Positions 1 to 64,000 of a DNA stretch of 64,000 nt are shown here, one piece after another (the first letter of the stretch is position 1; each line of letters starts with the position of its first letter). A program made the position numbers and the translations under genes. Below the pieces are notes generated by a model, which was not told the DNA's origin, searched no databases, and saw only the letters and a program-made list of their open reading frames with translations. Source of the DNA: Strigops habroptila (Eukaryota > Chordata > Aves > Psittaciformes > Psittacidae); assembly GCF_004027225.2 (NCBI RefSeq), contig NC_044279.2:40572744-40636743 (forward strand). Direction: 5' to 3'.

Positions 1-142
1 AATTCCGTCAGAAGGTGATGCTGGGAACTCCTTTCCTAGTTATTTGGCTGGTTGGGTTTATAGCAGACCTAGACATTGATTCTTGGCTCATTAAAGGGCT
101 GATGTACGGTGGCGTTTGGGCAATGGTGCAGTTTCTTTCAAA
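1..142 (+). CDS. ZDHHC17: ZDHHC17 exon a (partial): membrane helices
   Basis: The frame starts at position 3 ([19 protein letters not shown]...). It encodes a hydrophobic stretch, a short DLDIDSW loop and a second hydrophobic stretch ending FLSK. The donor is AA|GTAAGT at 143, which leaves phase 2. The true 5' end of the exon is outside or at the window edge, so the acceptor cannot be seen. Confidence 0.95.
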
Positions 143-3100
143 GTAAGTGTTTTACCAGGACGCTGTCTGTTTAGTGTGTGCACACAAGAAATATTTCGCT
201 GGCATCTTTACTGGATAAATAATCTTAAATTTCTTTTTTGTGTGTGTTATTTCAACATGCAACATTAATCTTTTGTTCTTTTTTTTTTTTTTTTTCATTA
301 CTATTTCTGGGAAAGATCATGTGCGACTTTAGCTCTTGTAATGCTCTGTTGTCTTGCAAATAGCCATGAAATTACCGTGGGGGAATGCCACTGAGCTAAT
401 AGAAGCTAAAAGCAGAACAGAAATTCAGTCATTATCCAGAGGAGGGTGCTGAATGTCTACAAAGAGTTGTCAGCATCAATTCTGCAGAAAGCAGTCAGGG
501 GGAGTTACTAGAAAGGAATAAAAAATTATAAGAGCAAGTGTGCTGTTACAACCTGGTTTTTGTTAGAATTTAAATACCCAAAGGCATCGAAAGATGCTTA
601 TAGAGAGAAATTAAGTCAGAGTCACAGAGTGGAAAGGGGTAACTAAAGAAAAAGGCTGCTTTCTAATAATATTTTCAACATGTTACCTGATCATAAAGAA
701 TTTTAGTTGTATTTGTGGCTACTTTAAATATCTGTAAATGCACCTATGTATACATGTGCACACACATACTCATGCAGGCATGCTCCAGTGGATTTTCAAG
801 ATCTGTAGACTACTTTATCTAGCCTGTGCTTTTCTTCGTCATGTGTGGCATGTATAGAAGAACTTGTTATATCTTCATACTTACAAACTTTTTGCTTTTC
901 TGGCATTGAATGTCGTTTTTGTTAGAACTACTTACTTCTCCGTCCTTTCTGTTTAAAGAGGAAAAGAAAATATATCTGTTCCTTAGACCAAGTTCATAGA
1001 ATTTTAGTGAACTTGGTACACCGGAGGGGGGAATGGTGGTGGTGTCATCAAGTTTTTCCCTCTGCAGGGTCTCGGAGGTGATCTGTTCAGACTTTTTGAC
1101 ATCTCTGAGGCTGTGCAATTTGCTGACCTTTTCCCACAAATAACTATTTGGCAGTGCAAATCCTCAACTACGCCTCCTGCAGGAAGCAAGGACAAAATTC
1201 CTTCAAGTTTCTCAAGATTTATTTTTTTGTCAAGTTTTATATTTTTTACCTCCCTGACACACATTCAGGATTAACATTCTTACTTTGTCTTATCATTTGC
1301 TTAATGTTTAGTATAAATACTTTCTGAAGTGTTTTTCACAAAGGCCAGGTTTGAATGAAACTATTATTCTAGTAGTATTTCCTTTCCCTGTTGAATTTTA
1401 GCTAACCTGCTTAGCTGTGTTTTCTTTCCTACTCCTTTCACACACACACACACAAACACACACGCACAGAGATCACTGAAAGAAAGATTTTTGCTGAGGA
1501 ACTACTGTGGGTCCAAATGTATACTCATTTACTACTCACCATCTTAGCTCATCTTCCTTATAGGATTTTCTCAAAAGACCTAAGGAACTTCCATTAGAGA
1601 TGAGACCGTTACTGCAGGAGTGAAATGGAAACTACTCAGTGCACACATTTGTCTGTGGCAGCCCTGAGGGCACCACCAAATAAAGTAAAATGCATCAGTG
1701 TAAGGATGTTTAGGCAGATAATGGAAGAAGTTTTATTTCAAGGGGTTGAGCAGTTTAGAGTGTGACTTTTGACATGTTTAGCAATTTTTTGCTTGAATAT
1801 GGAGTAACCTGGTCACTCACCTAGTTGATCTCAACTCTATTCAGCATTATTCAGAATAGTCTTTAAGATGCAAGCGATAAGAAGGTGAAAATATTTCTGA
1901 TGGCTTAATTTTTTTAATTTTTTTTAATTTTTTCCTTCAAATTAAGGGAGCAGCGTTCTATCTTTAAATTGGGTAAATCTAGTGATATGGGAAACGAATT
2001 AATCTGGGTTTTTTCCAACTTTCTATAGGCAGGTGTACCCAGAAGAGGTTCAAGAATCTGAAATATTTCAATTATGTAGGCTGATAGCAGCAAGGTCTCT
2101 TAAGCTTTTTTCTTACTAAAGTAATTTTAACATGTAGCTTTCATTGTATCGGTTTCCAAAGTATCTTTAGCACTGACATCTTGTAAGTAAGTGCTGTTTG
2201 CAATCACTGTCCATTTAGGCAAGGAATCTCATGGGTTTCTAACTGCTTTCACAGTATAGTTTATCATGAGTATTTGCTCGTTCTACCTTTCTTCTTTCCA
2301 GTTCTTGACATTCACTTCAAAAGTAAATGTATAAATTTTAATTAAATAACTTTAAGTCAGCTGGACAGGTCGAAAACAGGAATTTCTCATGAAATTTGAT
2401 AACATTGAGGAAAATGTTTTCATGGTGTATTTTGCAATATCCCATATAGAACACATTTTAACAGGAAGCACTTTCCAGAAGCAGTAGTTCAGGCTTTATA
2501 AGTTGAAACTTATCATGTGAAATTGTTCCTACTTTACAGGTCATTCTTTGATCACTCCATGCACAGTGCACTGCCTCTTGGAATATACTTGGCAACAAAA
2601 TTCTGGATGTATGTGACATGGTTCTTCTGGTTTTGGAATGATATCCTTTTTTGTATACAGTATAATAGTATTTCTGTATGTTAGTAGTATGAGGTAATAC
2701 CTAGATAGAGCCTACATACAAGAGTAAGTAAACTAATTTAATTTTTTAAATGTCTGTGGCCATTAAACATTGCTTTCTGAATTGGTGATAATTATTTTGT
2801 TGCTTTAAAAATGTGCACTATTTCCTTTACTAAATAAGTTGCTTTCCTTTGGTAAATGACATTCCTCAAAATTGGCTTACAGTAGTCTGCAAAATTTCAT
2901 GTGCTTTAGCAATTTCTTAAGTGGGGGAAATGTAAGCAACTCCATAAAATATGCTCTAGCTGAGAGGTGACGAGGTGTAATTGCGTGCATTTTTAGATGC
3001 CACTTTTCTGAAAAGCAGGAGGTAATTTCATGGTATATATCAATTCCAGTGCAATTAGCTTTATGGTTTGTTCTTCCTAAAGATTTTGCAAATCCCATTT

Positions 3101-6100
3101 CATACAAACTTTAGATACATTTGTTAACTGTATTTTCAGTCTTTGAAGATGTATGTATTAACAACACTGGGTTATAGATATTTCATCTTTATATGTTTTT
3201 GACTGTGTCTAGATATGAACTTTATCCACCTTCAGGAAATAGACTCAATTTTTTAAACAACTTTCTTGGGTATTGTAATTACAGTAGAGATTTAATGTTT
3301 TATTAAATGTTTAATGCAGTTCTCATAGTTGTAAATAGTTGAAGTGAACTTAATATTTATGATGGATGTTGGCTTGACTTTTCTAGAAACTAGTTTTTGT
3401 CCTCAAAGGAATTACCATGAAATAGGATAGTAGCAGTGCAACCCTTTTATCATCTTGTTAATATATTCTCCAACCCTAGCTAAATAAGCCTCGCATTTTT
3501 GAGCTGAGAACAGAGAGGAGACCTTGCTTCCATGTTGTGTTTGGCTTCTGTGCTAATAGTGTTTGCAAAGATGTTGGGGTGAACAATAGCAATTGCATGT
3601 GCCTGGAGATGACTGCTGTTTCACGTTTAAAGAAAGCTAAAGATTAAAATCTAATTGAAAATCTATTTTTTAAAAAGGAGAATCTATCAATATTAGCGTG
3701 AATAGATCTTGAAATAGTTATTTAGAAATTCTGGTACCACTGCCAGTCTCTCTGCCTGGGCTGATTTTCTGTGTTTTTACTCAACTGAATTTAGTAGGAA
3801 CTACGGAATGAGGAAAGCAAGTATGAAATGAATGTGAAAACTGTTTTTTAAAAGCAGTGGTTAAAAATGGAGGTACACTTTTCCAGTTTTTATGGAACGG
3901 AGTAGAACTATCTAAATATGTCATGCCTCTAGACTGAAGTTGCTCTTCTGTTCTTTTTCTTAAGAAAAACTTTAATAAATAGTAAAATACAGGTTTCTGA
4001 GGCAGTTATAAAAACTACACCACCTCACTTCTGAATCTCAGCTCTCCATACCATGAGGGTTTCCTTTAGAAATTCATGTTTGCTAATGCTGCTATCTGTT
4101 TTGGGTTGCAAATGTTGAGCTGTTGTGAAATGCTTTCTTGTGCTAGCATAACATCAGCTTGAACCAAATCTAAGAATGTGTGCAACTTTAAATCAAAGTA
4201 CTCGACCATATTAAAATGGCTGCACAGCCATCACAACTTGATGATGGCCTCAAGCTTGGTGTAGAAAGCTGTCCCTTAAGGCTGGCGAATTGGGAGATTT
4301 TTATCCTGAAGCTCATGTTTTCTTCAAATTTGTACCAGCTTGCTTAGATTTTTATTCGTTAGCCGTTCTGATTAACGTAACTTGAAGTTTGGGAGTGTTT
4401 TGTCATAGAATAATGTTCATTGTCCAGTACTAGAAGTAGTAACCACAGACAATTAATTACCCTACTAAACTCTGACGTCTAAATGTCAATAAAATACTGT
4501 ACTGCTTCTGTAGTTTAAGGTAGGTGCCTCCAAATCTTTGCAACAGTCTTTTTGTACACAGAAGTAGTGGTCTAAAAACTTCAGTTACTAATTGCTTTCA
4601 TTAGAGCTGACACATTTCTCTGACAAGCAGTTTTAGAGACTAAGCGCTTGAGGCCATCTTCCTTTAATTGGTGATTTTTAATTGGAAGTCTTTCTAATAA
4701 GATTCCAAATTCATTCTTCTTCTTCTGGAAAATTGCCCTGTAGCTTTATTGGAAAAAAGAAATTGCATGCCTGCTCTATTTTTATAGCATGAGGCACAGC
4801 ATTGTGGTTGGAGAAAGGGTTCTTGTATTTTTACAGCTTTATACGATCACTTACAGCAGACTAGAGTACTACTTTATATTCTGTAACGTTCAAGTGATAA
4901 AAGCTGTCCTTGTAGTTTCTACAAATTCTGACCATCTTTTGCTCAGGAAAAAGTTTCAAACCTTAAACAGCTGTCATGAATTGGCTTACTGGAACTTTGT
5001 GTTATAAATAATATAAAGGTCTTAATTGCTGCAAATATTACTTTAATATTTGGGTATTTGGTAAGAATTTTCTTTTCTTGTAGGTGTGTTGAAGGTGTCT
5101 GGAAGATCATCTGGTCTTTTGGGTTTAAACCTAATGAGACGGAAAAGGGCAGTCAAAACAATCTATCATAAAGAACAAGCAAAACCAAAGATCAGCAGTG
5201 TGTTTTCTTGAATTTTAGGGTGGTCACATGAAAAATAAGTCTATAAATTCTAAGGCAGTGACGTGTCTTCTAAAAGACCAATCCTGAAAGTAAATTCAAA
5301 CAGTTTAGATGAATCTAGTATACTGAGTTTTTGTAAATGTTTTTATTCTACCAGGTTTTTCTCTCAGCATCTTCTGAGTCTGGTATATTTGTTAAAATAG
5401 AAATCTTATTCTTGCTGGGAATGAGGAAGTTATGATTGGTGTATTTATGGATATAGGAGTCTATGGTCCTATGCTTCACTGCCACAGTTTTACCGCTGTT
5501 TTACTGCTTCCCTTTAACTGTATTTTGCCCATAACAAAGGATAGTTATGTCTTGCTCTGTCAGTGTATTCTCATCTTCTACTGTTTGCAGAGTAGGGGGA
5601 AAATACCCTCCAAAATCCTACACATTAAATCACTGTATTTTAATATAGTTTTTTTAAAAAAGGATTTAAAAGTATACTTTTAATAGCATGAGACTAGAAT
5701 TTCACATTTCATTCTATTTTCATTAGTATTTATAGGTAGAACGTTCTCTTGTGTCCTGTAAAAAGTTGAGGGCACGTGTGCTGAGTTCCTATCTCAGTTC
5801 ATGCAGTCTTTTCAGTTCCAGCTGAACAAATAGTGCTGGTTATGTAAGAAAGTTCTTATACTGCTCTCTTTTTCTAAGATGTCAGGGTTTGCTGGTGGAA
5901 ATGGAATGTGCAGTATAGCTTTTCTGGTATAGCACAGTATTTGCAATGCTGAGATTATGAGATGGTATAAGTTTATAATTTTTAAAATAATTTATCATTG
6001 ACTAATACTGTATTATCTGGTTTCAAATATACTTCATGTATCAATGGGGTTTAGGTGAAACAAACTGCACACTTTTTCAATTAGAGATCATTTTAAACAT

Positions 6101-9100
6101 GGGGTGTAAAAGAATTCATGGTGATTTTCATACTTTAACAAAGCTGTTACAACAGCATAGTGTGTTAAAAATGGTAACAAGCCAATTGGTAGGGCTAAGC
6201 AGTTAAAAACAAAACCAACATTCATATTATACCCAAACTACCTTCAGGAAAACAGCGAAAAGCCTTGCAAGCAGAAAGAAAGAATCTAGCAGCCATTCTT
6301 CTAGAAGAAACCAAAGACCCAAAAAAACCAACCCCCAGGCCCAGCGATCCAGAACTTTTGTTCCTATGTCTGAATTATTTTTTTTTCATATTAAAAAAAA
6401 AAATTAATTATTTTTTATTGGGGGGAGATGGCAGTGAATGCTTTTATTTTTTTTGCAAGCCAAGGGATTTTTTTATGTTAGATGAAACACGGAAGTATAG
6501 AGAGCTTTTGCAGAGCTTCAGTTGATTCAAAATGGATTTTGTCTAATATGCCTATTCAAATGAGGCTTCTTGTGTAGCTGTCCTCTGTTACCTACCTGGA
6601 CTCTTGAATCCAGATGTACAGCTGCTATGAATTGGCAGGTTCATTAGCATCTGTTGATCTCTGTCAGCTTTCACTGGCTGCAGGTTTTTCTCTGTAGGAG
6701 AAAAGGATTTATTACTGGATTTGTAGATAGTGGAAGGAAGTGTCTTGGTCTATAATGTGCATTTTGGCTTGCTTTCAGGCACTTGTATGATGTGTAGCTC
6801 TGATAGCAGGAAGCTGCTTATGTTTGGGCCTTTCTAAATAGGCTGCAGTTCAGTATGGAAAATCAGCTCATCGGGTGTTTACCTCGCTCATGGGTTGTAG
6901 GGTACTTGTTAGGTTTTAGTTTTCTTTTTAATGAGATGGTCTTTTTGGTTCCAAGAGGTTTCCTGGAATAATTTTCAGCCTGTTGAACTTGTTCTAAGCG
7001 TTAAAGGATATTGATTAGGACTAAAAGTAGGAAGTGTTTCGTGGGTGTTTCTGCTTTGATTCTCACAATGCTAACTGGGAAAACGTCATAAAAGACAGCA
7101 AATTGGTGACAAGGCAGAAGGTGAATGCCTGCTATATCATACATTTTGCAGCCCTTAATAATATGGTAATGTGTTTTGCCTTGTGTAGTTGTAAATGAGG
7201 ATGTTAGGACAAAACAAGGCACTGTAGAAAACCACTTCCCTACTCCCTAGCTGATGCAAACCTACAAGGTTTCATGTGCATGGAGAGTTTTGAGAGATAT
7301 CTGTGATAGAAGATGCTAAAATCTCTTTGGAAATAAACTTCAGTGGAGAGTTCAACATGGTTTTGGATACCTCTAGTGTGGACATCCATATCCAAGTTAT
7401 TTGTTTAAGCTCTCTTCATAACCAGGGGAGAAAAATAGCTGCTTGTAGAGCACTGCTTCTCTGACTTAATGTAAATACCCTAATACTGAAGATAGATTGA
7501 AGGTGGCTTTTTCCTATCTGTTGTGTATGAAGGCATACTGAGTGATTTAAGTAAATAAGATTAATCCCACAGTTGGAGTTGTTTATCTACGTCAGATGCC
7601 AGAAATACCCTGGAGGAGGCAATTCTTTCACCCTCAAAGTCTGGTTGGTTTTCATCCCCTCTCTCCAGTTGTGTTTAAAACTTACGAGAAATAGGTTTTT
7701 GAAGGCACTTATGAAAAATACTGCTGAGTTTATCTTTCTCCATTTACGTAGTTACTGCTTATCTATACTTAACTCTACTTTCTCATGTAGTCTCCTGAGA
7801 TCTCCCATCCTCAGCACAGAAGTACCTTATCTGCCACCAGTTAAACAGTCAGCATTGCACTCATCTGAAACCACCATAAGAGGAAGGGCAAAACTTAGAC
7901 TCTGTATTTTACAGAGTCAAATGGTGGAAGAGTAGGTTCAGAAAATGGACAGCTTCTTTATCACACAGATTGTCCAAATTCTAGTCAGTAAAAAAAAAAA
8001 ACAAAACCAATTCCAAAAAGTTATGGTTATAAAACCCCTTTTACTGGCTAGAAGATAAGTTGTCTTCCCCCTTTTCCCCCCCCCCTATTTTCTTTAACAG
8101 TCTAGGCATGACGTAGAGTAATTAGGAAGGGGTCATACAATTCTTTTCAGTTGTACCTTTATTGTTTGTAACAGATGTCTGATTAACGTAATTTTAATGG
8201 AGGAAAAAAAAAAATAAGGTTTCACTGTTGTGGCAAAACCCCCAGTGATACTTTTAGTATTCTAAAGAAAATGTAATCTCTCTTAGCTATACAAATATGC
8301 TGAACCAGTTTATTCTTGGCAGCAGGTAATTTTAGAAGAAAAATAGGAAGAAATTAGATTGTAGAAATATTAAAGTCAGAGCTTTTAATCTGTAATGTAT
8401 CAAATAGAACTGTGTTCAGGCTATAGTGTAGCTGGTGGGTTTGTTCCCCTATTATAGACTTGCTGGAAACAGCTTGTTAGAGGAAAGATTAATTAGCTTT
8501 AGTGAGTTAACACTAACATTCTACTATATAAGTTACATGATTAAAATTTGAACTTGCCAATGTTTTTAATTAGAAATTCACGGCCAATTCTTCCCCCCAA
8601 CAGAAGGAAAACAAGTTATTCAGCATACACTCCACACGAACAATGAGACTTTCTTAGCATTTCAGAAGTCAAAAAGAGACCTTACTTGCATTTGTTCCTA
8701 TTTCAGAGTCTTTTCAGATCACACAATTAGAATAGAAGGATTTGAGATACTTACTGTTATTCTATAGAAGTGCTGTTTTTTCAGTTAATCTTTTCTTGTA
8801 TCTGTACCATGTGATTTGTTTATAGATGATTTATGTAATTTTTTCTTATTACTACTTAATGCCTTCAGTGAACATTTTTCCAAGAATAGTCAGAATAGAA
8901 TATACTGTAGCTATATAGTAGAATATATTTGCCATATAATGCTTGTTATCAAGTCTTATATGCAGCATTTTGTAATGCAAGCACACAACATGTTAAAATT
9001 GAATAACAGTAGAAGTTCTAATGATTACCAAAGTAGAGAGAAATATTCATCCAAGTTACTCAGAATAGAATGTAATTTGGGTGTGCAGTGAGTGATTTAT

Positions 9101-12100
9101 GCCTGAATAATCAGTGTCCTTTTTGCCTGGATAATGCTGTAGAGGCTTCTGCCACCACAGCTTTGTCAAGTATGGCATCTCCTTGCAGTTATGACTGACA
9201 GCTGACAGGTATCTTTAGTTTGGTTGGTTAGGGCTTTTGTAAGTTTATCAGAGGATATAATTTTCCACCTTTTATGGAAGAGGCATGTCTGAAGTATTTG
9301 CTTTTTCAACATCATTGCTAAGAAATGTTTTATTTCTTTGAAGAAATGTGATGTGTTGTAAGACTAGGCATGTTATATGGCAAGTCATTCAACACAGGAA
9401 ACATATTTTAAAACTAATGGTTATTTTCTGTCTTTATATGGTAACTGATTTTATAAACACTTCCAGAATACTAAATCCTGTGGGTTTGTAAGTATTAGAT
9501 GTATTAGTATGTTAAAAATAACTTTTGTTGGTGTAAAATATGGGTATTGCCTTATAATAGGACCGGGTTTCAGACAGCACCTTTGCTTGGAGATAAGTGG
9601 TGTTGAGACATGATTGCCATGCAACAGTGGTTGTTGCAACACAATTCCTTCTATGGCTAGAAGGAGTCCTTTCTGTGATCTAACAGGAATGTCAAGCAAC
9701 TAAAGATATAGGCAGTCAAATGTCTGTCTTATAAATAGAGCTCTGAAATGTTTATTGTGAAAACAGGAAATACTTTTGAGAAGATAATTTTCATGGAGTT
9801 TAAAAGGGAAAATAATTACGAAAACTGAACTATCATTCATTCTTTAGGAGGATAAGCGATTTAGAAATGTCTCATGGAGAACAGCACTTTAAAACGTAAG
9901 TTTTCAAGTTTGAGCAATAGAAAATACTAAGTACCACACTGGTTCTTACAGCTGTGCTGAGTTTTGTCAACTCAGAAGACAGTGACTCAAGGGCATTCAT
10001 AAAAATGAAATTCATTTAAATTTTATTTCAGAATTGTCAGTGGGTATTTTCAAGAGGAAATTTGGGTTTAAACTTTAAATTCCTTGACTTCAAACACATC
10101 TCAATTTTTTCTTTATACATCTTCCATTCCTCGCGAATAGCGTTGCACTTTTCTACAATTTTGGAAAATCCTGGAAATCTGATCCAGGAATCATCAAAGC
10201 CACAGAAGAACAAAAGAAAAAGGTAAAGCCATGAGATATGTGAAACTTGTTCTTCGGCACCCTTCCACTAGTTGGTCAGAGTAGTTTGCTGTTCAGTAGA
10301 TGTACAACAATTTATTGACATTACGACAGAAGGTCTAAAATGTTGAAAAGTCTTGTCTTCCAGCTTTCTTTTTTATATTTGAAATATGTGTTCAAGTCTT
10401 ACTGGTTCAAAGTTGTGTTTCAGTCATTTTGAGTAACAAAATGGACTTTTTATAAGGGCTTGTAGTGATAGGACAAGAGGTAATGGCTTTAAACTGAAAG
10501 AGGGTAGATTTAGGTAAGATACAAGGTAGAAATTCTTTACTGTGAGGGTGATGAGACACTGGCACAGGTTGCCCAGAGAAGCTGTGGCTGCCCCATCCCT
10601 GGCGGTGTTCTAGGCTAGGTTGGACGGGGCTTTGAGTGACCTGGTCTAGTGGAAGGTGTCCCTGCCCATGGCAGGTGGCTGGGAACTAGGTCATCTTTAA
10701 GGTCGCTTAAAGATGGGGCCAAACCCAAACCATTCTATGATTCTGTGAAAAATAAAATTGCAACTTAAATTTTCAAGATAAAAAGTTTAAAAAGAAGTTG
10801 GGTGAAAATGAAAGGGTGAAGCTCCAGAGTTTTGCCTAACTGAAACAAATAACTCATTATGGGAAAAGTGTTAGTTAATTTGATTTTCTAAAAACTTTCC
10901 AGACTTTTAAGCACCTCTAATTTTCCTTGTGTCTAAAAGTATTAGACGGACAAACATTTTGAGACTAAATCAACCAAAACACCTGGCAATCTGGGGTGGA
11001 TTTTTTTTGTTATAGATATTAGAGAAAATATGGATGATCAAATGATACCTTTCTAAGATGTTCTAACACTGTTATTAGCATTTCTGATTTCTTTTAATTT
11101 AAGTGCATTGTTCTCAGCAGCCAAACTGAGCACTGAATATGCAAAAATTATACAAGCAGAAGAAGTGCTCTGTTTGTTTAATTTTGTCTAAGTTTCCTAG
11201 AAGCTCACATCCCGCCAAAAGCGAGGTTTGAGCTTTTTACTTCAGTCACCTGTGCGGATCGTCATCGGACCATTTGGAATTATGGCCTTACCTAGGAATG
11301 AATTATAATAGGCTTTAAAAGGATGGTTGCCATATCTTAAATAGTTTTTGTATTCTCCAACAGGTTATAACTGAGTTGTTTAGTCAATGTGCACATTGAT
11401 TTTGCAAATTCCCTTTCTGTTATTGCAAATTTGCCAAAGTAAATTCCAGACTAAATTCTCTTCCTTCAACTGGACTAAATTAAATAGCATAGTCAGCAAC
11501 TGCACTTTGGTTTGGATGCATCAAATTACACAAATATGCAATTCATTTGATCTACTTGCTTGAGTAGTTGAGTGTGGTTACAAAAGCCTTGCTGAACTGG
11601 ATAGGAATTACAAAATGCAGCTTCTTCAGGCAGATGCATATGGCTGTGAGTGTTTTAGATTTCTTACATTGCAGTTAACCAATCTTTAAAATGATCTATT
11701 GTCAGCGTTATCAAGCACTGTAGGACATGTGCCTTACCTTTGTGCAGTGTAGTGATGTCTCACATTTTCATAATTTGTCTCCAGATATTTAATGTTGAGT
11801 TAGCCTTTACCTTTGGAATAAGCAACCAAAAGAATTCTTTTAATTCCAGTTTGCCAAATTAAGTATATTTGGAAATGTGTAGTAAGCAACAATTTCGGAT
11901 GTTTATTCTTATGATATGTCATGTCCTTTCTTCCATGTTGCAAAATAACCCAAGTCAGTCTTATAATGAGTAAATAAAGAAAATTTTCTGTAGTTCAAAA
12001 GCATAGAAAATAGACCTAAGGTTTACAAAGCGCAACAGCGTACTCTAACTTGAGTGCTTCTGGGTCTCTGTATAAGCTCAATGAGTTTATATTTAGAAGT

Positions 12101-15100
12101 GATTTATCTGCTCTGGTTCAGTTCTGTTCTCCTGAGCTTTGGGATCTTGCTTGTGGATGATACTGAACTCCAGTGTTGAGCATCACACCATGTACATTCT
12201 GTAGTGTGATGTATACTCCCACTGAAATCAGAGGAACTACTTATGAAATTGTTCAAATATATTGTATGAAATTGTCCAAGGTATCAAAAGGCCACGCCAG
12301 CAGCACTGAAATCTTGGTGGGTACGTCTCATTGTGTGTTTTACTTTCTGTTCATCTGGCTTATTTACAAAAGTTACTCTTGTGAGGGATGCCCTTTAATT
12401 TCAGGTCCTGTAGTGGGGGTATTAGAGCAGTGAGGGATGGCAAAGGGGGATGAGAAAGGGATGTAGAGTGCTGAAGTTGACAAACTGCGTTAAAAGGCTT
12501 GTGAATGGCAGTGGTTGGTTGGAGAGGGGATCTGAAGGGTTGCAGTGGTGGAGGGAAGAACGCTGGCCCAATAGCAAATGGAAGTACAAGCGAGGAGAAA
12601 AATAGTGCAGCTTTCAGAGCTGAGGAGTGTAAGAAAACTGTCAAGTTTATTCCTCATTTACCTGAGATTGCAGGGAAAGCATTAAGACACTGATTCACCC
12701 CCAGCCTGTTGACCATAGCTTTTACTGGTTACTTTCAAGACAAGGTTCCATAAATATTTCATAATCAGAGTAGTATTTTTGAGTAAAACTTCTGCAGCTT
12801 CAGTCAAAATACTCACCTGAGTGGTCATCATCTAATTAAGGAAGTTATGTTTGCATTGCTATGATGAGAAAATAGTTGTAAGGACTATTACTGCTTCTGC
12901 AACCACCTATATGTGTATATGTGGTTTGAAAGGGAGCAGTAGATTAATCTACTTGCCATTAGATTGCTTATGCTGAGTAAATTTCTTCTGGTTCAGGGAA
13001 GATTATTCTGTAAAAGATATTTTCAGGTTATTTTCCATATGTTGCAAATGTCAAAATGTCATTTAAGTCTCACATGGCATGATTTCAGCTGCTGAATTTA
13101 AAAATTGTTGGAAACCATTTAATGAAATAGTAGGTTCCTTCTATTCCAACAATTAAGAGGGTACTGAAGGAGTGTATAAAATTAAAACAGCCCCTTATCA
13201 TTTAATGTGAAATTATAGGTGTGCTTTAACTGATACCTTCTTCTGTGTACCACTTAATCCATAAGCATAGCATTATCAGTCAGAGGAGGTTTGATTTGCA
13301 TTGTTTGGTTTTTTTTTCTTGAAGCTTCAACATCTGAGGAGAGAGGTGAATATAGATTTAAAGCTTTTGATGGGATACCACTGGAAGGAAAGCCAGGTTT
13401 TTAGACTGGCTGATCCTGCTAGCTAGTTTTATTTATGTTCCCATTTGGAAATTCAGCTGCATTAATTCTGGTAGGTTTAACAATGGGTTAGTCAAACCGG
13501 TGCTAACCACTGTGTGGATGTATCAGAATTTATCTAAGCTTGCTTTTTCTCTTATTAAACCTAGATAGACTAGGAATAAGTATAAACTAGAATTAATTGA
13601 GAAGTAAATGTGAATATTGGTTTAATAAAATAGGTTTAAAATCAATTTCAGCTGAATTTAAGTTCTTCCAGTGTGGAAAGTACCTGAAATGAATAGAGTC
13701 CACAGCCCCGAGTCTGAAAAGCAGCTATTACAATGGCTGTCAGCATTTGTTTATGTGCTAAATTCTAATTTCTTACTTTCTTTTTCCCTCATTTTTCTGC
13801 AGACAATAGTAGAACTTGCAGAGACAGGAAGTCTGGACCTCAGTATATTCTGCAGTACCTGCTTGGTAGTGTATTTTTTTATCACTTGCAGCACTGATTT
13901 CTGTTCTGTTAAGCCAAAATTAGATGTTCCTATACCGAACACATTTTTGGCCTTAATAATGCAATTTATTTGTAATCTTTGATTTAAGCTGTGTTTTCAA
14001 TTAATATGTCTGTACACCAAAAAAACTGCAACAATAAGAGGAAAACAAATAATCACTGTGGAAGTAACTTGTTGGTTGTTGGTGTTGCAAACCAAGTATC
14101 TAATATATCTACCCAGATGGTTGGCTATACAGCTAAAAAGTTATGACGAAAATCACTTTTGTAACTCCCAATAAAACTGTGGAGCTTCTAGTAAATTTTT
14201 TTCCGCCAAAAAAATCAAGTGTATTTCCCAATTTGACAGTAATTGAAGGGGATCATAGTTTTTTTAAAGCTTGCCAAATTGAAAGCAAATGCTTTTCTTG
14301 GACTAGTTAGTACTTAGTTTCACCACAGAAAATTTAAAAGGGAATAATTGCTTAAGGGAAAAAAGTAACCATAGTAAATGCAATGTCTTTCTTTTATAGA
14401 AAGTTAACTAGTAAATATAAAATCATCAAGGTTATCAGTGTTACACTGTAATGCTCTGACCTATGTAGAGCGTGAAGGATTTAATATTCCCCAAATTTAA
14501 TCTGGAAAATTATGTACTGATGTGACACCTTAAAAATGGTGTGTGTGTATATACACCTATATCTCAGAATACTTTCGCATCAGTTCTTTTTTTTATTGCC
14601 ATTTCATTTTTCTTTCAAATCATAACCTTTTTTTAAAAAAATATTGGGAGTAACTTAGCATTTTAAGCTCCACCGAGTTCCACTTGTTGAGTCATATTCC
14701 TGTCTTTAGAAAATAAGCTGGGAGAGTTTGTGTTACAGCTCAGTTATGAATGATAGTGACAGAATCGTGGAACTCAAACTCATTCTGTATTTTCATTATT
14801 GAAAAGCTGAAATGAAACTGGTTGCTGTATAAAGCTCAATAGCTGGAGGTGAACTTTGTATGGAAAAAAAATCCTGTATATATAACAAGAATAGTGTGAA
14901 AATCATTTTGATGTGGTTGTATAGATGTTTGTGTTAAATAATGTATAGATAAAGCTTAATACCTAAGATTGCTTTAAAAATTAGTATCAATTTTGAAGTT
15001 TTTTAAGGGGTTAGCAATAGCAAAATCAATTTACATCTAAATGTGGGGAGGGTGCTATTTAAAATATGTCAGGGTCTTTTGCTTTTCTAAACGAATGTTA

Positions 15101-18100
15101 ATAACCCTTACAGATACGGAAGCCAGTGAGGTCCAAACACTGTGGTGTATGCAATCGATGTATAGCAAAGTTCGATCACCACTGCCCGTGGGTGGGTAAC
15201 TGTGTAGGTGAGTAACTTGCTAAAATATGATGTTGTCTTAACAGATAAAGAAGGGAAAAGCTTCTGAAATCAACGCTGGGTGTTGTACAGGTTTGTGTCT
15301 GTTCTCATTTCATGGTGAAAGTGACTTGGCTTCTGCGAAAATCTGAGGAAGAGCTGTTGAGGACGTCTGGTAGAGGGAAAAACATTTTCAGTATTGAGCT
15401 TAATTTTTTTTTTTTCTATATGCAATTCTCTGCATTATTCTCATTTGTATTGTCTGTAATATACTCATCCTCAAAATTGTTCCGTGTCTAATTCAGTTTC
15501 CTATGTATATACTTTTATTAACATAAACTCAATTAAAAGATGCAAAGCTTAACTGCTTTTTAATGTCTGCAGAAAAGGCATGTACCAATTCCACAATGGA
15601 CTGTTATCCATTACATAAGATAAAATCCTTTAATCTTTGCCACTAATTTTCAGTAATTTAATGGGAAAGTGTACTTATTCAGAATGTCATGATGATAGCA
15701 GCTAGATACAGAATGACTTTCTATTGAGATATTCTCCTCTTTTGACTCCCCAGGTAGTCACTTATTGTCCCCAGTGATGATGAAAGGAACATATATAGAA
15801 CAAGAATAAAGTCTCTAAATGCTACTATTCCCTGTCATACATTTTGAGAAACTTACTTGAAAGCCATTATTATGCAGGGAGCATTGAATACTTCACAGCT
15901 AGGAAATGAGTGCAGCCTGCCTCACTGCTTTATTTTTTTACGATACAAAGCAGAGGTAACTTTAATCTTGGGGAGGAATTAGGACCTGGATTCATTTGCA
16001 GCTGACAGCCAATAAATGCTTCATTGTGGTCCTTCCAAATATATATGATAATGGATAGTCACAGTAGTTTGGTCTTGTGATGAAGAGTAAAATAGTCGTG
16101 CTGGCATTTGAATTGTAATAGCACATCACTGAAGTCTCACTGAGATGGACTTATGTCGCTCCCTTCTAGTTTACATTCCCTATTGATGTGACTACCTGAG
16201 CTACTTTTGATTTATATTTTAGATGTACAATGAAGAACTAAGACGTTTTTAATTAAAACAGGGAAGGAGCATGGGCTCAGGTTTTGGGGAATGGTTAGTG
16301 ACTGTTTTGCATGAGTGCAGAGGAGTACTTGTCAATGGGACAGAAGATCCAGTATTTTAATCAGTAACTGGAAAAGCATGAAAAACAGACTGGGGAGGAA
16401 AGACCTTAGTATGTGTGTGTGCAGTAAGAGAGTGAGTAATGGGATTAAGTTAGGTGCAGGAAATGTTTTTTTAAAAACAGTGGTGATGGAAAAACAGAAT
16501 CTGTCTACTGGTGGTCTTGTACTGATTGCTTGGGATAACTGGAGGTAAAAGTAAACATTAGGACACTTGAAAGTATGCTGGGAAAAAAAGCATTAGAAAT
16601 CACACTCTGGGAACAGCCTGAACTGGAGGGAGCAATGGTTGAATGACCTTATATGGCTTCTCTGTTGCTCTCAGATTGGTACATGGTGACTCTGAGCATA
16701 GGATTACAAACCAGAATCCATTCTTAAAACAGCATTCCTGGTATGTTTGCCAAAAAGGGAAACATGAATCACACTTTTCTGGAATGGTGGAATTTGGAAA
16801 TATTTTGTGTAGTCTTCCTTTGAATGTGTTAGAAGGATAAGAATTTTACTAAAGATAGGACTGAGAAATACTCTAACAGTGTGTACAGACGCTAAAATCA
16901 TTTGGGGATAAAACTTGGCACGTAAAGAGATTGAGAGAGAATATTTTTACCATTCTGAAGAGGTTGACAAAAAGTACAGACTATTTGAAGTATAAATTCA
17001 TTGGCAATTGGGGCAAATTATTTGTGTCATACCCACAAAGTTTTAGTTAAAATTGCAGTGAGCAAGTCTCTAAAGGTGATTATACTTGTCTTTTTAAGGG
17101 ATTATCAAAATAGCATTATGCTTTTTACAGTTGGTGGTTTGAAAATAACAAATATTAAACTTGTAGTTACATTTCAAACACAAACTGCAGACTGGCAACA
17201 GAAATTTAGTCTTCAAGTAACAGCATGAAAGGAGCTAGACCCAATTTTTAAATTGTTGAGTCACATGGGTTCTGCTGGTGTTGTACCGAATTATTGTCCT
17301 GATAGCAGTGACTCAGAAGGTAGGTCTTCTGTATATGAGAAATTATTTTATGGTTTCCCCTAAACAGGATTCTTCTACAAGGAGCTAAAAGTAAAGAAAA
17401 ATAAAGAAATGGACGAACAGTCTAAATCATGCACTCTAACTTCATCAATAAAAAATTAATTGGCTTTATTATATGTTACTACTTATGTATAATATATGCA
17501 CAACCATATAGAAGAAAGTAGCAACAATTCTTACAGCATCGTTTTAGCTGTGGAGGATAACAGACTGTTCCTGCCAGACCAGGGTGAAACTGCAGAGAAT
17601 AGTGCTGTGTTTTGTCCAGTCTTATTCAAGATAGAGAAGAAAGGTTGTTTCTCCACTTCTTTTTCCAAAGTCTTTTGTTTGTTAAACTGTAACCAAGATT
17701 TGTGCCTGTCTCTTTTATGGTTTTGAAATGGTACACACATGATTTTACCAGATACAGATGGATTTCCTGTTAAGTAGCATTTGGTTTACTATCGTTGAAG
17801 ATGCTGCTGAATGAGCATCTCATCAGGTGCCTCTCAGGTGGACCTCTAGGTCACTGTTTAACTTCCATTTTTCAAAAGAATGTCTTTAATGAAACTTAAC
17901 AGTTCTGAAATTTAGAATGCAAATGAAAGTTATACCTTAGGGACATTCCCAGCACTGTTTCTCGTATGCTGTAGGTGATTGAAGGCAATGTTACAACATA
18001 TTTTATGTCTGCAGGAACTTGTTTGATTTTCAAGGAAATGTGTTTAGTCTAGCTTGTATTGTATGTGTATTTTTCCTCATCTCTTATTTATATAGTCTTT

Positions 18101-21100
18101 TAGTTCAGTTGCTAAAAGCACTTTATTTTCTGCCTCCAGAGGATGCTCTTGTTTTATCAGGCAAAACATTTGACATAATGAAGTAGTAAATGCTGTGTTG
18201 GTAGATGGTGACAGCCAAATCTTTTGTAGCCCATTATCATCTCTGTGGGTTTAATTTACAGCCTAGAGCAGTTGGAAGGTTGCAACAGTGGACATATTTT
18301 GCAAACAGAAGGAAGACTGAGTACCTCAATTATGATGTATTTGCATAAAAGACATCTTTTTAGCTCTATTAATGTTAAAAATAGATCAGTCTTTCGGTAA
18401 CTGAATTTTCTTGCATTTAAATTCTGTCTTAATGAATGGGATAAAAAACATTCTGCCTATTTTAGCCAGGTTGTCTGTTCAGTTACATGTATTTGTTTTA
18501 CAAGTTCTATTATATATTTTATTTTTAGCTTCATCAACCAGGTTTAAACCTAAGCTGTGAATTAGCTTATTATGAAAGGAGGTTGTATATTTATTCATAT
18601 TTTTATTTCTTTTAAGAAAGTGAATGCTGTAGTCTGATGATTTATCAATGGGATTTTAAAACTATTGATGTGTAATTCCTGGCTGTTCAGGGCTCTGCAA
18701 CAGCTGTCACCAACATTGTTCTAAATCAATAATTTTATTAGCTCATGAAAGGTTACAAATGAAATGCATTTGTGCGAATTGCAGCTATAATGTGACAGAA
18801 ATTGAAGAAAATGAAAACATTGCTTTGTTGTCTGAGAAGTATAAAAAAAAGAGAAATTGTAAGTAAACCAGCTAATTTCACTGTCTTGAAGTTATATTGG
18901 CTTAATGTGGGAGACTAATGTTTCTGTATACAATAAGAAGCAGTAATCTAAGCAAACAAACTTTCTGGTGTACTGTTGTCTGTCTTCTAAAAGAGTAGTA
19001 ATTCAATACCTGTTTCTGTGCAACTTTAGGAGCAGGGAACCACCGCTATTTTATGGGATACCTGTTCTTCTTGCTTTTTATGATCTGCTGGATGATTTAT
19101 GGATGTATCTCTTGTGAGTAAATAAGGGCCTTTTGCCCTTTTTTTTTTTTTTTTCAAATTGCCTATAAAGACTTTGTTTATCTCCTGGTATAGATTTTTA
19201 CAAGCTTCTGCCTCATCAGAGTTTTGGATATTTTTATTCTGGAATCAAACTGCACATCACTGATTGACTAGATTGGGTATTTTAAGTTAGAAGATGATGT
19301 TTTTCTTGTCCTAGATTTTTTTCTTTGTCACAGCCAAGTATGTGCATCTGTCATGTATTCAAGGAGTTGGGAAAGGAAGAGAGAACAAATAAAACTAATT
19401 TGGCACATTGTCATTTTCTTATTGAATACATTTGAATTTTGGCATTATGCTGATGTGCTGTAAACATATCTTAAACCTTCTGTATGTTTTCTGACACTTT
19501 GTTTATTCTCTAGACTGGGGGTTCCACTGTGAGACAAGTTATGCAAAAGATGGATTTTGGACCTATGTTACACAGATTGCTACCTGTTCTCCGTGGATGT
19601 TCTGGATGTTTCTAAACAGTGTTTTTCACTTCATGTGGGTGGCTGTGTTACTCATGTGTCAGATGTATCAGGTATGGAAGAGCCCTTCATTTGTAATGCT
19701 GAGTTTTTGGAGTGGCATAAGGATATCTAATAGTTCTCTCATTTGAATTTTCATGTTCATTACGCAAGATGAAGTGTTTAGTCTCAGCCATGCTGGAAGA
19801 GGCCAGCATCTGTTGTCTCTGGATATTAGGCATTATTCACTTCTCATTTACTTGTGCCTTTGTGGAGTTTTTTTGGGAGCAAGAGGTTTAAAATACCTAC
19901 CTCCTGCTTTCTATTCTCAGAATGACAAAAAGGCAAAACAGGACAGAGAAAGGCAATAAATACTAATAGAGGATAAGATCTGTGGGTTGAACTTTGAATA
20001 ATGCAATATGTCATTAGAAGAAAAAGGTGGTAACTTCAAAGGGACGCAGTAATTTCTTACAGTGCTTCAGTGTGATTTGAGACTACGCTACTGTAATGTA
20101 ATCTGACCAAACCCAAGTCTTTGTGTTTCTTCTTAAGGAAAGACAAGTCATACTGAAAGCCTTTAAGTATGGCTTGAAAGTCTTTCAGTATGACTTGTCA
20201 TTAATGAACCATGAGACTTACTGATTTAATTCTTTCAGAGATCCTGGAAATAAAAATAATCCTCTAAAGCTTAGATACAACTTTTCAGGAAATTTTAAGG
20301 TTTGTTCTCCTTTCTCTACAATATTCATCATTTATAACAGATATCAATTATTCTTGGCAAATGTCTTTGGCAAATCATCATTTCCCATAATGATGAAATG
20401 GATAAAATATTCCCTAAAATGCTTCTTTTGATTTGCAATTGCATAGCCCCTACTCTTGTTGCCTTTTTTTTTTTTTTTTGCCTATCCATCGTAAAATTTG
20501 GACCTATCCTTCTTATTGAACTGGCCAGAGTTATTGTCAAAATACTACCTACTATCTTAAAACCTTTACTTCCTACTTCAAAAGGCGGCTGTTGAGCTCA
20601 TTTACATACATAGACATGAAACTTCACAGGGTTTCATGGAGGCAAAGATAATGCTTGAGATACTAAGTACATCCAAATGAGGCAAGCCAGCCCAAGCTTA
20701 ACTTTTTAAATGTTCTTGCTTCTGCAACATGCAGTAGAGTTGACTTTTTATATTTCACAAGGAATGACTAGATTTTATCTTCCTGTAGTATAAGGTTGCT
20801 ATGGATGTTCTCACATTTTTGTTTCCAATTACATCACATTTAAGTAAGATAGCCTTTTAGGCTAACGTAGTTGGAAAGCTAGTAAAATCATAGCCTTTGG
20901 GCCAAATGATAATGGAAAAAGGAAAAAACACAAGTAAGAACAACCAAAAACACCTCACTTTTTTTCTGGCCATCTTCTTGTCTTGCAGGCAGAAAAGTTA
21001 TGTTACTGCAACTTATGTACGAAACTGGAAAAATATACTGATGGAGCTGTAACTAGAATGTCAGGAGGAGAAGGTGGTCATTCAAATGCTGTGAAAAATA

Positions 21101-23239
21101 ACTCCTGAATCTGTCATTTACAGTGCACTTCAGCTAACGATGAACTAAGAAGTCACAGTTTATTCAATGATCATGATTTATTTCTGATCCCTTTCAAAAT
21201 TAAATCTTTTGCACAGTCTGGTACAGGTGTGCTGTGGTGTTTTACGTTAGGACCTGATAATTTCCCTAGACAGAGAATTCCTTCTTCGAGAGAAAGAACA
21301 TAAACCAGTAAATTTGGTCTTCGTTTTTCAGTCTGGCTTATGAAGGGCTTGTTTGTATGTTTTTACATGAGCTAAATTGCTTAATTTTTTTTTTTTTTTT
21401 TTTTTCCCTGTCTTCAGATATCTTGCTTGGGTATCACGACAAATGAAAGAATGAATGCAAGAAGATACAAGCACTTTAAAGTTACAACCACATCTATTGA
21501 AAGCCCATTCAAGTAAGTTTTAAAGTGCAAACATATTTCTTATTTGTGCAGCCTTGCATATATTTGAATTGTGCAGCTTGTTGAAACAGAACATGGCTAA
21601 ATACTCTCTATACTATGAAAGAAGCAGCAGCACTTCCTTCCTGCTCAGGAGGAGACCATGAGCAAAGCTGTTCATGGAGAAGGGAGCAGGATGTCCCAGG
21701 AACTGAAGTGGGTGTTACATGGATGAAACATGGGCTTGAAACATGGGTATCAGTATGTAAAGGGTAGGTTGAGATTCTGGTTTCTGTAATGCTGAGGGTG
21801 CAAGCTGAAAGAGAGAGGGGGTCAGGGATAAAATAGCTCTGGGATGGAAATAGGGCAGCCTGGAGCAGCTTGTGGAGCCAAAGCAGGAAATAAATGGAGG
21901 CATGAGGCTGGTATATTGGTGGGTTGAGATCACAGTACAAAAGGAGCAATGAAAGGACAGAAGCATGTCTCATCCCGCTGCATATGCTTTGTCTCCTGCA
22001 GGGGCTACTGCTCTTTCAGGTGACACCCAGGGGAACAGGAGATAGGAGTTATTGTTGCAGTTTGATTTTTGTGCTAGAAGAGAAACCTGTGTGATCTTTT
22101 TTTTTTTTTAAGTTATATCAGATTTGTAGTGAGAAGCAGACAAGCATTTCTGTATGGTTGCAGTCTTCCAACAGATTAGATTTGTAACAAAAGCAGGTGA
22201 TAGTTTTTCCTGAAGAACACAGGGTGGTGCATGGGATAGGAGAAAACTACTGGTTTGATCCCCAAATTAATGTCACATTCACAAACCATTTCACTGAAAT
22301 AGCTGCTGTTATAAAAATGACTCCTGAAAATAACACCAGATGTCTAAAATAAGTGACTTGTCAGATGAACGTCACCTGTCAGATGAAGCATCAACATCAA
22401 GTAGTTGTCATCATCTTGTTGCTTAGAACTGCTCTTACATATATCGTAACATGAGCTTCTCTTCCAGAAACCTGTGATCTATTCAGCCCATGTATAATTA
22501 AGTTAAAAAACCCCAACATGCTGGAATTTTGATGTAGGTATCTTAAATATTTAACAATGAATTGATTCAGCAGCAGAAAGCACTTGAATGGTTCATTTAA
22601 TTCAGATAATGCTTTCTTAATTTTGTGTTGTCTAGGGACTTAATTGATCTTAGACCTGCAGCTGCTGAACCAGTATGTATGACAGAGATAGATTTTAATA
22701 AAACTTGAAATTATTCTAGGAAGACACTCACTTCATGCTGTTTTGTCTTGCATTCATCTGTACAATGCAACTTTCCTCTTAGGCATCTGAATTACTATGC
22801 TATGCTACATGATAATGCACGTCAGTAACATGTTACATTTTTCCATACAGTGTTAGTAGATAGTGGAAGCAAGTTAGTGTCTTGGTTGTGTCCAAGGATC
22901 AAACATCCGCAAGCCTGGTGACTACTTCTTATTCCAGAACTTGCTCATCAGTAATCACTAAAATAATTGTTAACTGAATTGGTTTTCTGCAGTTAGGAAC
23001 TTAAAGGGTGAAGAGTCGAATTTGTAGGTAGACAAAAAATGTTGTACTTTGGATAAGCTATGATGTTGCTTACTAACATGTGGTTTTGTTCTATTTTTAG
23101 CCATGGATGTATAAGGAACATTATAGACTTCTTTGAATTCAGATGCTGTGGTCTATTTCGGCCTGTTATCGTGGACTGGACAAGGCAGTATACAATAGAA
23201 TATGACCAAACTTCAGGATCAGGCTACCAGCTAGTGTAG
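1..23239 (+). CDS. ZDHHC17: ZDHHC17 (HIP14) palmitoyltransferase, 3' nine coding exons (5' partial)
   Basis: This gene encodes an integral-membrane protein S-acyltransferase of the Golgi and vesicles. In mammals it palmitoylates huntingtin, SNAP25 and CSP-type substrates, which bind its N-terminal ankyrin repeats. I joined exons 1-142, 2540-2640, 10098-10222, 13803-13865, 15114-15207, 19030-19113, 19514-19671, 21418-21512 and 23101-23239. They give one continuous frame of 999 nt after the first split codon, which is 332 residues plus stop. This corresponds to roughly the second half of the 632-residue human protein. In order it shows membrane helices, the DPG motif, a DHHC cysteine-rich domain with an intact DHHC tetrad, two more helices, TTNE (TTxE motif) and a C terminus ending GSGYQLV. 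The ankyrin exons must lie upstream of position 1. The exon sequence is nearly identical to the mammalian protein as I remember it, so identity is secure. The paralogue ZDHHC13 is less likely because it does not have the canonical DHHC tetrad. Confidence 0.97.
143..2539 (+). other. ZDHHC17 intron a (GT-AG)
   Basis: An ordinary GT-AG intron with a GTAAGT donor and a TTTACAG acceptor. It holds a CA microsatellite at 1439-1468 and several T-runs near 281-297 and 1911-1934. I see no exon, RNA gene or recognisable transposon inside it. Confidence 0.9.
1439..1468. repeat. (CA)n microsatellite
   Basis: A run of CA dinucleotides, interrupted by an extra A and by CG near its end, inside a ZDHHC17 intron. 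It is a simple repeat likely to vary in length between individuals. Confidence 0.9.
2540..2640 (+). CDS. ZDHHC17: ZDHHC17 exon b: membrane helix, ends at an AT-AC intron
   Basis: It encodes [20 protein letters not shown] followed by [13 protein letters not shown], a strongly hydrophobic aromatic helix. The exon ends in AATG with phase 1. The following bases are ATATCCTTTT rather than GT. Reading through into the intron departs from the conserved protein at once, which places the exon end at 2640. Confidence 0.95.
2641..10097 (+). other. ZDHHC17 intron b: U12-type AT-AC intron, 7,457 bp
   Basis: The intron begins ATATCCTTTT, an exact match to the minor-spliceosome 5' splice-site consensus (RTATCCTTT). 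It ends in CAAACAC, so the terminal dinucleotides are AT and AC. A branch-point-like TTCCTTGACTT lies at 10080-10090, with the presumptive branch A at 10087, 10 nt before the intron end. There is no polypyrimidine tract next to the 3' site, as is usual for U12 introns. The boundaries are fixed by the protein: G|AT rebuilds the Asp of WND-LNF. Otherwise the intron is AT-rich with T- and A-runs, and I see no other gene in it. Confidence 0.9.
10080..10090 (+). promoter_or_regulatory. U12 branch-point motif
   Basis: TTCCTTGACTT differs from the U12 branch-site consensus TTCCTTAAC by G for A at one of the two adenine positions, which is a tolerated variant. Its spacing of 10 nt to the AC end fits the usual 10-16 nt window. 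Confidence 0.82.
10098..10222 (+). CDS. ZDHHC17: ZDHHC17 exon c: helix plus DPG motif
   Basis: It starts with the second and third bases of Asp and encodes [20 protein letters not shown], then [25 protein letters not shown] is the DPG motif found just N-terminal to the DHHC domain in DHHC acyltransferases. The donor is AAG|GTAAAG with phase 0. Confidence 0.96.
10223..13802 (+). other. ZDHHC17 intron c with a CR1 copy
   Basis: A GT-AG intron with acceptor TTTTTCTGCAG. It holds one CR1 fragment at 10443-10750. The ORFs in the 12.1-12.7 kb stretch occur on both strands and have no splice or homology support. I see nothing else. Confidence 0.88.
10443..10750 (+). mobile_element. CR1 retrotransposon 3' fragment
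   Basis: The sequence carries the usual avian CR1 landmarks in order: GACTTTTTATAAGGGCTTGT, GTGATAGGACAAGAGG, ATTCTTTACTGTGAGGGTG, GGCACAGGTTGCCCAGAGA, CTGGTCTAGTGGAAGGTGTC, and the 3' end ATTCTATGATTCTGTGA. It is 5'-truncated, as is typical, and lies in the sense orientation of ZDHHC17. Near 10700 it contains a small local duplication (CTTTAAGG / CTTAAAGATGG). Confidence 0.95.
13803..13865 (+). CDS. ZDHHC17: ZDHHC17 exon d: start of cysteine-rich domain
   Basis: A 63-nt exon encoding 21 residues ([14 protein letters not shown], then IFCSTCL). It supplies the first CxxC of the DHHC cysteine-rich domain. Both boundaries are phase 0. The donor is TTG|GTAGTG. Confidence 0.96.
13866..15113 (+). 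other. ZDHHC17 intron d
   Basis: A GT-AG intron with a GTAGTG donor and a CCTTACAG acceptor. It is AT-rich, with no recognisable repeats or genes. Confidence 0.88.
15114..15207 (+). CDS. ZDHHC17: ZDHHC17 exon e: DHHC catalytic motif
   Basis: It encodes [20 protein letters not shown], then [11 protein letters not shown]. The catalytic tetrad Asp-His-His-Cys is encoded at 15174-15185, and the Cys at 15183-15185 is expected to form the acyl-enzyme intermediate. The surrounding C/H zinc ligands are all present. The donor is GTAG|GTGAGT, phase 1. Confidence 0.98.
15208..19029 (+). other. ZDHHC17 intron e
   Basis: A GT-AG intron, 3.8 kb and AT-rich, with acceptor CAACTTTAG. The short ORFs inside it (for example near 16.3-17.7 kb) are not flanked by convincing splice sites. 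I see no transposon or RNA gene. Confidence 0.85.
19030..19113 (+). CDS. ZDHHC17: ZDHHC17 exon f: membrane helix after DHHC domain
   Basis: It encodes [20 protein letters not shown], then WMIYGCIS, a membrane helix immediately C-terminal to the DHHC domain. It starts in phase 1 and ends T|GTGAGT, also phase 1. Confidence 0.97.
19114..19513 (+). other. ZDHHC17 intron f (400 bp)
   Basis: The shortest ZDHHC17 intron in the window. GTGAGT donor, TTCTCTAG acceptor, and a T-run around 19140-19154. Nothing else is recognised. Confidence 0.88.
19514..19671 (+). CDS. ZDHHC17: ZDHHC17 exon g: lumenal loop and last membrane helix
   Basis: It encodes [20 protein letters not shown], then [18 protein letters not shown] and [15 protein letters not shown]. 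This is a lumenal loop followed by the final long hydrophobic helix. The donor is CAG|GTATGG, phase 0. Confidence 0.97.
20142..20199. repeat. Near-perfect inverted repeat (23-bp arms, 12-nt loop)
   Basis: The left arm 20142-20164 is the reverse complement of the right arm 20177-20199 except for one position (20160 against 20181). The first 18 bp (GACAAGTCATACTGAAAG) pair perfectly. The loop is AAGTATGGCTTG. The transcript of ZDHHC17 would form a stable hairpin here. It could be a fold-back created by a local duplication, a transposon remnant, or a small-RNA precursor. I do not recognise it. Confidence 0.9.
20989..21230 (+). other. Candidate alternative last exon of ZDHHC17 with poly(A) site
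   Basis: A pyrimidine-rich acceptor (CTTTTTTTCTGG...CTTCTTGTCTTGCAG) ends at 20988. Splicing exon g (phase 0) to 20989 would keep an open frame for 39 residues, beginning [10 protein letters not shown] and ending NAVKNNS, with a TGA at 21106-21108. An ATTAAA signal lies at 21199-21204, followed by a GT-rich stretch (about 21219-21242). Such a product would lack the TTxE motif and the C-terminal tail. An open frame of this length can also arise by chance, so this remains a hypothesis. The end coordinate is approximate. Confidence 0.3.
21418..21512 (+). CDS. ZDHHC17: ZDHHC17 exon h: TTxE motif
   Basis: It encodes [20 protein letters not shown], then [15 protein letters not shown] is the conserved TTxE motif that packs against the DHHC active site. 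The donor is AA|GTAAGT, phase 2. Confidence 0.97.
21513..23100 (+). other. ZDHHC17 intron h
   Basis: A GT-AG intron with acceptor CTATTTTTAG. It includes a purine-rich, more G-rich stretch at about 21.6-22.0 kb whose antisense ORFs look fortuitous. No repeats or genes are recognised. Confidence 0.87.
23101..23239 (+). CDS. ZDHHC17: ZDHHC17 last coding exon and stop
   Basis: It encodes the end of Asn, then [36 protein letters not shown] and TSGSGYQLV, with TAG at 23237-23239. The NxxDFF segment corresponds to the conserved C-terminal (PaCCT-type) element of DHHC enzymes. The vicinal cysteines after it are candidates for regulation by acylation. Confidence 0.97.
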
Positions 23240-23947
23240 CACCACCTTCGTCCTGTGAGCATATCGTATCTGAGTGGTGCCTGAAAAATCTTCTCTCTCT
23301 CTCGACTCTGCATCCCTTGAAGAGTAGCATGCTATGTGTAGGGCTGATGATGAATCATAAGGTACCTTCTCTTCATCAGAATTTTATTAACAAACGTAAA
23401 AGTGGACAGAATAAACTGCCAAACCTGATAAGGAAGAGGAGGAAGATCAAAAAGGGATTTTAACAGTTCTTAACATGAGAATTATTCACGATCGCATACT
23501 CACAGTATTTGTTGTTGGGTTTTTTATTTAAGGTCTTTCACAATGGAGCATGAGATTATTGAAGTATTGACATAAGTAGTTACGTTGTGCTGAGCAGAAA
23601 AATTTATTTCCCAATACAAATAATTCCACTGAAACAAGAATCTAGAACATAAAACTAAATTTCATGATGCAGCGTTCACTGATCACTATGTTGTAGTTCC
23701 TGTAACGTGATATTTTTAATACAGGTTTTTAGTAGTATCATGTACATTGAAAAATGTGCTTTTCAGTACTGTTACCAACATCATGTGGTGGGAATCCCCT
23801 GTAAGGTGTTAAGTTATAGCAGTAGGGCACGTCAGATAATGCTGAAAAAAATACATTGCCCACATTTTTTGGTGACTGGTTTTTGCCACCAGTTACTGGT
23901 ACAACTAAATACTTGTAATAACCCTGTTCTGAGATTATATAGTATGA

Positions 23948-23957
23948 AATAAATAAA
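23948..23957 (+). terminator. Proximal overlapping poly(A) signals of ZDHHC17
   Basis: Two overlapping AATAAA hexamers (AATAAATAAA) about 710 bp after the stop codon, candidates for a short 3' UTR form. Confidence 0.45.
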
Positions 23958-26224
23958 GCAAGCTCTTCTGTCAAAGTTAAAGCCCTGCTTAAATGCATGA
24001 TACACCTGTAAAACTAGATTACTATATATATAATGTTCAGGAAAAAAAGTGGAAAAAATTCATTATCTTTGAAGTAACTGTATAAGCAACTTACAAACTA
24101 GCGATGTTTTAGTATTAGGTTTGGTCCTCACACAGTACCAGTGTAGTGTAATTGGAGACATGTTGGAAGAGAAATTGCGTGGGGGAAACCACAGATGTGA
24201 AAGCAAGAATCTCAGTTGTAAAAGGACAAGACAGTTTTAAATTGGATGCAACTGCAGAAGAAGAACCCAAAGTTGTCTGTAATGCTCATTTGGTTTGGTT
24301 GTAAAATAATGGAATCCAAACTTTAAAAAAGCGAAGTTCCCCATGATAGTACACGCACACAGAAAATGTAACACAACGTTCTGAAGAAGGTGGTGTATTG
24401 GCACATGGAAATCACCCTTATTTTCTTTTTTTAAGTTCTCATGCTACAGATATGTTTGGAAGGTAAGGAATGATCTGAAACTGCATTCCAAAGGGGCTTT
24501 TCTTGAATGTGATGCACTGATTTTTGTTATGGTGTTTTCATAAACTCATAGTGAATTGTTCACTGCTTCCTTAACTATTGTTTACAGAGAGACTGAGAAT
24601 CAGGTTAGTTCTCTTCTAAGTGCTGTAGCAACCCAGTGGTTCGAGAAACCTGTGAGGGGAGTTTGGGGAGGGACCTGAAAGCAGATGTCTGATACCAGTG
24701 TAAAGAATGTGTATCTGTATATAAATAATTTATCAAATAGTTTTCTCTCTGTGAGTGTGTGTTTAGTGTATTTAAAGCTGCTCATTTTCATTTTATTCAA
24801 CCAAAAAAGTGTAGGAAGATATCTAATGAGCTTTTAGTGATGTTCAATATTGCTGTTAATAGGCATTATGCCCTGCAAATTCACTGCATGTTTGATGCTT
24901 GGCAAAATTAGCGTTTTCTGTAATATGCAGATTACAGGTAATAAAGCAATCTAGTGGTATTCCCGGCCCTTGCCTTAGTAAGAGGAGCAGTGAAACTGTA
25001 AATAGTTGATGTTCAGTATTTGCAAGTAAACATTTTTCTGTAGATGTTCATTGATCTCAAGACACACACTTAGTTTGCAAGTACCAGATATCAGGATTTA
25101 CAGAAGTGCAGCATTAGAGTACTGGAATGTTTAATACTGGAAAAATCAGCGTCGTCTTGGATACAGTTTTAGTGGGAAGGGTTTGGGTGGAGGGGTGGCA
25201 AGAAGCTGTTGCTATTTTTGTCAGACAAAATTTGTAGTCCTAACGAAGACACGTTCTGTTTCAGTGAAAACAGTTGACATCAGTTATTCATATTTTTTTC
25301 TACTCAGAAAAAAGCATGAAGACTTCCCAATGTTGTTTTAATCACCAGTAATGTTCTGCATATTTGTTCAGTTGGGGTTTGGGTTTGGCTTTTGTTCCCA
25401 CATTTCTGTTAGGGGTCGGTTGACTTGAAGAACTTCCATCCACTTTATTGACTATCGCCTTGCACCAGAAGAGCAGTTCAGTATGTGATACACGTTCTGG
25501 TTTTAGTTGCCCAGTAGCATTAACTGCCATGACTCGTGTCACACAGAAATGTTTGTAGAAGAAGAGGTGATCTTTGGTAGTACGTAGTGAGTTCTGCACT
25601 ATTTACTTGTTAATAGCTCTCTGGTGACAGTTCTGTTGAGACCTGCAGAATTTGAGCAGTAGTGATAGCTGTGAAAATTAACTTGCATATCTGGAGTTAG
25701 GGTGTATGGAGTTTCCAGTGCAAAATGTAATTTGTCTTGAGTAACGCTGAATGGTTTGATGTGAAATCATAAAATCAAGCAGGGGGGAGCCACCTATGCA
25801 GCATTTTCCTGTCAAGTTATCAAACGTACAACTCACCTGTCGAACCAAAACTGCATTGCTTCTGAAACTTAACAAAGCTGATCCAGACCAACAGCAGATC
25901 AGACCAACATAATCTGACATAGGTAGAATAAATGGGAATTTTGTCTTGGCCCTAAACATGTGCTGTTTCTTTGCAGGTTTCTGTATTCTTTGATGTCCAC
26001 CAGATATTATTTTTTTTTTCCAATTAATGTGTAAAACAGCATCACTACATTTTAAGCTATGGATTTTTTTGTATATTCTTTATTTATAACTGTGCCAAGT
26101 ATTATTTTAATACTGTCAAGATCTTGATGTATTACATTGTGAACAAAAAAAATCTGTAAAATGTTTAATAAATTAGCTCTCCTTACATAAATTAAATCTG
26201 TTAAATTTTGTAAGTTATTAATCA

Positions 26225-26230
26225 AATAAA
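26225..26230 (+). terminator. Distal poly(A) signal AATAAA of ZDHHC17
   Basis: AATAAA with a second copy 58 bp upstream at 26167 and a GT-rich downstream element. It is the best candidate for the main 3' end. Confidence 0.6.
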
Positions 26231-26250
26231 TATTGACTCTTAGATGCAGT

Positions 26251-29200
26251 GTTTGTCTTGACTGGGGATGTGATTTCACAGTGTTGTCCCTGTCCAATTT
26301 CAGAAGCCATACCATGAGAAAATAGCTGCTGTCTCACATCTCATTTTAGTAAGGTCTTTCTGGAAGGATTTACAGGTGTCTTAAAGACAGCATGCACCCA
26401 ATTCTGTGCTGACGGGAAATCCTGTGAACTACTACCGTGGGTTTGGTGAAGTACATCTTTTGCACTAGCAATTAGAGCTACCACTCACTAATTAGATACT
26501 CCTTTCTTTTGAGCAAAGCAGGCTGGCAAGGTAAGGTTTCTTAAGGGAGAATTCCTTCTAGGGAACATTTCAGGTGGCCAAATGTGCCTATTGGATAAAT
26601 AACAGTTGAGGTATTCTAAGGGTAAACAAGATCTCTGCACAGGGCTAGGAGTTATGACCAGGACATGTGCTTCTAGGTGGCACTTGCAGGAGACAGAATG
26701 CCTTGACTCTTCTGCTCCATGCTGAAGGTTAGGTTTTGAGTAGAAAAAAAGAAACCACGCAAGTTGGAATTTTGTCAGGATATTTATAACCAGCAATAGG
26801 CATTGAAGTATAAGGCTAGGACTCAAGCACACCTAATTTGGATAGAAAAGTGTTTTCTGCTGGGTGTGGGCTCAATACTGACATTGAGAATTGTTGGTGC
26901 TGCCCTTCCCCAAGCAATGGTTCTGGTGAGGCTGGGCACAGTTGACCACCCTTTGACTTGTGTGGGAAAGATCAGGGAAGGTACTTTAAAGAGGACACTC
27001 TATTCTGATGCTCTCCATCAGAAATGTGCAGTGCTCCATCAGAGCAGCTGCTGCTCTTGGAGTATGGGTGGGCTCCTGATGGCTTGAAAGCTGGTTGCTG
27101 GGTTTGTTTTGTGTGGGAAGCAGCCTGCCCTCTGCACCCTCATTATGGCTTGATTAGAGTTCACTCCCTTGCACCTCCTGTAAGCTGCCTCTAAGTAAAA
27201 TCAGATGGTTTTGCTATGAAAGCAGTGTCTACTTGTGAACGCTTGCACCTGGATTTTTATCCACCTTAACAGTAGAAATGGCACCTATTAATTCCAGGTT
27301 GAAGTTATTTGCAGAATCTCATAAATTTTGTGCCATACTCACATTGCCTCCAATCCTGCATGTTACTTAAGATCTCCAGATGATTAAGTGCTTTTGAGAA
27401 CCAATCTTTCCTGGAGTTAGGGCTCCAAGCTGAGACTCCCTCCAAGCATTGCTCCAGCCTGGGCTGAGCTTTTGTTCACCAGTGCTTTGCTGCAGCTGGA
27501 AAGTTGACAATAACCAAGCAAAAGCACTTCAGTGTAGGGTTCTCATTTCTCTTGACAGGTATATTGTCTTTTACGGGTGCAAGCTTTCCCTTAATTTCTT
27601 TTTTTGTTGTTAAATTGTTGGGATGTAGAGCTGTATGGAGCTGTGAGTTACCGCTCTGACTCCCTCCAGGAAATGAAAGGAAAGCTCTTGGTATTTCAGC
27701 AGTTTAAATCACTTCTGATCACTTCTGCAATTTATTTTCTGAAGAATCTAAAGCTCTTTTTATAGGTAAACAATGTTTTAAATGTCTGTTTTTGTCAGCG
27801 TAAATCGCACCTGCCAACTCTGCTAACATGGTGGGTTTAAATCCACTACAATAGCTACAGCAACTAATGGGGAGCACTCTCATCTACTCAGGAGTGTGTC
27901 AAGAGCATTATTTTGGTTCCTGTCTGTTGAACAGTGCTGCTCAAGCCTTTTGTAATGCTTTTCCTGAGAAGAGGAAGCACTTCTATCAGGTAACAAGGCT
28001 ATAGAAAGGGGATATTGTCAGTCTTCCATATCCTTGGCTGCTAAGGCCTGGATATGGTTTCTAAGTTAGAGCTGCGCTTGTCCAGGCCGTGAGCGTTGGA
28101 TGGGATCAACCCTTCCTGCACAACTGTCGAGTTGGTGAAGAAGAAAAGTTTTGGGGGTTTTGTGGGTTTTTAAGGACAAAAGTATTGGATCATCAGTATG
28201 AGTAGCAGGACCAACCTTCTGCCCAGGGTTGCTGGGCTGTGCTGTTGCTTGCTGTGTCTCTCCCACCTGAAATCCGTGCTGCTGCTGCTGCCTTACGGTT
28301 GTCTTTTCCAGTTGCAATCTTTCCCTTGCTGTGAACTGTTCATGCAGTTGGAGCCAGCTGTCCTTCCTCATAGCTGTATTGTTCCTTTGTAACCTGTACA
28401 AAATGCTCTTTGTGTGCTATTTTCACTAGTACATATTTTTCTAATTAGGTTTTTGGCTTGCACTGCCTCAGACCACAATCCTGGATGTTCCTTGAAACTG
28501 CCTTAGACTGCGCTCACACACTTGCTTAATGTTTTCTTGCAACATTTCCAGTCTTGAATGTATCTTCATAAATTCACTCTGTCAAGGTTCTTTCTCTTCC
28601 AAAGCTATCGGCCTGCATCCCCAACCAGACAGAGTTTCAAATCTCTTCTTTAACTAACTCCTGTTGGGCAGGATGAGAGTTGTTACTGGACCTTCCCTTC
28701 CACCCCAGAACAACAGCTGGGTTGTAATCACCAGGGGGGAACTTATGCCTCCCCCCACATATGATTGGCCTTTATTGAAGCCCTTGCTGTGCAGTAGCAT
28801 GCCCTTCACTGGAAGGGATGGAAAAACACTCCTACAACGGCCTGTTGCGTGCTAGAGCTCCGGCATGCTCCTCTGGGGCATGGTTTGTGCTTAAAAGGTG
28901 TCAATGCCCAGATCTCATGTGCCTCCCACTTATTGTAGGCAGCAGGAAGCCATTAGCTTTGCAAAAGGAGCTTGGCAGAGGAGCCTCAGCACACTGGTAA
29001 AGGTCTGCTTCAGGTGAAACAGAAGCAACTTCAGACGGGTACTAACTGCTGGTTGCTTGCAGAAAAATAAGGTGAGTTGCCTTAAACACGGTGATGTTTT
29101 GTGTAACTCTTTTAGGGTTAAGTACCGGGGTCTCTTGTTGAGGTGACTCCCATTTGCTTCACAAGAAGTGCAACTGCACGCGTAGGTTTGTGTTAGGAGC

Positions 29201-30011
29201 TGCTCTAACCATCAAAAGAAGCCAAGCTCTCTCTAAGCCTTCCACTCAAGATCTGGCTAAGACAAGGGAAACTGTTTCCTAATTGTAGACCTTTGTTAGC
29301 AGCAGTTCTTAAAGAGTTACATTAGCAGAGTCAAGGCCTCTGATTATTATGGCTTTCATCCAGTGTGGTGAAACACATGTGGTGTGTTCACACAGTTGAT
29401 CTACCCTGCATTTGATGTGTTTAATTGCTATTACTCCTTGCCCACCAACTTCCATTTAAGTCACGTGTTTAAACCAGAATTTTACTCAGCTCTGTTGCAC
29501 TGCAGCTGCCTTGTCAGATGCCGTAACAGGCTGAAGCCCTCCACCAGCTTCAGGGAACTAAGGGTCTTAAGTACCACTAAGAAAAGGTCAAAAGCTGCTC
29601 TTAAACCTGAGTTTGGCATGATAGTCCAGAGCTTGGTCAGCTGCTGAGTACAGATGGTATTAACCTGCAGCTGTCTTGGTAGAATTCTCCTTCTGCACAG
29701 TAGGTCCTATGCATACCACCACCTCACTACCAATCAAAGCCAGGTTAGATGGGGCTTTGAGCAACCTCATCTAGTGGAAAGTAATGGCAGGAGGGCTGGA
29801 AGTAGATGGGCTTTAAGATCTCTTCTATGATAGCGGAGGACAGTCACACACCTCTGAAGGCCATAACCAGTGAAAGTCCAGCTTTTAGGCACTGGGCTTT
29901 CAGTGAAGGTCTGCAACAAGTCGGTAACATCATATCTGCATCCCTCAAGTACCCCAACAACACCCCCCTTACGTGCTTTGTCAACCATAGAAAATAACAC
30001 TTGGCTTTAGG
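26251..30011. other. Intergenic spacer between convergent genes
   Basis: About 3.8 kb separate the inferred poly(A) sites of ZDHHC17 (+) and CSRP2 (-). The only element I recognise is a degraded CR1 piece near 29741-29834. The ORFs here occur on both strands and match no family I know. Confidence 0.75.
29741..29834 (+). mobile_element. Degraded CR1 3' fragment
   Basis: CAGGTTAGATGGGGCTTTGA, AGCAACCTCATCTAGTGGAAAG and GGGCTTTAAGATCTCTTCTATGATA follow the order of the CR1 3' region but with many changes and no tandem ATTCTATG tail. It is an old copy in plus orientation. Confidence 0.75.
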
Positions 30012-30252
30012 ATATATCAATAAGCAAAGCTTTATTAAATTGATACTCAGTATTAAAAGTGTTACAGTGTGATACACAAAGCAAGGAAAAAAGCAGTGCT
30101 TTTTAGAAACAATTAATAATCATCTGCCGAATGTCTGCCCAAGCACTACAGTAACTAGTAGCTGTTTCACAGTAGTTAGTAACATTTAGGAAACTCTTGG
30201 TTCTTGTAGCAGGATCTCAGCAGAGCCATAAGGGGTGTTGAGCGATGCCTCC
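30012..30252 (-). other. CSRP2: CSRP2 3' UTR (end approximate)
   Basis: About 240 nt of minus-strand sequence after the stop codon, ending just beyond an AATAAA at 30036-30031. The end point is inferred from that signal. Confidence 0.65.
30031..30036 (-). terminator. CSRP2 poly(A) signal
   Basis: AATAAA on the minus strand (TTTATT on plus), about 220 nt after the stop codon. A GT-rich stretch (GTGTTATTTTC) follows downstream. Confidence 0.7.
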
Positions 30253-30329
30253 TCACTGGGCGTGAACAAGGGCGCCCGCTCCCTGGCCGTACCCAAACCC
30301 CTTGGGGCCAAAGTTCTTCGCGTAGCAAC
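30253..30329 (-). CDS. CSRP2: CSRP2 last coding exon
   Basis: Read on the minus strand from 30329, it completes the split Gly and encodes [20 protein letters not shown] then VHAQ, with TGA at 30255-30253. It supplies the last LIM2 cysteine and the second glycine-rich repeat. The acceptor is CTCACAG. Confidence 0.97.
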
Positions 30330-33300
30330 CTGTGAGAAAGAGGAACGTGGAGTAGCTGAAGCTTATGGCTCATTAATTAACAACAGCTCTGCCTAGGCCA
30401 AGCCCCTCATCTGCTTCCTGTCAGTCACCAGAACATCCTCATCAGAAGCAATGCTTAAAAACATTCTGTTAAGCTGCCTAACTGCCAGGACTGAACTCAA
30501 CAGCCATGGCTGTTCAGTCCATGTAGCTCCCGACCTGCTGTGGGAAAGCAATCCATACATCAGTTCTGCACCCAGGTATCTGTTAAGGCACATGCTGCCT
30601 TCAAACCACTGTGTGGATCAAGTTTATATCCATGATGCCATGGAAGAAGGCATGGCAGGATGCTTGCTAGCTTGTTTCCTTACTCTGATCTGCTCCTTGA
30701 CCCAGGCAGAGGGCAGGGGCTGCTCCTGCATTTCTCAGCATGCAATGTTTTCCTTGATGCAGATGCAAGCTACATCAGCAGCTTCAGTAATATTTAATTT
30801 CTCAGCTCTATTCCTATGCCTTATAGGACACTTCTATCTCAGCAGGAGCATGAAAATGTCTTATACCACAAATAAATTGAGCAGCTATCTTTGTAACACG
30901 TTACCTTGAACCATAAACAAATGGCATCTGCTTCTTTCCTCACCTTTACAATAGATTTCTCCCTCTTTTTCAGTTAGGGTTGTAGATTCTAGGCTTTTTC
31001 CACACTTGGCACATCGGAAGCAGTTTTTGTGCCATGGCTAGGTGAAAAATAACAAGAAAAAAAGTTATCTTAAATGCACAGAATGCATGGGTTGGTAAAA
31101 AAATGCATTAACTGGCGGTGCCTACATCAGTATTGCTTATAGATGACTGGTGCAACAAAAACCAGTTCACCAGCAGCAGACAAGAACATCTACATTTCTC
31201 CAAGTGGCCCAAAGCCCCGAATTCCACACAGCATCCCATTCAGGGCAGCATTTTGGAAGGTTTGGGCTTGCTCTAATGAGTTCGGAACAGATCTTTGCTC
31301 CCTGTAGTGAGTCTGGCAGACTGACACAGTTTTACAGGGTATTTCCAGAGCACATCCCCTTTCTGCTGAAACATTCAGCCTCCGTCATGAGCTGCACACC
31401 ACAAGACTGTTCCCTCTCCTGCAGGGAGAGAGCACTCATGTAATCAACTTCATGTCTCTGACTCGAGATGATAGTGAAGCTTCAGCTCTGAACCCCAAGG
31501 CGAGCACTCAGCATGCTGCATTTCAAGTGCTTTTTGTTCAATTAAGTTGATCAAATTCCAATTACTATTTCCAATACTGAGACACAATTTCCAGGTAACT
31601 CTGCCCCGCAGTTGCTTCCCTCCTGGAACCCACATGACGCATCTGGCTCACTTTAAAGTCTGCGTAGCAGGTACAAACAGCACACCAGTTCCTTACCTTC
31701 CCAGCTCCTATTACTTTCTCAGCCGCGTACACAGAATCACCACACCTGGAGCACTTCTCTGCCCCTCCAAACTTCTGGGCAAACTTTGAAGTGTTTGGGT
31801 TTGTTGTGGGTCGGTGGGGAGAGGGCGTGCTGAAAGAAAGGGACACCTGTGGTCTTAGTTCTTTTCCTAAATGACCTCTTGCTCTTCTTAACAACACTAA
31901 CAGAGCAGCATCCAGCACATGGTACAGAACACAGTACATCTGCAAACTGGAGCAAGTTAGTTACCAGCAAGGCTAGCCAATGACACTTGGTAGGGAAGAA
32001 AAACCCAACAAAACAAGGAGAGAAAGGTCCTGCTTCAAGTGATAAAAAGAAGCTACTGTAAAAGCTAGTTTTCTGAGGAGCCTTCCCCTTTTCACTGCTA
32101 GAGAAGTGCTGAATTCTATCAGCATGTCAGTATCAGGACATGGATTCCTCACACAGTAAGCCACAAATAACTCTGTTAAATTCCTGTCCACTGATCATAA
32201 TCTGGAACCTGAACTGGTCACTGAGCCTGGCTGGAGAGCATACACCATGGAAACATCAAGCAATAATGTGGGAACTTGCACAAAGCAAGTTGTGAGGCAT
32301 ACCTCAGCTTCTTTCCACATGCTTTGCTTCACAGCAAGGACTTAATCAGACTAGGAATGTTTACTATTTAATAGGGCTTTTGGTTTTGGCTATAATTAAG
32401 TACAAATGGTTCTTCATTTGCCAGTTAAAAATTCATTCTTCTTGTAGCCCCAGATTCTCAGCTCTGAAACCATCCCTGCACGAACCTGCTGAACACTTGC
32501 ATTTGCAGCTTATTTAGGAGAGTAACTTGAGACCCACAGTCTCGAGGCCACAAGGATGGTCAGAGGGCTGGAGCACCTCTCCTGTGAGAACAGGCTGAGA
32601 GAGTTGGGAGTGTTCAGCCTGGAGAAGAGAAGGCTCCTGGGAGACCTTAGAGCAGCTTCCAGCCTAAAGAGTGCCTACAAGAAATCTGGAGAGGGACTTT
32701 TTACAAGGGCATGTAGTGACAGGACAAGGGGCAATCCACCCTGAAAGAGGGTGGATTTAGATTAGACATGAGGAAGAAATTCTTTACTGTGAGGGTGGTG
32801 ATGCCCTGGCACAGGTTGTCCAGTGAAGCTGTGGCTGCACCATCCTGACAGTGCTCAAGGCAAGGTTGGACGGGGCTTGGAGCAACCTGGTCTAGTGGAA
32901 GGTGTCCCTGCCCATGGCAGGGGGTTGGAACTGGATGAGCTTTAAGGTCCCTTCCAACCCAAACCATTCTGTTATTCTCTAGTCCTTAACAAAATATAGC
33001 CTGAAAGACTCCTCTGAAAGCAGTACTGGAGACAAGGATCACACCCTCTCCAACTCACCTCTCAGGCTTGATGCCTAGTCTCTCTCCCCTGTCCATGTTC
33101 AGCGTTCCTGCCCCTTGGCCATATCCATAACCTTTTGGTCCATACTTTTTTCCATAGCAAGATTTGCAGTAAACTTCGGCATCATGAATCGCTACAGTTG
33201 TGCTGTCCAAGTTTTTCCGACAGACCACTGGAGGAAAAAGCCAGAAAGTTAAACTGCCTTAAGAGACCATTTCTATCAGCACATGTAGTAAGCCAAAAAT

Positions 33301-35266
33301 CAAGTGAGAAGTGATATTATGGGTTTCCTAGTCCACAATTATTCATGTTAGGCTGTGGGACTGCCAGAGATTAGAGGGAGCAGGTTGTTTGAATGAGTGA
33401 ATTATGCGTAGCTCTATAAAGGGCTCTATTCCCTCCCACCCCTTCATGGCCATGACATTTAAAGCCTGGAAACTTGCTGTGGTCTGATGAATGAGGCTGC
33501 TCAGAAACCCAGATAGTGCAGTCAGCAGTTTCCCTTGACAGATGCCATACAGCATAAAGCAAAAGTCTATCAGTGCAGACAAGGCCCTGTCCTGCCCCTT
33601 TGGCCAGGGTGGGGTTGGGAAAGAAAACAGCTTCAAGGTTTCCCCTGCCTCAGTGCTGGTTTGGGGCAGAGCTGGGACCGTTTCAGAGCTGTCACCGGAG
33701 GGGCTGTGCTTTTCTGGCATTCCTACATTGTCCTTCAGCACAATGCAAGCTCTCTGCCCAAGGTTACAGTAGAAGGCAGAACTATTTCCTTCTTAAACCT
33801 TCCTTTGTATCCCAGCTGGCACGCTCTTCCCGTCTGCAACAGTATTATGCCCGTGATAAAGAATTTGGGGAGAAAAAAAATAGAAAGAGAAAAAGCCTTA
33901 TGAATTTTTTTTTGTTTAAAGAGAATTCTAAGGTCTTCAAAACAGAGAGTGACCTTTGCTTATGGCATTCATTAGCTGCAAAGTTCTTTTTATAACAAGC
34001 AAGTATCCAATAAGTAAATCAACTAATGCATGTTTGTTAAGCCTACAGACTTTAACCCCACCAGAACTGCGCACTAAAAAAAAGCAAATACTCAGACACA
34101 CTAGAGCCATTGTTTTTGACACTAAGTTCCAGGTTTCTTTTAATAGAAACTCCCATAAAAGGCTGAAAATGAGGCAGCCGAGACATCTAATCTTGTTTTT
34201 GTGACTGCTGTAGAGCTAAGGAGCGTAGGTGCGCCGAGGCCCACATGCCAGCACAGTGTGCTGGTGCTATGCTGCACTCCATAGCAAGCTACTTTGAGAG
34301 GGCCAGTGGTAACTATAGCTTATATGAAGAGGGCTAAAACCCTGGCTGTGCCCACAGGTATTAAACGCCAGCAAGTGGGACAAAACAGTATGTCCTGTTT
34401 GTAGTCAGGTATAATTCTCTGATTCAGACAGACAGGCTGGCTGTTTGCCAAGCAGGAGCCTCCGATTCTCAGCGACCCGTTGTTCCCTCCATCTAAACAG
34501 AGGTGTTTTCAGCAGAGAAAGTGATTTTCAATGCCTCGCTGGGCCTGTTGGTTGGACTGGAAAATAATGCTTTGGACTCTTTTCATCTGAAATAAACCAC
34601 AGGCCCCCGTGCCAATAAAGTCTAGGCTTTTGGCTGTGCTAAAGCATTGACAGCTTGGCTGTGCTCAAGCATGCTGGTGTCCTGCTCTGTGCGGGGCTTC
34701 AGGGCAGGGCTGTGATAACTGTTCCCTCAGCTGCTGCCGGCCCCAGGACCTCCAGGAGAAGTCCAGCTGAGCTCAGATCAGTGCAAACAGAGCTCTGCCA
34801 TGCGGCTTTCTCTTCTGCATAAGCAACACTTACGCCTGGTTTCTACCCTAAAGAGCCCTTAGACTCCTGAGGAGAAGGCTGGGAAAGGAGCAAACAGCAG
34901 AAAAGCATGATGTGCTCTGCCTTGGGAGGTGCATCGTACCCCTCTGACGGTGGACAGGTAGGATAATCTCTGTCCAGAAGACAAACTCTCCCTTTGGTAG
35001 GGCCCAGTCCAGGAAGCATGTGGGGAAGCAGGAGTCAAGCTCAACGTGTTGATGGACAAAGCCAACCCCTGCGTGTCATGGGTGCCAGCTCAGCCTGGGA
35101 TGTCTCCTGTGACCCGCAGCTGCCCCAGGGGAGGGTCTGCAGGGTAGTACTTACTGCAGAGGAAGCAGCACCGGTGGAAGCTCCTGCCATCGCACTGCAC
35201 CTCCTCAGCATGGTAGACGGTGCGGCCACAGGCGCCGCACTTGTTGCCGCCTCCCCAGTTCGGCAT
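30253..35266 (-). CDS. CSRP2: CSRP2, cysteine- and glycine-rich protein 2 (two LIM domains), complete
   Basis: A small adaptor protein (also SmLIM/CRP2). In vertebrates it binds alpha-actinin and zyxin on actin filaments and can enter the nucleus to act with SRF and GATA factors in smooth-muscle genes. The five coding exons, 35266-35155, 33227-33059, 31829-31697, 31037-30944 and 30329-30253, total 585 nt, giving 194 residues plus stop. LIM1 zinc ligands are C10, C13, H31, C34, C37, C40, C58 and C61. LIM2 ligands are C120, C123, H141, C144, C147, C150, C168 and C171. Each LIM is followed by a glycine-rich GYGQGAG segment, and KKYGPK after LIM1 is the usual nuclear-localisation signal. The start ATG at 35266-35264 has the strong context GCCACCATGC. 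Paralogues CSRP1 and CSRP3 are excluded by the near identity to CSRP2 throughout, including the ending ALVHAQ. Confidence 0.98.
30330..30943 (-). other. CSRP2 intron 5
   Basis: A GT-AG intron (GTGAGG donor, CTCACAG acceptor on the minus strand). A 152-codon ORF on the opposite strand (30451-30909) lies almost wholly inside it and looks fortuitous. Confidence 0.85.
30944..31037 (-). CDS. CSRP2: CSRP2 exon: LIM2 second half
   Basis: On the minus strand it encodes [20 protein letters not shown], then [11 protein letters not shown]. It contains the histidine and central cysteines of LIM2. The donor is AAAG|GTGAGG, phase 1. Confidence 0.97.
31038..31696 (-). other. CSRP2 intron 4
   Basis: A GT-AG intron (GTAAGG donor, CACCTAG acceptor). 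Nothing else is recognised. Confidence 0.85.
31697..31829 (-). CDS. CSRP2: CSRP2 exon: inter-LIM linker and LIM2 start
   Basis: On the minus strand it encodes (S)[18 protein letters not shown], then [20 protein letters not shown] and VIGAGK. It covers the Pro/Thr-rich linker and the first CxxC of LIM2. The acceptor is TTTCTTTCAG and the donor AAG|GTAAGG, phase 0. The linker appears one residue longer than the human protein as I remember it. Confidence 0.97.
31830..33058 (-). other. CSRP2 intron 3 with a CR1 copy
   Basis: A GT-AG intron (GTGAGT donor). It contains a well-preserved CR1 at 32541-32979 in the opposite orientation to the gene. Confidence 0.87.
32541..32979 (+). mobile_element. 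CR1 retrotransposon fragment (about 440 bp)
   Basis: It begins CTCGAGGCCACAAGGATGGT and GGGCTGGAGCACCTCTCC, continues GAGAACAGGCTGAGAGAGTT, TTCAGCCTGGAGAAGAGAAG, GTGACAGGACAAGGGGCAA and CTGGTCTAGTGGAAGGTGTC, and ends CCAACCCAAACCATTCTGTT. This is the C-terminal reverse-transcriptase and 3' UTR part of avian CR1, 5'-truncated, antisense to CSRP2. Confidence 0.96.
33059..33227 (-). CDS. CSRP2: CSRP2 exon: LIM1 second half, NLS, glycine-rich repeat
   Basis: On the minus strand it encodes (M)[38 protein letters not shown] and [17 protein letters not shown]. It completes LIM1 and carries the KKYGPK signal and the first glycine-rich segment. The acceptor is TTTTTCCTCCAG and the donor GAGAG|GTGAGT, phase 2. 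Confidence 0.97.
33228..35154 (-). other. CSRP2 intron 2
   Basis: A GT-AG intron (A|GTAAGT donor at 35154). It contains an imperfect 25-bp-period duplication (TTGGCTGTGCT[A/C]AAGCAT) at 34630-34672. No coding sequence is supported; the ORFs near 33.3-34.0 kb overlap on both strands. Confidence 0.85.
34630..34672. repeat. Short direct duplication, 18-bp unit
   Basis: TTGGCTGTGCTAAAGCAT (34630) is repeated as TTGGCTGTGCTCAAGCAT (34655) with one difference, at a 25-bp period. Confidence 0.85.
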
Positions 35267-35284
35267 GGTGGCTCCGTGCCTAGC
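35155..35284 (-). CDS. CSRP2: CSRP2 first coding exon with 18-nt 5' UTR
   Basis: The minus-strand acceptor CCCCGCCAG ends at 35285. The exon begins GCTAGGCACGGAGCCACC and the ATG is at 35266-35264. It encodes [20 protein letters not shown], then [17 protein letters not shown], which is the first half of LIM1. The donor is TGCA|GTAAGT, phase 1. Confidence 0.97.
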
Positions 35285-38200
35285 CTGGCGGGGGGGAGAA
35301 GGGGACAGCTCTGTTAGCCACGGTGCCCTCCACTGCCCCAGCAAGAGGACAGCTGGGGCTACAGGCTCCTTCAGAGCAGGCCTGTGAAGCCTGTGTATCA
35401 CAGCACAACGCCTGGGATTGCACCAGCTGTTTAAAAACACGGCCTTCCACCGTGTGAGGAGTTTTTGTGGTCAGACCCACTTCTCAGCCCTTCAGATCCC
35501 AGACCAGGCTTAAAGGCTCAGGCGGGCTCTCTACGGCTATTTGTAAGAGCAGATGGACTGGCAAGAGGAACAGAGGCTGCTGCTGAAGAGCAATAAAAAC
35601 AGAGACACGGTCTTCATGAGACATGTCCTCCTGTCCCTGCCCGGAGTTTTGAAAGTTACATAAATTGGATATGCACAAATTACAGTTTCATGCACAAGCG
35701 CTTTACTGTACCTTGTGCGAACGCCCCCCCAGCTGGATACAATTTCGGTTTCTATGCTTCATTAGTGCTGGGCCTCTTGTCTGATGGAAGCAAACCAATT
35801 GTGCCAACAACGGCATTTTTGTTTACTGCAGGGCGTATCATCTGGGATGCAGTACAAGCCAAAGTTCACCTCAGCGGAAAACCACTTATTAGGGCTGCGG
35901 GGACATTCTGAACTCCTTCGAGATCATGCCTGCACTTCAAATAAGGCTAAGGGGCATTATTTCCTGGGGACTCCACTGCTATTCCATGAACTGGACCTTT
36001 ACCAGGCAGGTATATGAACCAAAGCTGACCACTCAAGGAGCCACAGCTTCTTTAAAGTAAAACTCCCTCTCCTACACTACTTGCAATGGACACTCAGAAG
36101 GCTGGGAGGGTGGGACAGGCACCATCACCCATCACGTCACACTATGGCCTTGGGAACAGTCTCCTACACTAAGCAGCAATGGTCCCATCTGAGGCTGGGC
36201 TGCCCCCTCCCCAGCTTCTCTGCACGCCTGCCATCACCCCCAGCAGTTCCTACCCACCTTAGCTGGGAACTCATCCTGTTAATGCCCCACGTCACAGCAC
36301 CAAAGCAGAGCACTGCCAGCCACCTTCACAGCGGCTTTCCTCCTGCTGCCACCACCACCACAAGCTAACGCAGCGGTGTTTGTTGAAGGCACATCTCCTG
36401 GTTGTCACTGACTCGTGACTGTTGGTCAACACTGGTTTGCTCCCCTGCAGCTCACCACCAGAGGAGCACCTCTGAAGCCCAGAGCCCAACAGCAGCCAGA
36501 GAGAGGGTTATTGACTCAGTGAGACTAACCCAGCAAAGCTGCTCAGGCTGTATCACCCCCACTGCTCCTTACTGACCCATGTTTCAAAGAGGGTTTCTGG
36601 GTGAGGACCATGGGTTTGCCCACTGGAAGCCCAGAGGGCAGCTCCTGCCACCCTACCCCACCAGCAGCACTATTCCCCCCCAGCAGCACTGCAGTATGGG
36701 TCAGCTATGAGGGAGGAAGGGAAGGAAGGAATTTGTCCTGAGCTTTTGATTTCTCTCAGCAGAACTCACCTTCAGTTACCCTTAGAAGTTCTCCTCTGTT
36801 GGCCAAACAGTGACAACCCACACCATGCCCACAACCTTCGCCCTTCACTCAGCTTTGCCACCCCCCCTCTGAGCCAGAAGCAGAGGACTACCAATCTCCA
36901 GTTCTCCCCCCAGCCAACAGAGAGGAACTGGAAGCACCACCATGACCTCGCCAACAGGGAGGAACTGGAAGCGCTGCCGACACGGGGAGGCAGAGAGGAG
37001 CGCTTTGCTTCAAGATCCCTTTCTCTCAGGGGTGACGTGTGGGAGAGGCCTCAGTGCAGAGGAAGGGGGCCTGGCTGCGGCCTCACGCTGCCCGGGAAGG
37101 GTAGAGCAGACTCACAAATCACATCTCAGAGCAGCGGTCTTCCCTAAGCCCGAATCAAGCAACCCATCTTGATAGTGCTGGTAGAACAAGCCTCCTGCCC
37201 CAGCAGCCTGACCAGCAGCTTTAGGGATGCAGGGAAGGGTGCACAATTCCCAAGTCAGACATGCTGCCAAGTAGCTGCTCAAGACCTTTGTCCAAGACAA
37301 GCAGCCAGCCATTCATGGCATGTGGGAAAATAAGATTAGTTTATTAAGCTAAATTAGGGCATCTTAGGTACATTCCTAAGCAAAGGCTTAGGAAACTTCC
37401 TTGGAGTGCCTGAGCAGTGCCATTTGCACACTGACACTAATTACTGAGATATCCCTTTGTTTAATACTTCCACGGGATTAGCACCATTTCTGCTCCATGG
37501 TTTAGCACTAACACCCTGACCGAGCTCATAAAATTAGTTTTATGACATTTCCCACTTTGCCTTTGTCATTCTTGGCACAACTGTAGAGTCTAAAAATTAA
37601 GATTCCATTTCTTTTATTCAAGTGCTTGGCTGTGCTACTACACAGCAGCTGACATCAATCACGGCAAAGAGCGTCCTTATTTAAAGGGAATATAGGCTGC
37701 ACAAAGCTTTGGAAAAGGAATGCACAGGCTGGAAAAAAACCTAAAACAGAAAAAAAAAAGGGGGTGGTGGGGGGAGAAGAGATTCCTTTCCACTTTGTAT
37801 GCCTTCCAAAACATAAATGGTATTTGGTACAAGAACTCTTTCTGTCTATTCCTCTCACCACCCCCACGTGCTTTTTTTGTGCATTTACATGAGCCTAAAT
37901 TATTTTAATCACTTTGTTAGCAAACAACTATTTAGTTGCCATGCACACTAGAGCTGAGGAACTGGATCAGGCTTCCAGCCTTGCCCCAGATCTCCCATGG
38001 AATATTGGGCAACACCCCTCCTTCCCAAGGGAGACGGAGTATTAGACGATCTGGCAACCATTAGCTGACTCGAATCTTCTGATAAGGGCTCTGGGAATTC
38101 ATTAAATGAAGAGCACAAGGGGACTGCAGTCAGTATTTCAAGGTCACCGTGGTCTCTTCCATGGAAGATATTTCCATTTATTATCCCATGCTGGCTTGTG

Positions 38201-39070
38201 TGGGAAGAACAGCAATATTTCTCCAATTACCCAACAGCAAGAGGTACCCTGATCCAGTGGTGCCCAGAAGGCACCTAAGCAGAAAAGGGCCGAGATGAAG
38301 CAGCTCTGCACGTAGGACAGCATACAAGCCTGTATTCCTACCCACTGGAATCCCCCTGGAGTTCTGCTGCCCAGGTCTCCTTCCAGAGCTCCCCAGGCAG
38401 CAGATCCACACTTCCAGCCCTGCATTAAGCCTTCCCCGCTCCCTCTGGACTCTGTGGCTACTTCGGGCAGGCCTCCAGGGAGCTCTGCAGCAGCAATTAC
38501 ACATCCAGGTGATCTCACCACCAGTGCCAGCAACCGTTCGACTGCAGGTTTGTTGGCTGCCACCATCCCCTAATAAGAGGATCCCAACTTCTGCTAAGCT
38601 TGTACCCGTCAAGAGGGGAGCACATTACTCAGTGTTCTCCAAAACACCAGTGACAAGCCACAGCGACTGCAAAGTCCTTTCCAACCCATTTGTTGTAACA
38701 TAAACACAAGAAACCTAAACCAGCCCCAAGACAGGCACTGAGGAATGTCAAGCTATCCCGTTATTCCGGATTGGTTTTCCAGGGACCCGCAGGGAAGCCA
38801 GGCGTGTCACAGCTCCACTCAACGCACCGAGCCGAGCGCACCGGGAAGCCACCGCTCCGTGCGCCCCCTCTCGCCCGCAGCTTTGCCCCTCGCCGAACCC
38901 GGCTCCTCTGCCCCTTCCCGGGCCCAGCGCCATCCCCCGCTCCCCATCACACCCCACCACCGGGGGGGCATCGCCGCGGGACCTCCGCAGCCCTCACGAG
39001 GGGGGTGGAGCGGGAAGAGCCCCACAGCACAGCGACCGACGTGCCCATCCCGCACCGCCACTGCACCCAC
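35285..39070 (-). other. CSRP2 intron 1
   Basis: A 3.8-kb first intron (GTGGGT donor at 39070 on the minus strand, GCCAG acceptor at 35285). It contains a 37-bp-period duplication at 36914-36972 and a purine-rich poly(A)/G stretch near 37740-37775. A first intron of a smooth-muscle gene is a plausible enhancer site, but I see no definite motif. Confidence 0.75.
36914..36972. repeat. Direct tandem duplication, 37-bp period
   Basis: CCAACAGAGAGGAACTGGAA at 36914 and CCAACAGGGAGGAACTGGAA at 36951 (both followed by GC) differ at one base. This is a local duplication within CSRP2 intron 1. Confidence 0.88.
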
Positions 39071-39100
39071 CTCAGGGTTCCGCTCGTCCCGACGCGTCTC
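39071..39100 (-). other. CSRP2: CSRP2 non-coding exon 1 (5' end approximate)
   Basis: A minus-strand donor CCCTGAG|GTGGGT at 39071/39070 sits inside the CpG island, just downstream of a TTTAA/GC-box promoter arrangement. It fits the first, untranslated exon that the acceptor at 35285 requires. The transcription start is estimated only from spacing to the TATA-like box. No ATG lies in the inferred exon. Confidence 0.6.
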
Positions 39101-39145
39101 AGCCTGGCGCGGCCCCGCAGCCGGTTAAAGAGCCGGGGCGGAGCC
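39100..39145 (-). promoter_or_regulatory. CSRP2 core promoter (TATA-like and GC box)
   Basis: On the minus strand, a GC box (CCGCCCC, 39141-39135) is followed by CTTTAA (39130-39125). The latter is a weak TATA-like element about 25-30 nt before the estimated start. Confidence 0.55.
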
Positions 39146-39182
39146 ATGACGGGCCCGGCCCAGCCCCGCCGCGCAGCCCTGG

Positions 39183-39222
39183 CCCCAGCCGCAGCCCCGG
39201 CCCGAGCCCCGGCCCCGGCCCC
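39183..39222 (-). promoter_or_regulatory. G-quadruplex-prone tract upstream of CSRP2
   Basis: The plus strand carries CCCC/CCC runs separated by 1-5 bases (CCCCAGCCGCAGCCCCGG, CCCGAGCCCCGGCCCCGG). The minus, CSRP2-sense strand therefore has at least five G-runs with short loops, about 80-120 bp upstream of the inferred start. Confidence 0.75.
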
Positions 39223-39404
39223 GTCGCGGCCGGGCAGCAGCGCTCACATCCTCAGCGTGGGTTCTGGCCCCATCCCAGCCGCAGTCAGATCCGACCCCTG
39301 GGGCACCCACCCTGGAGCGAGGGGCTGAATGGGGTGAGTGACCCTGTGACAGCCACCCCAGCGGGCGGGAAGGCGGCAGGAGCTTCCCCAGCTGTGGCCT
39401 CAGA

Positions 39405-39828
39405 TGGAATCAGAGATTCATCTAGGTTGGAAAAGACCTTTAAGATCATCACGTCCAACCATTACACCAGGACCGCCAAGTCCACCACTAAGCCATGTCA
39501 CTGAGGGCCTCATCCACACAGTTTTTGAACACCTCCAGGGACGGCGATTGCACCACTGCCCTGGGCAGCCTGTTCCCATGCCTGAGCACCCTCTCGGTGA
39601 AGAAATTTTTCCTAATATCCAATCTAAACCTGCCCTGGCACAGCTTGAGGCTGCTACCTCTTGTCCTATCATTTGTTACTTGGGAGAAGAGACTGACCCC
39701 CACCTCACTACAACCTCCTTTCAGGTAGTTGTAGAGAGTGATAAGGTCACCCCTGAGCCCTCTCTTCTCCAGGCTAAACAACCCCAATTACCTCAGCTGC
39801 TCCCCATCAGACTTATGCTCCAACCTGT
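39405..39828 (-). mobile_element. CR1 retrotransposon fragment upstream of CSRP2
   Basis: The plus strand shows the complement of a CR1: GGAATCAGAGATTCATCTAG, GGTTGGAAAAGACCTTTAAG, GAACACCTCCAGGGACGG, CTGGGCAGCCTGTTCCCATG, GAAGAAATTTTTCCTAATAT and CTTCTCCAGGCTAAACAACC. It belongs to a different subfamily from the copies at 10.4 and 32.5 kb (GATTGCACCACTGCCCTGGG type) and lies in the same orientation as CSRP2, about 300 bp upstream of its promoter. Confidence 0.95.
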
Positions 39829-42800
39829 GTTTTTACTCATTTGTAGGATTTTTTTTGAAATCCTAAACCTCTTCACCATCCACTTGAGGTTGGTGCAGGC
39901 ACCATGGTAGTGTTTCACCAGGGGTACAGGGAAACACATCTCAGGGCTCAGAAACACATCTCTAGGCTGGGCAGCAGCGGGTGCCCCATGGGAGGAATCA
40001 GCACCATCACTCCCTGCTGAACCAGGACTCCAGGCTGGACGGATTAGGAATGACTGTAATAGTTTTCACAAAAGGCCAGCAATTAGGCCTGTCCTCACCA
40101 GCCGGTTCATGCTGTAGAAAAGAGCTCAGGTGCTTGAGCTGCTTGTTAAAAGTGGCCCCATATCCCAAGTCCACAGGGCTGTCATGCACTGGCTGGATTG
40201 GCTCAGGATTATGCACAAAGCTCCCTGTGTTTATAGGGAAATGCAGGTTTATCTCCTCCTCTTTATCAATCAAATACCAAATCAGCTACTCATTACCTGT
40301 ATGGGTGCCAGGTTGCTCTGTTTCAGCACAGGAACAACTTCTTCATGCACACCAAAAACAAAGCCTGGCAAATTGGCCAGGGGCAGCTCCATACAAAACC
40401 TCCAGTGCAAGCACCATGCAGTGAAATGGCTGGCTGCAGGTCAGGCGTGAAATCAGTCCCGTGGGGCTGTTTGTGGCGTGCAATGCACATTGTCCAGCAG
40501 CCGGTATGCCGAATAGCCTGCAAGATTAAAAATGACCTCCACATCAGGCACGTGAATGAGAAAGGTTAGCTGTTCTCTCCCCTTAAATGTGCTTCCAGTG
40601 TGCTGCAGCCTGTGTGCTGGCAGCCACAGCTCGCTGAGATTTTTTCCTTCCCATTTATGATTTTCTTTTTTCGCTTGCAGTGAATTGTGAATGGCCAGAT
40701 TGTGCATGATCTATGTACGTCTCAGAGTCCTGCTCCATAAGCAAAGCCAGTATCGGTTCCTGTGGAACAAGGTGGTGTTCACTGCAGGCAAGACCAAGAA
40801 CCTGACCCTTTGAGGGGAGGGAGCACAACGGGAAGCAGAAGTATTAGCAACTGTTGTTTCACAGCTTGGAGGTTACATGAAGGGAAAGGATCTCTCAAAG
40901 TCAGACAAATAAGAGGCGTATGAGTCAGAGCAGGCTGACTCCATTTATTGCGTGAAATGCCTGTGCTCTCTTGTCCAACCTGTCCTGCTCCCAGCTTTGC
41001 TGGAACTACGTGTGATGATGCTAAGTTATTTACCATGTCTCCTCAGGTAGCCTCCAAAATTATTAGATTTTCCCTTTTGATAACATTTCCTACAGACTAT
41101 CAAAAATAAACAGCAGAGTTCCCAAAGGAAAGAGACTAGCATTGCAGTTCTAGCGAGGTCTGACCATGCTCAAGGAAAGGAAATTCTCCCTGTGACTAAG
41201 GGGCCACGCTGGTATGAAATAAAGCACACTTCGATCGTGAGGCACTTCTAAGTGAGCTAGAAGACAGTCTGACATCCAAGAATTAGTTTTCTCATGTCTA
41301 ATAATTAGTCGGTGTGTCAGAAGCAGAGTAACTGTGAGGAACAGACATGAGTATGTCAGTAAGTGCATTACTATAGGAACGATATTAAGGAATATATTAC
41401 TGCGACGCTTGTAATGCAGGAAAACAAAAACAAGAATGAAAACTTTCACCACATACTTTATTTCTATTGATAAGGACTGTTTCTATCAATATATTATATT
41501 TTATAAGTATGTGTATGTGTTTATAATCTATAAATGTGTTTATTATCTATAAATACATATTTTTATGTATTAACATACATGTTCTATCTCCTCAGCAGAT
41601 CTCTTCTTCTCTGTCTTTCCTGAGGGCAAGGTTCAGAATTTTTTAAAGGTAGTCTGCATCCAACCCTGCCACATTCCTCCTTGCTGTCCTGCACTCCTTC
41701 ACCCTGTTACCCTGAGCATCCCTCTCATTGCCTGACAAGCCCCACTCCTGCCTTCACCCTTTTTGCCATTCTCCTGACACAACCCCATTCTTCCCATGTT
41801 TCTGCTGTAAATTCCTCTTTATGACTCACTTCCACAGCTTTTTGTCTGGCTTCTGCCATTTTGAGCTCAGCAGCTTATAATTAGGACAGTTTATTTCTGA
41901 GAAACAGCATTCAGGTATATTAACAGCTCCTGTTCATTCCCCTTGCTCATTCAACAGCTCTGTGAGCGGGGAGGTGTGCCTCTGTTTTCCTCTGCTTCCT
42001 TGGCCATGGGAAAACCCACAGGCTCTACATAAAACCAGTACTCCCTTCACTTGTAAAGGTGACCCAAAGCACATTTATCACCTCAAAACAAAATTCTCAA
42101 GGCTTTAACTATGCCAAAATTTTATGTAAAAGTTGTTTTCCGTGTTTTGGGGAGCTGAGTAAATCATTGGCTTGTCTGACCTAGTTACTTCTCAAAAGAC
42201 TTGTTGCACATTGGTGTCCTCAGGCCTTTTACATCCACTAAATACCTTCCACTCACCTGGGATTATCTTATCCTTGTTTGATCTTGTAAGCATGGTCCCA
42301 CATGCCTGCTTATGGCAGAGTCAATCTGCTTGCTCTGCTGGTAATCCTTACCTTATTTTATGAAAGTTTATTCTAGCTAGCCCACATTTTACTGTGCAGG
42401 GGGTTTAGTCATGTTCTGGCATCGTTTATGTCAGAACTAGTTTTGTCCAAATACTGCTACTACTGATAAAGCTCCCTTAATTACATTCTTGAAAGAGCAC
42501 AATTTAGTTAATTTTCCTATTAGGAAAGATGGTTTAAAGCTAGCATTAGACCTTATCCTTAATCAACCTTTGAGGTCACCCACCTCGCAGTGGTTCCTGT
42601 GGTATTTTAGCAAATTTCTCATTGGCCAACCCCAAAACTTGCCCCTAGTAAAAGCAATTTTCAGGTGAGCTGTATGCAGTATCAGCTAGTGAAAATTTAA
42701 TTCATGCCCAGAGTTACCCAGATTTGCCCTATCCTAGAAGGGAACTGGTGTTTAGCTAATTTCCTTATCTAAATATTCATGCATCTCAGGAGTGCTAAAC

Positions 42801-45800
42801 TATACAAGAGTTACTCTCCTGTAAAGATAGCAATGATAAATAAATGAAGTTTGCACAAATTAATGAAAATACAAAAGGCAATTCAAGAGTTTCCAAAGCT
42901 GTGATTTTTTTTTAATCAGCCCTTGAAATCCAAACTGCAGATCCCAAGGACATTCAGTATGAGAAGGCTGAAATCTCATGGATATCTTTATCATTGGTCG
43001 TATTTATAAACTATTTCACTTCTAGGAAATTTTAGTTCCAGGGTAAAATGATTTAGAAAATCCTGATTTGCCTAGTGATTATAAGAAATAGCTACTTAGG
43101 TGTCCAATAAACATCTAACCTAGCATCATTTTGTGAAACTTGTAAGTATTTTCTTCTTTGTTAACCTACATCTTTGTATCAGTGGTTCTTCTCAATATAG
43201 AAAACAAGTCAGATTTTCTTTTATTCTAAATTTATCCAAATCTTCCTTTTTATAGAGCTTTCATTTTTTAATACTATACCTCATATTTGATTCCTAAGAT
43301 ACAGGGACTGATACTGAAGGGTTCTCTGCTATCATTATTTTGAAACAAAGACATAAAGAAATGTAAACTTTTAATTTAAAGAATTTGCTTTGTTCTAAGA
43401 CCTGGCCAAGGGAGATGTATGTACTTCAACACAGGTCCTCAAAGGTCTTATGCTTTTGCAGCATCCCAGATGTTTCCCACACTGAGGAATTCTTGGTCCT
43501 ACCTTAAGCACTAAAACATCTAATGTTATTCACAAAAAGGGTTACAGAGGGAGACTGAGCATCATCCAGACGCGTCACTGCTTAGGCTAGCTCTGCCGTA
43601 TATCCCAATACGATTTGTAATGATACGAGGTCAGTAAATCATCCAGATTACTTCTGAGAGGGAGCCATCCACTCTATCCAATGACCTCCTGACAGCCAGG
43701 GCTGTCTCCCACTGCATCGGGGGAGGCTGCTGCTCAAAATCCTGCTGCAGCCCAAGGATTTGAACCTGTTTTTCATGTGGCCAAGGCCAGTGCTGCAAGT
43801 AACAAATTATTCAGGAGATGGAAATATGAAAACCTGCTCATGATTGGTGCGCACGGAACGTGCTTCAGTGGGCCTAAGAGGTGGAGCAATACCTGTCTTC
43901 CACTGTCCTACTTCCCTGTGGGCTTTGCTTTAGGGGCTCTGAGCAGAAATGGAGGCATCTGTGGAGCTGCCCATTGTTGGAAGTATGCGTGCTCGTGTGA
44001 TTTTAAGCAGACTGAGCAATGGGTTTTGACTCAGAGGCTGTCAGACCCCTCTCCAGCTCAGCAAAGTCGTCTGGACCCAGTGTGCTCCTAGTCCCCTAGG
44101 TAAATGGATCTGGACTCCTGCAGAGAGCTCCCATTCATTCCCAGGGTCTGGCACACAATCCTTCAGCCTGACGTGAGGTTTATCTAAACCCCATAAAGAT
44201 GAAAGAAACACACTGCATCTAATCCTAAATACATTTAGCAAGGTAAAGTACAATGTAGGCTGCCAGTGTTGATGTTATCAGGCAACAGCACTGTAAAACC
44301 CCAGCAAAACATTGAAGTTACTATATTCAAGTTCTGAGGTTTTGAATGGAGATTTCTGAAAAGCCTAGCAAAACATGTGCTCTATTTCAGATGCCAGCTC
44401 AGAATACTAGTACCTGGACTAGTAATGATGTCACCTCCCTGGCAGGAGTATTGATTTCTTTAATAAAGCTCGGTTTATCCACCGTACATTCACAAGGCCA
44501 GATTATCCCTTGCGTTGTGCCATGGAAAAACCTGCAGGCAAGATCTTCAGTAATCTCAGCCATGTACAAGCTCTGTTGCTGACTGACAGGATTTCATTAG
44601 TGCAGGACAAAATTTGAGGACCCACACACTTTGTTCCAGTAATACCATTACTGATTTTTGATGAGGGCGGGAAAACGTGTTTAAGGCACAGAGGGGATAG
44701 CAAGGTGAAATGATCCGACTGCTGCTTTCAGAAAGCTTCCCAGCTCTATCAGGCTGCTGAGGGAGTTGCTGGGAAGATGTTACCCAGATAGCACATGGCA
44801 GCCGCTCAAAATCAATAATGTCAAAAAGCAGTTGGTTGGGCCAAAAAAAGAGCCCATGTGATTTTTTTTCCCCTCCTTTCACAGTATTGGTTAGGACCCT
44901 AAACCCTTCTCCACCACCCCAGCACTGCTGCATGTAGCTTCTTGCCCTGATACGAAGAAGCAGCTCAAAGGCAAGTCATGCCAGGGTGGGACAGTGATCA
45001 TGTTGTTCTGGGCCTGCCTGCCAAGGAGCACCGCTTCAGGCTCTGTTACATCACCTGTGAGCAACCTTCGTCAGAGCCACTGGCAGCCTTGGACCAGGGC
45101 TCCCTGCTGTTGAGAGAAAGAAGGTGGTGGATGGTTTCCAAGTTGCATCGTGTTGCCATTGCATGGAGTTTCCTGCATCCTTACATCAAAGGAAAAGCAC
45201 TGCAGACTCCACAGAAACAGCTGGAGGGTGGTCAGCAGTAAACCCAGGAACATGCTGGTGCCTGCTGGAAACCATTGCTATAAAACGTGTCTTTGGTGTC
45301 CCTCCCCCGGCAGCACAACGTGCTAAGGTGCAGTGATGCTTCACCTTTCCCAGGCTAGGAACATCAGATCGAGGGAGAGCGAGTGGAAGTTTTGGCAGGA
45401 AACCCACCCCGCCTCAAGGGGAAAAGCTAGTGAGTGTGGTTGGGCTGTAGCTTTTAGCATGTCTCCTTGCAGCCAGCAGTGGTTTAATAACCCTGGCTGT
45501 CTGCAGAGGGGCTTGGTGGGTTTGCATATTGTTCCTGTTCTCATCTGAACATGAGAATGAGAAATGAGCATTTTTTTTTTTCCAGTGAGCACTGGACTCC
45601 TACTTTGCAACTGATTGTAACGCCAATGGCAAACACCTGTCACTGGGGAGTGTATGAGCATGCTATGAAGTCTCATGACCTCATGAATTATATCAGCTAA
45701 TGATGGTTATTCATTAATACAGTTATCATATACATAATAGAGTTGGGGTATTTTAATTACCTCTATCACTAAATTATTACTTGAACCAGTAAAACCAGGT

Positions 45801-47621
45801 AATAATAGTACCATGGAAATGCTGATTACATGATTGCTAGGTTTCAGCAAGGAGAGGATGTCAAGCCTGAGTGCTTGGAGAAGTCTCTATGATTGTATTA
45901 ACATAGAGGCCATTATAGTGCACACTGAGCATCCAGTGTGAGTTGCCCGACAGAAACTGCTCATCTGAGGTACTTCCTTCCACTATCAACAGAGATACCC
46001 ATCAGCCAGCACTGGCATTGGTGCTCCCCTGGCCTCTTGTCTCCACTGCTCTTGCCTACTCCCACCCCCGTCCATGCTCCATCCCTCTCATAGGCCGCAG
46101 TATTAATGAGGGTGCACAACAGTTCCCAGTTAAAACTAATCATGCAAAAAAATTTTCTAGTGTCAATGCTGGCTTTGGCTGATCGTGCAACTACATCATC
46201 AGCAACAAATCATTGTGAGGCACTCTTCTGTCATTTCTCTGTGTAGCAATTTATGACCTCCGTCCGCACACAGCGAGTGAAAACAAGCTGTGCTTAAGAA
46301 GACCATGTTGGCTAGCTATTGCACGTCACACAGTCTTGGCGGTGATCTCTTTTCCTTGGCACAAATACAGAAGCACTAGGAGGCTACAGGGTGTCAGCAC
46401 CTCTTCTGTATGGTGCCAATGGTCAGCTTTCAATGCTTGGCTTATTCATTATCTTTAATCCTGCATTCAAATTATGATGGCTGCACACACTGTCCTGCTA
46501 AGACAGAGCAGGGCCTGTAAAATACGGATCTCTTTTGCTGAGACATACAGATGTAAAAAAGCAGTGCAAGAGCAGAAAGAATTTCTAGAGATATTTTATT
46601 GCTCAGAAAGGAAGATCCAGCTTTAACAAAACTGAAATTCTTTGGTCAGGAAAAAGCCCCCAAAAGTTACAGTATTTTCCTTAATTGGATTACAAATGTC
46701 ACCTTTGGAATACATTTAAGAATCAATTATTCTTTTCTCTTTGTTGTGCTGTCAGTTTGTTTTTTACACTTCATTAAGCAAGGCAATGAAACAAGGCTGT
46801 TGTGCTTCTTATTGACTCTGCTTTGTGTTCAAAGTCAGTTTATCTTTCTAGATGGTGGGCAACAGTAGACTCCTTTCTTTTCCAGCACAGAGGAAATAGC
46901 TGTCTGCAAATTGCCATCATCTACTACAGGGCCTTTTCTGGTCTTCCTTGGGATGTAGATTTTTCCATACAGTTAATTAAAAGACACATTGCACCATACG
47001 TAGAGACAGCATGTTTGGAGGTCGGAAGGACAGCCTCCTTAACCCAAGAATTAAAATGGAAGAAGACATATGAACACAGATTGAAGGGAAGTGGGTTGAG
47101 ATTTGTTGTCTAAAAGGTAAGGATTAAACAAGGATTTAAAAACCAAAATGGTTCTGGAGGTTGTTTTGTAGGTGTAAATGGGGAGAAGGTGCCAGGCAGA
47201 GGAGAGAGTGTGAAGCTTGGAGTGAGAAAAGGTAGCAAAGATAGTAAAAAGTGTAAATGGGGGAAAAAAGATGAGTGGTAGTAAGGGAAACTGAAGCAGA
47301 GATAATATGCAAGGTCCCAGTGGCAAAGGCCTCTGGGTGAGGACAAAGAACCAATATTTAATGCTGTTTGAGACATGAAGTCTGAACAAGGGAGACAGAC
47401 AGTCATCAGCATGAGAAAGGTTTTAGTATTAGGTTGAAAATAAATTTATTTGAAAATTCAAAAGTCCATTAACTCTGAATGGTCTACTAGATGCACAAAA
47501 AAGTGTATTTTCTGTATTCCTTGCAAGTCATGGTACTGCTTGTACAGTAAGATTTATGTTTGATTTTTTTTGTCCTAAAATATTTTTCCTGTAGCAGTCC
47601 ATATGTTCTAAAGCTTTCAAA
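39829..47621. other. Intergenic region, no gene supported
   Basis: AT-rich to moderately GC sequence. It contains a 12-base duplication GAAACACATCTC (39931 and 39951) and an 18-bp tandem unit at 41518-41553. None of the ORFs has recognisable protein similarity or convincing splice sites. Confidence 0.7.
41518..41553. repeat. AT-rich tandem duplication, 18-bp unit
   Basis: TGTTTATAATCTATAAA and TGTTTATTATCTATAAA are adjacent near-identical copies in an AT-rich low-complexity patch. Confidence 0.8.
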
Positions 47622-47672
47622 GAATAGAATCATAGAATAGTTAGGGCTGGAAAGGACCTTAAGATCTTAAGA
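47622..47672 (-). mobile_element. Short CR1 3'-end fragment
   Basis: AGAATAGAATCATAGAATAG followed by TTAGGGCTGGAAAGGACCTTAAGATC is the reverse complement of the CR1 3' terminus. Only about 50 bp remain, a heavily 5'-truncated insertion. Confidence 0.88.
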
Positions 47673-49790
47673 CCTTTAATAAACAATACATCAGTTTTAG
47701 GACTTAATGGTGATTTTTCCTTACCACCAAAAGGCTTATTCTCCTAGCTCAAAATAATGGGTACTTTTTTTTCAGAGACTGAATTTCAAGTCAGGAATGT
47801 ATATAACACTATATATACCTATATGATATATATGCATATGTAAGTACACACTGTGCCATTGTGATGTCTCTGTCATTTTTGATCCTTGGTTACACACAGC
47901 ATTATGTACTCCCTATTATCTTTTCTACACGTTTGAGCTCAGTGCAAGTACACATTGCCAGTTCAGTATAAAACACCTAAACCTTTCCACTCCTGATGGA
48001 AAAGCCGTAAATTAGTATGTTGTACCCTGCAGTTCTACACTATGTTTTTTGTGCACATAATGGCCTTGGTGATGTGGCTCAGAGTAGGACAGCAGAAGGG
48101 ACTTCTGGCATTTCTTTCTCCTGGGGGCTGGCATATGTTGTGCTAGAGCAGCTGTGGCTGCCAGACGTTGTGCTTGTGGGGCTCTGATGGTGCTGCTGGG
48201 CTGAAAAACCCTCCTAAAAGTAAGTGAGCCCCTTATCTAGCCAAGGCTGAAGCCAAATCAAGAACCTACTAATGATAGCTAGGGACGCCCATGGATTTTA
48301 GTAAGGTCTGAATGGGCTTTCACTCCGTTTCCTTGGCTGTCTTCCCCAATCTGCAAAGTGAGGATACCAGCAGACAGTGTCGGAGTAGCTGAGTGGAGGC
48401 AATAAGTTTTAACTATTGAGAGCCATATCGCCATCACAGCTGGTTGCAACTATAATTCTCTCAGTAATTAAAAGCCAACATAATAGACTGAAGTTGAAAC
48501 ACTAGGCATTACTGTTATGGTGCTGGCCGTTTAGCAAGCAGCCTTCTATTTGACGCTCCTTCACCATATGTGGTTTCAGTCGTGTTTCTGCAGTGATCCC
48601 CAACATCAGTATTTGCAGCAGCAAATTCTCAGCATGACTTGGGCCAAACCCAATAGAAACAGCAATGGAACAAAAGTGCAACAAGCACTGAAAAATTCGG
48701 CAGGTATTGCAGCATTAAAAAGCCTTCAGAGTAATTTTGCATTCCAAAATCTTTACAACAGAAATAAAAGAGTTTTGTTTCCATTCTGTGGTTATTTGGT
48801 GTGAACTAGGCCTTTTAAAGACCCTTTGGCATTGTACATGTTAGTCCAAACCAGCTTTCAATGTCCTGAGAACAATTACATGGGCCTGAAATTCACAACT
48901 AAAATTTGTTTTGATTTATTTACATGTAATTGTTGTCATGCAACCAGATACTATTTTCAATTTGGTGTTATGTTCCCAGTAAAAAGGTTAATGGAAATCA
49001 AGAGTAATTAGTACACAGTCATTTTATGCAAAACAGAAGAGGATTTGGGTTTTGTTGTTATTGCAAAACATGTAAAATAAAACTGCTTTGCAGGTTAGCA
49101 CAATTTTTACTGTTTAATGATGCTTTCAATGGTCTTCTCTAAAAATTAGAGAAAGGAACAGTGCGATTCCATTGCCTGCGGTGGATTTGGAGCCTGGTAC
49201 CAAAACCAATAGGGAAATCAGCTGAAAGATGAAGATTTAACCATTGAGTGAGATACTTGCTGATAATTACATGTTCAGGATAATGACTGCTGGTAGTTTC
49301 CATCAGCCTGTGGCTGTTTGCTGCAATCGTAGCTGTCACTGCAGCTAAATTTTGGCATTAGTGTTGCTCTTGAAAATTTACTTTACTTGCTTTTATGTGT
49401 TATATTTTCCATTTTCCTTCTGACCTTCACTGACAGCAGCAGGGAGGGGGGTTTTCCCTTTTCTTTTTGTGCCTGTAATGTATTTTGGTTGTGAATTTCA
49501 GGCCCATGTAATTGTTCTTTATATTCTACGTTAATCATTTCAGTAATGTGTATGGAAGTCGTTTCTAGGGGTTACTCTCTTGCTTATACAAACACTTCCT
49601 CATATTCATTTTGCTTTCATTACCTCTACACTCCTCCAGCCCTTGCCGTATGGAAAATGTAGGACATACCATGTTGTCTAATCCTTTATTTTCCCCTTTG
49701 CCTGGCAGTCTTTTTGCTACCTCCACCCCAAAGCCCTCATCAGGCTTATTTTACTCCTCCTTGCCTGAGAGCAGCCTACAAGTCCGTACA

Positions 49791-49853
49791 GAACATGCAC
49801 ACATGCACGAGCACATGCACACATGTTTACATACATAGGTATGAACACACGTG
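49791..49853. repeat. CA/TG-rich degenerate simple repeat
   Basis: GAACATGCACACATGCACGA, GCACATGCACACATG and further CACA/CATA units form a degenerate (ACATGC)n-like tract. Confidence 0.75.
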
Positions 49854-52800
49854 TTATTTTCACATGGGCTGGGAGGACAACATGTTTTACTTCATCTCAC
49901 ATCTATTGCCCTGGCCTTTTCAAATAACTCACATCAAGTTTCAGTGTTGTTTTAGTTTGTCTTAGCAGCATGATTGTAGTTGAATTTATGTACTATTTTA
50001 TAGTTTGATTCTTTTCTCCCTCATTGAGCTATACTTCAGGGAAGAAATGTTGGAAAAATAAATACATCCGCAAGAAAATTATTGTGCAATATACCACTCT
50101 AATGGTAGAATTTCACTGTGTTGTGAGTAATTTCATGTATAGATGAGGAACAGACTTCTGATTTACTACTGTCTGCCTGAATTAGTCATATATGGTAAAT
50201 TTCTGTAAAAGGGTCATATTTGACCGAAGGTGTCTGTTATTGTTGGCATTAAGTGGTATGCTTTCCAGAGCTGCTAGACTACTCATGGCACCGGACCAAT
50301 TTGTTATTTTGGGAGTAGATAAAGTCTTTGTTTAGCCTCTGGCACTCAGCATAGCTCTTAAAAATGGCTTTCTTTGTTTTGCTTTAGGTTTTCTGTTGCT
50401 CTTAAATCTGCTTCATTCTATGGGGGTTTGTCACAGGAGGCAAGGGCCCTGAGTATTAGGTGTACTCTTTCTTGGATGTCTTCCCAGAAGGCTTAATTTC
50501 AGGTGGGTTGGAGGGGGACACGTGCAGATACTGTAGATACTGTAATTTGCAGTGTCAGCACTCCTGCATTTGCCTAAGACCAGCAGCTGCCACTGTTGCT
50601 GGTGTTCACTAGATGTCAGATATGGTTTTTATATTATATCACAGCACCTGGAGAAGTTGGATCATATTTTCTTTTTCCATGTGTGTTATCTCAGTGTGTA
50701 CTGAGTCAAACTCAGTAGAGGATTTGGACAGTTAAAGGAGAAGCATGTTTATACCTGACTGCAAAGCTTCCTCAGCTCCTCATTTTAAGGTTGCGGGACC
50801 TGCATGTTCACAGCAGACCCAGAGCTGCCCCAGCTCTGGCATGGAGGTCGCCTCGGGGTGTGGAGAATGCCTGAGGCCAGCCAGGACCCTAACCAAGATG
50901 TTCCTGCCCCACAGCTATTGCCATGCTTAGTACACAGGCAGGAATGTTCTAGCAGAAACACCATTGCCAGCTTCCCTGAAGGCAACTTGTGGTGCTATTG
51001 TGTGTGATAACCTTGCAATTAGAGCAGTCAACAAGGATCTGGGAAACTCGGATTTAGCTCTCTTTCCAGAGAGAAAGGATGCCAGTGGTCCCAGAGGTCT
51101 GTCCGCCTTGCCAGGTTCCAAGCTGTCCTGTGAGATGGGGCTGCCAGGTCTGGGTGCAGAAGAGGCAGCCTGTGCTGTTGGGGTGAGGGTTTACCCACCC
51201 TGCTCTCCCTTGTGCCCTGGGCTGCTTTAGTTCATCACTCAAGGACTGCTCCCTGTCAGAGCATACTAGCAGTTACCCAGGGAAACAGGGAGTCCAGGGC
51301 TTCCCCATCACAGGTATCTGGCCCTGGGACAGTACAAACACACAGCTCCTCCCTATTCCTCCATCCACTCTTCTCCATGAACGTGCTCTGCAGAACCAGG
51401 AGTGCCCCAGCCTGGGCTTGCCCATTTTCTTGGGTACCGACCAGAAAAGTGGGACTTTGTGCCCTAGGAATTCTGAGAAAGGGCTCTGAGCAGTTACTGT
51501 CCCAGCTGCTACCCATCCATTTCTTCCAGCTGTGGTTTAGAAGACAAGCAGGCACCCTGCTCTGTTTTCAAAAGCCATCTGCTGGGTGCAAAGGAAGGGA
51601 TGTCCCTGAGGCCAGTCCGCAGCCAGGGTCCCAAGGGGCTGGGCTGAAGGTTGCTTTTTGCTTCCTGGTTTCTACCTCTCTGTAGTAACCCCTGCAGTGT
51701 GTGAGCTAAGTAGGGCTCTGCCTTGCTCTGTGTTCACTGAGGCACCAGTGTGCATCATATATCCAGGCTAACTGCTGAGCCGTACGGACCCGAGATCCAC
51801 ACTGGTCCCAGGTCTGTGGGCTTAATCCCAGCTGAAGCTTTCATCCTGTTACACAGCTGGGACAGACTCTGTGCAGCTCAGGAGGTCAGTGGGCTCCACT
51901 GATTTACAGTCTGGAGCAATTTGCTGGATTCGGGCTCTGTACTTACAGTATTTTTATCAAAGAGGTTCCCAAAAATGTTTTTTGTTCAGTAAAATGAACA
52001 CTTAAGAACATACCTTAAATCTCATCAGCTTGAATGAATCTTAAGTAGGTTCCCCTTAGTAGCTCTGCAGAACAGAGCTGTGACCTCAGGAACTGATTTC
52101 GCCATCCCTGCTCAGACACATGGCTTGGGTCTGAGAGCTGAGTGAGGATTTCAGGCTTTGGTTCTCCATGGAAGACATGACCACCTGTTTGGATGTACAG
52201 CATAGAAATGACACTGTGATGTCTTTTTGTACTCTCCTGCCACAGCATGTGTTCCAGACGGTTCAGCAGAGACAGTAGACTTAGAACATTTATGCATTTG
52301 AAGCTCATAAAATATGTTGCACTCCTCAGCCTTTTGAACTGAAGCACTTCCATTTTTCTCAAAGCACTTTTTAAAACGGCAATGAATGAAAATGTCTCCA
52401 GGAATCCAGTTTTCCAGGATACAGCTCCTCATTCATCTTGAGTACAAAGTTATGCTGCAAAAGGCCCAACTCAGCAAACTCAAACCCACAAATTTACCTT
52501 AAGCCCCAGGGGAGCCTTGCTGAGTACCATTCTGGCTTGTGTTAGCATGTGTCTGAGGAGTCTGAACACAGAGACCTGATGTTGGAAATACTTACAATGG
52601 TTTGACAGCGTTTGTTTAGAAATGTCACTCCAGCAGCACACAGACCCCACTCCAGCCCTCAGACAAGCAGCAAGTGGGTGTCGCTGGTGCCCTGTGCTGC
52701 AGGTGCTCTGAAAACAAAAATTTAAATGATTTATAGAGAGATGAGAGAGAGGGAGCTCTGAATTTCTGCCAGGGATGAAAAGATGTTCCAGCAAAAGGCA

Positions 52801-54169
52801 AGTTTTTATCCAATGTGTGCCCAGTCTGTACAATTTAGATGCTAAATGTCAGCTCTCAGTGTTGCTTAAAATGTAGGGCTGAACTATGTAGTCCTTCATC
52901 AGTGGTTGCTTGAGGCATCTGGATCTCCTGAAATCTCAGCTGAAGTATCAGACGTGGATAGTGCTGTGGCACAGGCACCTGCAGTACCGCCATGTCCCTG
53001 TTCTCCTAAGGGACAGGGCTCCTAACTGCCCCCCATACCCCTCCACTTTTGGAGGGCCTGAGAGAGAGGACATACACCACCGTCCTCACATATAGCCCCG
53101 GATCCTGGAGTGAGCAGCATATCAATGAGGGTCTGAGAGGCATGTGTGTATGCTATTCCTGGCCAGGTCCTGAAGTCCTCATGCTACTATTTGCTCAAAC
53201 AGACTGTTAACATCAGAGGGTTTGTCTGTACGAGGTGAAGTATATGCAGAATGAGAGCATCAGTATTTGATGTCTCGTAGTGAGGGAGTAAAGCTTTACA
53301 AAAGGGCATGTTTTAAAAAGCAGTTTGAAGGGCAAAAGAAGGGCGAGGAGTTGGACAGGAAGGCAGGTCTTTTGCTCTGTAGCTAGAATGAGTTTCAACA
53401 CATGAGAGTGCTACGGGTACAAGAAGGCTTGGCTTCTTCTTGATTCCGTGATTTGGCCACCTCATTGCTTTGCTTGTTTTTGGCTGAGTGGCTGTAGTGG
53501 CTTGTTTCCATGGTCATTGTTGGCTCATCAGTTTTTCTCAATTCTTCAGCATTTTCGAAGGGACCAATTAATGCTATTTCCTTGGACCTCATCATTAGGG
53601 ACACTGCTCAGGTCGCGCACTCCTGTTACATGCCAAATCTGGTACAGCTGTCCCATGTTTCTGGTCTTGTGCGCAGCTTCCTTTTGTGGAACTGGGATTT
53701 CTCCTGTCTGTATCTGACTTGAATTTCCCCAGGCCTAGAACGATACCCAAGAGGAAACTGGAACCTGTGTTTCTTTTATTTTAAATATACCTACATCTTC
53801 ACGAACATCTGCCATAAAGGGGATTCTGAATTACTGGAAGCAGAGGCAAACGGCATCCCACTGGGAGCACTCTGTGGTGTATGGAAACTTTCCGTGATAG
53901 GATTTGGGTCTTAATTTGAGGTTTAGCTAAAAGAAAGGTGTCAAAATATTGATCTTTCCAAACTGTATGCAGCATGTTTTAGAGCTGGCTGCTGAGATTT
54001 CACTTCAGTTAGCATCAGGATTGCTGATGCAAGTCACTAATATAAATATTACTAAAAGGTTCATTTTCTCCTTTGGTGTGGCTGCTAGTGTTCTAGAGTT
54101 TTAAGTTTCATCTTTTTCTCCTGAATATTACTTACAAAAATACACATTAAACGGGTTACCTTTTTGGCT

Positions 54170-54200
54170 ATAGATATGTATGTATATATATGTATATAAT
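54170..54200. repeat. (TATG/TA)n simple repeat
   Basis: TATAGATATGTATGTATATA followed by TATGTATATAA, an AT-rich microsatellite. Confidence 0.8.
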
Positions 54201-57200
54201 GGTGTGGTCAGTGATGTTTATTGAACAAAGCTAAAGCCTGGGCCAAAGTCAGGACAAATTGCAAGTTAAAAGGCATTCTCTGTTTCCTTTTAACAGGAAA
54301 GTAATGTTGCAGGACTATAGCTAGTGTCCTACAGTACCTGGCAATGGTTTCATTCTCCTACTTGAAGATTTCTTAGCATTTTATTTTGTGGAGAAATGAA
54401 ATGTATTTTATTTTTTAGATTGGATGAGAGGCCTATGGACATTTTCATCTTTGCTCTGGCTATAAACAATACTCCCCAGGAAGTTAAGATCAAAGAGCAG
54501 AAATGACGTTCCATCTTTGCTTTGTTTCTTAATGAATTAAACGAATTATGTTCTCTTGTCCTGGGCTCTGGCAGGCCTGAAATGCAGGAATGATGGATGT
54601 GGTAATGGCTGCTTTTCAGTAACAGATCCCTTCTCTTTTTTTTACTTTTTTTTTTCAGCTAACCTATTTGTTTCAAATATATGTATCCATTTCTCTAATT
54701 ACTTGTAACTATGTTTAATTGCAAATACTGAAAAATTCTCTGTTTCCAGATAGTAGCATAGCTAGGAATGGCAATTGAGATCGGCCCAAGTTATGCTGTA
54801 CAAGTAATAACTGTGATTGTGTTACAGCAGATCACTTCATTTGCAATGTTTTAAATAAATAAGCAACCGAAGTGACAAATGCCATCCTTTTACAATTTTT
54901 TCTTAGAGAAAGCTACTAAAAAAATGATCTGGTACATTTATTCTCAATTCAGTTCTCATCTGGGTTTGGTTCTAAGTTATGGAGAAGCTGGATCCTGCTT
55001 GTGTCTCTGCTACCCATTTCAGCAAGTCACCTCAGCCTAAAGCACTAGAGGTTCTCTCACATTAATATGCTGATATATGCCCGGGATCACACGTACCTTC
55101 CCCACATGCTGTGTACAAACACCCTGTGGTGAATAAATGCTGCTCCATGTGTTCCCATCAGATGCAATCACTGACAGAACTGGTTTTGGATGAAGCAATG
55201 AACTTGGGCTTCCTTTTGCATCTGTGGAACAAGCTTTTGCCTTTGGAAACTTGAATGAGAAGCTCATTTGCCAGTAGATCTCCATGTTGAATAAATGACT
55301 GCAGGAGGGAAGGGAAAGTAAGTACAACAGCAGATGTAGGTAAGGAGTTTATAGGCCAGAAGGAGCAATGAAAGTTTTAGGATGTGGACATTTTCCCCCA
55401 CTGCCATGTTATGACCCTCATATATTGTGAAAGGGAATATGATTACACTGTAGCTGTGTTACTATAATGTTATAAAATGGATGGGATGGTATCTTTCAAG
55501 GAGACTATCAAATGATTCAGTAGCATGGATAACTAGCTGTGGATTTCTCTGCATGAAAAGACCAAGTTGTAATAACAGCTTGGGAATAATGATGCTATAT
55601 TTTTCCATTAAAGAAAGTTTTATTTCTGGAACCTTGACAGATTTTTAAAGTAGCATAGACTTTTCTTACCACTGAAGCCCACATCTTTATTACAAAGCCA
55701 AACTGTTCTCTCCGAAACCACATTATGCATGTTGTAACAGTACTCTCCCACAGATGACAAACACTCAGAACATATTTTTCCATGTGAATCATCCATTCAC
55801 TTAAAAATAAATTCTCTTATTAAACAAAATACAACTGTGCAACAAGCTTTGTAGGTTTGTGTTCCATCTCTCCTTTTCATTAGACTATTAACATTTTATT
55901 GCTGTTTCAAGTAATTTTTTGATGACTGCATCATTTTTTCTCTTTCCCTCCCATTTTCTTTTCAACATAATATAAAGCACTTTCCATCCTCACTTTGTTG
56001 CAAGCACACTTAAGTAAAATAAATGACCAAGAACTGATCCTGCAGGGGGATAAATGCAAATAGATCTGTAGTGCTTCTTGAAACCAGTGGTCACAGAGCT
56101 GCACATAAAGTTGCCTGTCTGCATTTCTCTGCTGGATAAAGCCCTTGAAGAGAAATAAAACCATCATTACAATCCCTGACAGTAATCACTGAAGAAAACA
56201 GAGTCTCCAGACAAGAAGGTTATGAGGGAGCATGAAAAGCATATGTTCTTTTTGCAAAGCTGGCACTCTGGGTGAGCACCCACCACCAGATGCTAAATCT
56301 TGCCGCTCATGATACGGCTTTTCGTGGGTATTATCTGTCCATTTCACAGCCCCAGATAAAAGCGAAACAATATCCCAAGTTCCAGGAGTGATTAGTTTTG
56401 ATAATTGTTCTTTGTGCAATTTACTTCTATAAATACACACGGGGGGAATCATTTGTCTAGTGTAGCATGGCACAGTAATTTCCTATATAAGTTCATCCAA
56501 TTGCTGCAGGAACTCATTTGAGCAATTGTTAATTAATCATTAACAATCATTAACTTCGGGCAGCAATGACTGCTGATCAAGATTTCCGTGGTGCATTTTT
56601 AATTTCTGAAGGTTCATCATTAATCAAATTAATGTAGTAGTTTGTTATTTGGAAAAATAAACAGTATACGTCCTATCCATTCGAAGGAACTGTTAGTAAC
56701 ATCTTGGCCTTTAAGATCATTTCATGCCTTCACTCTGGCTGTTGCAAAAGTCAGAGGCTTTTTTGCTGCATGAATTACTTGAAAATATTTTGCAGTTTAA
56801 ATTAACAATGCTGTCCCATTGTTCCTGCTGTTCAGAACAACCATGAAAGCAGTGACACCACTCCCAGTATTCCCCTCATTGTTAATCTTCTTTGCCTCAT
56901 GCCTCATGGCATTGAAATAAAAACAACAAACAACTATTTGTAATACTTCTAGTGCCACCTTTTTTTCAATGATGTAGCTAGTAATAATCTATTTTTCCAT
57001 TAGTGAACCCTTATGGCCCATCATGGCATCACCATGCTTGTGGATGATGTAGATGTTGCTGCATCAGGACTTTGTGCAGCTCTGCAATAAAGGAACATGT
57101 AATTCTAATTTGCTCTCACCCTGAAGTGACTTTGCGCTGTCCCCTTGGAAAGAAGAGAGTGGCACAGGCAATGATGACAGTCAGATGGAAATCTTCCCTT

Positions 57201-58586
57201 AGGGTAAAAGGCTAGCTAGCTCTCTCTGCATTCCTTCCTCCACACTTTTACCTGCAATTCTTGACAGCAACTGTGGCGGGAAGGAAAGAGCAAGGAGCTA
57301 CCGTCCACCACATCTCCAGTGAGGACCTTCACCCTCTGTAGCCTGTCCAGGCTGCACCAGCCAGACCCTATACCTCCAGCTCCACTGGGGACTTCAGGTG
57401 ACCACCAGGAAAAAATCAGTCTTGGAAAGTCAAAGATTTCCCCTTTCTGAGGTGCAATGGAGAAGCAGCCCAGAGGCTGGGATGTTTGCAAGCACTGGGA
57501 GGATGAGGCCAACAGGCTTTCTAAACTCCTGGCTCCTGGTTCAGCTCCCGCACCCTGGTCTCAGGCAAGCAACTCCCTTGTGTGTGCCTTCACTCTGGCC
57601 AGAAAAAATGGGGTAATAATTAACTCACAGGCTGTGAAGTACTTGAACAAGAAAAAACAGCATATTTGAACAGCACCTCCATCAGCTAAGCCAACGTCTG
57701 AGATGACAGAGTGAGCTGTGGGACCCTGGGATGCCAACGCTGGGTTTATCAGCATGTGACCTTCCAGCCTTGGGATGCAGAGATTAGCCACTCCTACCAC
57801 TGCATTTACGGAGATGAGATAAACTGATCACACACGCACCTCACAGGGAGCTGTAAAGATTAAGGTTGGCAAGTTAAGCCCCTTAACAGTGAAAATGCTA
57901 TTGAATGGTGCTAATGTTTTACCACTGCTGCTTGCCACACAAATACTTGCTGTTACATTTATTATTAGAATATGTTTCCCATGGAGCTGCAGATTGCGAG
58001 GCCATGAATAGTATCGGGCTGAAATCAGAGTGATCTTATTTCAAGGAATTCCAGAGAAATGAACAGTAATTTGCCACTAATTGCAAAGAAGCTTTGATAA
58101 AAACTCTGAACAAATTCCCAACAGTGCATATTTTCCAGATCCTGCCTGGTAATTTTCAATAAACCCCAAGAACAATATGACCATTAACTCTTATGTTAAA
58201 TGTCATCCAGATTTGTTCATATCATTCTTCAGCACACCGTATCTTTTCTATGGGTATTTTCATAATTTACGGTGTGTGGCCACATTTGGGCTTGCTCAGT
58301 TATACATCCATGAAAAAATGTTAGATGAAGGTCAAATGAAGCCCACAAGGGATGGGTGATTACCTTTCCCATTTGACTCTTCTTTAAACAGTACAGAAGT
58401 TATCTTCTAGCTCGTGGCATCTTTGGTAGACAGATTACATCTGCACCAACCCCTTCCCATGTAAAGGCCTGATTCAAGACCCACTGTGGTCTGTGGAGAC
58501 TTGCACTGGTCTACTGAGATCATCTCTTTGTGTTGGGGCATGCTAAATAAAGTGATATGCTTGTTGAAAAAAACCCCACCTCTTCA

Positions 58587-58708
58587 GGCTTGGATGGTGC
58601 TGCTCATGGTCTAGTGTGAGGCAACCCTGCCCATAGAAGGGGGGTTGGAACTAGATGATCTTAAGGTCCTTTCCAACCCAAACCGTTCTATGATTCTATG
58701 ATTCTATG
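58587..58708 (+). mobile_element. CR1 3' fragment with ATTCTATG tail
   Basis: GGCTTGGATGGTGCTGCTCA, GGTCTAGTGTGAGGCAACCC, GGGGGGTTGGAACTAGATGA and CCTTTCCAACCCAAACCGTT lead into three tandem copies of the 8-bp CR1 tail (TTCTATGATTCTATGATTCT ATG). A 5'-truncated copy in plus orientation. Confidence 0.95.
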
Positions 58709-60290
58709 TTGTTTGATGGCTGTAAGCGTTCAGAAAGTTGCAGGCTATTTGTAAGGCTGTGCTGAAAGCTTCCCAATTGTAGCAATACTTTTTCATTATT
58801 GTGAGTCGTTTTAAAAGATAGAGGTTGTTTTTGCTTAAATTTGTTGCCGTATAAAGTTGCACTAGCAGTAATCAATGCCAGATGACTTCAGTTACCAACC
58901 AAACAAGGCTAGTGGATGGATTACAAAAATGCAATTTGCAATACCTCATGGGAAAGTTAATTCGTCAAATTGTCCAGGAAATATTGCAAATTCACTGACA
59001 ATTAGAATATCTTTTGAATGTTTTGTCATCATGAAAGATCTGTGTCTATACAGAACGTTACTTTAAATTAATATTTCAACTGGCTTATGTTTAATTTATT
59101 CTGCATAGCTGGCCTGGTTTTGTCCTATTGGCAGAGGAGTAACAAATGCATGAATGTGCTCTGGTTCCCTAATTCCCTATTTAATAAAATATATCAAAAA
59201 ATTAAGAGCAAGCTTTAAGGCACATCCCGCTGCGTGGTTAGTTCTCTTAAGAAGATTAACAGACATTATGGCATCCCAGTCCTAGCTGTGCTGGGATCCC
59301 ACCTGCTGGTTGCTGAAAGGCTGAGATCTCCCCTCATGTACACGTAAGTCATTAAAAAGTGTAATTGTTGATGCTTTAAGTTGCCTAATTAGGAGATGTC
59401 CTTATACTGCCTAAATTGGGAAATGTGCACGATATTCAATTAGGCCAAATCCATTGCTGACATAAAGCCACACAATGAAGTGCAACTGACTGAAGATCTG
59501 TAATAGCCTTCAGTACAAGACTTCTAATTTCAACATAAAAATATCAGCTATTATATTTTTGTGTTTTAATGCCAAAGGATAGTGTAAATGAGAGATTCTT
59601 TACATCACACATTGTACTTGATGGTTATGTAGGTAAGGGGGTTTTGCTGTGCTCTGCTCTAAGGTGCCCGCTCCATCTCCTGGCTTTGGTGCAGCCACCA
59701 CTCTATCCAGCAATATGTCAGAATGAAGGTACCAAAGAGGTATTTTAAATGTTTGAGTCTCTTTCTTATAATTTAAATGTACTCTGAACAATATTGGATA
59801 CTGTTGTATTTTTGCTGAAAAATAACCTGCAGATTGTTATTCAATGAAACTTCCTCGAGAACTTTTGTAGGAAGAAAATGGCTTGTACACAAGCACTGAC
59901 ACATTGAGGGGATGTGTTGGCCTAATTTTAATATGGATGAGAATATGACCAGGTATAGCAGCATGCTGTACAAAGAGAGGACAGTGTGCTTTTCCTGGGA
60001 CAGCAGTTTTCCTTCTGTGTGAAGTTACACAAGCTGGTTTATGGGCTAGAGCTGAAGAACCAGAGTGTTTCTCTGGTTTCTGAAAGCTTCTGCCCAGACA
60101 GATGTTCTGGATTTCACCATGCACTTGAACATTCAGTTAAATGATAACTCAAGTTTCCTAAAATACCTGAAAATCTGGTGTGGGTGCTCTCCACATACTT
60201 GATCAAAGATGTGCAGCTTACTCATGGGGCCAGCCAACCTAAACTGAATGTTTGAAAACTGGTGCAAATGTTAGCAACTTGTCTTTTTTA
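58709..60290. other. Intergenic region, no gene supported
   Basis: AT-rich. It contains a perfect 10-bp palindrome CCTAATTAGG at 59384-59393 and an AT-rich stretch at 58870-59060 with repeated ATTGCAA-type words. No repeat family or exon is recognised. Confidence 0.7.
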
Positions 60291-60434
60291 ATAGAATCAT
60301 AGAATAATGGAATCATAGAACGGTTTGGGTTGGAAGGGACCTTAAAGATCACCCAGTTCTAACCTCCCTGCCACAGGCAGGGACACCTTCCACTGGACCA
60401 GGTTGCCCAAAGCCCCGTCCAACCTGGCCTTGGA
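60291..60434 (-). mobile_element. CR1 3' fragment, minus orientation
   Basis: ATAGAATCATAGAATAATGG, AATCATAGAACGGTTTGGGT, TGGAAGGGACCTTAAAGATC, GGGACACCTTCCACTGGACC and GGTTGCCCAAAGCCCCGTCC are the reverse complement of the CR1 3' end. The tail repeat is at the left end. Confidence 0.96.
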
Positions 60435-63400
60435 AAATCCATTATAGATGGAATTGCAGGGTCAGGCACGAAGTAAAGACAGCACAAGTAGGACTGTCAG
60501 AGAAGCTCTGGCAAACGCTGGGTTGAGAGGGGCAGAGCATGTGCATCAGCTTCCCCTCTTTGCACTGCAGCCTCTTAGTAGACTCTGCCACTGAGGACAA
60601 GCATTCAGTGAGGTACTTATTGAACTGGAGTGGTCAAGGTGCAATTACATATTGCTATTTGTCATCTGTAGTCTAATAATAGGAAAAAAAACCCCCACTC
60701 AACCAAAAACCCATAATAAAACCCATGATGAAACAAAAAACTGGTTTTCATCCAGACAAATGCCAAATCTACATCTGAATCCTTCTACAGCCAGAAAACA
60801 AGCAAGCCAGAAAATGCTTATCCTTTCAAATATTTATGCAAAAAAAACCCCATGGATAACTATAGTATCTTCATTTTTTGCTAGTTTATGTCCTTTTGTG
60901 TAATAAGATATTTTTAAATTACTCCCTTCTGACAACTTTCTAGAAGAGCTGTAATTTCTTTTCTCCCTCCCTCGCTGTGCTTTGCAAAGTCACATTACAC
61001 TGCAACATTTAAAGCATGGCTAGAATTTGACAGTACTTCATAAAAAATGTACTTTTCAAGAACAGAAATAGTAAATGCTCAGGAAATTGCTGGCTTTTCT
61101 GTTATTGTCCATTAAATCCATGGAAAGGGAAAAAATACTGCAAAGCAGCTAAAAGATCCATGAGCCCAATCTGTTTTTTAAACACAGAGGAAACTTCAGG
61201 AGACTTCAGTGACATGATTTCTGCAAGCAGGAAATTTTGAAGCTAATAAAATTTCACTTGGAAACCACTGTTATAATTTGCAACTTTATTTATACTTTGC
61301 CTTCTATTCTGCAAATAAGCTTCCCATATTTTTGTCCTCGTAATAGGTGTTCCATTTCAGGCCAGGCAGATGTTTTAAGGCCAAAACCTCAGTTGTCACT
61401 AGATTTATGAATCAGTTTGGCTACAATAAGAAGCTGTAAAAGAAGTGAAACAATCTGACATTTCTGCTGTAGGAAACAAGTATCCTTCCATATACTGAAA
61501 AGCATAATTTTTTTTGTTGTTTAATGATAATATTCTGTTTTTTTCCTGATTTACATGTTTTGGCCCTTCCGAATACCTTCATCTTCCAATTTGCTTCCCT
61601 ATTACATGTATAATTAAAGACAAATCAGATTATGGTGATTAGCATATATTATAAACCATTTTACTAATTTCTGAGGGCATATTCTTACAAGGGATAACAT
61701 AGAAATTAGAAGGATAATTAGGCCAAAATTACCTTTGCTAATGAATCTAAGTAGTAGTTTAATCCTCTAACAAAAGACACATTTTGATACTTTGGAGGTT
61801 GAAGGTGCGATTCTCAGGAACCGCATTAGGAATAAATCTGTGGAGTTTCAAGCAGATTCACAAAGGGCTCAGCTCCAAAACACCTGAACTAATTCTCTGA
61901 AAACCTGCTGCCATTGGGTCTAACTGTGGTTGCTTAAGACATTTCATGATGTTGCAGAAGTCTGAGGGGAGGGAAATAGCCCTCTGTGAAGTACAGCTCT
62001 TCCCACTGTTCTTGGAGCTCACAGGGAGAAAGAAGGAGGTTTGAGGAGTGAGTGCCCAGTTTTACATGTGGTGTGAGGGTATGCTCAGGCAAGAACGATG
62101 GCACCTGCCATCGAAGGTCTGTGAGGGCAGCGTGCGTGGTCAGGTCCTTACCCCTGGCCTATTACTGGGAGAGATTTAGTGTTGCAGTGGATGAGGAGTT
62201 GATGTGGGGTCACGGCCAAAGTGTCAAAGGCAGAAATCTGCAGTGGAGGGATGCCCTGCACCTGTCTGTCCAGGTTTTAAGTGCAGGGGTCCGACTCCCC
62301 TATTCAACCAGAAAGCACACTGAATCCAGGAGCAGCTGTCCTAACAGAAGAAAGCATCTCCAGGTGCCAAAGCACAAGCCCAGGGCTCAGGAAACCCAGC
62401 GCGATTTGCAGACACAGAATAGGAACACAGCCTTTAGAGGGTGGTTAGTTCCCAAACCTTTATGTGCACTTGAGTTGTTGACTCTCCTTTGAATTAGGAA
62501 CCAAAATACCTCTGAGGGCTCCTATCTCAGTATCCCTGACCTAGAGCCCTCTACCGGTAAAAGGGAAAAAACCCAGTACTTCCTACTTCAGATACCCTAA
62601 GCATGCTGAAGAGGGCAAATGGTCCAATGATAGAAATGAAAGGGCATAAAAGTACCTGAGATCCACCAAATAAGGATTGCCAGAGCTATTGCAGGCACAG
62701 TCCTTCCCCAGGCTCAGATTCATAGTGAAGTGGCACTATTCGCTAGAGGCTTCCTTTCCCCCCAGTTCTCCACTGGGATAGATATCTGTGCTCGATCTGG
62801 AACAGAGTCCTTCTGCCCCTTGTTCTTCATTCTTGGGATGTATATTTGGAATATCACAGTCAAACTGTTCCTGTTTATCAGCTCTATTTTCTGATGCTAA
62901 TTGCCTGCTGAAACTTTGAGCCTTTGAGCTGAAGATTTCCAGACCAGGTTTCTGCCCTGGATTAATTCCATGTAAATGTGTAAAAGTAACAAAGTGCAGC
63001 TAGTCTTGTAGACAGGGAAAATATTCTCCCTTCATCTGAAGGACAAAAAGAAGAAAGTGATAGATTGTTTTGAACATCTTCAGTGTCGAAAGGAGTGGGA
63101 GCAAGAAAAGGCTGAAACACTATAGGAAAATAGTCCTTGGAGAGGCGATGAGCTTTTTTGTGTTCCAGTGAAGCTAGCCAAGGTTTGGGGATGATAGTTT
63201 CCATATGCATAACTGGTTTGCACAACTATTTCCCCATATTCTGCATAAAATGAGGCAGTGCCGTGTATGGTGATACTGTCCTTCATACTCACTAAAATAC
63301 CTCCCTGGCTGGTGAGGTGGGCTGTACCTCCATCACTGCAACAAGTGAGGGGATGGGAGGAGTGGACAAGCTTTAATGTGCAAAGTTGTCCATTGGAGGT

Positions 63401-64000
63401 GATGGGTTTTGATCTGTCCAACAGCTGGGTAGCATTTTCCTTGAAAAAAAAAGAATAGGAAAAGACCTACTACTTTAGCTGCTGAGAATGTGTGCATGTG
63501 TGTGTAGGCTGCTCTAAATGAAACCTGGCTTACCTGACTCCAGCCTATGTGCATCAAGCTGTCAAGATGGAGGCAATATGCAGTATTGAAGAAAATGAAC
63601 TATACATTTCAAGAAGAGTATTTATGGACTTAGAGACTGAAAGATCTGCAGAGAACAGAACTAGGCAAAAGGGGTAAAGGAAGTTTTTGAAGAATTGAGG
63701 CATATAAAGGGCCTGCATGTATTTTTCAAGCCTATCTTTAGTACAAGGGCAGTGTTGTTCGCAGGCCATGGTCTCTCATCTTGAGAATCCCAAATAGACT
63801 GATGGGACTAGCAAATTACTGTTTAATAAAAGAAGTAGTTTTCATTGAGTGTTATTGGCAAAAAAGTCTTGACTTGGGGAATTTTACTTAATTTAATTTT
63901 TTGTCAAATTAACATAAAACTTTAATTACTGATTTGGATATTTAGGAAAAGAAGACACTTAAACAAACAGTTAGGAAAACACCTTTCCTCCCTCAGCTTA
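60435..64000. other. Intergenic region, no gene supported
   Basis: AT-rich sequence with a moderately GC block at about 62.0-62.5 kb. The 146-codon open frame there starts at GTG and resembles no family I know. No repeats are recognised. On human synteny E2F7 would lie further along, but I see none of its exons. Confidence 0.65.

Follow-up and report, generated by a model that had tools for sequence, protein, structure and literature searches.

In the minor splicing pathway, an intron is recognized by U11/U12, after which U4atac/U6atac and U5 take over. U12-type introns with AT-AC ends are a classical kind; introns removed by the major spliceosome can share the same terminal dinucleotides but carry ATAAG-like 5' sites. 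Published accounts add several features. U12-type introns have a branch-to-3' end distance with an optimum of 11–13 nt and lack a distinct polypyrimidine tract before the 3' site (PMC3584512). They are biased against phase 0, and in chicken 18% of them are AT-AC (Table 2) and their lengths form a single peak (PMC7367187). In human cells depleted of CENATAC, 92% of A-type minor introns showed a rise in retention or in alternative major splicing; the depletion affected 24% of G-type minor introns, and the 85 major AT-AC introns or related subtypes analysed were all unaffected (PMC8280824). Within the DHHC family, a U12-type intron is listed for Drosophila CG34449, the human orthologue of which is given as ZDHHC8 (PMC2952598, Table 1).

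Here we describe an AT-AC intron at positions 2641–10097 of a 64,000-base window, by which we mean the whole stretch of DNA analysed (41% GC). It resembles the vertebrate U12-type AT-AC (A-type) introns in its 5' site and branch motif, its terminal AC, and its non-zero phase, and we found no difference in kind; its branch distance is short, the 10 nt lying just below the quoted optimum. Like CG34449, it lies in a DHHC-family gene; CG34449 corresponds to another family member, and the likeness is one of gene family and U12 type. Compared with major-spliceosome AT-AC introns, it has the same terminal dinucleotides and a different 5' site, ATATCCTTT.

The palmitoyltransferase gene in the window

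On the + strand of the window lies the 3' half of a gene for a DHHC palmitoyltransferase, which we assembled from open frames and splice sites as nine coding segments (Table 1). Their joined product comprises 327 residues followed by a stop codon. Pfam assigned residues 133–264 of the 327 to the DHHC family (PF01529, E 1.8e-37), a match that stops short of the joint at the AT-AC intron, and comparison with solved sequences gave eight distinct matches, all annotated palmitoyltransferases, with ZDHHC5 and ZDHHC9 first. Exon pieces of 33, 40, and 21 residues from this gene, each submitted alone, had no Pfam match.

The gene is most likely ZDHHC17. We assigned this name provisionally after the human protein, and it is supported by the presence of CSRP2 on the − strand of the window, CSRP2 being the neighbour of ZDHHC17 in human. 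Two CSRP2 exon pieces were identical to solved chains of CRP2 over 37/37 residues of 1a7i ("QCRP2") and 41/41 residues of 1ibi, both quail proteins. CRP2 being a well conserved protein, this identity makes a bird a likely source rather than a certain one. In Pfam, one of the two CSRP2 frames matched LIM at 20.6 bits, short of the 22.9-bit gathering score, and the other had no match. The N-terminal ankyrin repeats of ZDHHC17 would fall upstream of the window.

Table 1. Coding segments and splicing signals of the DHHC gene within the window
Feature	Position	Strand	Basis or detail
Coding piece of preceding exon	18..142	+	donor AAA/GTAAGT
Exon 2, 5' of the AT-AC intron	2540..2640	+	acceptor tttacag/G, open frame, joined translation; ends TGG AAT G/, phase 1
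AT-AC intron, U12-type, 7457 nt, phase 1	2641..10097	+	ATATCCTTT...TTCCTTGACTTCAAACAC
Predicted U12-type 5' splice site ATATCCTTT	2641..2649	+	9/9 to U12 consensus
First in-frame stop (TAG) on intron retention, 14 codons past boundary	2682..2684	+	translation
Predicted U12-type branch-point sequence TTCCTTGAC, putative branch A 10087	10080..10088	+	9/9 to TTCCTTRAC
TGA inside branch motif, in frame of exon 3	10085..10087	+	sequence
AC 3' terminus	10096..10097	+	sequence
Exon 3, 3' of the AT-AC intron	10098..10222	+	/AT CTC AAT TTT ..., ends EEQKKK; donor AAG/GTAAAG, open frame
Coding segment	13803-13865	+	open frame, splice sites
Coding segment with DHHC motif	15114-15207	+	open frame, splice sites
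Coding segment	19030-19113	+	open frame, splice sites
Coding segment	19514-19671	+	open frame, splice sites
Coding segment	21418-21512	+	open frame, splice sites
Last coding segment, including stop	23101-23239	+	open frame, splice sites

Boundaries and motifs of the AT-AC intron

Seven of the eight introns separating the coding segments are GT-AG, including all five among the six segments from 13803 to 23239, and one, 2641–10097, is AT-AC. At its 5' boundary, exon 2 runs to 2640, ending in ...TTTTGGAATG, and the intron opens at 2641 with ATATCCTTTTTTG. At its 3' boundary, the intron ends with ...TTCCTTGACTTCAAACAC at 10097, and exon 3 starts with ATCTCAATTTTTTC. After splicing, the frame stays open as far as the stop codon, and phase 1 fits the reported bias against phase 0, a tendency rather than a strict mark of the class. 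A preliminary description had placed an AT-AC intron of ZDHHC17 at exactly these positions; the ends and the reading frame agree with it.

The intron carries ATATCCTTT at its 5' end, TTCCTTGAC as its putative branch motif with the A 10 nt from the end, and the AC terminus, all as previously claimed. Both motifs agree with the U12 consensus at 9/9 positions. By comparison, the seven GT-AG introns reached at best 5/9 at the 5' site and 7/9 in a branch search in which the A could lie 7 to 39 nt from the intron end. The branch distance is just under the optimum of PMC3584512. Pyrimidines make up 0.60 of the 20 nt before the 3' end, a value inside the range of 0.55 to 0.95 found in the seven GT-AG introns, and pyrimidine content therefore fails to separate the AT-AC intron from them. 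Another AC, ending at 10095, lies 8 nt from the branch A, and splicing to it would change the reading frame.

The junction in the cDNA is ambiguous, as shifts of 0, 1, and 2 nt (AT-AC, TA-CA, and AT-AT) give the same mRNA. Among these three equivalent readings, the one that suits the U12 class is AT-AC, with ATATCCTTT as its 5' site. Because of this 2-nt ambiguity and the non-GT-AG ends, the junction is easily misannotated.

To estimate how often such motifs arise by chance, we compared their counts on both strands of the window with 60 first-order Markov simulations. ATATCCTTT was found twice (0.82 expected) and TTCCTTRAC also twice (1.23 expected), and neither motif alone is rare in the window. 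It is their coincidence at one junction that goes beyond chance. For a single fixed junction defined by the reading frame, the joint probability was ~5e-10 under a first-order Markov model that allowed the branch A to lie 8–15 nt before the intron end and took no account of the AC terminus. Since only one of the eight introns is AT-AC, since this intron alone matches both motifs in 9/9 positions, and since the joint chance is so low, 2641–10097 is almost certainly an ordinary U12-type intron of ZDHHC17, AT-AC in subtype.

Alternative readings of the junction

We paired all 12 GT/GC donors between 2590 and 2690 with all five AG acceptors between 10020 and 10160. None of the resulting 60 pairs gave a GT/GC-AG intron with both exons intact. 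The frame stayed open in 17 of the 60, but every one of these truncates exon 2, brings in part of the intron, drops the beginning of exon 3, or translates exon 3 in a different frame. The TGA within the branch motif is followed by no AG until the one ending at 10140, and an upstream AG therefore cannot feed the frame of exon 3 without a stop. The preliminary description had argued that protein continuity allows no GT-AG alternative at this joint. This holds only if the W-N-D-L-N-F peptide at the joint is conserved in ZDHHC17, as we assume it to be. With the two motifs and the AC terminus, the outcome for the 60 pairs supports the attribution to the minor spliceosome, which we draw from the genomic sequence.

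A GT-AG intron could be in real use if residues at the joint were changed or deleted, for example with donor 2660 or 2630 and acceptor 10140, pairs of a type that is frame-open. These two donors match the consensus at 2/7 positions, as does the real donor 13866 on this crude score, whereas the remaining six real donors match at 5 or 6 of 7. Splicing of this type would remove 14 residues that we take to be conserved in ZDHHC17, and it is for this reason that we exclude the frame-keeping pairs with acceptor 10140. It would also leave the perfect pair of U12 motifs unexplained, and we consider it very improbable. Removal of the AT-AC intron by the major (U2) spliceosome is more improbable still. 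The intron does not resemble ATAAGT, the 5' site of major AT-AC introns, but reads ATATCC at 2641; it matches U12 in 7/7 positions from +3 to +9 and in 9/9 of the branch motif. Major AT-AC introns nevertheless exist, the 85 analysed in PMC8280824 being such introns or related subtypes.

Two further readings would keep the outer AT-AC ends and add a second event within them, and we regard each as improbable. A cassette exon might split the 7.5-kb intron in some transcripts, as the intron is long and contains many short open stretches. Such an exon would still leave the outer ends, which face known exons, without GT and AG. The sole ATG/GTG/TTG frame of at least 100 aa inside the intron (7573–7935) had no Pfam match, although a small exon would escape such tests, and no Rfam family reached its gathering score anywhere in the window. 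This frame was one of six, out of 32 window frames of at least 100 aa, that were scanned with Pfam and gave no match; two more of the 32 are the CSRP2 frames. The intron might instead act as a twintron, in which nested major sites, a GT near the start and the AG at 10031, compete with the outer AT-AC ends and yield an alternative or poison product. This AG ends 66 nt before the intron end with 14/20 pyrimidines upstream, the 2653/10031 product would gain 78 nt with in-frame stops, and vertebrate twintrons are on record (PMC3564746). GT and AG dinucleotides, however, occur by chance in any intron. Within the first 60 nt of the intron, the nested GT sites match at 1 to 4 of 7 positions, compared with 2 to 6 for the donors of the seven GT-AG introns, with 2653 and 2676 at only 1 and 3. 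Donors 2680 and 2694 (4/7) score within the range of real donors, and for this reason we leave the twintron a small probability.

Predicted splicing, retention, and significance

If 2641–10097 is a U12-type intron, its removal would follow the known minor pathway. U11 and then U6atac would pair with AUAUCCUUU, and U12 snRNA would pair with UUCCUUGAC, leaving A10087 as the branch nucleotide. U4atac/U6atac and U5 would act after recognition by U11/U12, as in U12-type introns generally, and the second step would join G2640 to A10098 and restore the codon G/AU. If the intron behaves like the A-type minor introns of human cells (PMC8280824), its removal would also need CENATAC, and we predict that the ZDHHC17 intron should be CENATAC-dependent.

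The preliminary description had further called 7.5 kb long for a slowly removed class. Slow removal is published for the A-type minor introns collectively (PMC8280824), in agreement with the second part of this statement. An effect of length, in contrast, finds no support in PMC6717393, where retained minor introns in mouse are shorter than unretained ones, so that greater retention is not to be expected of a long minor intron. Such an intron may, though, undergo alternative splicing more readily.

Our literature search covered article text, in which we found no mention of ZDHHC17 as a gene with a minor intron. Neither ZDHHC17 nor HIP14 was paired with minor splicing among the matches listed, and ZDHHC is not mentioned in the main text of PMC7644725, PMC7367187, PMC3584512, PMC6717393, PMC6865273, PMC3564746, and PMC2846911. 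IAOD covers chicken and human (PMC7367187), and the ZDHHC17 intron is likely listed there. In sequence collections, a 25-letter junction pattern had 0 matches in prokaryote contigs. A 16-letter pattern hit 23 stretches in viral contigs, against all of which tblastn of the two-exon protein reached a best E of 0.15. A protein search of prokaryote contigs (29 pattern stretches) and viral contigs (6) found no relative. As these collections consist of prokaryotes and viruses, the misses are uninformative about vertebrates.

In kind, the ZDHHC17 intron looks ordinary, and the class to which it belongs is well known. The finding is a modest addition, providing one more minor-intron gene, of neural interest and possibly already present in IAOD, MIDB, or U12DB. 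Since the first in-frame stop on retention lies ahead of the DHHC domain, a retained intron would mean loss of that domain. A more far-reaching reading, which we hold to be unlikely, is that the intron gates palmitoylation at synapses in neurons where the capacity for minor splicing is low, above all in its CENATAC-dependent A-type branch. If this were true, ZDHHC17 transcripts would end 14 codons past exon 2, leading either to decay or to a DHHC-less ankyrin-repeat membrane protein, and such a product could still bind substrates, e.g. SNAP25 and huntingtin.

CSRP2 on the minus strand

CSRP2 is encoded on the strand opposite the DHHC gene that we take to be ZDHHC17 (see table). Two of its coding pieces correspond to the solved CRP2 chains 1a7i and 1ibi, with identity over 37 and 41 residues. 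Judged from these sequence matches, the pieces support a bird origin of the window, the matched chains being quail proteins, and they support a ZDHHC17-CSRP2 neighbourhood, as CSRP2 lies beside ZDHHC17 in human. Upstream of CSRP2, the tandem repeat search returned a GC-rich repeat of a hexamer and an 18-mer (39150-39223), which possibly lies near the CSRP2 promoter.

Features located in the window
Feature	Position	Strand or location	Detail
CSRP2 coding sequence	30253-35266	-	at least 5 pieces; anchors 35266, 33225, 31807, 31037, 30312
Nested GT sites	2653-2694	inside AT-AC intron	1 to 4 of 7 consensus matches (crude donor score)
Pyrimidine-rich AG	10031	inside AT-AC intron

Repeats and nested sites around the AT-AC intron

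The intron preceding the U12-type AT-AC intron holds a CA-rich simple repeat (about 1435-1475), which appears as HTHT runs on translation and was absent from the tandem repeat search output at score 50. A second ATATCCTTT lies at 7011 on the minus strand, antisense within the AT-AC intron (2641-10097); chance alone predicts about one occurrence per window. Splicing from 2653 to 10031 is predicted to add 78 nt carrying in-frame stops, and this pair of nested sites could yield a poison product.
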